NCBI GenBank assembly: GCA_963971425.1 | Contig: OZ020526.1 | Span: 434,001 to 498,000, forward strand | Direction of reading: 5' to 3' | Source: Bryoerythrophyllum caledonicum | Taxonomy: Eukaryota > Streptophyta > Bryopsida > Pottiales > Pottiaceae | DNA: 64,000 nucleotides | Shown: piece by piece, positions 1-64,000 of the stretch | Numbering within the stretch: the first letter of the stretch is position 1 | How the letters are laid out: every line of letters begins with the position of its first letter | Translations under genes and position numbers: made by a program | Notes under the pieces: model-generated | Database searches by the model: none | What the model was told of the DNA's origin: nothing | What the model saw: only the letters and a program-made list of their open reading frames with translations

Positions 1-58
1 ATCAAAGTAAACAAAATAATAGCACAATTGTTCATCTCCACGATTAGGTGAAAACAAA

Positions 59-192
59 GCACATTCAGCTCGGGTCGAGCTGAATGTGCACTGCATATTC
101 AGCTCGGGTCGAGCTGAATGTGCACTGCATATTCAGCTCGGGTCGAGCTGAATGTGCACTGCATATTCAGCTCGGGTCGAGCTAAATGTGCA
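59..192. repeat. Tandem array of four palindromic units
   Basis: Four units of 31 bp repeat with a 34-bp period (about 59-89, 93-123, 127-157, 161-191). Each has arms of the type GCATATTCAGCTCG and CGAGCTGAATGTGC around a short GGT centre, so each unit can fold back on itself. The same palindrome recurs in the leader, introns and spacers of the genes between 10.9 and 18.9 kb. The array has no unique spacers, so it is not a CRISPR array. Confidence 0.9.
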
Positions 193-207
193 CTGCTTCA
201 AGCTAGA

Positions 208-1181
208 GTACTGAATCAAAACCCGAAGCATTCATACCAAGAAAAACTACGCATTTTGACAATTGCAAGAACATATATGTCATACTGACGTACAAATAAT
301 AATATGAATTCCTAAACCAGTACTAAGGAGGCGATTATGTTGATGCCGAAGTATCACCTCCTTCCTACAACTTTTTCTTTACATTGAAAATGATAGTATG
401 AAATGTGCAAACCAAATGCCAAGTAAATCACCATAAAGTTTAGACAAAAGTCACTTACAAATGGTCCAATTGCGTGCACCAAAACGTCTTGAATGAAGGA
501 AGAGAAAACCCTACTCTTTGTCACGGCCGCAGCAACCATTCACGACCACACATTCCGCATCTCTAGAAATTCCAAACACAACTAAGTTGACCTAGAATAA
601 TGTATCCACTTCTTGCTAGAGAACTGAATCAAAACCTGAAGCACTCATATCAACATAAACTACGCATTTTGACAGTTGCAAGAACATATATGTCATACTA
701 ACGTACAAATAATAAAATGAATCCCTAAACCAGTACTAAGGAGGCGATTGTGTTGACGCCAAAGTATCACCTCCTTCCTACAACTTTTTCATTATATTGA
801 AAATGATAGTATCAAATGTGCAAACCAAAATAAAACGTATCAAATGTACAAATAAAAAAACGAATTCCTAAACCTGTACTCAGGAGGCGATTGTGTCGAC
901 GCCAAAGTATCACCTCCTTCCTACAACTTTTTCATTACATTAAAAATGATAGTATCAAATGTGCGAACCAAATGCCAAGTAAATCACCATAAAGTTTAGA
1001 CAAAAGTCACTTACAAATGGTCCGATTGCGTGCACCAAAACGTCTTGAATGAAGAAGGAAGAGAAAACCCTACTCTTTGTCACGGCCGCAGCAACCATTC
1101 ACGACCACACACCTCCGCATCTCTAGAAATTCCAAACGCAACTAAGTTGACCTAGAATAATGTATCCACTTCTTGCACAGA
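208..1181. repeat. Threefold segmental tandem duplication
   Basis: Three diverged copies of one segment lie head to tail at about 208-615, 617-838 (truncated) and 839-1181. Shared landmarks are ACTACGCATTTTGACA, GTATCACCTCCTTCCTACAA and the stretch ending in GTATCCACTTCTTGC. No convincing coding frame runs through any copy. The short frame near 354-539 lies inside the repeat and looks accidental. Confidence 0.8.
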
Positions 1182-1275
1182 AATTTGACTTTGAATGCAA
1201 TAGGTCTTTCAAATGTCGAGGCATACTTCGAGACAGTATAGATTCACGAAGGCTTGCCGAGTATTGAAAAGGTGC

Positions 1276-1389
<114 letters not shown>

Positions 1390-1734
1390 TGGGGTGTATT
1401 GACCACGTCGAACAAGTTGCCGTTAAGAAAAGAGCGGGAATGACATCACGTTTGGTGGGGAGGAGCTATTCTAAATAAAGCATCTTTCAAACTTGACCAA
1501 AAAATTAACAAGCACATAAGTTTCTCCTCATATCTCGATGTAATAGAAGTTTCTATTTACATGATCAATTTCAGGTTATCAATTGGGGTTATGGGTATCA
1601 ATTTAAATATGCAAGAATCAATTTAAATTTAAGGTATAGAATTATGTATCAATTTAAGGTTATCAATTGGGGTTATGGATATTTGAATACGGTCATTTAT
1701 TTCCATATTAAAGATATTGATTATGACTAGATTA

Positions 1735-2035
1735 TAAAAGTAAAGATTTAGGTTTAGGGTTCAAATTACATTTTGACATTTAGGGTTTAGGGTTTAAGGT
1801 TTAGGATTGCAAGTCCATGATATGAAGTGTAAATTATAGGGTTTAGGGTTTCGGACTAGACAATTCTAGAATTAGATTTATGGATTTGGGTTTAGGGTTT
1901 AGGTTCAAGGGTTTAGTTTTTAGGGTTTAAGGTCTTATAGTTTATTGTTTAGGTTTAATGATTTAAATATTAGGGTTCAGGGTTTTAGAGTTTAGTGTTT
2001 GGGGTTTAGGATTAGGGTTTAGATTAGCATCGAGA
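1735..2035. repeat. Degenerate TTTAGGG telomere-like repeats
   Basis: Many scattered copies of TTTAGGGTTTAGGG-like sequence are interspersed with variants such as TTTAAGG and TTCAGGG. This is the Arabidopsis-type plant telomere motif in interstitial, decayed form. It supports a green-plant source but does not by itself show a chromosome end. Confidence 0.7.
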
Positions 2036-2155
2036 TTACCACTGAATCAAAATGTCCTTTCTATAAGATTGTTTATCGTATCAAAATTGAATTGTGCCTT
2101 GGTATTGATTTAAGAAAATTCATTACATATCACCTAAAGATAAGATTTAAGAAGT

Positions 2156-3068
2156 CACTACACAAAAAGTTTCATTTACTGTAATTGCACGAATAGTGTA
2201 CTTACTGTAGTACACTAATTGCAAACAAGTTGACAAATAGTGTACTAATTGCAAACAAGTGTACTTTCTCAAAAAGATTATTTGATCAATATTACTTTAT
2301 CAAAGATTACTTTATCGGAGTACACTTTATGGAAATATAATTTGTTTAAAACTTACTTTTTCAAGAGATTATTTTTTCAAGTTTTACTTCTTAAAAAGTT
2401 TACTTTTTTAGAATTGACTTTTTCAAACATTTACTTTTTCAAAAGTATACTTTTTCAAAATCTTAGTTTTTCAAAACCTTACTTTTTCAAAACCTCACTT
2501 TTTCAAAACTTTACTTTTTTCCAAGATTTCTTTTCAAAAGTTCACTTTTTCAAAAGTGAATTTTTTCAAATCTTTACTTTTTCAAATGTTTACATTTGGA
2601 AAAGCTTATTTTTACAAAAGTTTACCTTTGCAAAAGGTAAGTTGTCTTTTTTCCCCGAATTGATGTTTTTTCCTAGTTCTTGTTTTTTTCAAAAATGTTG
2701 TTTTTTCCTAATTGTTTTTTCCTAATTGTTGTTTTCGCAAAAATGTTGTTTTTTCCTATATGTTGTTTACGCAAATTGTTGTTTTTTCCTAATTGCTCTT
2801 TTTTCCCAATTGTTGTTTTTTCCAATTTTTTCTTTGGGAGTTTTAGTTTTTCTCTTTTTCACCTTTTCGTACACATAATTCTCTTCTACTTTCAATACAC
2901 TAAACGTGCACGAGTAAAAAAGTAAATATTCCAATCTTTACAAAAGTTCACAAATAGTGTAGTAGTTCACATTTAGTGTATTATTTTGTCACTACGCTAA
3001 TTGCGTAGTTGACAATTAGTGTACGGGTTCGTATTTAGTGTCCACTACACTAAATGAAACTTTTAGTG
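2156..3068. mobile_element. CACTA-like non-autonomous DNA transposon
   Basis: The segment starts CACTACACAAAAAGTTTCAT and ends ATGAAACTTTTAGTG, giving imperfect terminal inverted repeats of roughly 20 bp that begin CACTA. TAGTGTA-like motifs recur in direct and inverted form near both ends, like the subterminal repeats of CACTA/EnSpm elements. The middle (about 2270-2650) is filled by a degenerate tandem unit around TTACTTTTTCAAAA, followed by TTGTTTTTTCC-type repeats to about 2830. No transposase frame is seen and I could not identify a clear target-site duplication. Assignment to CACTA is inference from the ends. Confidence 0.5.
2270..2830. repeat. TTTTTCAAA minisatellite-like tract
   Basis: A roughly 12-15-bp T-rich unit, TACTTTTTCAAAA and variants, is repeated about 25 times, then changes to TTGTTTTTTCCTAA-type units. 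The Phe-rich open frame across it is a by-product of the repeat. Confidence 0.8.
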
Positions 3069-4640
3069 TACTTCATCTCATTTGTTATGAATCAATATTT
3101 ACTCCTTTGAGTTGACTTTGCAAGATGATCTTGTCTCATGCGATATTGATTCACTTGCTATTATTAATTTATGTGTTTTATAATTCAAATCATCTTTGAC
3201 CCTAAAGGCCCAAGAGTTCCCTTGAAGGATTCTAAGAATTTAAGGAAGTTCCTATAGAGTCAATTTATAAGTTTTTTGGTGTCGGCTCTAATAGCACATC
3301 CGTATCCTTTGATCGCAACATTATGCAATTGTCGCCATTATGGACATAAGTTTGAGTGCCTTCAAAAATTTATGATCGCAATGTTTTTTAACGTCATTCA
3401 AACATATTGCAAGTTGATGTGTAACTTTGCGCACTTGCAAAAGTTTGGTTCCATCACTCTTCCCTTTATTGCAAACGGTACTACCTTATATATGCATTCT
3501 TTCACACAAAATTCATGCGTTACATATTATACATAAGTATTTTCTACTATCCTTTCTCCCACATGAATAAGGGTCAAAGATCACATGCAAATGTAAAAAC
3601 ATTTGTTTAAAAAACTAAAGTTCATTATCTTGTACAACTATACTCGTATCAATATTTTCCATTGAAAACCACTAGTACTTTGGTTGAAAAACAATGGTAG
3701 TCTAGTATCCTCTAAGGCCTCCCCTGTTTCAACCGTAGAGTGTTACACATGTTTACAAAATTAATTTGAGTATTAGATTTGAGTATTGAATTTTCCTTGA
3801 ATTTTATGGTATGATTTTTGGACTCCAGGGTCTGGTTTTGGGTGATTCCACGGAATGTGAGCAAGCTCCAAGGTTTGTTTTTTGTTCTGGACTCCAGTGC
3901 CTCATTTTCGTTTCTGACTCCAAGGAGGAAGCCCTCATCCTAGCACAATTTGAAGCAGTCGGGAGGACGGATATGGGATCACCCTGGGCGGGATCGGGTG
4001 TGCGCCGAGTATACGGGTGTGTGCCTTGGCGGGTATATTGCCGAAGAGGAAGGCGCAACACACATTTGGCACGGTCGATGCCTTCGATGGCGGTTTCAAC
4101 AGCAGGGACCTGTAGCAGTAGTCGGGTTGGCCAAGTCAGCCTTTCAAGGGATAAAGGTTGTCATGCCATCATCTTTGCAAATGATGAGTTGTAAACTTGG
4201 AGTAAAAAAGTTGTGAAGATGGAGTTGTGATCTTGGAGGTTGGCATACAAAGTTGGAGTTGCAAAATTGCATATTCGAGTTGTGGAGATTGAAATTACAA
4301 GTTTTGAGATTGTAATTGCAAATTGAGTTTGTGGATGTGTGAAATTGAGATTGTAATTAAAAGTTGAGTTTGTGGGTGTGTGAAATTTGCATTTGTGTGT
4401 TGCAATTTGTGCTTATCCAAAATAAATTTGAAACTCTTGATTACAAATGTGATGTTCATAACATTTTTGAAATTCCATGTTAAAATGCAAAAAATCTAAA
4501 ACCTAATTAATTTTTTTCTATTCTATTCTATTACATTATTAAAACTCGTGCATAGGTTTCAAAGATATATTTATATTTTATGTAGATTGTTGTTACTTTT
4601 TTTTTTAATATATTTTGTGATATAAAAACTACATTAAAAT
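3069..4640. other. AT-rich stretch without a supported gene
   Basis: Only short, low-quality frames occur. A frame of 127 codons at 3811-4194 lacks recognisable motifs and overlaps an equally long antisense frame. The part from 4250 to 4640 is a T/G-rich simple-sequence area leading into the Helitron-like terminus. Confidence 0.6.
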
Positions 4641-4652
4641 GGTTGAACTAAT

Positions 4653-4681
4653 GCGTTGCAAAGCAAGCGCCAACTGCTAGT
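4653..4681 (+). mobile_element. Helitron-like 3' terminus (CTAG|T)
   Basis: A hairpin-forming sequence, GCGTTGCAAAGCAAGCGC (TTGC/GCAA stem extended by GCG/CGC with one bulged base), is followed after six bases by CTAG and then T. A short hairpin a few bases upstream of CTRR, with insertion before a T, is the recognised 3' signature of Helitron rolling-circle transposons. The sequence upstream is AT-rich, as expected. The 5' TC end was not identified, so the element's length is unknown. Confidence 0.5.
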
Positions 4682-7600
4682 ATGTATTTGAAAATACAAT
4701 CTCATTATTGAAGTTTTGTTTCACAACAGATTAGGATTCTCAATCCATGAAAGATATTTGATAGTTTTCAAAATTAGATTTTTAATTTGAAGCCCCCTCA
4801 TCCAATCACTAGATTCCAATCTACTTAGATATTTATTTAAACTCACTATTTTATCCATGATATTGCCATTAGGCCAAAATCTATGCATGTCTTTTAAATA
4901 GAATTAATTGTTTTGAACATATAAAAACTTTGGAATTGTATTTTTGGTTTTTATATATGTGCTATCACAAAAAGAAGAAGATTAAATATTGCAACTCAAT
5001 TGTTTAATCATAAATCATCCAAAAACAAGAAATAAAAAAATATATATTGTATAATCCCAGTGTCTTTGATTTGCGTTCACTACAGGAAGTTTTTGAGTAT
5101 GATATATACAAGCCTATAGAGTAGGTGCAAAATGTATATAACACTAAAGGACCAGAGTCTCCTTCAGGGGGATTTATGATTTTGGGCAGGTTCCTAAAAC
5201 TCGAAAAAAAATCTTTTTTCTCTAAATTTTTTATTCCGGATTGCCTCTGATAGGAGCTTCGTAGGCATATTTTTATTTTATTTTTTGGATTTGTGTTTTG
5301 AAAGTTGGTACCACTTAAAGCCAAAAGTGGGAACACCGGGCACCTCCAATTTTTTTGACAAAAGTTTCTATTGACATTGAGATTTTTCACACATAAAGAA
5401 TATTTCCTTTTCTGGAAATTTTCAATAAAAAATCTTGTCTTTAGTGTAAAAAGGCATTTTATTCCAAGTCAAACATTTTCACACATTGTCGGGCAACGGG
5501 GGAAAAAAACTTCATCTTTTCTACATAAGACCTAGAGATCTTCAAATTTTTCACTTTTTATTTTTTCAACAACAATATGTGGTGAAAACCTTCTTATTGA
5601 CCGTTTTGATTATCATTTGAATACATACGTAGTACACAAAATAAAACGTGAAATGGCAATCATTGAACCTCCACTCCTTGCACACTTCTTTTGAATATGC
5701 TACACCCCTTTTCTACCTCTAAAAATTGGTGTGTTGGGAAATAACATCATGCTTAAGACAATGGTAAAAGATTTAGACCTTGTACAATGCAAAAATTTGA
5801 TAAAAAGTGAAGTCAAAGTCTGTTGATCTACTCAACGCAGGGAAGAAAATCAACCATTGTTTTGACTTTAAACACTAAAATCTATCAATCTGTACGGTGG
5901 ATTGCAACCAAAAGTTTAAGGCATGTTTATATGGAAGTTTTTTTAAGATCTTACGGTTGAAAATTCAAAATTCACTTTAAAATGTGATTTTCATGTCTCT
6001 TTTTGGCAGTGGCAGTTTTGGACTGGTTTTAGAGCGAAAGTGGTCGTGGTCCTTTAGGGGTTAATACATATATTCATTTAAAACGTAGAGGTTGGAGACC
6101 CTCTCTATTGATACAGTTGAAAATCAATTAACTGATTGTTGTTTAGCTTTTCATGAGGTTCTACAAAGACTTGACTTGTAGTGGAAATGGGCATGAAAGA
6201 AAATTCTAAATGAATGAAATAAGTGGGCCCCACTTTTTCATTTGTAGACTATCCAGACTTGAAAAGCTATGGTTTTGGGTGCATGACGGGTTTAGGTGTC
6301 GACCACAGAAAGTCTACCAACTGGCTCATCTCCACAACATGGATGAAAATCATCCAGAACCCATGCAACGATCAAACAGGAACCCGCGGATTAAATAAAT
6401 AAAGCATCTTATACCTAAAACCGTTACTGGACTCGATGCCGTCACTAACCCCTATCTTGTAGATTTGATTCCACCCGTTTCTACATTTTTACGGTTTTAG
6501 ACGCTGAGGTGTTTGGTGTATAAGCTCCCCCAAACTCTCCCTTCTCCGTGTGAGCGCCCGCATCTCGCGGAATGAAGCAATAGCAAGATAATTTCATTCA
6601 TCCAAGTAACGAGAACCTGTCGATGAATTAAAAAATGAACTAACACCCAAAACCCAAAACCATTTTTCGTAGACTCCCGGCCTCTCGATCTCTGTTCTAG
6701 GTACATGAAACATCCGTTTTTGAGGTCCCTGATGGGTTTGAGGCTTCGTCTTCACCGTGTAAGAGCAGACTTTTGGCTCGGAGTTTCCCAGCCTTCGCTC
6801 TGTTTTCGTGTCCCACACCGTTGCACTTGCTTATCATCGCACCGATCCTTCTTGTCTTCATCTTTTATCTAAAAAAGACATGTTACACTAGAAATTGAAT
6901 TTAGATAAGTATGCCCCATATTTGCCACCATCACAAAAAGAAGGATCATCCAACTAATCATATGGTATGAAATGCCATGGACGCACTTGCAAGGAGTGTA
7001 AATTTTCTACTCTTGAACAAGATACATTTGGTAGATTGAGGTGGATTTGTTGCAGTTCACGGGAAGATCAAAGAACCAAATCAAATGGACAAATTATGAA
7101 TTGAAATGAGAAATTTTAGGCTAAAATCCAAATTTTAGCTGCTTTGGTCTTCCCAAGATGAGATTTGTGTAAAACCCATATATTACAGTTTTAACTTAGT
7201 TGCATTTTGGAAGATAATGGATAAGGTAACCCCTTGTATCCAATGAGAACTCATAATCAACACCAATAAAATTAGGGTATATCCAACTGACTTCCATCCC
7301 ATTACCACCTATTTAGCTCCAAGTGAAGGTTAGGGACTCAAAAGAATCCCGTACTTTTTGCCGGCACTATTGGGGGTACCTATTAGCGGTCACCGGCTAA
7401 AAAAGGCAACACACTTTGAAAATTCACAAAGAATTTACATTTCATCGAAAAAGTATGAAATCACTTGGATTCAAATTGTAATTATATTGGCTATCACCGA
7501 AAATTAAATTAGGTAGAATTATTTCCTCCCTCCATATATGCACATTGCTTAACCCTATAAGACCGATGAGCTTTTTTAGCCTCCAAGAATCTAGGAGTGT

Positions 7601-7800
7601 TCTAAATCATGCAGAATAACATCAATACCACAAGGTACATAACATCAGAACCCCCACTTATGGAAATCATTGTCGCTGGTCTACGCTTGCACCGATATTT
7701 GCGGAGATTGTCTCAATAGAGCCCATCGTCCTCCACCTCTTTTTCATAGTTCAAGTCTTTAGCAGTTGCTATTGAGATTATGGAAAGAGGACCCGAAATG
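4682..7800. other. Unassigned AT-rich region
   Basis: No frame here carries a recognisable domain or credible codon pattern. Frames at 5004-5390 (minus) and 6210-6818 (both strands) are short and mutually overlapping. I see no RNA gene or clear transposon end. Confidence 0.55.
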
Positions 7801-8436
7801 GGCCATAACTTGTTGGTTATGAACGGGTGAGGGAACGATGGGAATCATTAGAACAGAGAAGGGAGCGATGCGAACAGCGAAGCAGGAAAAGTCGGCTATG
7901 AACAGGTGAGGGAACGGTGGGAATCATGAGAACAAAGAAGGGAGCGATGCGAACAAAGAAGGGAGCGATGCGATCAGCGAAGCAGGAAAAGGAAAGGAAC
8001 AAATTTGGGAACAGGCGAGGGAACAGTGCGAACGGCGGAGGGCAAGAGGCCGGAGGGAGACGAAGGGCGTCTCTTTTCATCTTCTTGCGTGCCCCGAATC
8101 AGGCCCGGACCTGGACGCCGAGCTTGAAGGAGCGTGGCGCGCAGTGCGGTGCTCAGGCGGTAGCGCTGCGGAGATCAGGCAGTGAAAGTGGGTTCCGAGG
8201 GCGACGACTTCTTTCGAGAGCGCGGTCGTCGTCTGTGCGGTGAGTGAGGGAGCTGGGCCGCGAGTGTTTCCAGGAGAGAGGGCAGTGCGGGGCGAGAGAC
8301 GGAAGAGCGTCTTGTGTTGTGTTGTTGCTGTGGGCGACGCCGAAGCGCAGGCGCACCACCGCGTAGCCTCAGATCCAACGCCGAAGCGCAGGCGCACCAC
8401 CGCATAGCCACAGATCCATCGCCGCACGCCATCATG
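7800..8436. other. GC-rich island with short tandem duplications
   Basis: Base composition jumps to GC-rich. Two imperfect copies of an approximately 90-bp block (around 7826-7896 and 7908-7993) share GGGAGCGATGCGAACA and GCGAAGCAGGAAAAG. A 41-bp unit containing CGAAGCGCAGGCGCACCACC is duplicated at about 8339-8420. The island ends with ATGAG directly followed by GTAAGC, a good donor site at 8436-8437. It could be the promoter and first exon of a gene whose later exons are scrambled downstream. That is inference. Confidence 0.4.
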
Positions 8437-8489
8437 AGGTAAGCCTACGCCGACAGGCCTGTGAGTTTGAAGTTTGAGGTATCGTGGGA

Positions 8490-8620
8490 TCGCTGGTTTC
8501 GTGGTTTTGGTTGATCGCTGGCTTAGGGTTGATCGCTGGTTTAGGTTGATCGCTGGTTTAGGTTGATTGCGTTGTGGAGGTTGAGGTTTAGGGTTTCGGC
8601 TTCAGAGAAGTTTTTAGGGT
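8490..8620. repeat. Short tandem repeats around GATCGCTGGTTTAGG
   Basis: GTTGATCGCTGGTTTAG and close variants occur about four times in tandem, leading into a TTTAGGG-like stretch. Nothing coding is supported. The following part, to about 9500, shows only weak frames. Confidence 0.6.
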
Positions 8621-9552
8621 TTGGGTGTCGTTGGTTGCAATTGGTGATGTTGGATTTGCCTGTAAGTTTTGAGAGTGTAGGTCATGAGCAATTCTGTGTT
8701 GAAGCCTTGGAACTTGTGGCGTTTTAAGCGTCGTTAATCAGTGTTGACGTGAATCAGTACACTGGAGTGGAGATAGGTTTTCTTCGGAGTGGTGATGGAG
8801 TGGAGGTTTTGTTGAAGTGAGCCGGTGCAGGATGTTTGTGAAGTGGTCGGGTTGGAGAGGTTGTTAAAGTTATTTGCGGCAGTGTTCGTTTCTGTATGGT
8901 TCCGCTGTGGGCATGGGCACGAGTTAAAAGCTGCTGAATTGGTTCCGTGTGGGATGAGCTGGGGTTGGTATGTGGTCTGAGGGTTCTGCAGAGGATATCT
9001 CTGTGGTGTGGTGAGGTGAGTGTGAAATTCGAGAGGTGAGGTTTGGAGGATGATCGGAATGCTTGGGTGCATGGCGCCGCAAGTCCCAGAATTGGAAGAG
9101 TAGACTCCGGACCCCGCCATCGCCAAGACTAATTTTTGTCGGATTGTGCTACAGTTCATCGTCTGGTGCTAATCGGAGAAGTGATCAGATCTCGGAATCC
9201 TAGTCCGATAAGCCCACAAGCAACAGCAGTTGGGAGGTTACTTACCTCTTACCTGAGTTGCTACAGTGCCGGAGAAGGACCGGACGTTAGTTCAGTCCTA
9301 CAGCGAGGTTGTTTTGTTTTGGTGTGGCCTGGGAGGGTGGGTGAGTGTGAATTTCGAGGAGGTCTAGATGGGTGGTTAGGCCGATCGAGTGTTGTATGTG
9401 TACTGAGTGTTGGGCGGTTGGATTTTGTTGCAGGAGCTCGAGTGTGGGAGGATATGATGAGATGTTTGGTGGGAGCGTTGTCGGGAATCAGTGGAAGCGA
9501 CGTGAATTATTTTGATTCTTTTGGAGGACTTCAAGCCCACCGAAATTGAGGT

Positions 9553-9594
9553 GTCCAGACTTCAAACCCGGCTGGACATTATTTTGGCTACAAG
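9553..9594 (+). pseudogene. Proteasome alpha-6 (PAA1-like) exon fragment, part 1
   Basis: A short frame reads VQTSNPAGHYFGYK and stops at a consensus donor (AAG|GTACGT at 9595). PAGHYFGYK matches the conserved DPAGHYFGYK segment of the 20S proteasome subunit alpha-6. Translation upstream is interrupted by an in-frame TGA. Directly upstream, in another frame, lies EDFKPTEIEV, which resembles the EDFKATEIEV segment that normally comes near the C-terminus of the same protein. The pieces are therefore out of order. Family assignment is from memory of the conserved sequence. Confidence 0.6.
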
Positions 9595-9812
9595 GTACGT
9601 GGACATTAGTTGCATGCCATGTCCAGATCCTCAGCTCTTAGAGTAGCCAATTGGAGGTCAACTGTACATTGCGATCAGGTGGTCGATGTTAGTTCCGGAC
9701 TCGTATGAAACATTACAGCACTATTTAATGAAGATAGATTGTAAATCTTGAGAGAGCTGGCTAGTCATGGTTGTAGTTACTTGTTTGCATGACTCGAATG
9801 CTCTTAATGCAG

Positions 9813-9908
9813 GCAACCAGCTCTAGTTCCAAGGACCAAGAGGCAGTGAATTTCGTCGAAAAGAAGATCAAGAATAATCTGCAACTCTCATACGAGCAAA
9901 CCGTTCAA
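9813..9908 (+). pseudogene. Proteasome alpha-6 (PAA1-like) exon fragment, part 2
   Basis: A 96-bp open exon is bounded by a TGCAG acceptor and a CAA|GTGAGT donor, both phase 0. It encodes ATSSSSKDQEAVNFVEKK followed by IKNNLQLSYEQTVQ, which matches the alpha-6 segment that follows GHYFGYK (ATSAG.KEQEAVNFLEKK...ETVQ). Parts 1 and 2 are in the right order, with an intron of 218 bp, so the copy was made at DNA level. The rest of the gene (N-terminal core and the ISALQSVLQ segment) is not found next to it. It is a fragment, not a working subunit. Confidence 0.75.
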
Positions 9909-9919
9909 GTGAGTCTCCG

Positions 9920-10305
9920 TGCTAGCTGCTTTGAATGTTCGAAATTGTTAATTTGCTGAGAACTTACTCGTGCTAGCTGCTTTGAATGTTCGAAATTGTT
10001 TGAAGGTTCAAAATTGTTTGGCCTCAATTTCAAAATTGTTTGAAATTGTTTGAAGGAGTCATCAGATAACCTGGATATGAACTGTTTGACCTCAATTTCG
10101 GTGGGCTTGAAGTCTGGACTCGTGCTAGCTGCTTTGAATGTTCGAAATTGTTTGAATGTTCGTAATTGTTTGAAGGTTCGAAATTGTTTGAAGGTTCGAA
10201 ATTGTTTGACCTCAATTTCAAAATTGTTTGAAATTGTTTGAAGGAGTCATCAGATAACCTGGATATGAACTGTTTGACCTCAATTTCGGTGGACTTGAAG
10301 TCTGG
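9920..10305. repeat. Duplicated block with inverted proteasome-derived pieces
   Basis: GCTAGCTGCTTTGAATGTTC and AAATTGTTTGAAGGTTC-type units repeat several times, and a block containing AGTCATCAGATAACCTGGAT is duplicated 188 bp apart. Each copy contains, on the minus strand, the sequence for DFKPTEIEV or DFKSTEIEV (10089-10114 and 10277-10302), an inverted copy of plus-strand 9527-9552. The area is a shuffled patchwork and carries no intact gene. Confidence 0.7.
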
Positions 10306-10603
10306 ACAGGTGCAATAGTGGTGATTACGAGTAGCAGCCACCTGTTGGACGATTGTGTGTTGAAGGAGGCGCTCATCAGTGGCACTGTCGTTGGCGTTGC
10401 CTTGGATGGCATTGAAGGGCCCCAGTGGCTCGAAGCTTGGGTACATGATCTTGTGCATGACTTCTCTCGTCTTTCTGTACTCAACTTGATTTTATGTTGC
10501 CGTTCTCCTTCCACGGGTGAGAGAGATGCCGAACGTGCTGATCCTTCTGTGCAGTGCAGACTACAGTGAAGAGGTCTCAGCCGAGATACGGTCAAATGCT
10601 TGA
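10306..10603 (+). pseudogene. ANGUSTIFOLIA / CtBP-like gene fragment
   Basis: From 10306 the frame reads TGAIVVITSSSHLLDDC and continues VLKEALISGTVVGVALDG, then IEGPQWLEAW, ending at 10440 before GTACAT. After a 76-bp gap, 10517-10603 reads VREMPNVLILLCSADYSEEV and then stops. This matches, in order, the plant ANGUSTIFOLIA (CtBP-family) segment LLDDCALKQLLIDGT..GCALDGAEGPQWMEAWV|REMPNVLILP.SADYSEEV. The gap behaves like an intron, but its 3' end is CGG rather than CAG. The NAD-binding core before it and the long C-terminal region after it are absent, so this is a captured or decayed fragment. Confidence 0.8.
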
Positions 10604-10925
10604 CTCCAGGAAGAAGTTGCATTCAGAGTTATACGGGTTCACCTTGGGATGAAATCCTTGTGATGTTGTAATTTTTTGTAAGTTGGGAGTTGGTAGGTTT
10701 TTAAGTTGAAGAGTTTCGGCCACTTATCTTAGTTTTGAGTTTCTAATAGTGATTGGATTACGATTCAAAGAGGGGACATTTTGTCACTGAAGCAGCTCCT
10801 TTGTGTGACATACCTCAAGCCATTTGTTTGAAGATTCAAGAGGTTGCAAAAAAAATGGAAATGAGGTAGGTAGACTCCTATGGAACTTGCAATTTGAATG
10901 AATTTTGTAATTTTTCATTCATATA
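10604..10925. other. Spacer without a supported gene
   Basis: No coding frame or repeat of note. It lies between the ANGUSTIFOLIA fragment and the palindrome cluster and could hold the promoter or leader exon of the ParB-like gene. Confidence 0.4.
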
Positions 10926-10929
10926 ATTA

Positions 10930-11653
10930 GTGCATATTCAGCTCAAGTCGAGCTGAATATGCACAATTGGTTGATCACGAGGTGCATATTTAGCTTGGGT
11001 AGAGCTGAATGTGCACGTGCAATTTTGAATGATGTGCATATTCAGCTCGACTCGAGCTGAATATGCACAATTGGTTGATCACGAGGTGCATATTTAGCTT
11101 GGGTAGAACTGAATGTGCACGTGCAATTTTGAATGATGTGCATATTCAGCTCGACTCGAGCTGAATGTGTAGAGTATGATGAGCTTTGTGTGCACATTCA
11201 GCTCGACTCGAGCTGAATATGCACTTCCGGCTCATTAGTATGAGCACAAATGATTGATCGTAATGTGTACATTCAGCTAGAGAGAAGCTGAATGTGCATC
11301 TTGATTTCAGCTATGAATGCATATTCAGCTCGACTCGAGCTGAATATGCACAGTCTAATGAGCTTTCTGTGTACATTCAACTTGACTCATAATGAATATA
11401 CACGTTCAGTTCACTAGTTCATGGGCGTTACATTAATATTTATCAGCACATTCAGCTTGACAAGAGCTTAATGTGCACGGTAAAACATTTGTGTGCACAT
11501 TTAGCTCAAGTAAAGCTAAATGTGCAATAGAAATGATAAAAAACTTCAAACAATTGCAAGTGGTAATACAAGATTTGAAACTTCTTGATGGAACTACACC
11601 TATGCAATTAAGTGTCGTATTGCATATTCAGCTCGACTCGAGCTAAATATGCA
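10930..11653. repeat. Cluster of about twelve palindromic units
   Basis: Units lie at about 10930-10964, 10982-11016, 11034-11068, 11086-11120, 11138-11170, 11190-11224, 11265-11299, 11318-11350, 11370-11404, 11447-11479, 11494-11525 and 11621-11653. The best ones have a 16-bp arm TGCATATTCAGCTCGA, one central C, and the exact complement of the arm. Others carry mismatches in both arms, some compensated (CATTCAGCT with AGCTGAATG, or CATTTAGCT with AGCTAAATG). About 10930-11030 and 11034-11134 are a direct duplication holding two units each. The cluster ends about 80 bp upstream of the ParB-like gene's start codon. Confidence 0.92.
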
Positions 11654-11732
11654 AAGTTAAGAAAAAATTGTAATACATTCAGTACGTATAATAAAATCTG
11701 AATTCACTTACGGACTCCATTGCAGAAATCCA

Positions 11733-14700
11733 ATGAACGACCAAGAAGTCCTGGATCAATACTATAAACCAATAAGTATTGCGATCGAGTCCGACGACGG
11801 AGAGGAGCACGAGTTACTCAACTGCTACGAGCTTCGAGATCCAGAGAGGCATGAGGCGTGGGGGTTCGAACATATCGGTCACTCTAACAGCTTGGTGTTG
11901 ACTCACAAATTTCGAGGCATGGATATGTTCTTGCACGTTTCACCGAATGAGAAGATAATCGAGTTTGACCACCACAAGAAGTTCCTCGTGGTTAAAAGTG
12001 AGACGACAAGTGAAAGTAGTCTTCAGTACACGGTTCTCATCGACTGCATGACTCAAGTCTTCAGCCTTGATCCCTTTCTCGACAGTATTGAGAACTCATT
12101 ATTTGAGTCAATAAAGAAGGACATCCTCAAACAGCAGGACGAAGATTACTGGAAGAGCAGCATTGGCGGGCCTCTTCGCGCTAAAGCTTTGTCGTCAAAG
12201 TTGACAAGTCTCCTTCATGCAATGGCAATGAAGGTTCTTCAAAACTCGCAGACCTCATCCGAGATGACTCCGGTGAAGGTCTCTCGTAGGACCGAGAGTG
12301 GCAATGTCAGCCAAGGCGATAACACTGGACAAAAAACTGCAGCGGCTCGAACTGGCAAGGTTAATCCGAGGAAGTCGTTGTCTACAAATCCAACGCCACC
12401 AAAGAGGCAGCGTCGATCACTTGCTCCGGAGGCTTCAACTCGAAGAGCACTAAAATCTAGTGCAAAAAACCAAGAAGTTGGTAAGCCAGACGTTGAGGCC
12501 AGCATCGTCTCTGCGATCACCGATTTGCCCCACGAGTTGCGTCCTGGAGAAGCCATTGACTACGGAAATGCATCCGAAGTGTACGAAAAGTTCTGGACAG
12601 ATTGCCAGGACTGCTTCCTCTACGACCCTGACATGAAGAAGGAGTTGGATGTGCGGCAGTTATCACCAGCACCAGAGGACTGGACAATTCGGGCCTTTGA
12701 GAAGAAGGGCATGGACGTGGTAATGAATTACCTCATAAACATGCCCGATAAATCCATCAAGCAGACGCTTTGCGTGATGCCGATAACAAACGAGAAGCCT
12801 GATGGAAACTGGGAAGACATTCGAAAGGGGAAGTTCTACATCATAAGTGGCCAACATAGCGTGGCGGCAAGCTTAGCGATGATGGCGGATGAATCTATTG
12901 ACGAGACCACAGTGAGACACTTTCGCGTATGGAAGTGCTTTGTCGTATGGTCCGATGACAAAGAGAAGCTGCGTAAGATCTCGGCATTCTACAACCGAGT
13001 CAATCACTTGTCCGTCTTCAAGCCAACGTGGTCGACCAACATCCTATCTGCACGGTCGACATGGACTAATCTAGGTCGCCCAACACCACCACAGAAGAAG
13101 AATACCCCGGGTGGCCGTGGAGCTCCAAGAGTCAACGACAAGGCGTATAAGGTTAGCAATCCTGATTACGATTGCATATTCAGCTCGACTCGAGCTGAAT
13201 ATGCAAACCTTGGCGAATGCATATTCAGCTCGACTCGAGCTGAATATGCACACCCATGTCAACAATTGTTCTGTATTACTAAGATTATTGTTATGCCTCC
13301 TGCAGGAGTTCATTGAGGCCATTCAACGTCGGTTTGCCTGCATTGACGTTGCAAAGAACCAGCAGTATGCTAGTAAATCTAGTCAGGTTCCTCAGCTGAC
13401 TCTCTCAAATGAGGTCAAGATTATCACGTCGCCTGATTCTACTTTCAATCTCTGGCGAGATGTGATGGCCGCAAGCGCTCAAGGCGACTTGATTGACGTT
13501 GACACCAACCCCTTGCGCAAATTCAAAGACAACCTGAAGTCGACGCCAGCGAAGGATGGTGGTCTGAATCGAGAGTTCTTCAAGTGGCTCAATGGCCTCA
13601 CTGATGCAGATCATGTGAAGTTGTTGAACCACATTTTGAACCGCAGCGGACCAAAACGGCGACTGCAGTATCCGAAGGTGGTCATCAAGACACCAACCAG
13701 TGTATTGGATAGTAATTACACGGCTTTGGAATGGATCGAGCGGCGCAAGAGGAAGAACGTCGTCCGTAGGGAGTTGCAGAAACTAAAGCCTAGTCTTGCA
13801 TTTTTTGATGCAAACAAGAATTTTGTTCCTGGAAACTGGAAGCGTTTTAAGCGTGAATATCACGTCTCATCCGCAACCATGAGGGTGCTTGTCGATCAAC
13901 CCGGTGAGGCATTTTTCACTGAGGCGCGACAGCTTCGGAGCAAGAACAAGTCTGCGGAGGAGCTATCGCCGTACGCAAAAGCTTGGTTTAAGTTGTTCTT
14001 AGACAAGCGCCAATATTTTGAAGAAGCGTCCGGGTCTGCATACATCCGAAAGTACAACATCATCAATGATACGTTGGGTGTGTGGCCCGAAAACACATGG
14101 GATCCCCGCGGCGAAAAGCCTCGGCTTGGATTGATCGATTTCAGATCAGCTCCCGGGCAAGATTTAAAGCCAACATCAACGGTGGCTAACCCATTCTTCA
14201 AGGACTTCATGGAGGCATTGCGGACTGGAGGCAGCCCTGGACTGACAGACCCAGATGTCTGGCTATGGATTTGTGGGACCAAGACAGAGGAGAGGCAAAT
14301 CTTCTCCATAACCGAGAAATCCCCATTTGTGGACGAATACGTGACATATAGTTCCGCATACATTCCTGGTAAGTATGAGCGGCTCGATGATCTGTCGAAA
14401 GGCAACAAGTTGTCAAAAGATTCTGTGGAACTTCTTTGGCTAGTCCGTAAGCAGTTAGCTCGCTCTAACTTAGTTACAAAGGAGTATGTCTATCCGCTTC
14501 ATGTTGCAAACACCAAGGTCCGCAAGTACAACGAGTTGGAGTATCGTGTAAACACTACTGAGTTCACGATGGAGTTCTACTTTCAAGTACTCAAAGAATG
14601 GTGCAAACCCGGGGACTTAGTCTTCTCTGCCTTTGGAGGCTCAAAGTTTCTTATTGCATCTATGGTAAGAATTTCTGCCGAGCTCTCCTGTTTGCATATT

Positions 14701-15938
14701 CAGCTTGACTCGAGCTGAATATGCAAGTGCTTCTCGATCATTAGTTCTGAGTTGCATATTCAGCTCGAGTCGAGCTGAATATGCAAGTAGTGTAGTTTCA
14801 TAGAATGCAATTATATGTCGCTTGAGTTAGTTTGATTGATTGCTAGTGTCTCTGGTGTGCCTTGCAGATCGAATCTCTAGAGTGTGCCTGCATCTGCGAG
14901 ACTTCTGAGAGTGATCGGTACGAAAGCAAGGCCAAGTTGGCTTTGTCTCTATGCAAAGCGGATTTCGTTGCCGACGGTTATCCAGTTGACGAGACAAAGT
15001 ACCCTATTAAGCCCCCTCGTGGTAAGGGTAAGGGAAAGAGACGAGTTGATGACGACGATGATAATGAGGAAGATGATGATGAGCAACCTACTGTGGATGT
15101 TACGAGCTCAGATGTTGCGGTAGCTGAACCATCAGACCCCGCTTCTGCTCGCGTTAATGAAGGCGCAGATATTGAAGCATATTGTGCGAATGATTATGAG
15201 GATCTTGCTCTTCGTCGGTCCAGTGTAATTGCAGGTGGTGCTGGTCCATCCAACAATCGGTCGCAGAGTAAGGCTGATTCCTCAGATGGAAATACTGACG
15301 ATGACATTGAAGTGATGGCTTCTGCGCCAACGCCCCCCCACAAGCGCCAACGAACTCCTGTGACGGTTAACTCGCCCGCGCTATCGACGTCCCCTCCCAC
15401 TGCACAAGCTGATATGTCATTGAAGGTCGAGATGCTCTTAAAGAAGGTCGAGGAGCAAGAGAGGCTCAACCAAGAGTTGTCAAGACGGCAGGAAGAGCGC
15501 CAAGATGAGCTCCTTGCAGCGCAGAGAGCCGAGATGGAGCGGAACACGCAAACGATGATCGCTTCTATGTTTGCAAGGTTCGAACAGATGTTGCCACCGC
15601 AGTCCAAGCCGATAGAGCATATTTTAGGTGCAACTCCTGAGGCGGCTGCAAGACCATCGTCTCAAGGCCCTACTGTTATAGAGACGATCTCCTCGTTTAA
15701 AGAGGCGTATGTCCAACAGTCTTTGTTGACATCGGATCCGAAGACGTCTTCTCCTCTTTCACCGCCACAAGCAATAGCCTATGTTGGAGCCGAGCGCATG
15801 GTTTCCGCCGATCCCAGTGTTCAGCCAATCAATGTGATCCCGGTGAAAGAGACTGAAGTTGCTAATGAAGTCAATACACCGAGCAACACTCAAGCATCTC
15901 CAGGACACTCTTCAGGTGGAATTCTCGATGAGAACTAG
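11733..15938 (+). CDS. ParB-like / decayed DNA methyltransferase fusion protein
   Basis: Exons are 11733-13151, 13306-14664 and 14868-15938, all joined in phase 0 with GT-AG borders, giving 1282 residues. The start ATG lies seven bases after a TGCAG acceptor, so a noncoding leader exon probably exists upstream. Residues 1-160 are unrecognised, and 160-270 are basic and low in complexity. Residues 275-473 look like a ParB/sulfiredoxin-fold domain: IISGQHSVAAS at 370-380 occupies the place of the ParB G-x-x-R/H box, followed by FYNRVNH. The second exon reads like a beta-class N6/N4 DNA methyltransferase: LGLIDFRSAPG (747-757) sits where DPPY is expected, and GDLVFSAFGGSKFLIASM (909-926) where the D-PF-GSGTT SAM-binding loop is expected. 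The DPPY motif is lost, so methylation activity is doubtful. The third exon is acidic, then forms a coiled coil (about 15420-15600). ParB-methylase fusions are known from phages and bacteria; a spliced plant version is unusual. The last exon may instead splice onward (see the FCP1-like entry). Confidence 0.7.
13173..13250. repeat. Two perfect palindromes inside intron 1
   Basis: Units at 13173-13205 and 13218-13250 each consist of TGCATATTCAGCTCGA, a central C, and the exact complement. They make up nearly half of the 154-bp intron 13152-13305. One frame through each unit is open (CIFSSTRAEYA), which is why the flanking exons seem to run on into the intron. Confidence 0.93.
14693..14785. repeat. 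Two palindromes inside intron 2
   Basis: Units at 14693-14725 (one arm mismatch) and 14753-14785 lie in the 203-bp intron 14665-14867, the intron that interrupts the SAM-binding loop of the methyltransferase-like domain. Confidence 0.92.
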
Positions 15939-16245
15939 TATATCGAGTATTCTTGTTGTTGTTAATCATGTTTTCCTAATTATTTTCGTACATTAAGTTA
16001 TGTTTGTAAATAATCTTGGATGTTTATTGTCCTTTTAAACCTTGGTTGAGTAAATTCGATGTTGTTTCCATTTCGAATCTCCTTAATCACTTCTCTTCGT
16101 TGTATGATGTTTTCGTCTTGATCCATTTATTTTTTCTTTATAGACTACACTTAAGTTGAATTAAATGTACTGCAGATAAATAGTAGTATATCTCTCTCTG
16201 TTTTTTTCCGTTCAGTCCTTCTCCTTAAGTCATTGTTACTTCTAT

Positions 16246-16278
16246 TGCATATTCAGCTCGACTCGAGCTGAATATGCA
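16246..16278. repeat. Perfect palindrome between exon 3 and the FCP1-like exons
   Basis: A perfect 33-bp unit of the same family. A weaker relative (GTTAGAGTCGAGCTGAATG) follows at about 16388-16411. Both lie in the proposed 574-bp intron 15916-16489. Confidence 0.9.
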
Positions 16279-16489
16279 TTACTTTCTGTATATCATGTTG
16301 TTCTCCCTCTGTGTACATCATATTGAAATTCAAGTTGTCCTCTCCCTTGTGCATCCAATTGTTGAGTACTCATACACTGGCACAATCAGTTAGAGTCGAG
16401 CTGAATGTTAATCTTCTTTAGTATCAAGTGGCGTTGCATTTTTGAGGCATGCTTGTTCATAACCTGTAATCAAATTTGCTGAATTTCAG

Positions 16490-17544
16490 ATGCCCTAAGC
16501 CTCGAAGTCGATTTCATAAAAGATGATGCTGGCTCTTCTCAGCATCCTCCTATGGTTGGTGCAAAGCCCATTGATGCTACTTTGGCCATCAACTCACAGG
16601 TATAACCTTAATCTCACCACTTCATGGCCAAAAAGATTGTGCTGTCTTTTGCAGTGCTTCCTTCTTTGTATAATATTATGTGCTCTATTGTTATATGATG
16701 TTTAATGTTTAGTAACATGTACCTCCACTCTTTCCCATCTGAATTCCAGGTGGTCGAGCCTCTGGAGAGCGTTCATAGCGCTGTAGTCCGTGTTCCTTGT
16801 TCAACCCCTAGAGTGGTCAAACCGTGGTTAAACATTGTGTTTGACTTGAACGGTATATTGTGTGTGTGCGAGGAATTCCGCTTGAGGTCTGCTACGCAAG
16901 CCTTCAATGCATGTTCTCTACCACACTCGGTAAAAGTTCCAGCCAAGGTCGGCCCAAAGCTAGTGTATGTTCGTCCAGGCTGCAAGGCATTTTTGGACGC
17001 TGTTTCCAAGTTTGCATCGATATCGGTCTGGAGTTCGATGAAATTGAACACCACTAGTAGCATCGTCAATTACCTCTTCCCAAAAGCGGCCTCACCAAAA
17101 GTCATATTTGGGCAAGAGCATTGTAGGAGAGTCGTAACTGCTGTGATCCATAATGTACCTCAATATCTGAAAGTTAAGAACTCAGATAAGGAGGTATTTC
17201 TGAAGACGTTGTCGAAAGTCCTATTTACTGAAAAGGGTGTCTCCTTTACGAAGGAGAATACCATCATCATAGATGACAGTCCGTACAAGCACGTCCTTAA
17301 TGATCCGGAGAATGTTCTTCTTGCGGATACCTGGTCCTACAAAGAGGATGGATGGAACGATAAGTTCCTTCTAAATGTCTTGCTTCCATGGCTCCAAAAG
17401 CTCCACAGTAGTGCAGAGTTAGGGCTGCAATCTTTTCGGCGTGGGAATCCCTTTGGTCGTCCAACAATTTGCTCGGATCCATATAGCTTAGAGTACATGG
17501 AATTAACGCACGCGATTATGATATCTGATGGGCTCTCAAATTAG
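16490..17544 (+). CDS. FCP1/NIF-like HAD phosphatase domain, probably 3' part of the ParB-like gene
   Basis: Exons 16490-16599 and 16750-17544 join in phase 0. The second exon encodes an FCP1/NLI-interacting-factor-like HAD domain: motif I FDLNGIL (about 16840), motif II SVWSSM, a Lys-rich segment, and motif IV IIIDDSPYKHVLND (about 17265). The nucleophile Asp of motif I is kept, but the second Asp of DxD is Asn, so catalysis may be weak; plant relatives with DLNG/DVNG are known. The first exon is open upstream to its CAG acceptor and needs one base from a preceding exon. A CAG|GTGG donor at 15915/15916 in the ParB-like gene supplies exactly that phase (G+AT=Asp), giving a 1576-residue protein. 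If the domain stands alone, ATG 16552 gives 280 residues. The joined model is inference. Confidence 0.65.
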
Positions 17545-17840
17545 AAGTTCTCTGGTATCAATCATAAATGTGTTGATGTATTATACTATACATATCTTAT
17601 AAGTCAAGTGGCAGTTGCCAGTTCTTTGATATTTGTTTGTAATTTTCCGTTTGTAAATTGTTGGATTTGTAAGTTTTTGTTTTCTCTTTGCTTCCATGTT
17701 TGAAAAAGAGCCATTAATCATTTTCTCATGTAAACTGTTGTATTGCCACCGTGGATTCTGTTTTGAAGTCAGAAGATTGTGGATATCGAATTCAACGTAA
17801 ACATAATGATTTGTACTCCCGCGGAGCAGCTGATTATTCG

Positions 17841-18796
17841 ATGGACTCTTCGATGGCTCCAGTTGAAGAAGATGAAGTCAACAGCCCCCCACCTAAAATT
17901 TGCATTCGAAAGGTTGCCTCCCGTTCTATTCTTCAACCTCGTCAAATTTTGGGGTCCCCCGGTGTTGATGGGATTTGTGGGAAAGGTGACCAAGTGCTTG
18001 TTCCCGGACGTGAGGAATCATTGTCTCTTCCCCCGCATAGCATGGTATTCCCCCCCTCCCCTTCTCTGTATTTGTCCTAGGTCTTTTTTGGCAATGTGCA
18101 CATTCAGCTCGAATAGAGCTAAATGTGCACAAGTTTCATTTTAACTCTCTTTGTCCCTACGTCGTAGGATCACGCACTTCAAACTCTTGCTGGTGTAATT
18201 CAACCACCTACGACGGTGCCATCAGAGAAAATGCCCTCAATTCCTACTACGTGTTGGCCTGTTGCAACGGTCGGAAATGATGAGAACAAGCTCCAATCTC
18301 TAAGTGGGAAAACGCATTCTAATATTGAGGTTGGTCTTATTTTTTGTTATTGTTTAGTATGTGTTGTATCTTCAGTTGAATACTCATCACTGTTTTGATT
18401 TTGCATGTTTCACGAACACCTAAATTGGACATAATTATTTGAATGGATTCCACATCATGGTGTTTGTGTTTTTTTGACATGTGTGGCTACATATTCAGCT
18501 TGGTTTAAGCTGATTTTTGTGGTCTCTTTTGCTAGGTGCTTCAACCGACTATTGAGCGTCAAAGTGCTTCCCCAAAGCATGGTTTAAACCAAAACTCAAA
18601 GCGTCACTCTCGCCGTCGCCACTCACTTCCTGTGCCTATTGTTACTTGGAACCAACGAATGCAACGCCAACGACTGCAAGAACATATACGGGCTAGTCAA
18701 ATGCCATATACCGGTTACAGCCGCAAAGATGAACTTCAGAGGGGTAGAGATGAGCTGAGGAAATCTAATTCTGGTGACGTGGAGAAGAACAAGTAG
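17841..18796 (+). CDS. Unknown basic protein with palindromes in its introns
   Basis: Three exons, 17841-18044, 18168-18329 and 18536-18796, join in phase 0 and encode 208 residues. I do not recognise the protein. The C-terminal exon is rich in Arg, His and Gln (SKRHSRRRHSLPV, then NQRMQRQRLQEHI), which suggests nucleic-acid binding or a nuclear signal. The start is the first ATG in the open frame; the frame is open back to 17718, so an unseen upstream exon is possible. It follows the FCP1-like part by about 300 bp on the same strand. Both introns contain members of the palindrome family. Confidence 0.5.
18096..18130. repeat. Palindrome in intron of the unknown basic gene
   Basis: GTGCACATTCAGCTCGA pairs with AGAGCTAAATGTGCAC, with two mismatched positions near the centre. 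It lies in intron 18045-18167. A strongly decayed relative (CATATTCAGCTTGG, then AAGCTGA) lies at about 18490-18515 in the next intron. Confidence 0.85.
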
Positions 18797-18818
18797 ATTT
18801 ATGATCTGAGTGGTACAA

Positions 18819-18853
18819 GTGCACATTCAGCTTGGCTATACCAGAATGTGCAT
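18819..18853. repeat. Palindrome downstream of the unknown basic gene
   Basis: GTGCACATTCAGCTTGG and CCAGAATGTGCAT form an imperfect unit about 25 bp after the stop codon. It is the last member of the family seen in the window. Confidence 0.8.
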
Positions 18854-19152
18854 TGACTAGGAATTAATGTGTATGTTTTTGGTCGTAGTAGAAGCCTTTT
18901 TTTGCATGGAAAGGATGATGCATGTTTTGTATATGGATTACTTCTATCATATAATAAATATAGTCTGCAATTAAAGATATTATTTCATTTGATTCTCCAA
19001 TTTGGGTACTGTTTGCCCATACATCTTCATATTATCTTACAAAAATGGTGTTGTACTTCTATTCTAATCATATTTTGCTTCATCACTACGGTAAAATATT
19101 TGGATTACTCAAGAGCGTGTACCTCCTAAATCCCTGGAAATCTCCCAATATA

Positions 19153-19482
19153 ATGAATATGGTGTTTTGTGCTTATTGTGGTTTAGGATTTGTGTGGAAA
19201 GCCGCGGTTTTGTCATCTTGTGGTTGCTTCTTGCATGCTCCAAGCGTGGCGGAACTGATGGCAGGTCAAGATTATAAGTGCAAGAGGTGCAAGGACCCTC
19301 ACCATGCTTCATCACCGAATCATCTCACAGGCCCGTGGGTGGCACAATTTGGGGGACTGATGGAGCCACACCACCATACCAATTGTACTATCTTCTCGAG
19401 CGTATTACGAGCCGCCGACAAGGATGACAACACTCTAGTGAATGACAAAGAGCCTGCAGCTGATTGTGATTCGGCGATTTAG
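19153..19482 (+). CDS. Small zinc-finger-like protein
   Basis: A 109-residue frame starts MNMVFCAYCG. Cysteines and histidines are spaced as CAYC, then CGCFLH, then CKRC, and PHH: two Cys pairs plus a Cys-x-Cys-x3-His cluster, which resembles a RING-like or treble-clef zinc fold without matching a standard RING spacing. The tail is acidic. An upstream in-frame ATG at 19045 would add 36 hydrophobic residues and is less likely. It is co-directional with the ParB-like locus and about 350 bp beyond its last palindrome. The function is unknown; a protein or nucleic-acid contact role fits the fold type. Confidence 0.45.
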   Translation: MNMVFCAYCGLGFVWKAAVLSSCGCFLHAPSVAELMAGQDYKCKRCKDPHHASSPNHLTGPWVAQFGGLMEPHHHTNCTIFSSVLRAADKDDNTLVNDKEPAADCDSAI

Positions 19483-20054
19483 CAAATCGTTGCTTGTGTT
19501 GTGAACATACTGCTAGACCTTATGACACTCAAAGGCTCAATTCACAAACAATGAAGTATAGAACTTTGATTTAAGACTGTTCATGCTGCATTTGTTTAAA
19601 TGTTGACTAACACGTTAGTTAACCTTGTTTATGTAGATGAGTCAAAGTTTTTTTTTAGTATGTGGAACAATTTGTACCTCGACATATTAGTATAAGGAAT
19701 TATTGCTGTAGCAGCTGAAATATATATCTAAAGGGTACGTACACTGTATCAGTCTGTACCTAATTTTTTGAATAAGATTAAGTACTTGGGAATAGGGTAG
19801 CGTGACCACGTTCTCAAATGCACGTGGAATGTATTACAACAATCAAGCAAAGAAGCAGATTAAGCGTTAGAGCAAAGAAACATATTAACTTGGGGCATTG
19901 TCCCATATCGTTTGTTGATGCTGCAGGTGGCCTCGATATAATGAAACGCTCCACATACCATTAATGAATTCATAATCGGCTCTGGTGTATCCGGCTTGTG
20001 TAGGCTCTATGCTTTTGTTGACGTGGCGGCCCCTGGGGTAGTGAGCCGGACTTA

Positions 20055-20290
20055 AGCCTCCTACACAGCCTGCTTTACCACGCTCATAGGTGGAGTTTCT
20101 GGATGGCTGCTCGTTCAAATATTTTTTGGATTTTGCTTTAGCTTTTTCACATTTTCTAAATTTTTTTGGCCTGCTGTACCACGCTCACAGGTACACGCTC
20201 CTAGGTGGAGTTTCTTTGACGACTGTTAGCCTCCTCATAAATTTTTTGGATGTTACACTAACATTTTCACATTTTCTAAATTTTTGGATG
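20055..20290. repeat. Imperfect tandem duplication of about 110 bp
   Basis: Two copies share ACCACGCTCA, AGGTGGAGTTTCT, TTTTTTGGAT and CATTTTCTAAATTTTT (about 20071-20165 and 20166-20285). No gene is supported between 19483 and 20600. Confidence 0.7.
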
Positions 20291-20498
20291 TTGCACTAAA
20301 AATTTATTATTCTTCAATTTTTTTTTCACCGTGTTAAAATTCTGATGATATTTCTAAATCATATATCTAAACATATTCTGGAAGCTATTTTAGAATTATT
20401 TAAAGCCGAACCTTACCCTAGGATACGGTATATATATCATTAGACTAAATGCAAAATACTGAATGCCAACTACCAAACCAAAAGCACTCACTAATACT

Positions 20499-20600
20499 GT
20501 AGTGATTAGTATTTGGTGTATAATTTTATCACTATACTAATTGTCTACTTCACAATTGGTGTACGGGCTTGCATTTAATGTCCACTACATTAAAAGTAAT
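20499..20600. repeat. Copy of the CACTA-like element's right end
   Basis: This stretch resembles 2958-3065, with shared landmarks TTTTATCACTA.ACTAATTG, ACAATT.GTGTACGGG.TTG and GTCCACTACA.TAAA. It therefore belongs to the same dispersed family and carries TAGTG/CACTA subterminal motifs, but only one end is present. Confidence 0.6.
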
Positions 20601-20624
20601 AAATGTTGTAGTATGAATCCAAAC

Positions 20625-21660
20625 CTAGGTCAATCTGTATAAACTCAATGTATCAATGGGTATCATGTGCTGAAGCACAGCGTGATCAATGGGCACCCAA
20701 ACACTACCCTCCTTCCTGTAGCGCACACGCTGAAAATTGAGATACAACACCTGTCGCGCTAAATGATAGCGGAAAACCATGCTAGACTTGCTAACGGTGA
20801 GCTTAAGCACGTCTTGCCCTGCTTGGAACTTCTCGTCCCATCCAACATCCATTAAACTATTCAGAACTGTTGTTGATGGTGCCTTGATGATGTACATTGT
20901 CGAAGTGCGACGTACATCGTCTGCTACCGAAAAGAAGTCCACCATGACCTGCACGGGCATGAACCACTTCACATGTGCCGCTTTACTACCAGTGCCCCCT
21001 TTCATTGCTTCCGCAATATCCACCGCAAGCTTAGCTCTGAAAGCCTCTGAGGTGTGCATGTCCGGGAGGGGCCAATGCGGATCATCAAGGGCCGGTAGTG
21101 ACAATTTTTCTAGACTACCATACAAGGAAGTGTCAGATTGAGGAACATAGATGGCTTTCAAAAAAAAAGTACCATTATCTAAGAGCTACTTATGACTACG
21201 GCCATTACGCACTGCAGCCTCTCCAACCTCATGATGTACGACAAGAATGACATCTATCATCGCCGCTGGATCAACCCAGTCGTCCCAGTAGGACAAATAT
21301 AGCAGATTGCATGCGCGTGGTTTGTTGACACAATTTGCCGGATCAAGCTGTAGTTGCCATCGCTGATAAGCGTGCCGCACCTTGATATCGTCAAGCTGCA
21401 ACACATCTTTCCCTCGTCGCACCTCCACTTTGAAACTAAACTCTAAAATTTGGGCCTTCCATGCTCCAGTAAACGTGTCAACACCATGAATCCTAGCATC
21501 CTGAGACCATGGTCATGTTTCGACTCCTCTCAATGTCACCCATGATCCAATTTCTACGCGCAGTGAAATACACTTACCACGTGCATCCACAGTGTTGTAG
21601 AGCACGACACTATGGACCTCATCGACATCTAGCTACAGCAAAGTAACTTGCTTCTCTCCT
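20625..21660 (-). pseudogene. Unknown broken minus-strand gene
   Basis: One minus-strand frame stays protein-like over about 340 codons, from DEVHSVVLYNTVDARGK (near 21625) through HAYQRWQLQLDPANC and YLSYWDDWVDPAA to VPIDHAVLQHMIPIDTL, ending at 20625. It is interrupted by two in-frame stops, near 21515 (TGA) and at about 21187 (TAG). Frame and composition do not change across the stops. I do not recognise the family. It lies downstream of the FAMeT-like fragment on the same strand once the inserted retroelement is discounted, so both could be pieces of one gene. It is probably inactive. Confidence 0.45.
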
Positions 21661-21884
21661 CAGAACTTTTGAAACTAAATATCTAAGACGCCTGGGGCTG
21701 GGAAAGAGGATGACTACATACTTAGATTGTGCACCATTAATCCATGTCATTAGATTCCCGCCATAAATTTACAGTTTGTTTATTCAGTCCGGCTAGGACA
21801 ACGCTGTTTTTTTCAATTTTTTTCAAAGGCCGTGGATCTACTAAAATATTGAGAGTACGTCTAAGCACACATGCAAAAGTTTGT

Positions 21885-21950
21885 TGTCTAAGCAAGGACT
21901 TCAGTTCAGTGACTGTATCCAAGCAAGGACTTCAGTTCAGTGATTGGCTG
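21885..21950. repeat. Tandem duplication of a 31-bp unit
   Basis: AAGCAAGGACTTCAGTTCAG occurs twice, 31 bp apart, with nearly identical following bases. Nothing else is seen here. Confidence 0.85.
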
Positions 21951-22099
21951 CTAACTTGCATGAGCTCGAGTGAGGCAGCAAGGTGGCACCTTATGTGCCA
22001 CTACAATTTTCTGATGTGTCTTGTATGTTTCCCGCTCAAAACAGCTGCCCGATTTTTGGCTCACGAGGCCTCTCAATGACCCCAAAACTTCTCTAATGA

Positions 22100-22465
22100 T
22101 GGAAGATCGAGCCCGGCCTGGCCGCCATCCTGTTGCTGGAGCACCTACTGCTCCTCGCCAAGTTTGGATTCTCGTGGTTCGTCGCCGAGGTAAATGCCCG
22201 CTCTCTCCTCTTCTCTTCGCTCCTCTTCTCTCTTCTCCTCTCTCCTCTCCTCTTCTCTTTGTCTCCTCTTCTGTCGTCTCCTCTTCTCTCCTCCCCTCTT
22301 CTCTTCGTCTCTTCTTTTTGTCGACTCCTCTTCGTCTCTCCTTCGTCTCCTCATCCTCTGGTGCTCTTATAGTCTGAGCGAACGGATCTTGGGTGTGCAG
22401 GAGCCGGCGTGGTTGAAGGCGCGGCGCATCAAGAAGGCATACAAGAACGTGAATTTTGACTTGCG
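22100..22465 (+). pseudogene. Anoctamin (TMEM16)-like exon fragments
   Basis: The frame [20 protein letters not shown], then [10 protein letters not shown], ends at a GAG|GTAAAT donor (22189/22190). After a 211-bp pyrimidine-rich intron, a GTGCAG acceptor (22400) leads to EPAWLKARRIKKAYK. The join is phase 0 and recreates the plant anoctamin-like segment ..EH..LL.KFGFS..V.EEPAWV.A.R. Anoctamins are membrane channel/scramblase proteins with about ten helices; only the end of one helix and the following loop are here. The frame meets stops just upstream of 22100. It is a fragment with its intron kept. Confidence 0.7.
22193..22370. repeat. CT-rich polypyrimidine tract
   Basis: Irregular TCTCCTCTTCTC repeats fill the intron of the anoctamin fragment. 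The Ser/Leu-rich and Arg/Glu-rich frames across it are artefacts. Confidence 0.85.
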
Positions 22466-22780
22466 AATTGTTAGATTCCTAGGTGAGATATGACATGGTG
22501 GAGCACCCTACGAAAGGGAGAAGAAAATGGTTAGCAGTTGTACATATTGCATTTCTATACTACGCCAAACGACTTGCTTCTTCTCTCACAAGTCATCTTC
22601 ATTGTTGGAATGTATTAGGTGTTGATCCAAGCCTTGGGTGCCGAACACTTTGCTAAACAATCAAATCACTCAAATAAGTCTTCAACATCCTCATAGCAAG
22701 TCTCTCATCACATACCCTATGCTAAGAAGATGTAGTTTTCTTGATGCAACTATGCTATGAAGAATGTAAGGTTGACCTGC

Positions 22781-25700
22781 TGTTGCAGTTTGTAGAGTAA
22801 GTAGTCCTCCGGATAGCAATTAGTTGAAGCTAAATGTGCCCGGCATGGTCGCTCTAAATTCGTTCCCACAGAGATCTATTGTTTCTTCTTGGAATGCTAA
22901 GTAAGCTATTTGCTATCCCTCTACCACACGCCAGTTAGTATTCCTATTTTACGCCTGACCTTTTTATCCGGATCCTTTCGGACGTCCAATGTAGTTTCCT
23001 ACTATTTTCCGGGTCCTGCCAACTTCCGGAAGGTCAGATGGAGTTTGTCTTCTGGAGTTTTTAAACGAGTGGCCGGGTACCATTGATCCTATTTTGTGTA
23101 AGTGGCCGGATTCCCCACTGCCTTGTGACTTTAAGTGGCTAGGCACCCACTCTCCCTAGGTTGCTAATTGGTCGTTGGTTTGTTGTTTCCGGATGCACTC
23201 TCTTACATTATCCGGAAGGCCTTCCGGATACGGTCACTCAGAGGCTCACCCGGGCTACAACGACATTCTGGAAAATGATTAGTGGTTCGGTGACGTGTGA
23301 AGGGTAGATCTGCATTTGGACTTCCTTCTAGACATACACCACAGGCTTTTCCATCTATCGTAAGGGGAAATTCCGGTCGCAACCAGAATCCGGGTTCACA
23401 CGGAATCTCCGTGCCCTAGGAGCTACCAGGCCACCACCTAAAGTACCCTCCCTCCCCCTCCAGGCTTCTTCCGGTCACCAAGGATCGTCAGACTCTATCT
23501 AACCTCTCCTTTAGCTGTTCCGGGCGCTCTCCCACAGCAAGTCCCAACCGGTTAGACTAGATGCTTATCCGTGAACCACTTCAGCTTCCACAACTATTCC
23601 ACTAATCATCAACCAGAATGGGCCCTATCCTTCATTCACAAAATGATACATGCCACCAGAATTTCAATACAAGAAAATATACTAACAGCAAATATCATTC
23701 CTGAGGAAAAGAAAAAAAGGCCCTTAGCCGGCCACAACTCTTGCGTTAAGAGCCCGCTACCACTGAGCTAAAATCGAAACTAAGAAGCTAAAAATCCGGG
23801 AAATCCTATCCTAAAAGTGAAAGGGATATTATCCCTAGAAATCCGGAATTCAAACTTAGATCCGAAAGTTTCGAACCTGAGATACGGTTTCTACGGATCT
23901 AACTCAAAAAAGGAAAACTGTCTTTAGTCTTACCGTATGATAGCCGGGTGCAAGCTTGAGCCCCATCGTTAATCGCTTATCAGACCTTTTAGAACTAAAG
24001 ATTCTAATCTACGGGGTTACTTGGTTCGGCCTCCGACTGCTACGGCGTGAAGGGGTAACTTCTGCTGGAGCGGCGCCGACCTCGGTTTGCGCCGGAATGG
24101 CTGCTGGTGGTTCCGGTGAGGTGGTCGGCGTCGGCATACCTGGTCCGGATGGTGCATCCGGGTCCCCTGTTGTAACCGCCTGGCCGGATGGTGCATCGGC
24201 CCGGTCTTCAATGTCCGGAAGGTCCCGGAAGCTACCGCTGGGGCTGACCACCATGGGTGTCGCTGTCGAGCTTCCGGGTAAAGGATCCGTCACTGGTGGC
24301 CCCGGAGAGGGAGACTCGGAGGAAATTCGGAAGGGCAAGGGTGGTACTACTTGACTCCTTGGCACCTGTTCCCACTTCTGAATACTCTCCGTGCTTGGGA
24401 AGGCCACCCCATTCCAACTCATAGGAGAGCTGAAGTCCGGCGTTCCCACGAGGTCATTGAATTGTCCGGTGAGTGACTTCGCTGTTCCAGATGCAGGTCT
24501 GGGTGAAGAGCCGGCCGGAGGTTGAGAAGGAGAAACAGCTGCCGGACCGGATGGGGATCCGGACGGGCCGGCAGTGGTTTCAGACGGATGTGCCTGGGTT
24601 CCGGATGGTCCCACAGCATCTGAAGCAGGAGGTGCCGGAACTGGAGGGGGAGCTCCTGGTACTGTTGAGGTGGCCGCGACGAGCTCCCTCGCTAGCTCCT
24701 GCATCTTGGACCAAGTGCCCTCCATTTTCCGGCTGTGATCTACCAAGAACCGGATAACCTGCCCCCTGCTGAGCTTCTCGTTCTTCTCCAAGCTCGCCGT
24801 GTAGAGTAATGCCCGGTTAACCGTATCCACCGAAAAATCCAGTGCCGTGAGAATATCGGTCAGTGACTGTGACGCCGCCCGGACCTTCATTTCTGCCACC
24901 ACTCGGGCATGCTGTGCTGCATCCCGTGCGGCTTCCGCCTGCCGGACCTGACTCCAGAGCCGGGTGTTAACCTTGGTTATGGTGGCGTTCTCCTGCTCCA
25001 GTCTTGTGACGGAATCGTGCTTCTCCTTCATCTCTCTGAGCTGGGCGATGAGGTGAGTGGTGTCCTCCAGTCCGACTGCCTCTAAGATGGCCATTATCAT
25101 GGCATGCCTCTCCCGGATCTCCCCCTCCTGGATCCTGGTCCTCCAAACAATATGTCTGCACAGCTCGTGGACATCCACGGGAATGTCGCCAATGATGCTT
25201 GGGACAAACGTCGGTCCCGGCTCTGATCCGGTCGCGAATCGTTCGTCTTCTGGGGCCGGTTCCGGTGCTGCAGGCTGTGCTGTGGTTGGTGGTGCTATGG
25301 GTGGGCTCTGCGCCGGGATTGTTGACAACGGCCGGCATTCTCCCGGGGTCTCCGGAGTCCTCTGCACCGAACGACTACGCTTCCGGTTCGGTCTTCGAAG
25401 TATAAGGGGGGATGACGACTTCTCCGTGTCAGAGTGCGTCGATTCATCCAGTTCCTCATCTGTTTCCATCCCTCCGTATGACTGGATGGTGAGCAAGCTG
25501 TCGTACTCGGCCTGCTCGTCCGGACTCAACATCTTCTGCTTGGCATACATGTGAGCCAGGTAGGTGGAAAGCGGGGATGGGGTTTTCCGGGCTTTCGGCA
25601 GGTTCTTCACCATCCGGTCAATCTGCTCGTCCATGATGGCTGCCCAGTCGACAGACAACTTCCCTCTCATCGAGCCTAAGATTAGGGTTGCTAGCTTGGC

Positions 25701-26631
25701 CACTATCCGTTTCGGTTTCTCGGGGTGGAAAATAGGATTGATGAATGCCATTACTAACCTGGCATCCGGATCGGTGAGATCGCTGAGGACATACCCGTCC
25801 TTAGGGTTAGCCTTCGCGCGGAATTCGCCCTTCAGGATGGCGTCGTCACGTTCCGCCACCTTGATTGTTCCTGCCCGGAACTCGTAGGTATCTCTCCAGA
25901 GCGCCGTAGTCCAGACCTCCGGATGCGCCCTAATCTTCTGTGCGTATTGGCTTGGTGGCTCTCCCAGGAGCTCCGTCATCATTGTTTCGCTCTGGTAGGC
26001 CCACGGTGTCGCTAGACGACCTTCACAACCATGATTTCGAGGTAGCTCTCTAAAATCCGACAGGTCTTGACCGGCTTCGGAATCTCCGGAGTTACCTTCT
26101 GCAACACTAGTGTTTCGGTAGCCGGAGCCTTGCCCTTCTTGCCCGCCATCCGTGCCCACCTCTCCGTGAACTTGCGCCTCGCAATATTGTCAAGAGAACC
26201 TGCACGCACTGTCCTTACCAAGTCCCTCTTGCTAACCTAAATTGGCTCTTCCGTCCTTCACCAAGACCGGATTCAAAACCTAAGAGAATGCGAGAAGGGA
26301 AAAGAGAATGAGCCTGCTGGAAACCCTAAAAGATTGGTACACAGGGCTGCCAGTCGCGTTTTGTATCTGACGCGCTCGTACGGAAAACAGTTATGCGTCA
26401 TGATGGCATTTCCGGTTCCGGCTGTAACCGCCCTCCGATTTTGCAACTTCCGGGAAGGGTGCTGTAACTATCTTCATTAGGGATTCCGGCGCAACACTAA
26501 AATCTTATTTCATTCCATGAACTACTTATGCTCTTTTAGTCAACTAACTAACTAATTTTTCTATTTTTTTTTTCTTATTTTCTTCCGGGATTGTATTAAG
26601 TTCCGGAAGTATGTGGGGACAGCTTCCCACA
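22781..26631 (-). repeat. 3' LTR of the first Ty3/Gypsy element
   Basis: 3851 bp with TG...CA ends, nearly identical to 32491-36342. It contains one copy of the LTR-encoded long frame (see the right LTR); in this copy the frame looks broken once. Confidence 0.95.
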
Positions 26632-26642
26632 TTACCCCTTTT

Positions 26643-29600
26643 TCACCCGTGAGCGTCCTCGCGAACATGTTCCGGAATGTACAACTTGACTCGTGACCCG
26701 TTAGTTCTGGTGTCTAGAGGGGTTCCCCCCAAGTCTTCCAATTGTAAAGATCCGTTGGGGTAAATTTGACAAACACGGAAGGGTCCCATCCATCGAGTGT
26801 GTAGTTTACCTGGGAAATCCTTGTGACGGCTGTCGAAAACTAACACAAGGCTTCCTTCCTCTACTCCATTCGTTATCGGTAATTTCCGGTCAAAATTCTC
26901 TTTCCGCCTAGCTTGGATTTCCTTAGTTCTTCCGAGGGCATCCATCCGGCTCTCTTCTAGATGATCGATGTCTTGCAGTCGTTGGTGGAGGTCTGGTGTC
27001 CGTTCATTGTTCCGGAACGATAAGATCCGGAAGGTTTCCACCTCGGTCTCAACGGCTTGTAGCGCCTCCTGTCCATACACTAGAAAGAAAGGACTCTTAC
27101 CAGTGGTACCTTTGAACGCCGTGTTGTAAGCATAGACCGCTGAGGTGAGCTTCTTATCCCAATTTGTTTTGTGGGAAGTTACCACCTTGGCCAATATCTT
27201 GTAGATGATACCGTTAGCCCGCTCCGTAAGACCGTTAGCCTTAGGATTGTAAGGAGTCGTCTTCCGGTGCCTAATGTCGTATCTTCCGGTAAGGTCAGCC
27301 ATCACCTCATTCAAGAAATGGGTGCCCCGGTCACTCACCAATTCTAAGGGGTGCCCGAATCTCATTATGATCCTTTCGAACAGGAATCTTGCTGAAGTTT
27401 CTGCATCATTCTTCCGTGTTGCTCGGGCTTCCACCCACTTAGTAGCATAGTCCGTTGCGAGGATAATGTACCGGTGTTTCTGATTTCCAAGGGGTTGAAA
27501 TGGTCCAATGAAGTCTACTCCCCACTTTTCAAAGGGAGCTAATGGCACAATCGGAGTCAACGGCCAGTGATTCCGGAAAGTTGGGTTTCCGGTTCGCTGG
27601 CATGGGTCGCAGCTTCGGATGAAGCGCCGGACATCCCGATTCAAGTGTTGCCACCAGTATCCGGCACTGCGAATTCTCTCAATAGTGGTAACGGCTGCGA
27701 AATGCCCTCCGGCTGGTCCGTCGTGCAAACTCCGGATAATGGTTCTCCGGTAATTGGGCTCTACACACCTTCGAAGCATATCGTCTGGTCCCATCCGGAA
27801 AAGTATTCCTTTGATGAGTGAGTAAGGTGCTGCTCGGTGTTGAAACACACTCTTCTCTTCTCGGGTCAAACCATCCGGATATTCGTGAGTGCGGAGGTAT
27901 TCCCGAATGCGTAATACCTCTGGTTCCTCTTCCTCTATAATGTATACTGAGCTTCCACCGGGTTTGGTAAGTTTCTCTGGATTTGGTAGGTGTTCCGGAG
28001 GAGCGATGTCCGGAAACTCATTCGAAAAATCAGTCTGGAGCTCGTTCACACTTTCCGGGCCCCTCTGGCGTGACAGGTAATCTGCATTTGAATTCGACTT
28101 GCCGGTTTTGACCCGTACCTCATAATTGAACTCTTGAAGCAGAAGTATCCACCTAGCCAATCGCCCGGAAAGATCTGGTTTATTTACTAGGTATTTTAGG
28201 GAGTCATGGTCCATATGAAATATCACCTTATACCCTAGCAAATAGTGCCGGAACTTCTTGCATGCGTAGATAACTGCTAGTGCCTCCCTTTTGGTGGTGG
28301 TGTAGTTTCGTTCCGCTGGATTCATCTGTCGGCTAGCATAGTAAATAGGTCTCTCCCGCCGTTCCTCATCTGCCTGCCATAGTATGGCCCCTAAGCACCA
28401 CCCGGAGGCGTCCAAGGTAACATGGAATTCCCTCGTCCAGTCTGGTGGGGCCAGAATTGGCGCTGTCACCAGCCGTGTCTTCAATTCTTCAAATGCCACC
28501 TGCCTTATCTCCGTCCAAATGTATTCTATCTCTTTTTTCAACAGCTCCGTTAATGGCATGGCGATCCGGGCGTAACATTCGATGAACCTCCGGTAGTATC
28601 CCACGCAGCCGAGAAATCCACGGAGTTCCCGCAGGTTCCGGGGAGGAAGAAGAGCAAGCATTACGATAATCTTGCCGAGGTCAACAGCAATTCCCTTCCT
28701 GCTCACTATATGTCCAAGCAGTAATCCGGATATCATTCCAAAAAAACACTTACCCAGGTGTAATTTGAGGTTCGTCTCTCGGCACCTCTGGAATGTCTTC
28801 CGGAGGCAGGACAGGTGTTCCTTAAGTTTGCTGAAGACTGCGAAGTCGTCGATAAACACTTCCAGGAAGTGTTTTAGGAAATCCTGGAAAATGTCCATCA
28901 TTAGACGCTGAAAGGTTCCGGGGGCGTTACATAGTCCAAAGGGCATTCGATTGAATGCGTACGTGCCCCAGTCCGTTGTGAAGGTTGTCTTTAGCTGGTC
29001 CTCCTCCCTGATGGATACCTGGTTATATCCGGAGAACCCATCAAGAAAGCTGAAGCATTCTTGTCCGGCTACGTGGTCTAATACCATATCAATGAAGGGT
29101 AGGGGAAAGTGGTCCTTCTTGGTTGCCGCGTTGAGTTTCCGAAAATCTTGAGACACCCGGATTTTTACTTTCCCGTCCGGACCTATCTTCTTGGGAACAA
29201 TCACGATGGGCGACACCCATTCCGAATTTTTGACTGGATAGATGAAACCCGCATCGAGTAACTTGTCAAGTTCCTCCTTCACCATTAGCGAATACTTGGG
29301 ATTTAGGCGGTACTGGCGTTGACGGTTAGGGATGGCTCCGATCATTAAGTCGATGTGATGTTCCCCCAACTGTGATGGTATCCCTACGAGGTTAGAGGGT
29401 GCCCAAGCGAACACATCGTCATACTCAATGAGTAATTTGATATAGTCCTCCCGTTCTTCCGGAGTCAACTATTTCCCTAAGAAGAAGGTCTTGGTTTCCG
29501 ACACCTTGATCGCCTCGTAGTCTTCCGGAGATACGACTGTCTTGATCGGCTCGGTATCCCCGACTTCCGGCGAATTCCGGAATTCTGCCCATGCTTTAAG

Positions 29601-30803
29601 ATTAGTACTACTTCCGGAAGGTACTGTAGGAAGTGATCCTTCTGTGATCTTCCTTTGAATCCACTCTGCCGAAAACTGCACATTGGATTCTCCCAAGGAT
29701 CTGTCCTCCTTCTTCATTTCCGGGGGTTCCGGATCTTCTTTCATAAGGTGAAATGCAGCTTGTTCCAGGATGGGTTCCGGAAAACCTAGATCCTCCTCAG
29801 TTACTTCCCGAAACACCTCAACTTGATACAATTGGACGGAATCGGATGATTCCGGATCTGTCCAATCGGTAGTATATCCGTCTGAGCCACTGGTTTCGCC
29901 TTGATGTTGTTCCGGCCGCCATGACAGGACTACTGTTGGATCTCCAAAGCAGAAGGCCTGCTGTGCCCAGTTCACTTTAACTCCAGCTAAATACAGCCAT
30001 GGTCTTCCCAAGAGCATCGGAAAGGGTCGTCCCTCTTCTACCCTAATGACGTGATAGTTCAGACAATAGGTTATTCCTGATATTCGGGTTGGAATTCCGG
30101 ATAATTTCCCAACTGGCACTACTCGGGACTGGTCTGCCATCCGTAAGGTTTGATTGGTTGCCTCGAAGACGGTGTACCCCAAGTCAGCTGCAGTGTTTTC
30201 CAGAGGGAGGTTAACTCCGGATCCTCCATCTACCGGAACATTCCGAATCGTACATCCATCGATCTCGACGGAAATTTTCGGGGCCCCAAAGTCTTCTATT
30301 TCTGCAAAGTTAACCGCGACTGATGGGAGACGCACATTCCGCTTCCGGGTTTTGACCAAAGCAGTTTTGAGCTGCTTCTGATAGTTTGTATTATCATGCA
30401 GTAGTTGGCCAATTGTAACGTTGGCCTTTTGATCCTTGATATCTTGCAAGATATCATACTCAACTATCCTGACTGACGGATGAACAAGGGTAAGAGGCTC
30501 CCGGAATCTTACCCTCCGTTCCATCCCGTCTTCTGATCGGTTGAGTTCCTCTTGTACCTCCTTCGTAATATCTGGATTCAGGGTTGGAACCTCGACCCCT
30601 TTTACCAATTCTGCCACTTCCGAAGGGTTTTCAGTCTCTGAGCTTCCAGACTCTAGGGAAAGATCCGGAGTCCGGACATTTCTTTCCGCTGATTTTGATC
30701 TATGAACCCGGGAAGTCTTCTTCCTCCTACTGATCCGGCCTCGGGTGGAGCTACGCGTACTGACCTGATGGATTTCGCTCTCGGGTCGGGCTGGTTGTTC
30801 CAC
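26643..30803 (-). mobile_element. Protease-pol region of the first Ty3/Gypsy element
   Basis: The upstream part carries a retropepsin-like protease with a DGGSG active-site loop. The larger part carries reverse transcriptase (FIDDF catalytic box, SYGYNQ-type FSGYNQ motif, MPFGLCNAP), RNase H (DASG...TTKREALA...DH) and integrase with an H-H-C-C zinc site (CDPCQ) followed by the DDE core (VDFIGPF, SDRGTHF, TERANGI). The order RT-RNase H-integrase places it in Ty3/Gypsy. Confidence 0.95.
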
Positions 30804-30809
30804 CGAACA

Positions 30810-32210
30810 CCGTCAGGTCGTAGGGTTCTCCACGCCTTCCTTGTGTCCGTAATTAAGAGCAGTCTGCTCCCGGGGTGGCACCTCGACTTGTTTGTAAACC
30901 GGTTTTGGTCGGGCCGACTGTTGACAATCCGGAGCAATGTGGCCGTAATGACCGCAGTTCTGGCATGGTAATTCAAGAGGAGCACCTTGTCCTCCTCTTC
31001 TGGGACACTCCCAGGAGTAATGCCCAGATTCTCCACATCCATAGCAGACTATATTAGGGCGAGCCGGATAGATGGATGCTGCTTGCGGATCAGGATTTGT
31101 ATAGGCAGTAGGTGTGGGTCGGCCCGGTGGATACCTAGGCTTCACCATGGTGGCCTGGCCTCTTCCTCTTCCGTATGCCTGTGCAACTTGATATACCGGA
31201 ACCAACTCCGGTTCACCTTGCTCGTATTCTGGAGTAGCATAGAACACCGTTTCTTCGTTATCTACGAACTGCACTCGTGCTGGCGGAACTAGGGGGCACT
31301 CGTTTGGGTAATGTCCGGGCCGACCACACCGGGTACACCAAACATTGTCCCTAACTGTGGGAACTGCCCGTCTCGGCTTGTTGTTTTCTGCCAGGTGAAT
31401 CTTGATTGCTGCTAAACTAGACTAGATATCCATGATGACTTGCTTGTCCTTCGGAAGTTCCTCCTTGATCTTGACAATGCCTCGGTCCCGATCCTTCCGA
31501 TATCCCTTCGAACTGGAGGTTCTTCGGGGAGGACTTCGGTTATCTGAATCCCCACCGTGGCTAGAGCAACTCTCCGAACTGCTTCCGTCACTAGAGTTAC
31601 TGGAACCGGAACTAGAGTACCTCCGGTCCTTCCGGTGCTGCTTGCCGCGCTTGGAGCTCTCCTGCTTGGACCTTCTCCGGCTTTGGCGTAGAGACTGCTT
31701 CGAGTTCTCGTAATTCTGCGCAACCTCCATGGCCTCTTGAAGCGATTGGGGTCGAGCCTGGCGGACATGGAAGCCCATCTCATCCGGAAAGCCGGCGACG
31801 TACCATTCAATTTGAACACTATCAGCCGTACCTGGAGTCAGCTTGTGGATGAGTCTTCTTACCCTCTGCCCGTACCTCCGAACAGATTCGTTTGTCTTCA
31901 TCTTCATTCTGCTAAGTCTTCCCAACGTCCGAGCTTCTCCACCGACCTCTCGGAAGGTCCGAAGGAAGGTTGCTGCAAGTTGGTCCCAATCGTTCCGGGT
32001 GGCTTCCGGAACGTCCTGATACCATTGCAGAGCTTCACCCTTAAGTAGACCCTGAAACATCCGAAGTTTGGTGGCAATGTCATCTTGATTTGCTGCGGCT
32101 GTTGAGCTAAACTCACATACCAGTCATCAACATCCTCCTTACCGTCCCCCTTAAACTTCCGGAACTTAAGTCGGGAAAAGGAACGAGGTACTACCGGAAG
32201 AGCCATTCCG
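30810..32210 (-). mobile_element. gag region of the first Ty3/Gypsy element
   Basis: The start encodes a retrotransposon Gag capsid-like segment (LKFRKFKGDGKEDVDDWY, ALQWYQDVPEATR). Its C-terminal part has two CCHC zinc knuckles (CYGCGESGHYSWEC and CQNCGHYGHIAPDC), which bind element RNA. Ser/Arg-rich sequence lies between them. The region looks broken about three times. Confidence 0.85.
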
Positions 32211-32490
32211 GTGATTTCAGTGATGAAGGGGTTGACTGCTATCCCCCCCGGATGATTCTCTCTCCGGCTCGAACGGGGAGGAGTGAGAGAGCGGCTTCCT
32301 GTCTGTCCGTCTATAGTTCTCTTTCGAGTTGACCTTCGTATACCTTCAGGTCTCCGGTCGTTCTAACTCATACGGATCCTACCCAGATCTTTTACCTAAC
32401 CTATCGACTTATTCGCCTTAACTTATCTACTGTCAGTTTTATCAATTCCAACAGAAATCAAATAGATCCCCGGCAGCGGCGCCAAAATCG

Positions 32491-35400
32491 TGTTGCAGTT
32501 TGTAGAGTAAGTAGTCCTCCGGATAGCAATTAGTTGAAGCTAAATGTGCCCGGCATGGTCGCTCTAAATTCGTTCCCACAGAGATCTATTGTTTCTTCTT
32601 GGAATGCTAAGTAAGCTATTTGCTATCCCTCTACCACACGCCAGTTAGTATTCCTATTTTACGCCTGACCTTTTTATCCGGATCCTTTCGGACGTCCAAT
32701 GTAGTTTCCTACTATTTTCCGGGTCCTGCCAACTTCCGGAAGGTCAGATGGAGTTTGTCTTCTGGAGTTTTTAAACGAGTGGCCGGGTACCATTGATCCT
32801 ATTTTGTGTAAGTGGCCGGATTCCCCACTGCCTTGTGACTTTAAGTGGCTAGGCACCCACTCTCCCTAGGTTGCTAATTGGTCGTTGGTTTGTTGTTTCC
32901 GGATGCACTCTCTTACATTATCCGGAAGGCCTTCCGGATACGGTCACTCAGAGGCTCACCCGGGCTACAACGACATTCTGGAAAATGATTAGTGGTTCGG
33001 TGACGTGTGAAGGGTAGATCTGCATTTGGACTTCCTTCTAGACATACACCACAGGCTTTTCCATCTATCGTAAGGGGAAATTCCGGTCGCAACCAGAATC
33101 CGGGTTCACACGGAATCTCCGTGCCCTAGGAGCTACCAGGCCACCACCTAAAGTACCCTCCCTCCCCCTCCAGGCTTCTTCCGGTCACCAAGGATCGTCA
33201 GACTCTATCTAACCTCTCCTTTAGCTGTTCCGGGCGCTCTCCCACAGCAAGTCCCAACCGGTTAGACTAGATGCTTATCCGTGAACCACTTCAGCTTCCA
33301 CAACTATTCCACTAATCATCAACCAGAATGGGCCCTATCCTTCATTCACAAAATGATACATGCCACCAGAATTTCAATACAAGAAAATATACTAACAGCA
33401 AATATCTTTCCTGAGGAAAAGGAAAAAAGGCCCTTAGCCGGCCACAACTCTTGCGTTAAGAGCCCGCTACCGCTGAGCTAAAATCGAAACTAAGAAGCTA
33501 AAAATCCGGGAAATCCTATCCTAAAAGTGAAAGGGATATTATCCCTAGAAATCCGGAATTCAAACTTAGATCCGAAAGTTTCGAACCTGAGATACGGTTT
33601 CTACGGATCTAACTCAAAAAAGGAAAACTGTCTTTAGTCTTACCGTATGATAGCCGGGTGCAAGCTTGAGCCCCATCGTTAATCGCTTATCAGACCTTTT
33701 AGAACTAAAGATTCTAATCTACGGGGTTACTTGGTTCGGCCTCCGACTGCTACGGCGTGAAGGGGTAACTTCTGCTGGAGCGGCGCCGACCTCGGTTTGC
33801 GCCGGAATGGCTGCTGGTGGTTCCGGTGAGGTGGTCGGCGTCGGCATACCTGGTCCGGATGGTGCATCCGGGTCCCCTGTTGTAACCGCCTGGCCGGATG
33901 GTGCATCGGCCCGGTCTTCAATGTCCGGAAGGTCCCGGAAGCTACCGCTGGGGCTGACCACCATGGGTGTCGCTGTCGAGCTTCCGGGTAAAGGATCCGT
34001 CACTGGTGGCCCCGGAGAGGGAGACTCGGAGGAAATTCGGAAGGGCAAGGGTGGTACTACTTGACTCCTTGGCACCTGTTCCCACTTCTGAATACTCTCC
34101 GTGCTTGGGAAGGCCACCCCATTCCAACTCATAGGAGAGCTGAAGTCCGGCGTTCCCACGAGGTCATTGAATTGTCCGGTGAGTGACTTCGCTGTTCCAG
34201 ATGCAGGTCTGGGTGAAGAGCCGGCCGGAGGTTGAGAAGGAGAAACAGCTGCCGGACCGGATGGGGATCCGGACGGGCCGGCAGTGGTTTCAGACGGATG
34301 TGCCTGGGTTCCGGATGGTCCCACAGCATCTGAAGCAGGAGGTGCCGGAACTGGAGGGGGAGCTCCTGGTACTGTTGAGGTGGCCGCGACGAGCTCCCTC
34401 GCTAGCTCCTGCATCTTGGACCAAGTGCCCTCCATTTTCCGGCTGTGATCTACCAAGAACCGGATAACCTGCCCCCTGCTGAGCTTCTCGTTCTTCTCCA
34501 AGCTCGCCGTGTAGAGTAATGCCCGGTTAACCGTATCCACCGAAAAATCCAGTGCCGTGAGAATATCGGTCAGTGACTGTGACGCCGCCCGGACCTTCAT
34601 TTCTGCCACCACTCGGGCATGCTGTGCTGCATCCCGTGCGGCTTCCGCCTGCCGGACCTGACTCCAGAGCCGGGTGTTAACCTTGGTTATGGTGGCGTTC
34701 TCCTGCTCCAGTCTTGTGACGGAATCGTGCTTCTCCTTCATCTCTCTGAGCTGGGCGATGAGGTGAGTGGTGTCCTCCAGTCCGACTGCCTCTAAGATGG
34801 CCATTATCATGGCATGCCTCTCCCGGATCTCCCCCTCCTGGATCCTGGTCCTCCAAACAATATGTCTGCACAGCTCGTGGACATCCACGGGAATGTCGCC
34901 AATGATGCTTGGGACAAACGTCGGTCCCGGCTCTGATCCGGTCGCGAATCGTTCGTCTTCTGGGGCCGGTTCCGGTGCTGCAGGCTGTGCTGTGGTTGGT
35001 GGTGCTATGGGTGGGCTCTGCGCCGGGATTGTTGACAACGGCCGGCATTCTCCCGGGGTCTCCGGAGTCCTCTGCACCGAACGACTACGCTTCCGGTTCG
35101 GTCTTCGAAGTATAAGGGGGGATGACGACTTCTCCGTGTCAGAGTGCGTCGATTCATCCAGTTCCTCATCTGTTTCCATCCCTCCGTATGACTGGATGGT
35201 GAGCAAGCTGTCGTACTCGGCCTGCTCGTCCGGACTCAACATCTTCTGCTTGGCATACATGTGAGCCAGGTAGGTGGAAAGCGGGGATGGGGTTTTCCGG
35301 GCTTTCGGCAGGTTCTTCACCATCCGGTCAATCTGCTCGTCCATGATGGCTGCCCAGTCGACAGACAACTTCCCTCTCATCGAGCCTAAGATTAGGGTTG

Positions 35401-36342
35401 CTAGCTTGGCCACTATCCGTTTCGGTTTCTCGGGGTGGAAAATAGGATTGATGAATGCCATTACTAACCTGGCATCCGGATCGGTGAGATCGCTGAGGAC
35501 ATACCCGTCCTTAGGGTTAGCCTTCGCGCGGAATTCGCCCTTCAGGATGGCGTCGTCACGTTCCGCCACCTTGATTGTTCCTGCCCGGAACTCGTAGGTA
35601 TCTCTCCAGAGCGCCGTAGTCCAGACCTCCGGATGCGCCCTAATCTTCTGTGCGTATTGGCTTGGTGGCTCTCCCAGGAGCTCCGTCATCATTGTTTCGC
35701 TCTGGTAGGCCCACGGTGTCGCTAGACGACCTTCACAACCCATGATTTCGAGGTAGCTCTCTAAAATCCGACAGGTCTTGACCGGCTTCGGAATCTCCGG
35801 AGTTACCTTCTGCAACACTAGTGTTTCGGTAGCCGGAGCCTTGCCCTTCTTGCCCGCCATCCGTGCCCACCTCTCCGTGAACTTGCGCCTCGCAATATTG
35901 TCAAGAGAACCTGCACGCACTGTCCTTACCAAGTCCCTCTTGCTAACCTAAATTGGCTCTTCCGTCCTTCACCAAGACCGGATTCAAAACCTAAGAGAAT
36001 GCGAGAAGGGAAAAGAGAATGAGCCTGCTGGAAACCCTAAAAGATTGGTACACAGGGCTGCCAGTCGCGTTTTGTATCTGACGCGCTCGTACGGAAAACA
36101 GTTATGCGTCATGATGGCATTTCCGGTTCCGGCTGTAACCGCCCTCCGATTTTGCAACTTCCGGGAAGGGTGCTGTAACTATCTTCATTAGGGATTCCGG
36201 CGCAGCACTAAAATCTTATTTCATTCCATGAACTACTTATGCTCTTTTAGTCAACTAACTAACTAATTTTTCTATTTTTTTTTTCTTATTTTCTTCCGGG
36301 ATTGTATTAAGTTCCGGAAGTATGTGGGGACAGCTTCCCACA
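32491..36342 (-). repeat. 5' LTR of the first Ty3/Gypsy element, with an internal long frame
   Basis: 3852 bp, nearly identical to the left LTR. On the sense (minus) strand it contains a 737-codon frame (33719-35932). Its N-terminal third is globular and conserved-looking (WTTALWRDTYEFRAGTIKVA, MAFINPIFHPEKPKRI), the middle has a coiled coil, and the C-terminal third is Pro/Ser/Gly-rich. I do not recognise a domain; its layout resembles extra proteins of plant Tat/Athila-type elements. Coding capacity inside both LTRs is unusual. Confidence 0.9.
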
Positions 36343-36628
36343 CCTGCTAGGAAATCCTTAGAGAATCCTTCCCAGTAAATGCTATAACTTCTAAACAATT
36401 ACATGGATTATTGTTCTACATCTCAAACAACCAAAGATATGAAGGCTCTCTGTATACGACCTCTGAAAGTCCTCTATGCACACAAAACTGAGAAACCAAT
36501 GACTCCCCCCGTTGCAAACTGAAATTGGGAACTGATATGCGTGAAGATGAGGAATAAACTTACCAGTGGCTACGAAGGCAAATGCGTTGATATTGGTGAA
36601 CAAGACCTGGGAACAGCTGCTGCTGGTC

Positions 36629-37120
36629 TCAATGCAAAATGGTCGTAACTGCTACGTTGGAGTAAATGGCAGGCGTATCCATGGTGGTGAAGGAAAAGTA
36701 TTGAGCGTCGAGGAGGAAAGCAGGGTCCTTGTAGATGCAGTACATATTTTCGCCTGGCTCGCCGTGACCTATTTGAATGATGCCCGACCAATCGTCTAGG
36801 GACACCCACAAATGTCTTACAACAGTAGTTAATTTGGCATCAACCGCACATTGTAACTCTCCTCCAATCTATTTCCGGATCATGGTTTGGGTCCCCAACC
36901 ATCCAAAAATGATCTCGAACATGGGATTTGTTGTACGAGGGCGGCCTGAAATGGCGATGTGGATGTCTTGGCTGCCTTCTGCTGTAAATGAGAGGATTCC
37001 ACGCACTGGCTTTGGAAGCATCGAAAACCGAGCCCAATTAAGGTGTCCATGCACTGGTCCAATTGCCCAAGCATCACTAAAAATCTGCTTCTCCTGTAAC
37101 CTGTACATATTTGAGATCAC
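36629..37120 (-). pseudogene. FAMeT (farnesoic acid O-methyltransferase-like) domain fragment
   Basis: The minus-strand frame reads ISNMYRLQEKQIFSDAWAIG, then GILSFTAEGSQDIHIAIS and EIIFGWLGTQTMIRK, then an in-frame TAG (near 36874), then IGGELQCAVDAKLTTVVRHL, WVSLDDWSGIIQIGHG and YFSFTTMDTPAIYSNVAVTT. The pattern (F.A.GSQDIHIA.S....EI..GW..TQ..IR, then W.S.DD..I.IG.G) is that of the FAMeT/Methyltransf_FA domain, a beta-sandwich found mainly in animals and some protists. Despite the name it is not a proven methyltransferase. The stop lies between two conserved blocks in the same frame. It sits just inside a Helitron-like 3' end. Confidence 0.6.
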
Positions 37121-37173
37121 AAATCTAGTTTTTTTTAATAAATCTTATTTCAAATTCAACTCCGTTTTTTAGT

Positions 37174-37202
37174 GTGTCCGGAGGACACGGGTACATACTA
37201 GT
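37174..37202 (+). mobile_element. Helitron-like 3' terminus (hairpin + CTAG|T)
   Basis: GTGTCCGGAGGACAC forms a perfect 6-bp stem with a GGA loop (37174-37188). After nine bases comes CTAG (37198-37201), followed by T. This is the textbook Helitron 3' signature, better than the one at 4680. The sequence just upstream contains the FAMeT-like fragment, and Helitrons are known for capturing gene pieces. The 5' end is not identified; the young LTR element would lie inside the Helitron or between it and the next unit. Confidence 0.6.
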
Positions 37203-37329
37203 ATTTTATAAAGGATCTTTAAAATCAAGGGAACTTAAGGGCAGGGTCCTTCAGGGTTAAAATCCCTGACCCGACGACCTGGACTGGCTGTCAGCAAAGG
37301 GGGTTACTCGCTTCGCTTTGATTTACTCG

Positions 37330-38206
37330 TCTTTTGTGTCCCTAGCTCCCGCGGGCGCTTTCTCTCGCTCTCGTGCGCCGCTCGCTTCGTCACTTGCACT
37401 GCCCGCTGCCTGCTCCCCTTTGCCCTCGCCGTCTTTCCATTGGTAAGTTTTTTTCCTTTGCTTTTTCTCGCATGTTTGCTCGGTGTATCGTTAAGTTTGC
37501 GATGAGAAGTTGTTTTCTGTTTGCGTTTCACGTTGAAATTCCAAGTAATTGCTCGTGAGAGTTATCGGTGTTGCTTACTACTCAGCGTCCTGAATCATAC
37601 TGCATCGCTCTTTTATCTTTGAGATTTGATCCGGATGCACTCATTTGGATTGTCTTTATCAATACCTTGCAGATGTTGTGCGAGTGCTGTTTGCTATCAA
37701 CTTCTTGCTGCTTTCTCTGTATCTTTCCACTTAGGGTTTCGTTTTTCTTGCTTCTAGGTTTTGGGTTCTTGGAGCCATGTGAAACCCTTTTTAACATTTC
37801 CTCAGAATCCAGTTTGTTATCAAAACCTTGCAAGCGCGAAGTGAGTGGTGCTTGTACCGATTTGGTTGTGTCATACTTCAGGTTTTTGGATTCCAGCGAT
37901 TTGAGGCATGTCTGTCTCTTTTACTTGGTATGTTTTCTTTCTTCTTAAGTTTTACTTTTCCTGGATTTGCTAATTAGGTTTCCATTTCTGCTTGCGCTGC
38001 CTTTGTTTCTTTCTTTTGTCGCTTTGATTTGTGTTAATCCCAGGGTTTTGTTTCTGTTTGTGCGGACCTAGGGTTTGTTTCGATTTTCTTGTGTGGAGGT
38101 TCTACGGCGCTGCACTGCCATCTGAGTTGGTTGTATTGTGCTTTCATGCAGTTCGTAAGTGTTGCTTGCGAAGAAGCTCTTTCCTTTCATCTTTTTTTCT
38201 TCAGCT
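37330..38206 (+). promoter_or_regulatory. Likely promoter, leader exon and leader intron of the first CRN-like gene
   Basis: A CT-rich, CG-containing stretch (37330-37442) ends at a TTG|GTAAGT donor. A TTTTTCTTCAG acceptor at 38204 lies two bases before the start ATG. This gives a leader intron of 762 bp that is T-rich and contains TTAGGGTTT motifs. No TATA box is called. Confidence 0.4.
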
Positions 38207-41200
38207 ATGGAGCGTGTCTTCTTCAAATCGGACACACTGGTGGCCGTTGCGACTACTCCTGATGGCAAGATCGACTTCCGTTTAGTCGGTAGAAAGTTTG
38301 GGTTGGTACCAGATTCAATCGAGCTGTGTGGCGATGCTATTTCGGTCAATGACGACCTATGGTCAGTCGCTTCTTGGACAGAGATCAAGAAGTTGGTGGG
38401 TGTAGCAGGAACGAAAGAAGATCCCGTGATGGTCACTGGTCGTCCAATATCTGAAGCTCCTACAGGTATGTGCTCCTTCGTGGCTTGATCTTTAAGTCTG
38501 AGTGGAGCTTCTCCCAATCCACCCGTGTAGGGTTTTGTTTAGTCTGTCTTTGGTAGCTGAGTTTTCTGATCCTTCAGATTAATGAGGACATTAATCAGGC
38601 CACCAGGTCCAATAGGTTTGTTCACCTACTTCTCTGGCAGGTATTTCTGTGATCAAGTGCGTATGATTATTTGTTTTGCTTACTCTTTTGATAGTGTTTT
38701 GGGTTTAGGGTTCAGTGTTGAATCGGGACATTAAAGTATGATGTGGGTCCTTTGATAGACATGGTAGTTTGTGATGTATATTGTGGAATTCTGGTTCCCA
38801 AGACGTTTCACGGGTAGTGAGGTCTTCGTCTGGTCTTCGTCTGTTTAGATTTGTATATGACACATGCACAGCTCAACAACTCTGGATACCAACTTGTGGT
38901 TGTAGGTTGAGTTTGCTGTTGCCTGAGTTTGCTGATAGTGAGGTTCAACTACTTGGGGTCTGTTTGTCACCGGATCGTGGAACTTTTGCCTTGATATTCT
39001 GGTAGTTGATCGTCATTTTGGTAGTCCACTTGTGAGTGATTGCCGTCCTTGCATCCACTTCTATTTTTATTCTGAGGGAGAGGGAGTCTTCCTCGGATTG
39101 TGTCTCTGGAGCTCTCTTGGATTTTTTGCATCCATAACTTGATCAGGGATTTCAAGCGTCATCAGTTTTTCGCATGGTCTTATTCCGGGTTTTTTGCATG
39201 GTCTTATTCTCAGTCTTCGCTGCCGGTATTTTGTTGTGTTCGTTCAAGCTCCTGCTTCTTGTGGTGGTTTGCTTTAGATGGTGAATGACCAGGTCGGTTG
39301 CTTTACGCTGACAACACTGCATGAGTTCTCGTTCGAACGCAGCAAAAAAATCCTTATCACATTCCAAATTGATTGGGCCCCGTTAAAATAAGGAAAGCAT
39401 GGGTAATATTTACTCTTTTGTTGCGCATCATTTGGAAGCGATCTGTCTCTAGCGATGCTTTGTAATGACGCCGTGTCGCATCATTATATATGTACTTTAT
39501 TTTGGGTTTAGGGTTTAGGGTTATTATACCTGTAGGGTTTAGCTTTTGTTTTTGTCATAGTTTCGGTTGAAACAGTGCACCTAGGTGAACAGACTTCCTC
39601 TTCTTGGAAGCAGATTTCAGTACTCTTTTAGGTTCGACTTAGGTTTAGGATTGTTACATCTGGGCTCGTTGCACACTGCACAACGTTGGTGTGTGATTTG
39701 TTGTCTTTAAAAGGTTTCTTCGTGGCGTTCACCCATCAGGGTGTTGGATAGTGCGTCATGTGATGCATATTTCGCATCTTGATGTCCAATCAATCACCTT
39801 CGAAATTTTATTTTGTCATTCCAGTGCATTATTCACGATGCTGCTGCTGCTTGTTTTGTTTAGGGTTTTGTTTTGTTTATTTATTTATTTACTTATTGGA
39901 TCGTTTGTCACCTCTTGTAAACATTTCTCTCCTACAGTGTGATTTCTTACGTTTGTTTTGTATGCGAACCAGGAAATGCTGTGGAACATGAGGATGTCAC
40001 TCGCTGGCTGCAAAGATTGAAGTCACTTGTAGAAGATGGCGAAATGAAGGGAAGGATCTTGTTGAAATTGTTGGGGAAAACCCCAGAGTTTCGATCTCAT
40101 CTGTTTAGCGTTACCGATGATGATGTTGTGCGTGCAGCTCTTCTTGCTCTCATTGAACCAGATGATGCTACTGGTATGTTATTCTTGCTCCGTGTTTTTG
40201 GAGGCATCTTGAGAGATTTTTTATCCCTTTTAGTTGCTGTTTGATTAAATCTTGCGACTTTCATGCATGATCCCCATCGGTTGCACTCCCCTATTTTATT
40301 TGGGCTCATTGCTCACTGGACATAGTTTTAAATGTTGTTGTCCTTGCAAATAATTTAGGTCCACTTGTGGTGTGCGATTTAATGCAACCCAATTTTCGTT
40401 CTTGCCTGTGGGTTGCTGTTGTTTGTGTAACATCTCAAGCAGGTGAGGTTAAAGATTGTTCTCAAGATTGGATTAGGCACATGCTGCTCCCACAGCTACC
40501 TGAGCTCCCCAAAAGTGTGATGTTGCAGATGTGAAAAGTGGAGATATGCTCAGAGCTGACCATAGCTTGTCAAAGTTTGTGGCCTGTTTAAGAGACCAAG
40601 GACTGCAAGAGAGCATAATGAATGCCAAGGCTGGGTCCTTGATTAAGCTACCGGAGGGAGTCGTGTGGCTGGGGGACGATTCCACTTTTACAAACGAGTT
40701 ATATATGAGACCCTGCTACCTAGAGCTGCTTGAGGCAAAAGAGAAGTACTTTGAGTTAAGAAAAGTCTTAAATGCAGTTGTATACACAGGGACCCCAGGG
40801 ATTGGGAAGTCCCATCTGTGTGCGTTTGTGATAGCTCAGAAACTGATAGAAGGTAAAACTGTTTACTTTGAAAACTTCGCAAAGGAGTTCTTCAAGTTGG
40901 AATTGGAGGGAGGTGTCAGACGGTTGGAGAATATGCGTGTTTTACATCTTGTAGAAGAAATGGCGACTGCGGTTTACATAGTCGATGGTCACCCGCCTTC
41001 TAATTTTCAATCACCAGTGGAATCTCAAATCTTTGCAAGCCCGTCAGAGCCGCTCTTTAAGCCACAAAAAAAAGTTTGGCTGACGTGGTTGTTCTTGTAC
41101 ACTCCTTTGTTCGACTTGGAAGAAATGTGCAAGTGCAGGTCGACCGTATCTGCCTTTGAAAGTGCAGTCAGCGAGGCAAACGTGGAAGCGTGGTTTTTGG

Positions 41201-42168
41201 TGGCGGGTGGTGTGGCAAGAACGGTGTTGAAAGCAGCTAGCACGGGGACAAGTTTAGAGACTTGGAAGGCTGGGGTTTTGCGCGCCACTCAATCCTTGAA
41301 CGTAGAGGCCCTTCAGCTTATGGTGGCAGGTTTGCAAGATAGTACTTTTGCCCCAGGCAGCGATTCCCTTTTCCATTGGCGCGTAGAGGAGAAGTATCTA
41401 GAAGAGAGTAGCACGAGTCCTCAGCAGCAAGCGTTGAGGCGCTTCAAACGGAAGATGCTGTGCTTTGCATCAGATTGGGTAGCCAATATTATTTACCTCA
41501 AGTTGCGACTTGATAGTGTCTTGAAGGCAGTGTCTTTCATTTTGAGCACCACTGGGGATGTGGAGACATCGGCCCTCAGAGCATATTGGTTTGAGACGGT
41601 GTCGAACATGATTATTTCTGGTGGTGGCACATTTGAATGTAGATGGCTTGACACTGGTGATGAATTTAAGCTAACCCTACCCAGGTCACAGCTCTGTACA
41701 TTCAAAAGCACTGAAGAAGCTTCTGTGGCATGTAAGAACGACCTCTCCGTTTATTGTGTGCCTTTGGCGCATAACCAGGTAGCCATTGATGCAATGAGCA
41801 GCCCATACCTTTTCTTCCAGATGGCATCTGGAGCGAAACACACCATCAACATAGAGCTGTCGAAACTCCTGAAGGCATTGGATGATAAAGGCCGGTGTAC
41901 TCCGGAGGCCTTGGAATTCGTTACGAGCGCTTGTGATCCTCCGAGGAAGGAATTAGAGGATCCTGTGTTTATGTTCTGTACAACACCGACCCACTTCAAG
42001 AATGATTATAAGACTAATCAAAAGTTTGTCTCTAAGAGGAAGGTTGCAGAGAAAGGACCTATCCAGCAAGCTGTGCTTGAGGTTCCCATTGACTTCGTTG
42101 AAAGGTGTTTGGGAGGTCAAATCGATCTCAAGCTCGTTTCTCGCTCAACTCTGGCACAGATTGATTGA
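38207..42168 (+). CDS. Crinkler/RHS-type P-loop NTPase with nuclease-like C-terminus (copy 1)
   Basis: Exons 38207-38465, 39973-40173 and 40529-42168 join in phase 1 and encode 699 residues. Residues 1-86 form a compact N-terminal segment that may be a Crinkler-type header (weak). Residues 87-153 are helical. Walker A is GTPGIGKS (241-248) and Walker B VYIVDG (D306), the pattern of the STAND-like NTPase shared by Crinkler effectors and RHS proteins. Near the C-terminus AIDAMSSPYLFFQMASGAKH places an Asp (574) ten residues before a Gln (584), as in the restriction-endonuclease-like domain of this family. Crinkler/RHS proteins are known from oomycetes, fungi, trypanosomes and some plants and algae; proposed roles include nucleic-acid targeting in conflicts or in the nucleus. 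A nearer acceptor at 40441 leads quickly to a stop, so the 40528 acceptor is preferred. Confidence 0.7.
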
Positions 42169-43125
42169 TGTAAGTTAAATTCATTCCAGCGATTGAGTGT
42201 TGTTTTGTGTTGGGTGACGGTTAGAATTATAGACTTCGAAAAGTACAGAGAACATTTATGCTGGAGCATTTTGAGGTCTTTGCATGATAATCCTATCGTC
42301 TAGGTGTAATATGTCAAACATGTCAAACCAAATATGTCTAACTCTTGTCTACAGATATCGTGTGCTTATCCAAGCTCTTGTTATGTACCAGGTTGTAGGA
42401 GAACTGACATGGATTCCCAAAAGAAATGGGCATTTTGGCACGCGGATAACTGGATTAGGACCTAGTTCTAGTTTGTAGGAGTTGGAAGTCGTGGTGGAAG
42501 TTGGACTGACTCCTCCAGGTGGAGGTTTTGGGCACTTTGTATTCTGGATTTGAGCAGTGGAGATTGAAACAGTTTGAGACTGCATTTTTCCCTAGAATTC
42601 TAAGCCGTGATGCTGACTCAGTAATGGAACAAGTGTCTAATCATGTCATGAGTGTACGTACTTGCATTTGTTTCTGTGGCAGTAGTAGTTTGTCTTGAGT
42701 CGCAAGTTTCCTGCTGTGTGGATGCTTTTCCATAGTCGCTTTGAGCAGTTCCTCTAGAGTAGTTGCCGTTGCTGCAACCAATCGGTAAGCATGGATACTA
42801 GATAGAGTAATTGAGAGTAATTGTATATCCTTTGTTTGATGGGGATCGGTTGAGACTTGGTGGTCATGCGCACATGTAACTCATCTCGCTTTCTGCTGTT
42901 TTAGGTTGCAATACTCACCTTGTGCTTATCTTGTGTTGGGAAATTTTAACTGATAAGGGTGGACAGTTAATGCTTCTTACTCCGCGAAGATCATGATGTT
43001 ACATGAGGAAGCGCTGCTTGTAAAGAACTAGATAGACCAGTCAAGGCTTTTGCAGTAATGGCGGAGAAGAGAAGGAAGGGAGTCTTTATGATCTGTTTTT
43101 GTACGTTCAGATTCAGACTTGAGCT
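42169..43125. other. Downstream region of CRN-like copy 1
   Basis: Probable 3' untranslated region and spacer. No coding frame with recognisable motifs is seen. Confidence 0.4.
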
Positions 43126-43300
43126 ATGACTGTTGTAAATTTGTTCCAAAACCACTCTTGGAAGTTTTCTCTCGACAAAACTGTGGATCTTGCTGCTGTG
43201 GCCAAAATTTGCAATGGCTATGTTGGTGCCGACCTTCAAGCCCTGTGTCGTGAAGCCGCCCTGTCGGCGCTCTCTCATGATGAGGGAGTGATGAGTGAAT
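43126..43300 (+). pseudogene. CDC48-type AAA ATPase fragment
   Basis: The frame SWKFSLDKTVDLAAVAKICN, then GYVGADLQALCREAALSAL, matches the lid region after the second region of homology in CDC48-like AAA ATPases (VDL..IA..CNGYVGADLEALCREAA.SA), most like plant CDC48B. No Walker motifs accompany it, and the following sequence degenerates into short repeats (HLRESK). It is an isolated exon-sized piece. Confidence 0.65.
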
Positions 43301-45482
43301 TGTGTGTATCTCATTTGATTGAGAGTAGTGAATGCAGCGTTCACCTTAGAGAGTCTAAAGAAGCATGTGCACACCTTAGAGAGTCCAAGAGTCCAAGTAT
43401 GCATTTGAGTGTGTTTTTCATTATTAGATTGCCTTCGATTTATTGTATCTTGCTAGATAATTGAAAGACGATTCCAGCGCATCATTGCATGACTGTTGGG
43501 ACCCCATGAGAATTAATTATGAATTTTTCAAAGTGTGTTTCGTTTTAATTTGTTTTGGCTTCGTGCTTTTCCACAATTTGAGGGGCGTCTGTGTTGTGAT
43601 ATACGATCAGACTTTCTGGATGCCAGCCTTGTTGATGAATGTGCAATTCTGTGCAGCTGTGATACTTAGGGTTAGTGAGTGCAGCACATCGGCCAAGGTT
43701 GTGGTAGAGGGGTTAAGGGTTTAGGGGACAGCTTGTACATATATCTCGGTGCCCCATGTTTTGGTGTGCCTGTCACTTCGTTGGCACTTCTGCCCCGAGA
43801 TTCAGGTAGTTCACCGTGATATTCTTAGTGAGTTCATCTTGTCCACTTTCGACACTTTCGGCAGGATGTAGGGTTCTTTTTCTTTGTTGCATCCGCAACT
43901 TGATACTGGGATTCGTTCAGTTCTTGATGCTTTGTTGAGTTGTTATTTGAGCTTGGGTTTGTTTCTCGAGTGTGGCTGAAAGAATGAATCCTGAGCAGAA
44001 GGATCTCTTGGCAATACTGGTTTCTTCGCTTTCATACCCTTGTAATTCCTGGAGCTGTTGGTCCTTAAGGTTATGTAGATTCTCGGCATCAAGGCTACTC
44101 ATGCAGTACTGTCATGTAGGGAATGAAAGTTGCTGTCCTTGGAAATAATTTAGGTTAACTTGTGGTGTGTGATTTGTGTTAGAAGTCGACATCTTCGTTT
44201 GGCAATATGAGGGTTAGCCATGACTTCAGAATACTTGTTGGATTATGATCTCGAATTCTGTTGCAGTTGGCATCTACATTATTTTGGTGATAACCTTAGT
44301 AGTCTCCTTTCTTTTCTGGTTTAGCGCTTTGTTTTTGTCTAACTTAGGGTTTGCAAGTTTTCCAAGCTTAGAAGATTGATATTTCTCGTCTAAATGCTTA
44401 GAATTCTGCTGCAGGTTGTTCATGTGCTGCATATTTTGTCTGTGATTTTCTTTTGTTTTGTTTTGCTTTTTCTTTGTCTTCTTCCTCTTCTTTTTGTGAT
44501 TACTTGCAATTCTCATCTGGCGTGCTTTGCTGCACCTCCAATTAGATGTTTAATTTGAGTTTATATATATCTTTTGACTGTTTGGATTGGAGAATAGACT
44601 TCATTTGAAGATTTTACACTGTCAAGAAATTTGAAATTTGGAACCATGGACAGTAGGTCATCTGCCTTGCTCTGGCCTTTTATTGGAAGTCTTCTGCAGT
44701 TACAGGTGTCCCGTGTGATCTATGTGATCTCCCTCTTCAATTGTTGAGTTGGTTCAGGGTTTTTTAGTCATGGTTTAATTTTTTGGTTGTCTTGTATGAT
44801 TTCCTTCTGTAATTTCGGCAGTATATGGTTTTGTGTCCGTGCAGCATGATCTGAAAGAATGATTTTGACGTCTTCGTAATTTTTACTTCATTTTGACCCT
44901 AAACCCTAAATCGGTTCTTGCCCTCATTGAACCCGCTGCTGCTGGTATGATTTCTTTCCTAGAAACAGAGAGCGAACCTGGAAGGTCAAAGTGATAACCT
45001 AGGTTTAGGGTTGGATTTTAGGTACGATTTATTCTCTTCACCTTGTGAACTTGCGAGTGGGTGAACGAGTTCCAGATGGTTTAGGGTGAACGAGTCGGTG
45101 AACGAGTTCCAGATAGTTTTTGTGCACTATCGGCAGAAAGTGGTACTTGGTGCTAATCGAATCTCTGTTTTCCTTATCCAGGGTTTACTGATGTGTCGAC
45201 ACTAATGTTTGTGGCTGTATTTTGGGGGCGGGTGATTGTTAATATGGATTGTTGCACTTGGGTTTTTGATCTTTGGAATCGATCTGTCTCTAGCGTGTCT
45301 TTGTAACAAAATGTGCAATTTTGTGCAGCTGTAATGCTTAGGGTTAGTGAGTGCAGCACATTGGCTAAGGTTGTGCCACAGGGGTTAACGGTTAAGGGGT
45401 TGGTTGTTAGATTTAGGGTATCAAAGACTGTGACTGTTACTCTTGCTTTGGCCTTTGTATGGAAGTCTCTTTAGGTTCCATG
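43301..45482. other. Repeated intron-like modules between the CRN-like genes
   Basis: No intact gene. GCAGCTGT.AT.CTTAGGGTTA with GTGAGTGCAGCACAT occurs at about 43656-43725 and again at about 45326-45400. TTGCCCTCATTGAACC.G followed by a GTATG donor-like site (about 44918-44950) resembles the end of exon 2 of CRN-like copy 1. TATCCAGGGTTTACTG and TGTCGACACT (about 45176-45200) recur at 59495-59520. These look like remains of a duplicated CRN-like gene. Confidence 0.55.
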
Positions 45483-45487
45483 ATTTG

Positions 45488-47380
45488 TGTAAGCCCAAAA
45501 AAAGACCCCCTAAGAGAATCAATTTTTAGACCTACAAGGTCCTATTGTTACACCACTTAACCATTCCTTATGCTTAATAGTAGATTCTAATTTACTGGAG
45601 TTTGATCTTTGGCATATCTATTTATATATTTAGAATTTAATAATACTATTATTTTAACCCAGTTAAGTGGACTTGATTAACCTTTTCTTGGAACTTAAAC
45701 ACTTAACTCCGGATAAATTAATTAGGTATAGGTAATTATTAATGATTTGTTATCTAATTATTACGGTTATTATTTATTATGATTATTATTATTATTATTT
45801 TCTTTTTTATTTTTATATTTTTTATATTTTTTATTTTACTTGTTTTATTTTCTTTTTTTTAGTTTAGGTCGGCTGATCAGGCCTGATCCAGACCCTGTTT
45901 TGTGGCAGCAACTTCAGCAGCACTTATCTTTTGATTCGGAACTCCGAATCCAAAAAAATTTCCTCTCACAATGATCAGCAACTCATTTCCAACTTGAATG
46001 AACCACTTAGAACCAAAATCAGCAGGCCGAGGACATAGAAACCACCATCACAAGCAAGTTCCATGCACCAACGATCTCAACATAACATTATGATCCCAAA
46101 GACGATCTTATGCATATCAAATGGAATCAATGGGCTGTGGACCGGTTCAGCTCTGATGGAACTTGTGGCCAAATACCTAATTCTGGCAAAAATTTACGAG
46201 CGCTTCCGCATGAGATTCGGCCACCGGAATTTTAACACCTTGCTCCTCGCAGCTCTCCCGCACCTTCTCTCCAGAGAGCACCGCGCGCGCAGGCTCTTGA
46301 TCTCTCGCGCAAACACCTCCAGCTCCACAGCCCTCGCGCGCAGCTCCGCGACAAACCGGGTGACGACCTCCAGCAAATCACACCAGGCTCACATTCAAAC
46401 ACACCACCTGTGGTCAGAGGCGTTCACAAACGCCGGCACCCCTCCAGATCGATCCTCCTCCTCGAGTCTTCCCAGCTCGCGGTACATTCACACCACCGCG
46501 CGCACACACGGCTCCGCGATCACCAACGCCGACCTTCAACAGCGCCTCCACACCGGAGCTCCCACCGAATGAGCACTCCAGCGCGCTCTCTCAAAACCAA
46601 AAGAAAAAAAACAGCTCTCTCTCCTGAGCTCCAAACCAGACCTCGTGATCGAAATCACGGACCCCGCAATCCAGGCAGCCACAACACCGACCCCCTCACA
46701 CACACAAGGGAAACAAAATAAATTAAAAAAAAAACAACCACACCTCGCACCTTGCGCACACAGGTGCGCCCTCTCCGCCGAACTGCTTCCCGAACCGAGC
46801 CTAGCTCGTGCGAGCTCCTCCCGCGCACGTCGACCGCCGCGCACTCACTCGCAGGAGCTTCCTTCGCACACGCCGATGCGGCCTCTCCACCGAACTTCCA
46901 CGCCCGAAGCCCCGGCTCGCAGCAGCCTCACACGCTCAGGCGCGCTCTCCAGATGCCGGCTCTTCTCCACCGGAGCCTAACCGAACTCCCACCTCCGAAT
47001 CTCCAGCCCACACACTCTCGGCGCACTCGGGCGCGAGCAAGAAAAAAAACAACACCCAAAAAAAACAGAGTCTCCCACAAGAACCCAACAACCCCTCGTG
47101 GACCGCCTTCTCACAACAAAGAAAAACAGCGAGCTCCAGCTCGCTTGCTCAGAGGAGCTCCTCTCGCACACACCGATCCTCCAAAAACGAACGGCTCTCT
47201 TCCCCCCCCCCCGCGCACTCCGGCGCTCTCTCGACAAGAACAGTCTTCTCCAAAAAAAAACCGGCCCCCAAAAATCCCGAGAGCTCCAGGAGCTCTTCTC
47301 CCAACAGCTCTTCAGAGAAGAAAAAAACACACACTGAGCTCCCCAGCTCCCTCGCTCCCATGAATTCCGCCTGGCAGGGT

Positions 47381-47412
<32 letters not shown>

Positions 47413-48254
47413 CCTTTTCTTCCCTGCCTCTCTCTTTTTCTTCCCCGACCAGACTGGCTTACCTTAATGAGGCAGCCCATAACCTCTCCCAGAAATGCAG
47501 AATTGGCTTCTTACAGCCGTCTTTGCATGTTTTTGGTTTATTACGCATTAATTCGCCGCCTTGCTCCTGACAAGCCGCTCTAAAATTAAATCCATGGTGG
47601 CAAAAATTGTCATGTGGCATGTGCATGGAGAAGCACATCCACCCACTTCCTTTTTCTCTTCTTTTTCCCTTTTCTTTTTCTTTTGATATTTTTAAAGACT
47701 ATTACACTAGATCTAGTACTAACTACTGATGATTTGCAATTTACTTCTAACTTCAAAAACTAACCACACAGCTGGACTCCCAGCACCCTAATTAGTCTAC
47801 CTAAATTTTCCTAGCATTTTTGGAGTTCATTAAGTATTTTTCCCGAGTGGTCAAACCGTCGACTAACTAGTCAACCCCTAGAAATAAATAGTAATTCAAC
47901 TCGGAAAATTCTAGAAATTTTACCACTACTTCTACCTGCTAGGAGACACTCTTCCAATTTTTTCCCAAATTTTTTTACCCATTTCTCAATTTTTAGTCAT
48001 TTTCCAAGGACTTTTCTTCCCCTTTTTTATCTTTCTCTTCATTTCCATTCCACTTCCACTACACTTTCAAGCATATTAGTAGGGAAGAGGAAAAAATAGG
48101 AACTTAGTGTCGCATCATGGCACTAGGCCTATTACTCTAGGAATTTTGACTTTAATAGGTGGGTTGACCGCTACTTTAACTAAAATTGGCTTAATACTAT
48201 CAAAAATGAAAAAAAATGAAAAAAAAGAGTGAGGGCCCACTTTGGCCACTCACA
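45488..48254 (-). repeat. 3' LTR of the second Ty3/Gypsy element
   Basis: 2767 bp, TG...CA ends. It contains a C-rich, GC-rich block (about 46190-47340) and a run of 30 T residues near 47383. Pro/Ser/Arg-rich frames in the GC-rich block occur in all phases and are not supported as genes. Confidence 0.95.
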
Positions 48255-48899
48255 CATGGCGACCATCTGGGCCGATTCGTAAGAGGAGAGTGGACCTAGA
48301 CCTCTTGCTCACTACGGCACACGGTGAGGAGAACAAAAAAGTAAAAAGATGTAGAAAAACATTTAAGGAATTTGGAAGAAGAAACTAGGAAGTTAAAAAT
48401 AAGTGATGGTTTTGAAGAAAAGCTAGGAAATCACAATAGGGAAGGGGAAAAAATGAGATAAAAAATAGATGATATGGAGATAGCATTCGACTAGGAAGAA
48501 TTGGAAGATTAGTAGAATGGATGTGTGTCCCAATTTTTTGAGTTAAACCCATTCGTCCTAGACGGACCCAGGTTGAATCTACAACCAAAAAAGATTTCAA
48601 AACCGCCTTCCGCCTTCATCGGAGTGAACTTGGACTACAGAGAGATAGAAGTTCCATTTATAGTGGAAGGTAAAGGAAGCAAGGAGTCAAAATTATTTTT
48701 GATAGGAAATTGGGAGAAAAGAAGACACTTGTCTTTAGTGTAGTGATGAGACTAGTATGGTTGACCCATGGAGAAAACATGACCGGCTGCATCTAGTGGT
48801 CAGAAGGCACTAGTTGAATCGGAAGAGTCATGTCCTTCCCGTTGTGAGGCCAATTGTCACGAAGTGAGGTGGGCTAGTGATAATGAATCCAACCCAACT

Positions 48900-51660
48900 C
48901 TATCACGTTTGGTATTCCTTGCAACGACTCCCAGCCGTGCGTGTTGGAAATAATTCACCATTCAGAGTTTCGAGTAGGACCGAGTTGTTGGAAAATACCT
49001 CGGTAACGAGATAGGGACCCAACCACAACGCATCAAATTTCCCAGAGAATTCTAGCCTTCTCGCATCTTGAAGCAAAATCAACATTCCTGGCAACAATGT
49101 TTGCTTCTTGTGGCGTTTATCAAACGCAATTTTCGGCGCCTCTGAACAACCTCAATGTGTTGTGCGCTCAGTCTACGATCTTCGTCCAATTTCTCCAACC
49201 GTTCCAATCGATAGATCAAGGACTGCTTGGTGGTCAATCGAGTGTCTATCGCTATTCGAAGTGATGGTACTTCAAACTCTATGGGAAGTACAGCCTCTAC
49301 ACCATAGACTAGTGAGAACGGAGTGGCCTGGGTGGTCACTTTGAATGTTGTTCGGTAAGCCCACAACGCAGCGGGAAGCTTAACATCCCAATCTCTCTTC
49401 GAGTCTACGATCGTTTTCCTCACGATTGTGGCCAAGGTTTGATTGACCCTCTCAGTGTGGCCGTTTGTCTGAGGGTGATAGGGTGTAGTTTTACGGTGGT
49501 CAATTTGAAACCGATCGGTCAAGTCTTCGATTACCTCATTGAGGAAATGTTTGCCCCGATCACTAATGAGGATTTTAGGGCATCCAAACCGTGTTATCAC
49601 TTGCTCAAACAAAAACGTAGCAGCACTCTTGGCGTCATTTGCTTTTACCGCTTTGGCTTCTGCCCATTTGGTGAGATACTCTGTCGCCACTACTATGTGC
49701 TTCATCCCTCTACTCAAATGGGGATGAATTTCTCCGATGTAATCTACTCGCCACTTCTCGAATGGGACAAGGGGAAGAGAGACATGAAGTGGCAGCTCTA
49801 TGTGTAGATCATTTCTAGCATAACGTTGACAAGCATCGCAACGTTGAGTGTAACCGTGGGCATCTCGAAACATGGAGGGCCAATAGTAACCAGCGCGTAA
49901 GGCCTTCTGGCCTGTTAAGGTACCAGAAAAATGCCCCCCGCATGCACTATCATGACAAGAAGCCAAAATCGCTGGGATCTCAGTGGCCTCTACACACCTT
50001 TGCAAAATGCCATCAATACCTCGGCGGTAGAGACGACCACCTACAAGAGCGAAATGGCGGCTATTAATGCGCACCTTCCGACGATCATTTTTGCCCAAGT
50101 TGTCTGGCATTTGTTGGGTTTTGAGGAACTCCGCAATGTTTTGATACCAAATAGGAGAAGAAGAGACCAAGAAGAGGTTCTCATCTACCAAACTATCATC
50201 GATGGGCGTGGTCATTGGATCTCCCGATAGTCTAGATAGGTGATCTGCTTGTAAGTGCTTCCTACCCGGTTTGTATTGCACGGTATAATCAAACTCCTCC
50301 AAGAGTAGTACCCATCAAGCAATCCTACCGCTAAGGTCGGCTTTGTTCACCAAGTATTTGATGGCCATATGGTCTACGAAGAAGACCACCCGATTTAGTA
50401 AGAGATAGTGGCGAAATTTCTTCAAAGAGAACACCATGGCTAGACATTCTCGTTCCGTGGTGGTGTAATTTTTTTCTGCCGGATTTAACTGGCGACTAGC
50501 AAAGGCCACGGGGTAGTCCTTCTCCTTCTCATCAGTTGGTTGGCATAATGCACTCCCTACCGCTATAGAGGAGGCATCGCAATAGATATGGAAGGGCAAG
50601 TTCCAGTTTGGAGGTTTTAACACTGGGAAGGTGCTAAGCTTGGTTTTAAGGATATCAAATGCCCCTTGGCACTCTGGAGTCCATTCAAACTTTACCGCCT
50701 TTTGTTGCAACCGATTAATGGGTAACGAAATTGTCGCATAATTGGGAATTAATTCCCGATACCATCCCATGTGACCAAGAGTCCTTTGGACTCCTTTAAC
50801 ATCTGTGGGTGGAGGCAATTCAGCTATCACCTTGACCTTCTCCGGATCTCGTTCCCTACCATCTTTGGAGACCACATAGCCCAACAAGACACTCTTCTCA
50901 ACGGCCAAAAAGATCTTGTCTGGATTGAGGGCGATGCCCGTCCTTCTACACCGCTCGAAGCTTCCTCGAACACATGCCAAATGTTCCTCAATTGATGATT
51001 GGGTACTAAAATCATCTATAAACATTGTCCTAGATGTGTGTAAGAGATCAGAAAAGGCATGGGTCATAGCCCGCTAGAAGGCGGATGGTGCATTGCACAA
51101 TCCAAATGGCATGACTACATAGATAAAGGTGCCCCAAGGAGTGGTAAAGGCCGTTTTGTGGTAGTCATCGGGGTGTATGGATATTTGGTTATAACCCGAA
51201 TAACCATCCATGAAGGTGTAAAGTTCATGACCAGCCACTTCTTCCAAAATGGTGTTAATGAAAGGAAGAGGAAAGTGGTCCTTTTGCGTGGCTTGGTTAA
51301 GTTTGCGATAGTCTATACAAACTCTCAACTTCCCATTCTTCTTCTTGACTATCACCATGGGGGAAACCTAATTGATAATCTCTACAGGGCGGATAAATCC
51401 AACTTGAAGGAGTTTCTCCAACTCCGCCTTAACTATAAGTTGGAGTTGTGGATTCATTCGGCGCTCTTTTTGGCGAATGGCCACTGAGCCTGGAATTAAG
51501 GGAATTTGATGTTGCACCACTTCTGGAGGGATGCCCTTGAGTTCTCTATAAGACCATGCGAACACATCGCGATACTCCATGACTAGGGTTCTATAGGGCT
51601 CTAATTCTTCCTTTGTGAGTTGGCTCCCAACCTTTATCATTCGCGGTTCTTCTCCCACTA
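48900..51660 (-). mobile_element. pol remains of the second Ty3/Gypsy element
   Basis: Reverse transcriptase (MPFGLCNAP, FIDDF, DGYSGYNQ), RNase H (CDASS, TTERECLAM) and integrase (CDACQ zinc site, VDYIGEI, SDRGKHF, HTERVNQ) are recognisable in order. They are spread over several frames and the region is broken. Confidence 0.9.
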
Positions 51661-51679
51661 ACGATACATCTATCTCTTG

Positions 51680-52830
51680 TCAATCTTTTGGACTCGCATG
51701 TGGTTGTTCCGTTGGCCCCTTGTACCAGTCATGGGGAATTGGTGGATAGATGGGTAGATCACTTCCCACTTGTATTCCCGACGAAGTGGATTTGAAATGC
51801 AATGGAGAAACGAGGACTTCTTCATCCAAGATAGGATCTACATTGGACAATTGTGTGCCATCTAAGGTGACACCACAAACATCCTCGTAACGTAGGTCAT
51901 CTACGAGAATGGCTAAGTCAATGTCCTGGAGAGGATCACCACTAAGTTCTTCCATGAAAAACATATCCATGGATCGGTCAGACTCAGTGTGCGGGTGCTC
52001 AGCCAACCAAGTAGAGAATTCTCCATCGTCCTCCCATTCGTATAGGCTAGGCCCCAAGCAACTCAATGGGGAAGGAGTGGTGATCTTTGTTATTTCTGGA
52101 AGCGCGAGCTTGACCCCCTTGATTGTCTTTCTAGCTCCGCGTGACACGTGGTCTTCTTCCTCTGAGGACGAGCTAGAAGATCCTACGGTTTTAGGGAAGC
52201 TAGGTTGAATATAAACCTTGGTTAGATTCGACCCCACACCATAGGCGATGTGAGGTTTTTCACCACTCCAATCCACCTTAGCATTGGCTGCCCTTAACCA
52301 CGGTCTTCCTAGAAGCAAGGGGAAGGAATTTTTGTTCGAGTGCATTCGAAGCACTTGGAAGGTGACCGTGTAGTCCTCCCCTCCTGTATTCATCTTGCAT
52401 CCAAAAAATATGGCCTATTGGGGCTTCTGGAATCTGGTTGACCATGTTGATCACATAAGGTGAGGGCTCTGTGATATCTAGCCCTAATTGTTCCATGGTG
52501 TGAAGAGGCATGATGTTTACACCACTACCACCATCCACCAATACTTTAGACAACACCTTATCCACTATAGTGGCTTCAATTTCTACCGCACGAACCTCAA
52601 ATGCCTTTTTAGAAGGCTTCCTAGAAGAGCTCACTCTAGCAGCTAGATTAGCCTTAACCTTCACCCTTTTGGCTAGAGGGATCTTCTTCTTCAACTCCTT
52701 TCGTACCAAGGGAGCCAAGTGGATGAGCTGGGCAATGGTAATGTTGGCGTTCAACCTATTCAAGTCCTCCCAAAGATCATATGGTCTAAACGTGGAGGTG
52801 GATGAAGGGTTTTTAATTCCCATTTCTGGA
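51680..52830 (-). mobile_element. Protease-like region of the second Ty3/Gypsy element
   Basis: A DGGSG retropepsin-like loop (VLVDGGSGVNIMPL) and a downstream LLGRPWLRAA motif mark the aspartic protease of plant Ty3/Gypsy elements. An acidic spacer leads to pol. Confidence 0.8.
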
Positions 52831-52889
52831 ATGGGAATTGTTGGACCCTCCCAGGTTGGCTCGGGTGTGTGGGGCTCCTGGGGTTTTTC

Positions 52890-54880
52890 ACCTCATTCAG
52901 AAAGGGTGGAATCTAACATCAACGGATTCACTGGAGGCACCTTCTGGTTGGCTTTCCTTGTGGACTTCAAGGCTTCATGAACTACATCATTGAGTTCTGA
53001 TAAGTGTGGTGAATCCTCGAAGCTACCATCTGATTCCTGAGCTACGAAGGGTTGGTTGGCCTTTTGGGCTCGTGTCAATACCGCATTTACGGGAAGTGAA
53101 AGGTGAGCCACTTGATGTGGAATGACAGGTTCATACGAAACAAAATGAGATTGGGAAGAAGTAGAACTTTGGGGAGCTCCTTGAGTCCCCAATTCTGTCA
53201 ACGTGACTGTGGTAGAGGGAGAAGAAGAAACAGGAGATGCAAATTGAGCATCTTGGTTAGGCGCTTGATTTTGGCCAAAGGGCACAAAACCTTGTTGGAT
53301 TTGCAAGCCTTGAGGAGGTTGGTGGTTTTGACCATGATTATTATAATCATAGTACATGTTGGGAGGATGGAGACTATTGTCATTCGAAGGGTTTCGAGCC
53401 CCTCTCTGGTTATCCATGGCTTGTTGGGCGAAATTCCCTCTCATTGGCCTCATAGGAATGACTTTGTCCTTCTCCCTACACCTAATTGTGGGATGATTAC
53501 CACCGCAGTTCCCACACACTACCCCATTCTCCAACCAACAACTCCCAGGTGGATGTCTTCTCCCACAAGACTGACAGATCTCCCAACGAGGTTGGGGCCT
53601 CGGACCTTGACCACGATTAAATTGTTGATTCCGGTGTGGGGGTTGGTAGAAGTTTGAATGGTGTGGGAAGGTGGTACAAAACTGCATGGTGTGACCATTC
53701 TCGCCGCATGAAGTGCACCACATACCAGAAGAATGTCTACCTGTCTCTATCTGAGGAGGTGGGGCATTAGGATTTTGGTTCCTGAGTAGGAGAGCCATCT
53801 GATCTGTCATTGCCCTCAATTGTTGTTGGAGTTGGTCTTGAAACCCCTACTGAGCGTCGTGGATCTCCTTCTTCATCTCGTGACGCCAAGTGGGTCCATA
53901 TGTAAGAGCGGATAGAGGAACGGGTGGCCTGACATTAAGAGGAATGGTATTCACCACCGGTGGAGAATACACTGTTGGGCCAGGTTGAGATTCAACTAAA
54001 TCAGACTTTTCCCGGGCATGGATGGGAATAAAGCTAGGAATGCTCTCATTCTCTTTCTACAATAGTTTCTCGTGTTCTATTGCCACCGCTGCCATGGTCC
54101 TAGTTGCCTCCTTAGCTTCCTCTAAGGTGGTGGGCCTTGTCTGGAGAATTTCCCGTATCGTTTTCTCTAGATAAAACCCTTGAAGGAAAAAGTGTCTCAA
54201 GGTATCATCTGTGAGCAAATCACCCACGAACCGGGTGACAACTTGCTAAAACCTACGAATGTAGGATGAAATATCCTCATCCTTCCCTTGCCTAAAGCTT
54301 GCCAGGGCCGTCAAGGCTGCACTCTGGCCTACTTCGGGTCTATACTGTTCCAAGAATGACCTCATGAGGCCATCCCAATCACGAAAGGTGGATGCCGCAT
54401 GATTGCGGTACCATTCATAAGCCGATTCCTTAAGTGTGGTTGGAAACCACACCAAGTTGTAACGGTTGTCGGTTATCAAACACGTAGTCAATAACTCTAT
54501 AAACCGCTCCACATGCATCGAGGGATCCTCATCCCTAGTTCCCTTGAAACTAGGAAGATTTGGGGGCATAGGGGCAGCTTGAAGCCCTTCAGGAACTACG
54601 ATAGGCAAACCCCTTGGTTGAACCAAGGGGTTTAGAGGTGGATTGACAATTGGATCTTCCATGTCACCAAGACTAGGAGGAGGAGAAGAGTGAGAAGAGG
54701 AGGAAGACCTAAGGCTCGATTCTTCAACGGTTGTAAGGTTCTTGGGGCTTCCTAAATGGGTTCTTGTACTAGGACTTCCTCCTAATGTCTCAGGATTGGG
54801 AAATGAAGTTGGAGTAGTAGAGATTAGGGGAAGGGGAAGCGGTCTATAACATCTTCCAGATCGAGTCACAGGGCTCATCT
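52890..54880 (-). mobile_element. gag remains of the second Ty3/Gypsy element
   Basis: The Gag capsid-like segment (FIELLTTCLI, AYEWYRNHAASTFRDWDGL, FRQGKDEDISSYIRRF) and Cys-rich zinc-knuckle-like motifs (CTSCGENGHTMQFC, CGNCGGNHPTIRC) identify gag. It is broken. Confidence 0.85.
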
Positions 54881-55910
54881 AACGATTAAGTTGCCGTTCT
54901 TAGTTTTCTAGACCTATGTGAAGACATTTCGTAAATACAAATAATTGACTTAAAATGATCCCGAGTTTCTCCCAAACTCCCCCATGCTAGGAAGTAAACA
55001 AAACAGAAGGTTACATGTGGGGCTAACCTCCGGACGAGGTATACCCACTATGCCCCATACGATACAGACTCTTAGTTGGGCTGACCACCTACCTGGAGGT
55101 TTCTCCTTGGTATCAAGGTATCCCCAATTTCTCTCCAAGGGGTGGCATTACCAACTTAAGAGAAACGATACCAACATGTACAAAAAAAATCCTTCATTGG
55201 TTCATCATAATTCATTCATTAAGAAGGGGAGAACGTACCTGGCTGCAAATTCACCTTCCCTGTTCGATCCCTAACCGAATCTAAGTGCCTAGTGTAGGGT
55301 TGGTGTAGTGAGGAAGGTTTGTATACTCACCTTATGCCGTGCTCCTTCCTCACGACCCCTTCAACATGCATACCATTCCATGTATACAACATTCATCCCA
55401 TTCAACATACAAGGCTATCGATAACACACAAGTTGCCCTTACCTTGGTGGTAGATCAAGTTCGGGGGGGAAGGGAAGGGCGCCCTTGTCCCATGCCCGGG
55501 CACATGCACCTTCCCTCTTCGGCTTAGAAGCTCACTGATTGCTTTCAAGCAATCGTGGGAGGGCCTCAACCTTTCACCTCTAAGCCCCCTTACTCAACCA
55601 AAGCACAAAAGTTAGAAGGTGGTCCGCCTAACACAATGTGCTTGTGTTAGGAGGTCGGGAATTCCACACACCCTTCTAACTCCCCACCTCCATTACAACT
55701 TGAACAAAACACCTCATACAAAAATACATGCACAAAGGTAGGTTTAGCAACTTACCTCAAGCAATAGCGCACTCCACTCCCCACATGTGGCAAAAACTAC
55801 TCAACTCATGGTTTAGGTCAGAAATAGACAATTCAGAACCCTAGAAATCCTAAATTTAGCAATCCAACAGCAAGACATACACCTTCCAAGCAACAAACCT
55901 AACAAAAAGC
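54881..55910. other. Untranslated leader of the second Ty3/Gypsy element
   Basis: The segment between gag and the primer binding site holds no credible frame. It is the element's 5' leader on the minus strand. Confidence 0.6.
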
Positions 55911-55932
55911 TCCTCCCGGCAGACGCACCAAA

Positions 55933-57825
55933 TGTAAGCCCAAAAAAAGACCCCCTAAGAGAATCAATTTTTAGACCTACAAGGTCCTATTGTTACACCA
56001 CTTAACCATTCCTTATGCTTAATAGTAGATTCTAATTTACTGGAGTTTGATCTTTGGCATATCTATTTATATATTTAGAATTTAATAATACTATTATTTT
56101 AACCCAGTTAAGTGGACTTGATTAACCTTTTCTTGGAACTTAAACACTTAACTCCGGATAAATTAATTAGGTATAGGTAATTATTAATGATTTGTTATCT
56201 AATTATTACGGTTATTATTTATTATGATTATTATTATTATTATTTTCTTTTTTATTTTTATATTTTTTATATTTTTTATTTTACTTGTTTTATTTTCTTT
56301 TTTTTAGTTTAGGTCGGCTGATCAGGCCTGATCCAGACCCTGTTTTGTGGCAGCAACTTCAGCAGCACTTATCTTTTGATTCGGAACTCCGAATCCAAAA
56401 AAATTTCCTCTCACAATGATCAGCAACTCATTTCCAACTTGAATGAACCACTTAGAACCAAAATCAGCAGGCCGAGGACATAGAAACCACCATCACAAGC
56501 AAGTTCCATGCACCAACGATCTCAACATAACATTATGATCCCAAAGACGATCTTATGCATATCAAATGGAATCAATGGGCTGTGGACCGGTTCAGCTCTG
56601 ATGGAACTTGTGGCCAAATACCTAATTCTGGCAAAAATTTACGAGCGCTTCCGCATGAGATTCGGCCACCGGAATTTTAACACCTTGCTCCTCGCAGCTC
56701 TCCCGCACCTTCTCTCCAGAGAGCACCGCGCGCGCAGGCTCTTGATCTCTCGCGCAAACACCTCCAGCTCCACAGCCCTCGCGCGCAGCTCCGCGACAAA
56801 CCGGGTGACGACCTCCAGCAAATCACACCAGGCTCACATTCAAACACACCACCTGTGGTCAGAGGCGTTCACAAACGCCGGCACCCCTCCAGATCGATCC
56901 TCCTCCTCGAGTCTTCCCAGCTCGCGGTACATTCACACCACCGCGCGCACACACGGCTCCGCGATCACCAACGCCGACCTTCAACAGCGCCTCCACACCG
57001 GAGCTCCCACCGAATGAGCACTCCAGCGCGCTCTCTCAAAACCAAAAGAAAAAAAACAGCTCTCTCTCCTGAGCTCCAAACCAGACCTCGTGATCGAAAT
57101 CACGGACCCCGCAATCCAGGCAGCCACAACACCGACCCCCTCACACACACAAGGGAAACAAAATAAATTAAAAAAAAAACAACCACACCTCGCACCTTGC
57201 GCACACAGGTGCGCCCTCTCCGCCGAACTGCTTCCCGAACCGAGCCTAGCTCGTGCGAGCTCCTCCCGCGCACGTCGACCGCCGCGCACTCACTCGCAGG
57301 AGCTTCCTTCGCACACGCCGATGCGGCCTCTCCACCGAACTTCCACGCCCGAAGCCCCGGCTCGCAGCAGCCTCACACGCTCAGGCGCGCTCTCCAGATG
57401 CCGGCTCTTCTCCACCGGAGCCTAACCGAACTCCCACCTCCGAATCTCCAGCCCACACACTCTCGGCGCACTCGGGCGCGAGCAAGAAAAAAAACAACAC
57501 CCAAAAAAAACAGAGTCTCCCACAAGAACCCAACAACCCCTCGTGGACCGCCTTCTCACAACAAAGAAAAACAGCGAGCTCCAGCTCGCTTGCTCAGAGG
57601 AGCTCCTCTCGCACACACCGATCCTCCAAAAACGAACGGCTCTCTTCCCCCCCCCCCGCGCACTCCGGCGCTCTCTCGACAAGAACAGTCTTCTCCAAAA
57701 AAAAACCGGCCCCCAAAAATCCCGAGAGCTCCAGGAGCTCTTCTCCCAACAGCTCTTCAGAGAAGAAAAAAACACACACTGAGCTCCCCAGCTCCCTCGC
57801 TCCCATGAATTCCGCCTGGCAGGGT

Positions 57826-57856
<31 letters not shown>

Positions 57857-58699
57857 CCTTTTCTTCCCTGCCTCTCTCTTTTTCTTCCCCGACCAGACTG
57901 GCTTACCTTAATGAGGCAGCCCATAACCTCTCCCAGAAATGCAGAATTGGCTTCTTACAGCCGTCTTTGCATGTTTTTGGTTTATTACGCATTAATTCGC
58001 CGCCTTGCTCCTGACAAGCCGCTCTAAAATTAAATCCATGGTGGCAAAAATTGTCATGTGGCATGTGCATGGAGAAGCACATCCACCCACTTCCTTTTTC
58101 TCTTCTTTTTCCCTTTTCTTTTTCTTTTGATATTTTTAAAGACTATTACACTAGATCTAGTACTAACTACTGATGATTTGCAATTTAATTCTAACTTCAA
58201 AAACTAACCACACAGCTGGACTCCCAGCACCCTAATTAGTCTACCTAAATTTTCCTAGCATTTTTGGAGTTCATTAAGTATTTTTCCCGAGTGGTCAAAC
58301 CGTCGACTAACTAGTCAACCCCTAGAAATAAATAGTAATTCAACTCGGAAAATTCTAGAAATTTTACCACTACTTCTACCTGCTAGGAGACACTCTTCCA
58401 ATTTTTTCCCAAATTTTTTTACCCATTTCTCAATTTTTAGTCATTTTCCAAGGACTTTTCTTCCCCTTTTTTATCTTTCTCTTCATTTCCATTCCACTTC
58501 CACTACACTTTCAAGCATATTAGTAGGGAAGAGGAAAAAATAGGAACTTAGTGTCGCATCATGGCACTAGGCCTATTACTCTAGGAATTTTGACTTTAAT
58601 AGGTGGGTTGACCGCTACTTTAACTAAAATTGGCTTAATACTATCAAAAACTCAAAAAAATGAAGAAAAAAGAGTGAGGGCCCACTTTGGCCACTCACA
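55933..58699 (-). repeat. 5' LTR of the second Ty3/Gypsy element
   Basis: 2767 bp, nearly identical to 45488-48254, with a run of 29 T residues near 57828. It directly abuts the right copy of the ATTTG duplication. Confidence 0.95.
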
Positions 58700-58704
58700 A
58701 TTTG

Positions 58705-59717
58705 AGAGCGTTACTTCGAAATTTGCAGTCGTAGGTGGATTTACTCGCTCAAGTTTGAGTGTTCCTCTCGTGCCGATGGTTTGTAGTCTAAATCGTAGGT
58801 GAGGTACGATTATTCTGTTATTTCTCGTGCCTTTCTCGGTCTGTATTTTCTAGATTATCCTGTTTTTGTTGCTTGTGCGTTTTCTTTTGTGTTCGTTTGT
58901 TTCATGAATGTTGGAGTACAGCTACTTTGATGCTTCAGTGTCATTCAGAGTTCTTCTGTGGCCTGAGTTTGCTGTCCGTGGGATTCAATCACTCCAGGTT
59001 GTTGGCACCAGATCGGTGTCACACTTGCCTTTGAGACGTTGATAGTTGGCCGCATTATTTTAAGTGATTGTTGTCTTTCATTGACTTCTATTTTGATCCA
59101 TTCGCATTAGTGTGGGTTGGGGTTGAAGTCCGTTGAAAGTTTAGTAAAATTTGTCGTATCTCCTCCCTTTGGACTTACACCGAGGTTTCACGTGCCGTAG
59201 GGCAAGAAAGAAAAAAACGGTTGTGATTTTAGTGAGGGTTTTATTCCAAGACGTCTAACACATATTAGGTCTTCATCCGTGCGTGCTCCATTGTTTGTTG
59301 AGGCAATAGGTGCTGAGGCGGTGCAGTAATTGCCTCATCCACGAGAACATGAGCAAGGGTGAGGGTCCAGTACGTAGGATTTGTTGTCACCAGATCAAGG
59401 ATCAAGTTCGATTCTATTGAATGAACCTACCAGGTCAAGGATCAAGTTTGATTCCCTTGTTCGGGTTGGATCCAACCTGCAGGTGTTTTTCCCTATCCAG
59501 GGTTTGCTGTGTCGACACTCATATGTTTCTATTTCATATGTGTCGACACTCATATGTTTCTATTTCTGCAGGTAGCTGGCATTGGATTTCTTTTCAAGAT
59601 TGATTTGAATTTAGCTTTCTTACTGGTTGTATACGTATATCTTTTGTCGTGTTTTCTATCGGAGAAGCGCAGTTTTAGCACCCTGGTATGATTGTCCTTA
59701 TCTTGGTAGCTTAATTC
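58705..59717 (+). promoter_or_regulatory. Likely leader region of the second CRN-like gene
   Basis: The sequence resembles the leader and intron zones of CRN-like copy 1 (for example about 58970-59110 against 38930-39070). A TTGGTAG acceptor at 59710 precedes the start ATG by seven bases. A 37-bp unit with TGTCGACACTCATATGTTTC is tandemly duplicated at about 59510-59570, just before a TTTCTGCAG acceptor-like site. Confidence 0.35.
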
Positions 59718-61250
59718 ATGGTGGGAGTTTGGATGGGATTTCCAGATTTGAAAAAGCCACGAATTGAAGATCCTGTACGTCGAAAATTGCAGACCTTTAT
59801 TGAGTCGGCAGCAAAACATTACAAGCAGTGGGAACAAGCTGAGATCGCTGGATGTGAAAGTGGGGTAGGCAAGAATTTCTTGGTGGTGAGTGAGGATCCG
59901 TTCGGCAATTATTCAGAAGGATTTGTTGTTTGGATTCGAAAGTGCTATCGAGATTTGAAGGCGATACTAATGAATGCGAAGCCGAGTCGAAGGTTCGTTA
60001 TATTGGGTATAGCGGGCATCGGGAAGTCTGTGTTTACTCTTTTTTGGATATGTTATCGGGCGACGCTGAAGGAGAAAGTCGTTTGGAAAACCTCCAAGGA
60101 TGAATGGTATCTCCTGGACTTCAGGAAAGAGGGTTCAGCGTCAGCACGAAAGTTGAAAGAGTGGGATAATGAAGTGCAGTCAGTTTTGGGTGATCCTGAT
60201 GCTTGGCTTATCATAGATGGGGGTCAGTGCGGTTCTTTGACCTATGAGTGCCATATTCTGGTGGCATGTTCAGTTAAAAAGGAAAATTATAAGGAACTTT
60301 CCAAGAATCAGATGGTCTCTCTACGGTATGTCCCTGCTTGGTCAGAGGAGGAGATGAACAAGTTTCTGGACGACTTTGAAGCCTTGAGGGGCAACTATTC
60401 ACACATGCAGGTACCTACGAAAGATGAGGCCATGGAAAGTTTCAAAAAGCTAGGAGGCGTGCCGAGGTATGTTCTACACCGTGAGCAAACTGCGGATGCT
60501 GTCGATCGGATGGATGATGCCATCAAATATCTTGACAAGGATGATTGTTTGAAGTATTTCACTGGGACGTTCGAGGATGAAGAAATGAGTGATAGCGTCG
60601 TTCATATCAAATGTAAGGACGATAGTTATGAACGCAGGTTCTATGACTTCGCATCCCCGTATGTGCAGGATGAGTTTGGAAAGCGCTTTACCAGACTCAG
60701 TAAGGTTGGTGTGGTGGACTTTCTGCGGTCTTATGCATATAAGGACGTTGGGAGTGTTTATGGATACGCTTTTGAGTTTGTTGCACATGAGCTTATGCAA
60801 CGAGGCGGAGAATTCCCGATGAAAAAAGTTGGGTTTAAAGGTGCCGCACTTTCTGATCCTGAAACGGGTACATTATCGCTGCCATCTTCAATGACGGTTG
60901 TTGAATTTGCGAAAGTACAGGAGTTGGTGAATCAAGATACATACTATCGGCCTCGCAATTTGAACTTTGAGAGTGTTGACGCAGTAGTATATCCTCAGAT
61001 TTTACTCCAGTTCTTCAGATCCTGGAGAGGAGTACACGGGTACAAGGTGAAGGGACTGAAGATTTTGCACGAGCACTTAAAACAAGATGATTATCTACTA
61101 TGTTCATGTGTGCCCAAGGAGCAATACGATAGTACTGGTTTTCAGAAGTGGTTGAACGTAGACGGGACCAAGCCCAAGGCAGAACCGGACATGGTGAAGC
61201 GGTTTCACCAATATGTGTTGCAGGTGGACTACGATCAATTCAGCAGTTGA
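59718..61250 (+). CDS. Crinkler/RHS-type P-loop NTPase with nuclease-like C-terminus (copy 2)
   Basis: A single exon encodes 510 residues. Walker A is GIAGIGKS (97-104, inside FVILGIAGIGKSVF) and Walker B WLIIDGG (D167), with a following sensor-like region (YVPAWSEEEM, KLGGVPRYVL) typical of Crinkler/RHS NTPases. At the C-terminus SVDAVVYPQILLQFFRSWRG has Asp 421 ten residues before Gln 431, the same spacing as in copy 1, followed by GYKVKGLKILHEHL, consistent with a restriction-endonuclease-like fold. It lacks the N-terminal header-like exons of copy 1, so either they lie upstream unseen or the gene starts here. It is better matched to the family than copy 1. Its leader begins directly beyond the second retroelement. 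Confidence 0.75.
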   Translation: MVGVWMGFPDLKKPRIEDPVRRKLQTFIESAAKHYKQWEQAEIAGCESGVGKNFLVVSEDPFGNYSEGFVVWIRKCYRDLKAILMNAKPSRRFVILGIAGIGKSVFTLFWICYRATLKEKVVWKTSKDEWYLLDFRKEGSASARKLKEWDNEVQSVLGDPDAWLIIDGGQCGSLTYECHILVACSVKKENYKELSKNQMVSLRYVPAWSEEEMNKFLDDFEALRGNYSHMQVPTKDEAMESFKKLGGVPRYVLHREQTADAVDRMDDAIKYLDKDDCLKYFTGTFEDEEMSDSVVHIKCKDDSYERRFYDFASPYVQDEFGKRFTRLSKVGVVDFLRSYAYKDVGSVYGYAFEFVAHELMQRGGEFPMKKVGFKGAALSDPETGTLSLPSSMTVVEFAKVQELVNQDTYYRPRNLNFESVDAVVYPQILLQFFRSWRGVHGYKVKGLKILHEHLKQDDYLLCSCVPKEQYDSTGFQKWLNVDGTKPKAEPDMVKRFHQYVLQVDYDQFSS

Positions 61251-62650
61251 TGGAGGTGTGTGTTTCTTGCTGTTTGTGTGTGCAAGGGAATGTATGGTGA
61301 AAAATCATAAAAACGTGAGGCGAGGCATGTAAAATTAGTCCGGTTTGTTCATCCATTACTTCTGTTTCTGGAATCTGGACTTCATCGCCGTGATTTGTTT
61401 GGCCACTTCTTGTTGTTATGTCCTCCTGCGTAGCGAAAATTCAGCTACTATATGCTTGGCATCTTGGATGTAAACTACTGATGTGTTTTCTATTTTGAAG
61501 TGTCAATGTTTTGATGTGTATTTTTGTTGATGTTTTTTTAGGGATGGCTGTGCTGCACTTCAGAGGTTTGCATTGTTGACGAAGCGATGAATTTCTGCCT
61601 CGGCTTGTGCATCTCGCTGTTTCTTTCGCTTAGTTATGCTCTGCCACGGAGTGACCAGTCTCTTTTGTAAACTGAGGTGGTCTATCTGAATTCCGCACTC
61701 GCACATGTGCTTGTTGTCGCTGGTTTTTTTATGTTGGTATGTTTCAGCGGGTCAGTACTGAAGATGGGAACCTTAGGGAAGTGTTGTTGGCGATTGAAAT
61801 CTGGTATGCGAAGCCTTGTGCTATCTGTCAGGAAATCAAGGTCGTTTGTCCTTGTAAGACATCGCAATTCTATGTGACACGAGGTGGGGGTTAAAGTTTT
61901 CTTGACACGCTCCTCTTGAATGGTGAGTTGAGTCTCTTGTGAATTTCGTCACTCCCACTTTGCCAACCGGTTGCAGGAATGTGGTCCACACATGAGTGCC
62001 GCTTAAATGAGGCTTAGGGATAGCTTTCTATCGCTGAATATATAGAACTTCTGAGTACACAAGCTCTAGGCTACAACTGCTCAACGATCCATGACATGTC
62101 AGCGTCAGCTTCGATACAGGCAGAGGGAATCATATGCCTTCTTCATCTCTTGGGCGACCTAAAATTCCTGCTTTACACTTGTCTAACCGTGGCCACATCG
62201 TCTACATGTTCGTGGGTGTCTAAATAGCAGTATACCTACCAAGAAGTCGAGCGTAAGCCAGTTTGTTGAAACTGCCAACTGTCATTGCATCGGTGTTATT
62301 GCTCCACTACAAAACTTGCCATATCTAGCTTTTTGACCTCCAATGTGATGTGAGACATGCTCATCAAGATCAATCAAGTATCTACTTGTTGGTGAAATAT
62401 CATGTATTTTTGAAACTAAAAATAGAAATGGAACATTCATGCCTGTAATCCCTAAAGGAGAATCTCTACAGTGACCTCCAGACAGTCATATCTGAAATCC
62501 ATGAACAAATTTTTTTTCAAATTTGATTTTGGGAAATCGAACTGTAGGATCTTGCTTATGACTATCAAATTAGTCTACCCACCAATTTTTATCAATTTTC
62601 ACCGTACGGATCTTGAGATATATTGAGTCAAAGTTTCAGCTTTACATATC
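61251..62650. other. Region downstream of CRN-like copy 2
   Basis: Mostly noncoding. One exon-like frame at 61748-61894 follows a TTTCAG acceptor and reads VSTEDGNLREVLLAIEIWYA, then KPCAICQEIKVVCPCKTS, to a TAA. A CAG|GTGG donor-like site lies eight codons before the stop of CRN-like copy 2 (61223/61224) in the matching phase, so this could be an alternative last exon with two Cys pairs. Support is weak. Confidence 0.3.
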
Positions 62651-62655
62651 TTTTT

Positions 62656-62692
62656 AAAGCAGATCGACCCGATGCGGGTCGCACTCTGCTTT
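62656..62692. repeat. 37-bp inverted repeat
   Basis: AAAGCAGA and TCTGCTTT form the outer arms, and GACCCG and CGGGTC the inner arms around ATG. It could fold as a hairpin. It lies directly upstream of LINE-derived sequence. Confidence 0.7.
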
Positions 62693-62729
62693 AGGGGTTT
62701 ACAAGTATTGTGTTATCGATACCTTGGGC

Positions 62730-62987
62730 TGCATGGCCATTATTGCTCCCTTTTCTTTACAACAACGATCACAACTAACTGCATTTCACAAAGTTCGTGC
62801 CCACAAAAATATACAAGGAAATGAAGAAGCTGACAAACTTGCAAAAAACGGCAGTACTCTAGCATACAGATTTGCCGCAAAACCATTTGAATTTGCTCAC
62901 ACTACCCCATACTACTACCAAAAAGATGTCTGGTCAGAGCCCGATAGAAGACCAGATAAAGGCCCTGGCAGATGTCTAGTATCATGA
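62730..62987 (+). mobile_element. RNase H fragment of a LINE-type element
   Basis: The frame contains FHKVRAHKNIQGNEEADKLA, the RNase H motif H-x4-GNE-x-AD-x-LA, followed by FEFAHTTPYYYQKDVW, as found after RNase H in non-LTR retrotransposons. The earlier part of RNase H and the reverse transcriptase are not seen. It is a truncated remnant. Confidence 0.65.
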
Positions 62988-63189
62988 GAAGTCGTTGGTG
63001 GCGCAGGAGAAAGGGTATTCCCAGACCGAAGAGTAATTCACCGACCATCGCTGTCCAGGAAGCTCCCCCGTCTTCGAGTGAGAACTCTGGCGACTTTAGC
63101 ATAGAGGAGGTTCCTACCATCACCTGCGGCAGCGAGGCCATGTCGTGGGACGTGGAGCTTCCGTGCAGGCTCGTTTTAACTTGGAAATA

Positions 63190-63684
63190 GGGGATCTTCG
63201 ACCATAGGCTTTCTAGAAGATTTTCCCCGGTCAGCAAATTATGGCTCTTATTGAGAGGTATCATCCTTTGGCAACTTTGGAGCGAAAGAAACAACGTTGC
63301 CTTCAATGGGAACATGTGGTCTAAGCAGAAACTTAGAGCCAAAGTCTGGCTTAGTCTTGTGGATTACGGGCATGCGGCGTGGGCTATGTCTCAGTTGAGA
63401 GGTTCTCAAGCTCCTGAGAAGAGTACGCTGTTCTCGAAGCGGTTCAAAGATCTTTGGTGTTGCAACGACGTTCTTGCCTCTTGGGTGGACAAGAAACCCC
63501 GTTGGCACGCACCCCCTTGTTCTCTTAGTTTAGGCTCTAGATCAAACCCCCACACTTACCTCTAACCTTGGCCTGGGCACTCACCCGGCCTCGCCAGACC
63601 TGGCGGGGCTGCCCGGCCTTCTGTTCTCCCCCCTTTTTCTTGGTTGTAAGTGCTCTCCGTACTTGTGTCAAAAAAAATAAAAAT
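63190..63684 (+). mobile_element. 3' end of a LINE (reverse-transcriptase C-terminal region)
   Basis: The frame SKLWLLLRGIILWQLWSERN, then NVAFNGNMWSKQKLRAKVWL and SLVDYGHAAW, matches the zf-RVT-associated C-terminal region of plant LINEs (..LWTIW.ERN..VFN...W...K....W..L.DYGR.AW). The coding frame ends at 63565. An A-rich tail (63670-63684) closes the element, as expected for poly(A)-ended LINEs. It is 5'-truncated and probably distinct from the RNase H piece upstream. Confidence 0.7.
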
Positions 63685-63685
63685 T

Positions 63686-63895
63686 GGAGTTATCCTTGAG
63701 CCGGGGATAACATTAACTTTCAGAGGTGGAGTTATCCCCTGAGACAGAGATAACATTAATTTCCGAAGGTGGAGTTATCCCCGAGCCGGGGATAACATTA
63801 ATTTCTGAAGGTGGAATTATCCTAGGCCTAGGGATAACCTTCACTTATTGAAAGTGGAGTTATCCCTTTTAACTCTGCACACAATGGAGTGCATG
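63686..63895. repeat. Tandem array of about 42-bp hairpin units
   Basis: Units start at 63686, 63728, 63771, 63813 and 63856 (the last incomplete). Each contains GTTATCC...GGATAAC arms: GTTATCCCCGAGCCGGGGAT in the best copy (63774 onward), and ATTATCCTAGGCCTAGGGAT in the fourth. The arms change together in several copies, so folding may be maintained. It begins immediately after the LINE tail. Confidence 0.85.
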
Positions 63896-64000
63896 ATAAC
63901 TTGTGTTTCAAGTTGGCAAGTGGTGTAGACCATAGATTGGGTGGTGGGCGACCAAGATTCCTCTTAGTGCCGATATGTTTGTGGGGCGTGAGGCCTCTTC

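Follow-up and report, generated by a model that had tools for sequence, protein, structure and literature searches.

A ParB-like gene of a moss lies amid a family of short palindromes, and the question raised by this locus is whether these palindromes are sites of a protein encoded there, the terminal signature of a mobile unit, or something else. A sequence-only reading of the window, i.e., the whole stretch of 64,000 nucleotides that was analysed, had proposed the first two possibilities, and its claims were followed up by analysis of element copies, relatives, arm symmetry, and encoded proteins.

Results

Palindromes and gene models in the window

About 20 copies of a 31-35-bp palindrome, many of them with perfect 16-bp arms and a one-base centre, had been claimed, and 21 copies could indeed be aligned between 10930 and 18853, six of which (11051, 11334, 13189, 13234, 14769, and 16262) are paired at all 16 arm positions. 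The palindromes are beyond chance, since a degenerate 31-mer gave 34 two-strand matches compared with 0.00 in 100 dinucleotide shuffles. The array reported near the left edge of the window was also recovered, and it is probably located within the leader of the minus-strand DUF7869 gene that lies outside the window to its left. The rest of the window had been described as free of copies, and no palindromic copy was found anywhere in 19166-64000; the search of this part returned a resemblance to the core with 3 mismatches at 38318, the arms of which do not pair. The palindrome alignment comprised 40 copies, with omission of array copy 125-159 (identical to another copy) and of two non-pairing rows (L015:6883 and window:38318), and it revealed decay of the palindromes at 18504, 18836, and in several array copies.

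Gene models were built on splice consensus and homology (Table 1). The copies assigned by the sequence-only reading to a leader are present, but their location is probably the first intron (intron 0) of the ParB-like/FCP1 gene. Similarly, palindromes do occur in what had been taken for a separate interval before the FCP1 exons, but this interval is most likely intron 3 of the same gene, because the frame is preserved by canonical splicing and both parts occur within a single chain in several Ceratodon proteins; the part with the predicted ParB/sulfiredoxin fold and the FCP1-like part most likely form one protein. Introns 1 and 2 of the ParB-like gene contain palindromes as claimed, as do the introns and downstream flank of the next gene, although the two decayed copies named above are among the latter. 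This third reading unit yielded no domain in a Pfam search, and its exon order is the same in the relative L015.

Table 1. Features of the moss element and of the genes modelled in it (window coordinates)
Feature	Position	Strand	Remarks
Mobile element, 22.8 kb	-3588 (C15:430412) to 19166; in-window part 1-19166	+	delimited by inverted ends and a second copy
Palindrome array, four copies head-to-tail, period 34	59-192	-	upstream of DUF7869 gene
Probable coding exon 0, 11 nt	10855-10865	+	ATGGAAATGAG then GTAGGT; length and phase match exon 0 in relative L016
Probable intron 0	10866-11725	+	12 of 21 palindrome copies; 52/104-bp period over 10930-11224
Exon 1 (counted from its ATG)	11733-13151	+	weakly FERM-F3-like part and predicted ParB/sulfiredoxin fold
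Intron 1	13152-13305	+	palindromes centred at 13189, 13234
Exon 2	13306-14664	+	conserved region, fold not assigned
Intron 2	14665-14867	+	palindromes centred at 14709, 14769
Exon 3	14868-15915	+	acidic and coiled-coil-like; unspliced reading stops at ~15938
Intron 3 (most likely)	15916-16489	+	palindromes centred at 16262, 16395
Exon 4	16490-16599	+	
Exon 5	16750-17544	+	FCP1/NIF-like domain (PF03031, E 5.2e-19)
Third reading unit	17841-18796	+	exons 17841-18044, 18168-18329, 18536-18796; one palindrome per intron (18113, 18504)
Decayed palindrome	18819-18853	+	~0.3 kb from right end of element
Right terminal inverted repeat	19138-19166	-	identical to left repeat (L043:2412) over 28-29 bp

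The palindromes are carried by a DNA transposon

The moss palindromes are part of a cut-and-paste DNA transposon that is present in multiple copies and was active recently. A second copy of the element, 99.3-99.9% identical, has different flanks, and the terminal inverted repeats of the window copy (AACACC...GGTGTT) are perfect over 29 bp. A 28-mer of the terminal repeat was found at 396+402 exact genomic places, compared with 0 for the reversed-pattern control. Of the 11 MITEs, 10 are flanked by 4-bp target duplications, as are 7 of the 9 long pairs (17 of 20 end pairs in all); the window copy and one 7.5-kb pair lack such a duplication. Exon 2 has at least 94 genomic matches, and at least 17 genomic copies, including that in the window, are 99-100% identical in this exon. 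The interpretation given in the sequence-only reading is partly supported.

The element carries two divergent genes, one for the ParB-like/FCP1 protein and one, on the minus strand and outside the window to the left, for a DUF7869 protein (PF25273, E 2.1e-43). The latter gene is linked to the element and multi-copy, and its product is inferred to be a putative transposase; a literature search for DUF7869 together with transposon gave no match. Both genes have palindromes in their introns and flanks; the exons of the main gene are palindrome-free in 12 copies. In the window element, 18 of 24 sites lie within or behind the ParB-like/FCP1 gene, many of them intronic and several kb from either end. 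Tandem palindrome arrays have periods of 34, 45, and 52/104 bp, and the copy number in introns 0 and 1 varies between element copies. A viral origin was considered and rejected, as neither the palindrome pattern nor relatives occurred in viral contigs (0 each); phage records gave no DNA match, and the 16-bp arm was found at 14 places.

Palindromes in element copies, MITEs, and relatives

The long form of the palindrome occurs at 231 genomic places, a count that excludes variants. All 20 fetched palindrome regions, which are the first 20 of 29 groups among the places listed and were chosen by the exact long form, hold cassette exons or a piece thereof, and five of the nine remaining groups have an exon-2 match within approximately 3 kb. 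The MITEs had been expected to lack the palindrome, which proved wrong: each of the 11 fetched contains one, with the exact core in nine, and they include natural MITEs of 163 bp that hold one site each. Retention of one palindrome per MITE could reflect inheritance, as the MITEs examined represent two types only.

Introns 1 and 2 also hold palindromes in L015 and L016, copies probably of another moss. Moreover, in read-through tails of metagenome ORFs (19+19, cut by rule from 85 proteins), palindrome signatures, which were defined after inspection of the tails, occurred in 15 of 19 intron-1 tails (shuffled 0.0) and 15 of 19 intron-2 tails (shuffled 0.025); P0022, P0036, and probably P0059 and P0063 share a MAG with L015 and L016 and are not independent of them. 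In a subfamily that is 45% identical, the one locus read (L070) has a symmetrically changed palindrome, with T/A at 8 of 8 sites found, at a position that is mostly C/G in the class of the window (105 of 153).

Arm changes are compensated: 35 two-sided cells were counted versus 16.2 in shuffled alignments, none of 500 shuffles being as high. Two of five covariation measures were weak, namely the pairs with two-sided change (8 versus 5.7; 33 of 500 shuffles as high) and the further types (25 versus 20.6; 13 of 500 as high). Among 153 distinct sites at 20 loci, G-U mismatches (125 cells) hardly exceed A-C mismatches (111 cells), which suggests that the symmetry acts as DNA rather than RNA. The corresponding counts are 22 and 9 in the window's own copies, and 3 and 7 in L015 and L016.

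The ParB-like/FCP1 protein

Structure prediction assigned a ParB N-terminal (ParB/sulfiredoxin) fold to residues 301-428 of exon 1 of this transposon protein, and residues 33-169 are weakly FERM-F3-like. ParB sequence profiles gave no match in Pfam, PHROGs, or NCBIfam, and a PDB search by sequence returned neither a ParB nor another convincing match, and none at all for the DUF7869 ORF. The ParB family has an arginine-bearing CTP motif, at which the window protein reads GQHSVAAS and P0001 has GQHR. The FCP1-like domain may be inactive, as its motif is DLNG compared with the usual form DxD. Judging from dN/dS values of 0.13-0.26 for exon 1 (against six related copies) and 0.18-0.27 for exon 5, the protein is under purifying selection. 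A methyltransferase-like motif suspected in exons 2-3 found no support in Pfam, PHROGs, or NCBIfam, and arginine methyltransferases appeared among the matches only at E 1.1-1.3.

Discussion

The best explanation of the palindromes, about as likely as not in our judgement, is that they are address tags that keep the element expressed or accessible. A dimeric element-encoded protein would recognise the symmetric core AGCTCGA-N-TCGAGCT, the many sites would concentrate this protein on the element's own non-coding DNA, and the bound protein would maintain the transcription or accessibility of the element, and hence its mobility, despite host silencing. The likeliest candidate for this role would be the ParB-like/FCP1 protein, which is the product of the accessory gene, is under purifying selection, and has most sites in the introns of its gene; we infer that it may bind the palindromes. 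Against this reading, a ParB-type fold alone does not bind sites, as bacterial ParB reads parS through a separate HTH domain. The more specific version, in which the ParB-fold protein loads on parS-like palindromes in introns and MITEs, spreads or recruits by way of its remaining parts, and shields the family from silencing, while protein and palindrome co-diversify per subfamily, is possible but rather doubtful.

The palindromes might instead act in cis as sites of the putative DUF7869 transposase or of a transposition complex, serving mobility and not expression, as do the subterminal repeats of En/Spm. The palindrome in each of the gene-less MITEs and the sites no more than approximately 1 kb from the left end or 0.3 kb from the right fit such a role, which is nevertheless unlikely given the concentration of sites within or behind the other gene and far from the ends. 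Use of the palindromes by a host DNA-binding protein, as enhancers or silencing targets with the element as mere carrier, is more improbable still: dimeric host factors typically recognise symmetric DNA sites with a conserved core, and the core here contains CpG, but the symmetric shift of the site between subfamilies within one genome (seen at one locus, L070) is not what a single host factor would predict, and all regions fetched, though selected by the exact long form, are element copies or pieces.

Two further explanations appear very improbable. RNA hairpins in introns or leaders, with roles in splicing, small RNAs, or RNA binding, would agree with the presumed intronic sites, the first of which follow the 5' splice site by 21 bp (intron 1) and 28 bp (intron 2), and with the G-U excess in the window's own copies; this excess nearly vanishes over the 153 sites and is reversed in L015 and L016, the one-base centre would need opening, and MITEs carry sites too. 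Functionless spread of a satellite or foldback repeat within the element would account for the tandem arrays and the copy-number differences, but relatives that are ~45-57% identical in protein share introns and core, and arm changes are compensated.

Among known systems, the proposed mode of action would be that of VANC, which binds its motif and removes methylation, on VANDAL elements, exerted by a different protein. In the accounts cited, VANDAL is a MuDR-type element (PMC12730594), the VANC21 motif has 9 bases, YAGTATTAY (PMC5735166; PMC10398659), and introns of VANC21 and VANB21, as well as the region upstream of VANA21, contain VANC motifs (PMC5735166). As far as these accounts go, both systems share an element-specific short motif with many copies and tandem repeats that differs by family and is found in accessory-gene introns and upstream of the actual or putative transposase gene; the moss element likewise concentrates its motif in its own introns and upstream regions. 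The VANC21 motif as given there is not palindromic, whereas the moss site is, and the genes of the moss element encode a DUF7869 protein and a ParB-fold/FCP1 protein.

En/Spm has subterminal short sites for element-encoded TnpA, two proteins, and defective derivatives. The moss element resembles it in its numerous short sites, candidate element-encoded regulator, two proteins, and defective derivatives, but its sites are mostly intronic, and termini and transposase differ. Bacterial ParB-parS shares the predicted fold and a palindromic site, whereas the moss case is a eukaryotic transposon with a fused FCP1-like domain and a nucleotide motif altered relative to the usual form of the family, and a parS-binding domain was not identified in the moss protein, the fold being predicted for the exon 1 part. 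Lanisha originates from the moss Ceratodon. It is, in the source cited, a DNA transposon lineage from a Repbase report (PMC12730594), and by this description the 4-bp duplication of the moss element falls inside the 2-5-bp range of its group; the CACTA-like (CMCT) clade including Lanisha has CA...TG termini in most members (PMC12730594), in contrast to the AACACC...GGTGTT ends found here. Transposases of this clade share C(2)C and H(3-4)H motifs. DndB, as described in PMC4507180, is a bacterial phosphorothioation regulator with a G-Q-H motif, and it binds palindromes located at the gene that encodes it; its function and its site, TACG-N10-CGTA, set it apart.

The moss system would be easy to test because of its at least 17 near-identical copies and its natural single-site MITEs. 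Element-specific anti-silencing via short address motifs has been documented in the Arabidopsis VANDAL group (PMC5735166). If the address-tag reading is true, the moss element would represent a second, unrelated address-motif system of independent origin, built on a palindromic site and a ParB-fold/FCP1 protein. It would also be unusual in that a ParB-type fold would act on palindromes in a eukaryotic nucleus.

Association of the palindromes with a mobile element

The palindromes noticed in the sequence-only reading were recovered in place by scanning and alignment of the window, the best copies reading TGCATATTCAGCTCGA-N-TCGAGCTGAATATGCA, and neither shuffled window sequence nor the same scan of the reversed window gave any match. 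A genome-wide scan (437 Mb, 894 contigs) gave 231 exact matches to the palindrome and none to its reversed control. All 20 palindrome regions fetched from contig C1 (the first 20 of 29 groups among the places listed, two being a single copy divided by an insert) bear the ParB-like cassette, although L035 retains just intron 3 and a fragment of the FCP1 part.

The alternative proposal of one mobile unit is supported in part: the palindromes belong to an element with inverted ends and duplications, and sit in introns, flanks and MITEs. Copies share a sharp right end, past which they part immediately, and its inverted counterpart lies left of the window. A C1 copy is 99.3-99.9% identical to the window element end to end, with different flanks. 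The end 28-mer is found at 396+402 places in the genome, and facing pairs among the C1 places listed comprise 20 of 162-163 or 236-237 bp and seven of 18-34 kb. Duplications of four bases border all but one of the 11 MITEs fetched and seven of nine long end pairs checked, being absent at the window copy and one 7.5-kb pair. Exon 2 has at least 94 genomic matches; 17 of them, counting the window copy, show 99-100% identity over the full exon without a stop. It follows that the element moved recently.

The DUF7869 gene (domain match at E 2.1e-43; putative transposase), on the minus strand between the left end and the window, has 148 relatives, including in Ceratodon and Physcomitrium, and palindromes also lie behind it. 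Four loci (L030, L033, L034, L036) represent a recurrent defective derivative that has lost the ParB exons and in which the DUF7869-gene region is inverted beside the FCP1 part.

Features of the window and of the element's left end
Feature	Position	Remarks
Palindrome array	59-192	Upstream of DUF7869 gene
Canonical donor and acceptor	15916, 16489	Predicted splicing joins the window gene in frame to the FCP1-like exons
FCP1-like motif	16843-16854	DLNG
Right end of element	19166	
Left end of element	C15:430412	
Gypsy-type retrotransposon sequence	22821-36342, 46039-58014	Between long direct repeats resembling LTRs
Perfect palindrome	23209, 32919	TATCCGGAAGGCCTTCCGGATA; in the Gypsy-type sequence
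Long ORF	40504-42168	P-loop-like GIGKS motif; resembles Crinkler-type proteins; weak Pfam ATPase rows only
Long ORF	59715-61250	P-loop-like GIGKS motif; resembles Crinkler-type proteins; no Pfam rows
Tandem repeat, 42/85-bp	63681-63866	TGGAGTTATCCCCGAGCC...

The ParB-like/FCP1 gene

The closest proteins are from mosses (P0001 of Ceratodon purpureus, P0002 of Physcomitrium patens), and a profile search widened the relatives to 85, among them Ceratodon copies named UG, VG or by autosome number; several Ceratodon proteins join the ParB-like part to PF03031. By our reading of these locus names, many copies (P0001, P0004-P0010, P0013) lie on the Ceratodon U and V sex chromosomes. In place of the DxD-type motif of FCP1-like phosphatases, the window gene has DLNG, as do P0001 and P0003 of Ceratodon, so phosphatase activity may be absent.

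Exon 1 dN/dS was 0.13-0.26 between the window and six copies (L023, L027, L029, L032, L037, L038) and 0.20-0.40 against L025, L031, L039 and L040, the near-identical L024 having too few changes for an estimate. Values were 0.21-0.49 for exon 2 and 0.32-0.82 for exon 3 (copies with enough changes), and 0.18-0.27 for FCP1 (six copies). The ParB-fold and FCP1 exons are under the strongest constraint; several copies contain stops.

Placement of the palindromes

Scored by intron in 12 copies, introns 0-3 bear palindromes wherever covered, and exons 1-3 and FCP1 have none; L032 is without intron 2, L037 has none in introns 3-4, and L015 stops short of intron 0. All eight of the 235 site-like places in 20 C1 regions that fall within tblastn stretches are third-unit matches, whose length shows bridging of that unit's first intron. 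Read-through tails of metagenome ORFs carry the signature in 15 of 19 cases for intron 1 and likewise for intron 2, and lack it in four of 19 for each. L015 and L016 bear this core in the corresponding introns, and in L016 an 11-nt coding exon 0 can be read ahead of a palindrome-bearing intron, a layout matched by the window. The array read earlier as leader sequence is real, and its location is accordingly most likely intron 0. L015 and L016, with a plant-type transposon, are filed under AVDCRST_MAG81, a cyanobacterial MAG of a public species collection, and are probably moss contamination.

Each of the 11 MITEs fetched has one palindrome (eight of 163 bp, three of 237 bp), with one or two core changes in L055 and L056. 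In the 163-bp MITEs, identity is 0.964 for the palindrome, 0.985 for its left neighbour and 0.952 for the right part; being no more conserved than the former and about equal to the latter, the palindrome in these young MITEs alone gives no sign of constraint. End identity is uninformative, the MITEs having been fetched by exact ends. Divergent copies were compared by one locus each. L070, from a set of 12 copies at 45-46% identity, carries T/A at both places flanking AGCTCGA-N-TCGAGCT in all eight sites found, in the same introns; L071 and L072 (51-57%) mostly keep C/G.

Symmetry and proposed function

Arm changes are compensated, as the sequence-only reading had asked: among 40 copies (39 distinct), 35 cells changed on both sides vs 16.2 after shuffling (0/500 as high). 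Paired arm cells reached 85.1% vs 80.8 (0/500), pairs with two-sided change numbered eight vs 5.7 (33/500), and slid controls paired at 19-40%. Kinship among copies raises counts of this kind. The mismatches bear on whether the symmetry belongs to DNA or RNA. Across 153 distinct sites from 20 loci, G-U (125) and A-C (111) are near parity, as symmetry of DNA would predict; the ratios in the 40-copy set (25 vs 16) and in window copies alone (22 vs 9) lean against it.

Intron placement, presence in gene-less MITEs, DNA symmetry and the change seen in a divergent subfamily make the palindromes resemble target sites for a dimer that the element itself encodes. The closest working model is VANC, whose tandem motifs, in VANC21 and VANB21 introns and upstream of VANA21, are bound by the element's own protein, and methylation is lost (PMC5735166, PMC10398659). 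DndB offers a precedent for a G-Q-H protein binding palindromes located at the gene that encodes it (PMC4507180). We infer that the ParB-like/FCP1 protein would be the binder, and anti-silencing of the element its purpose.
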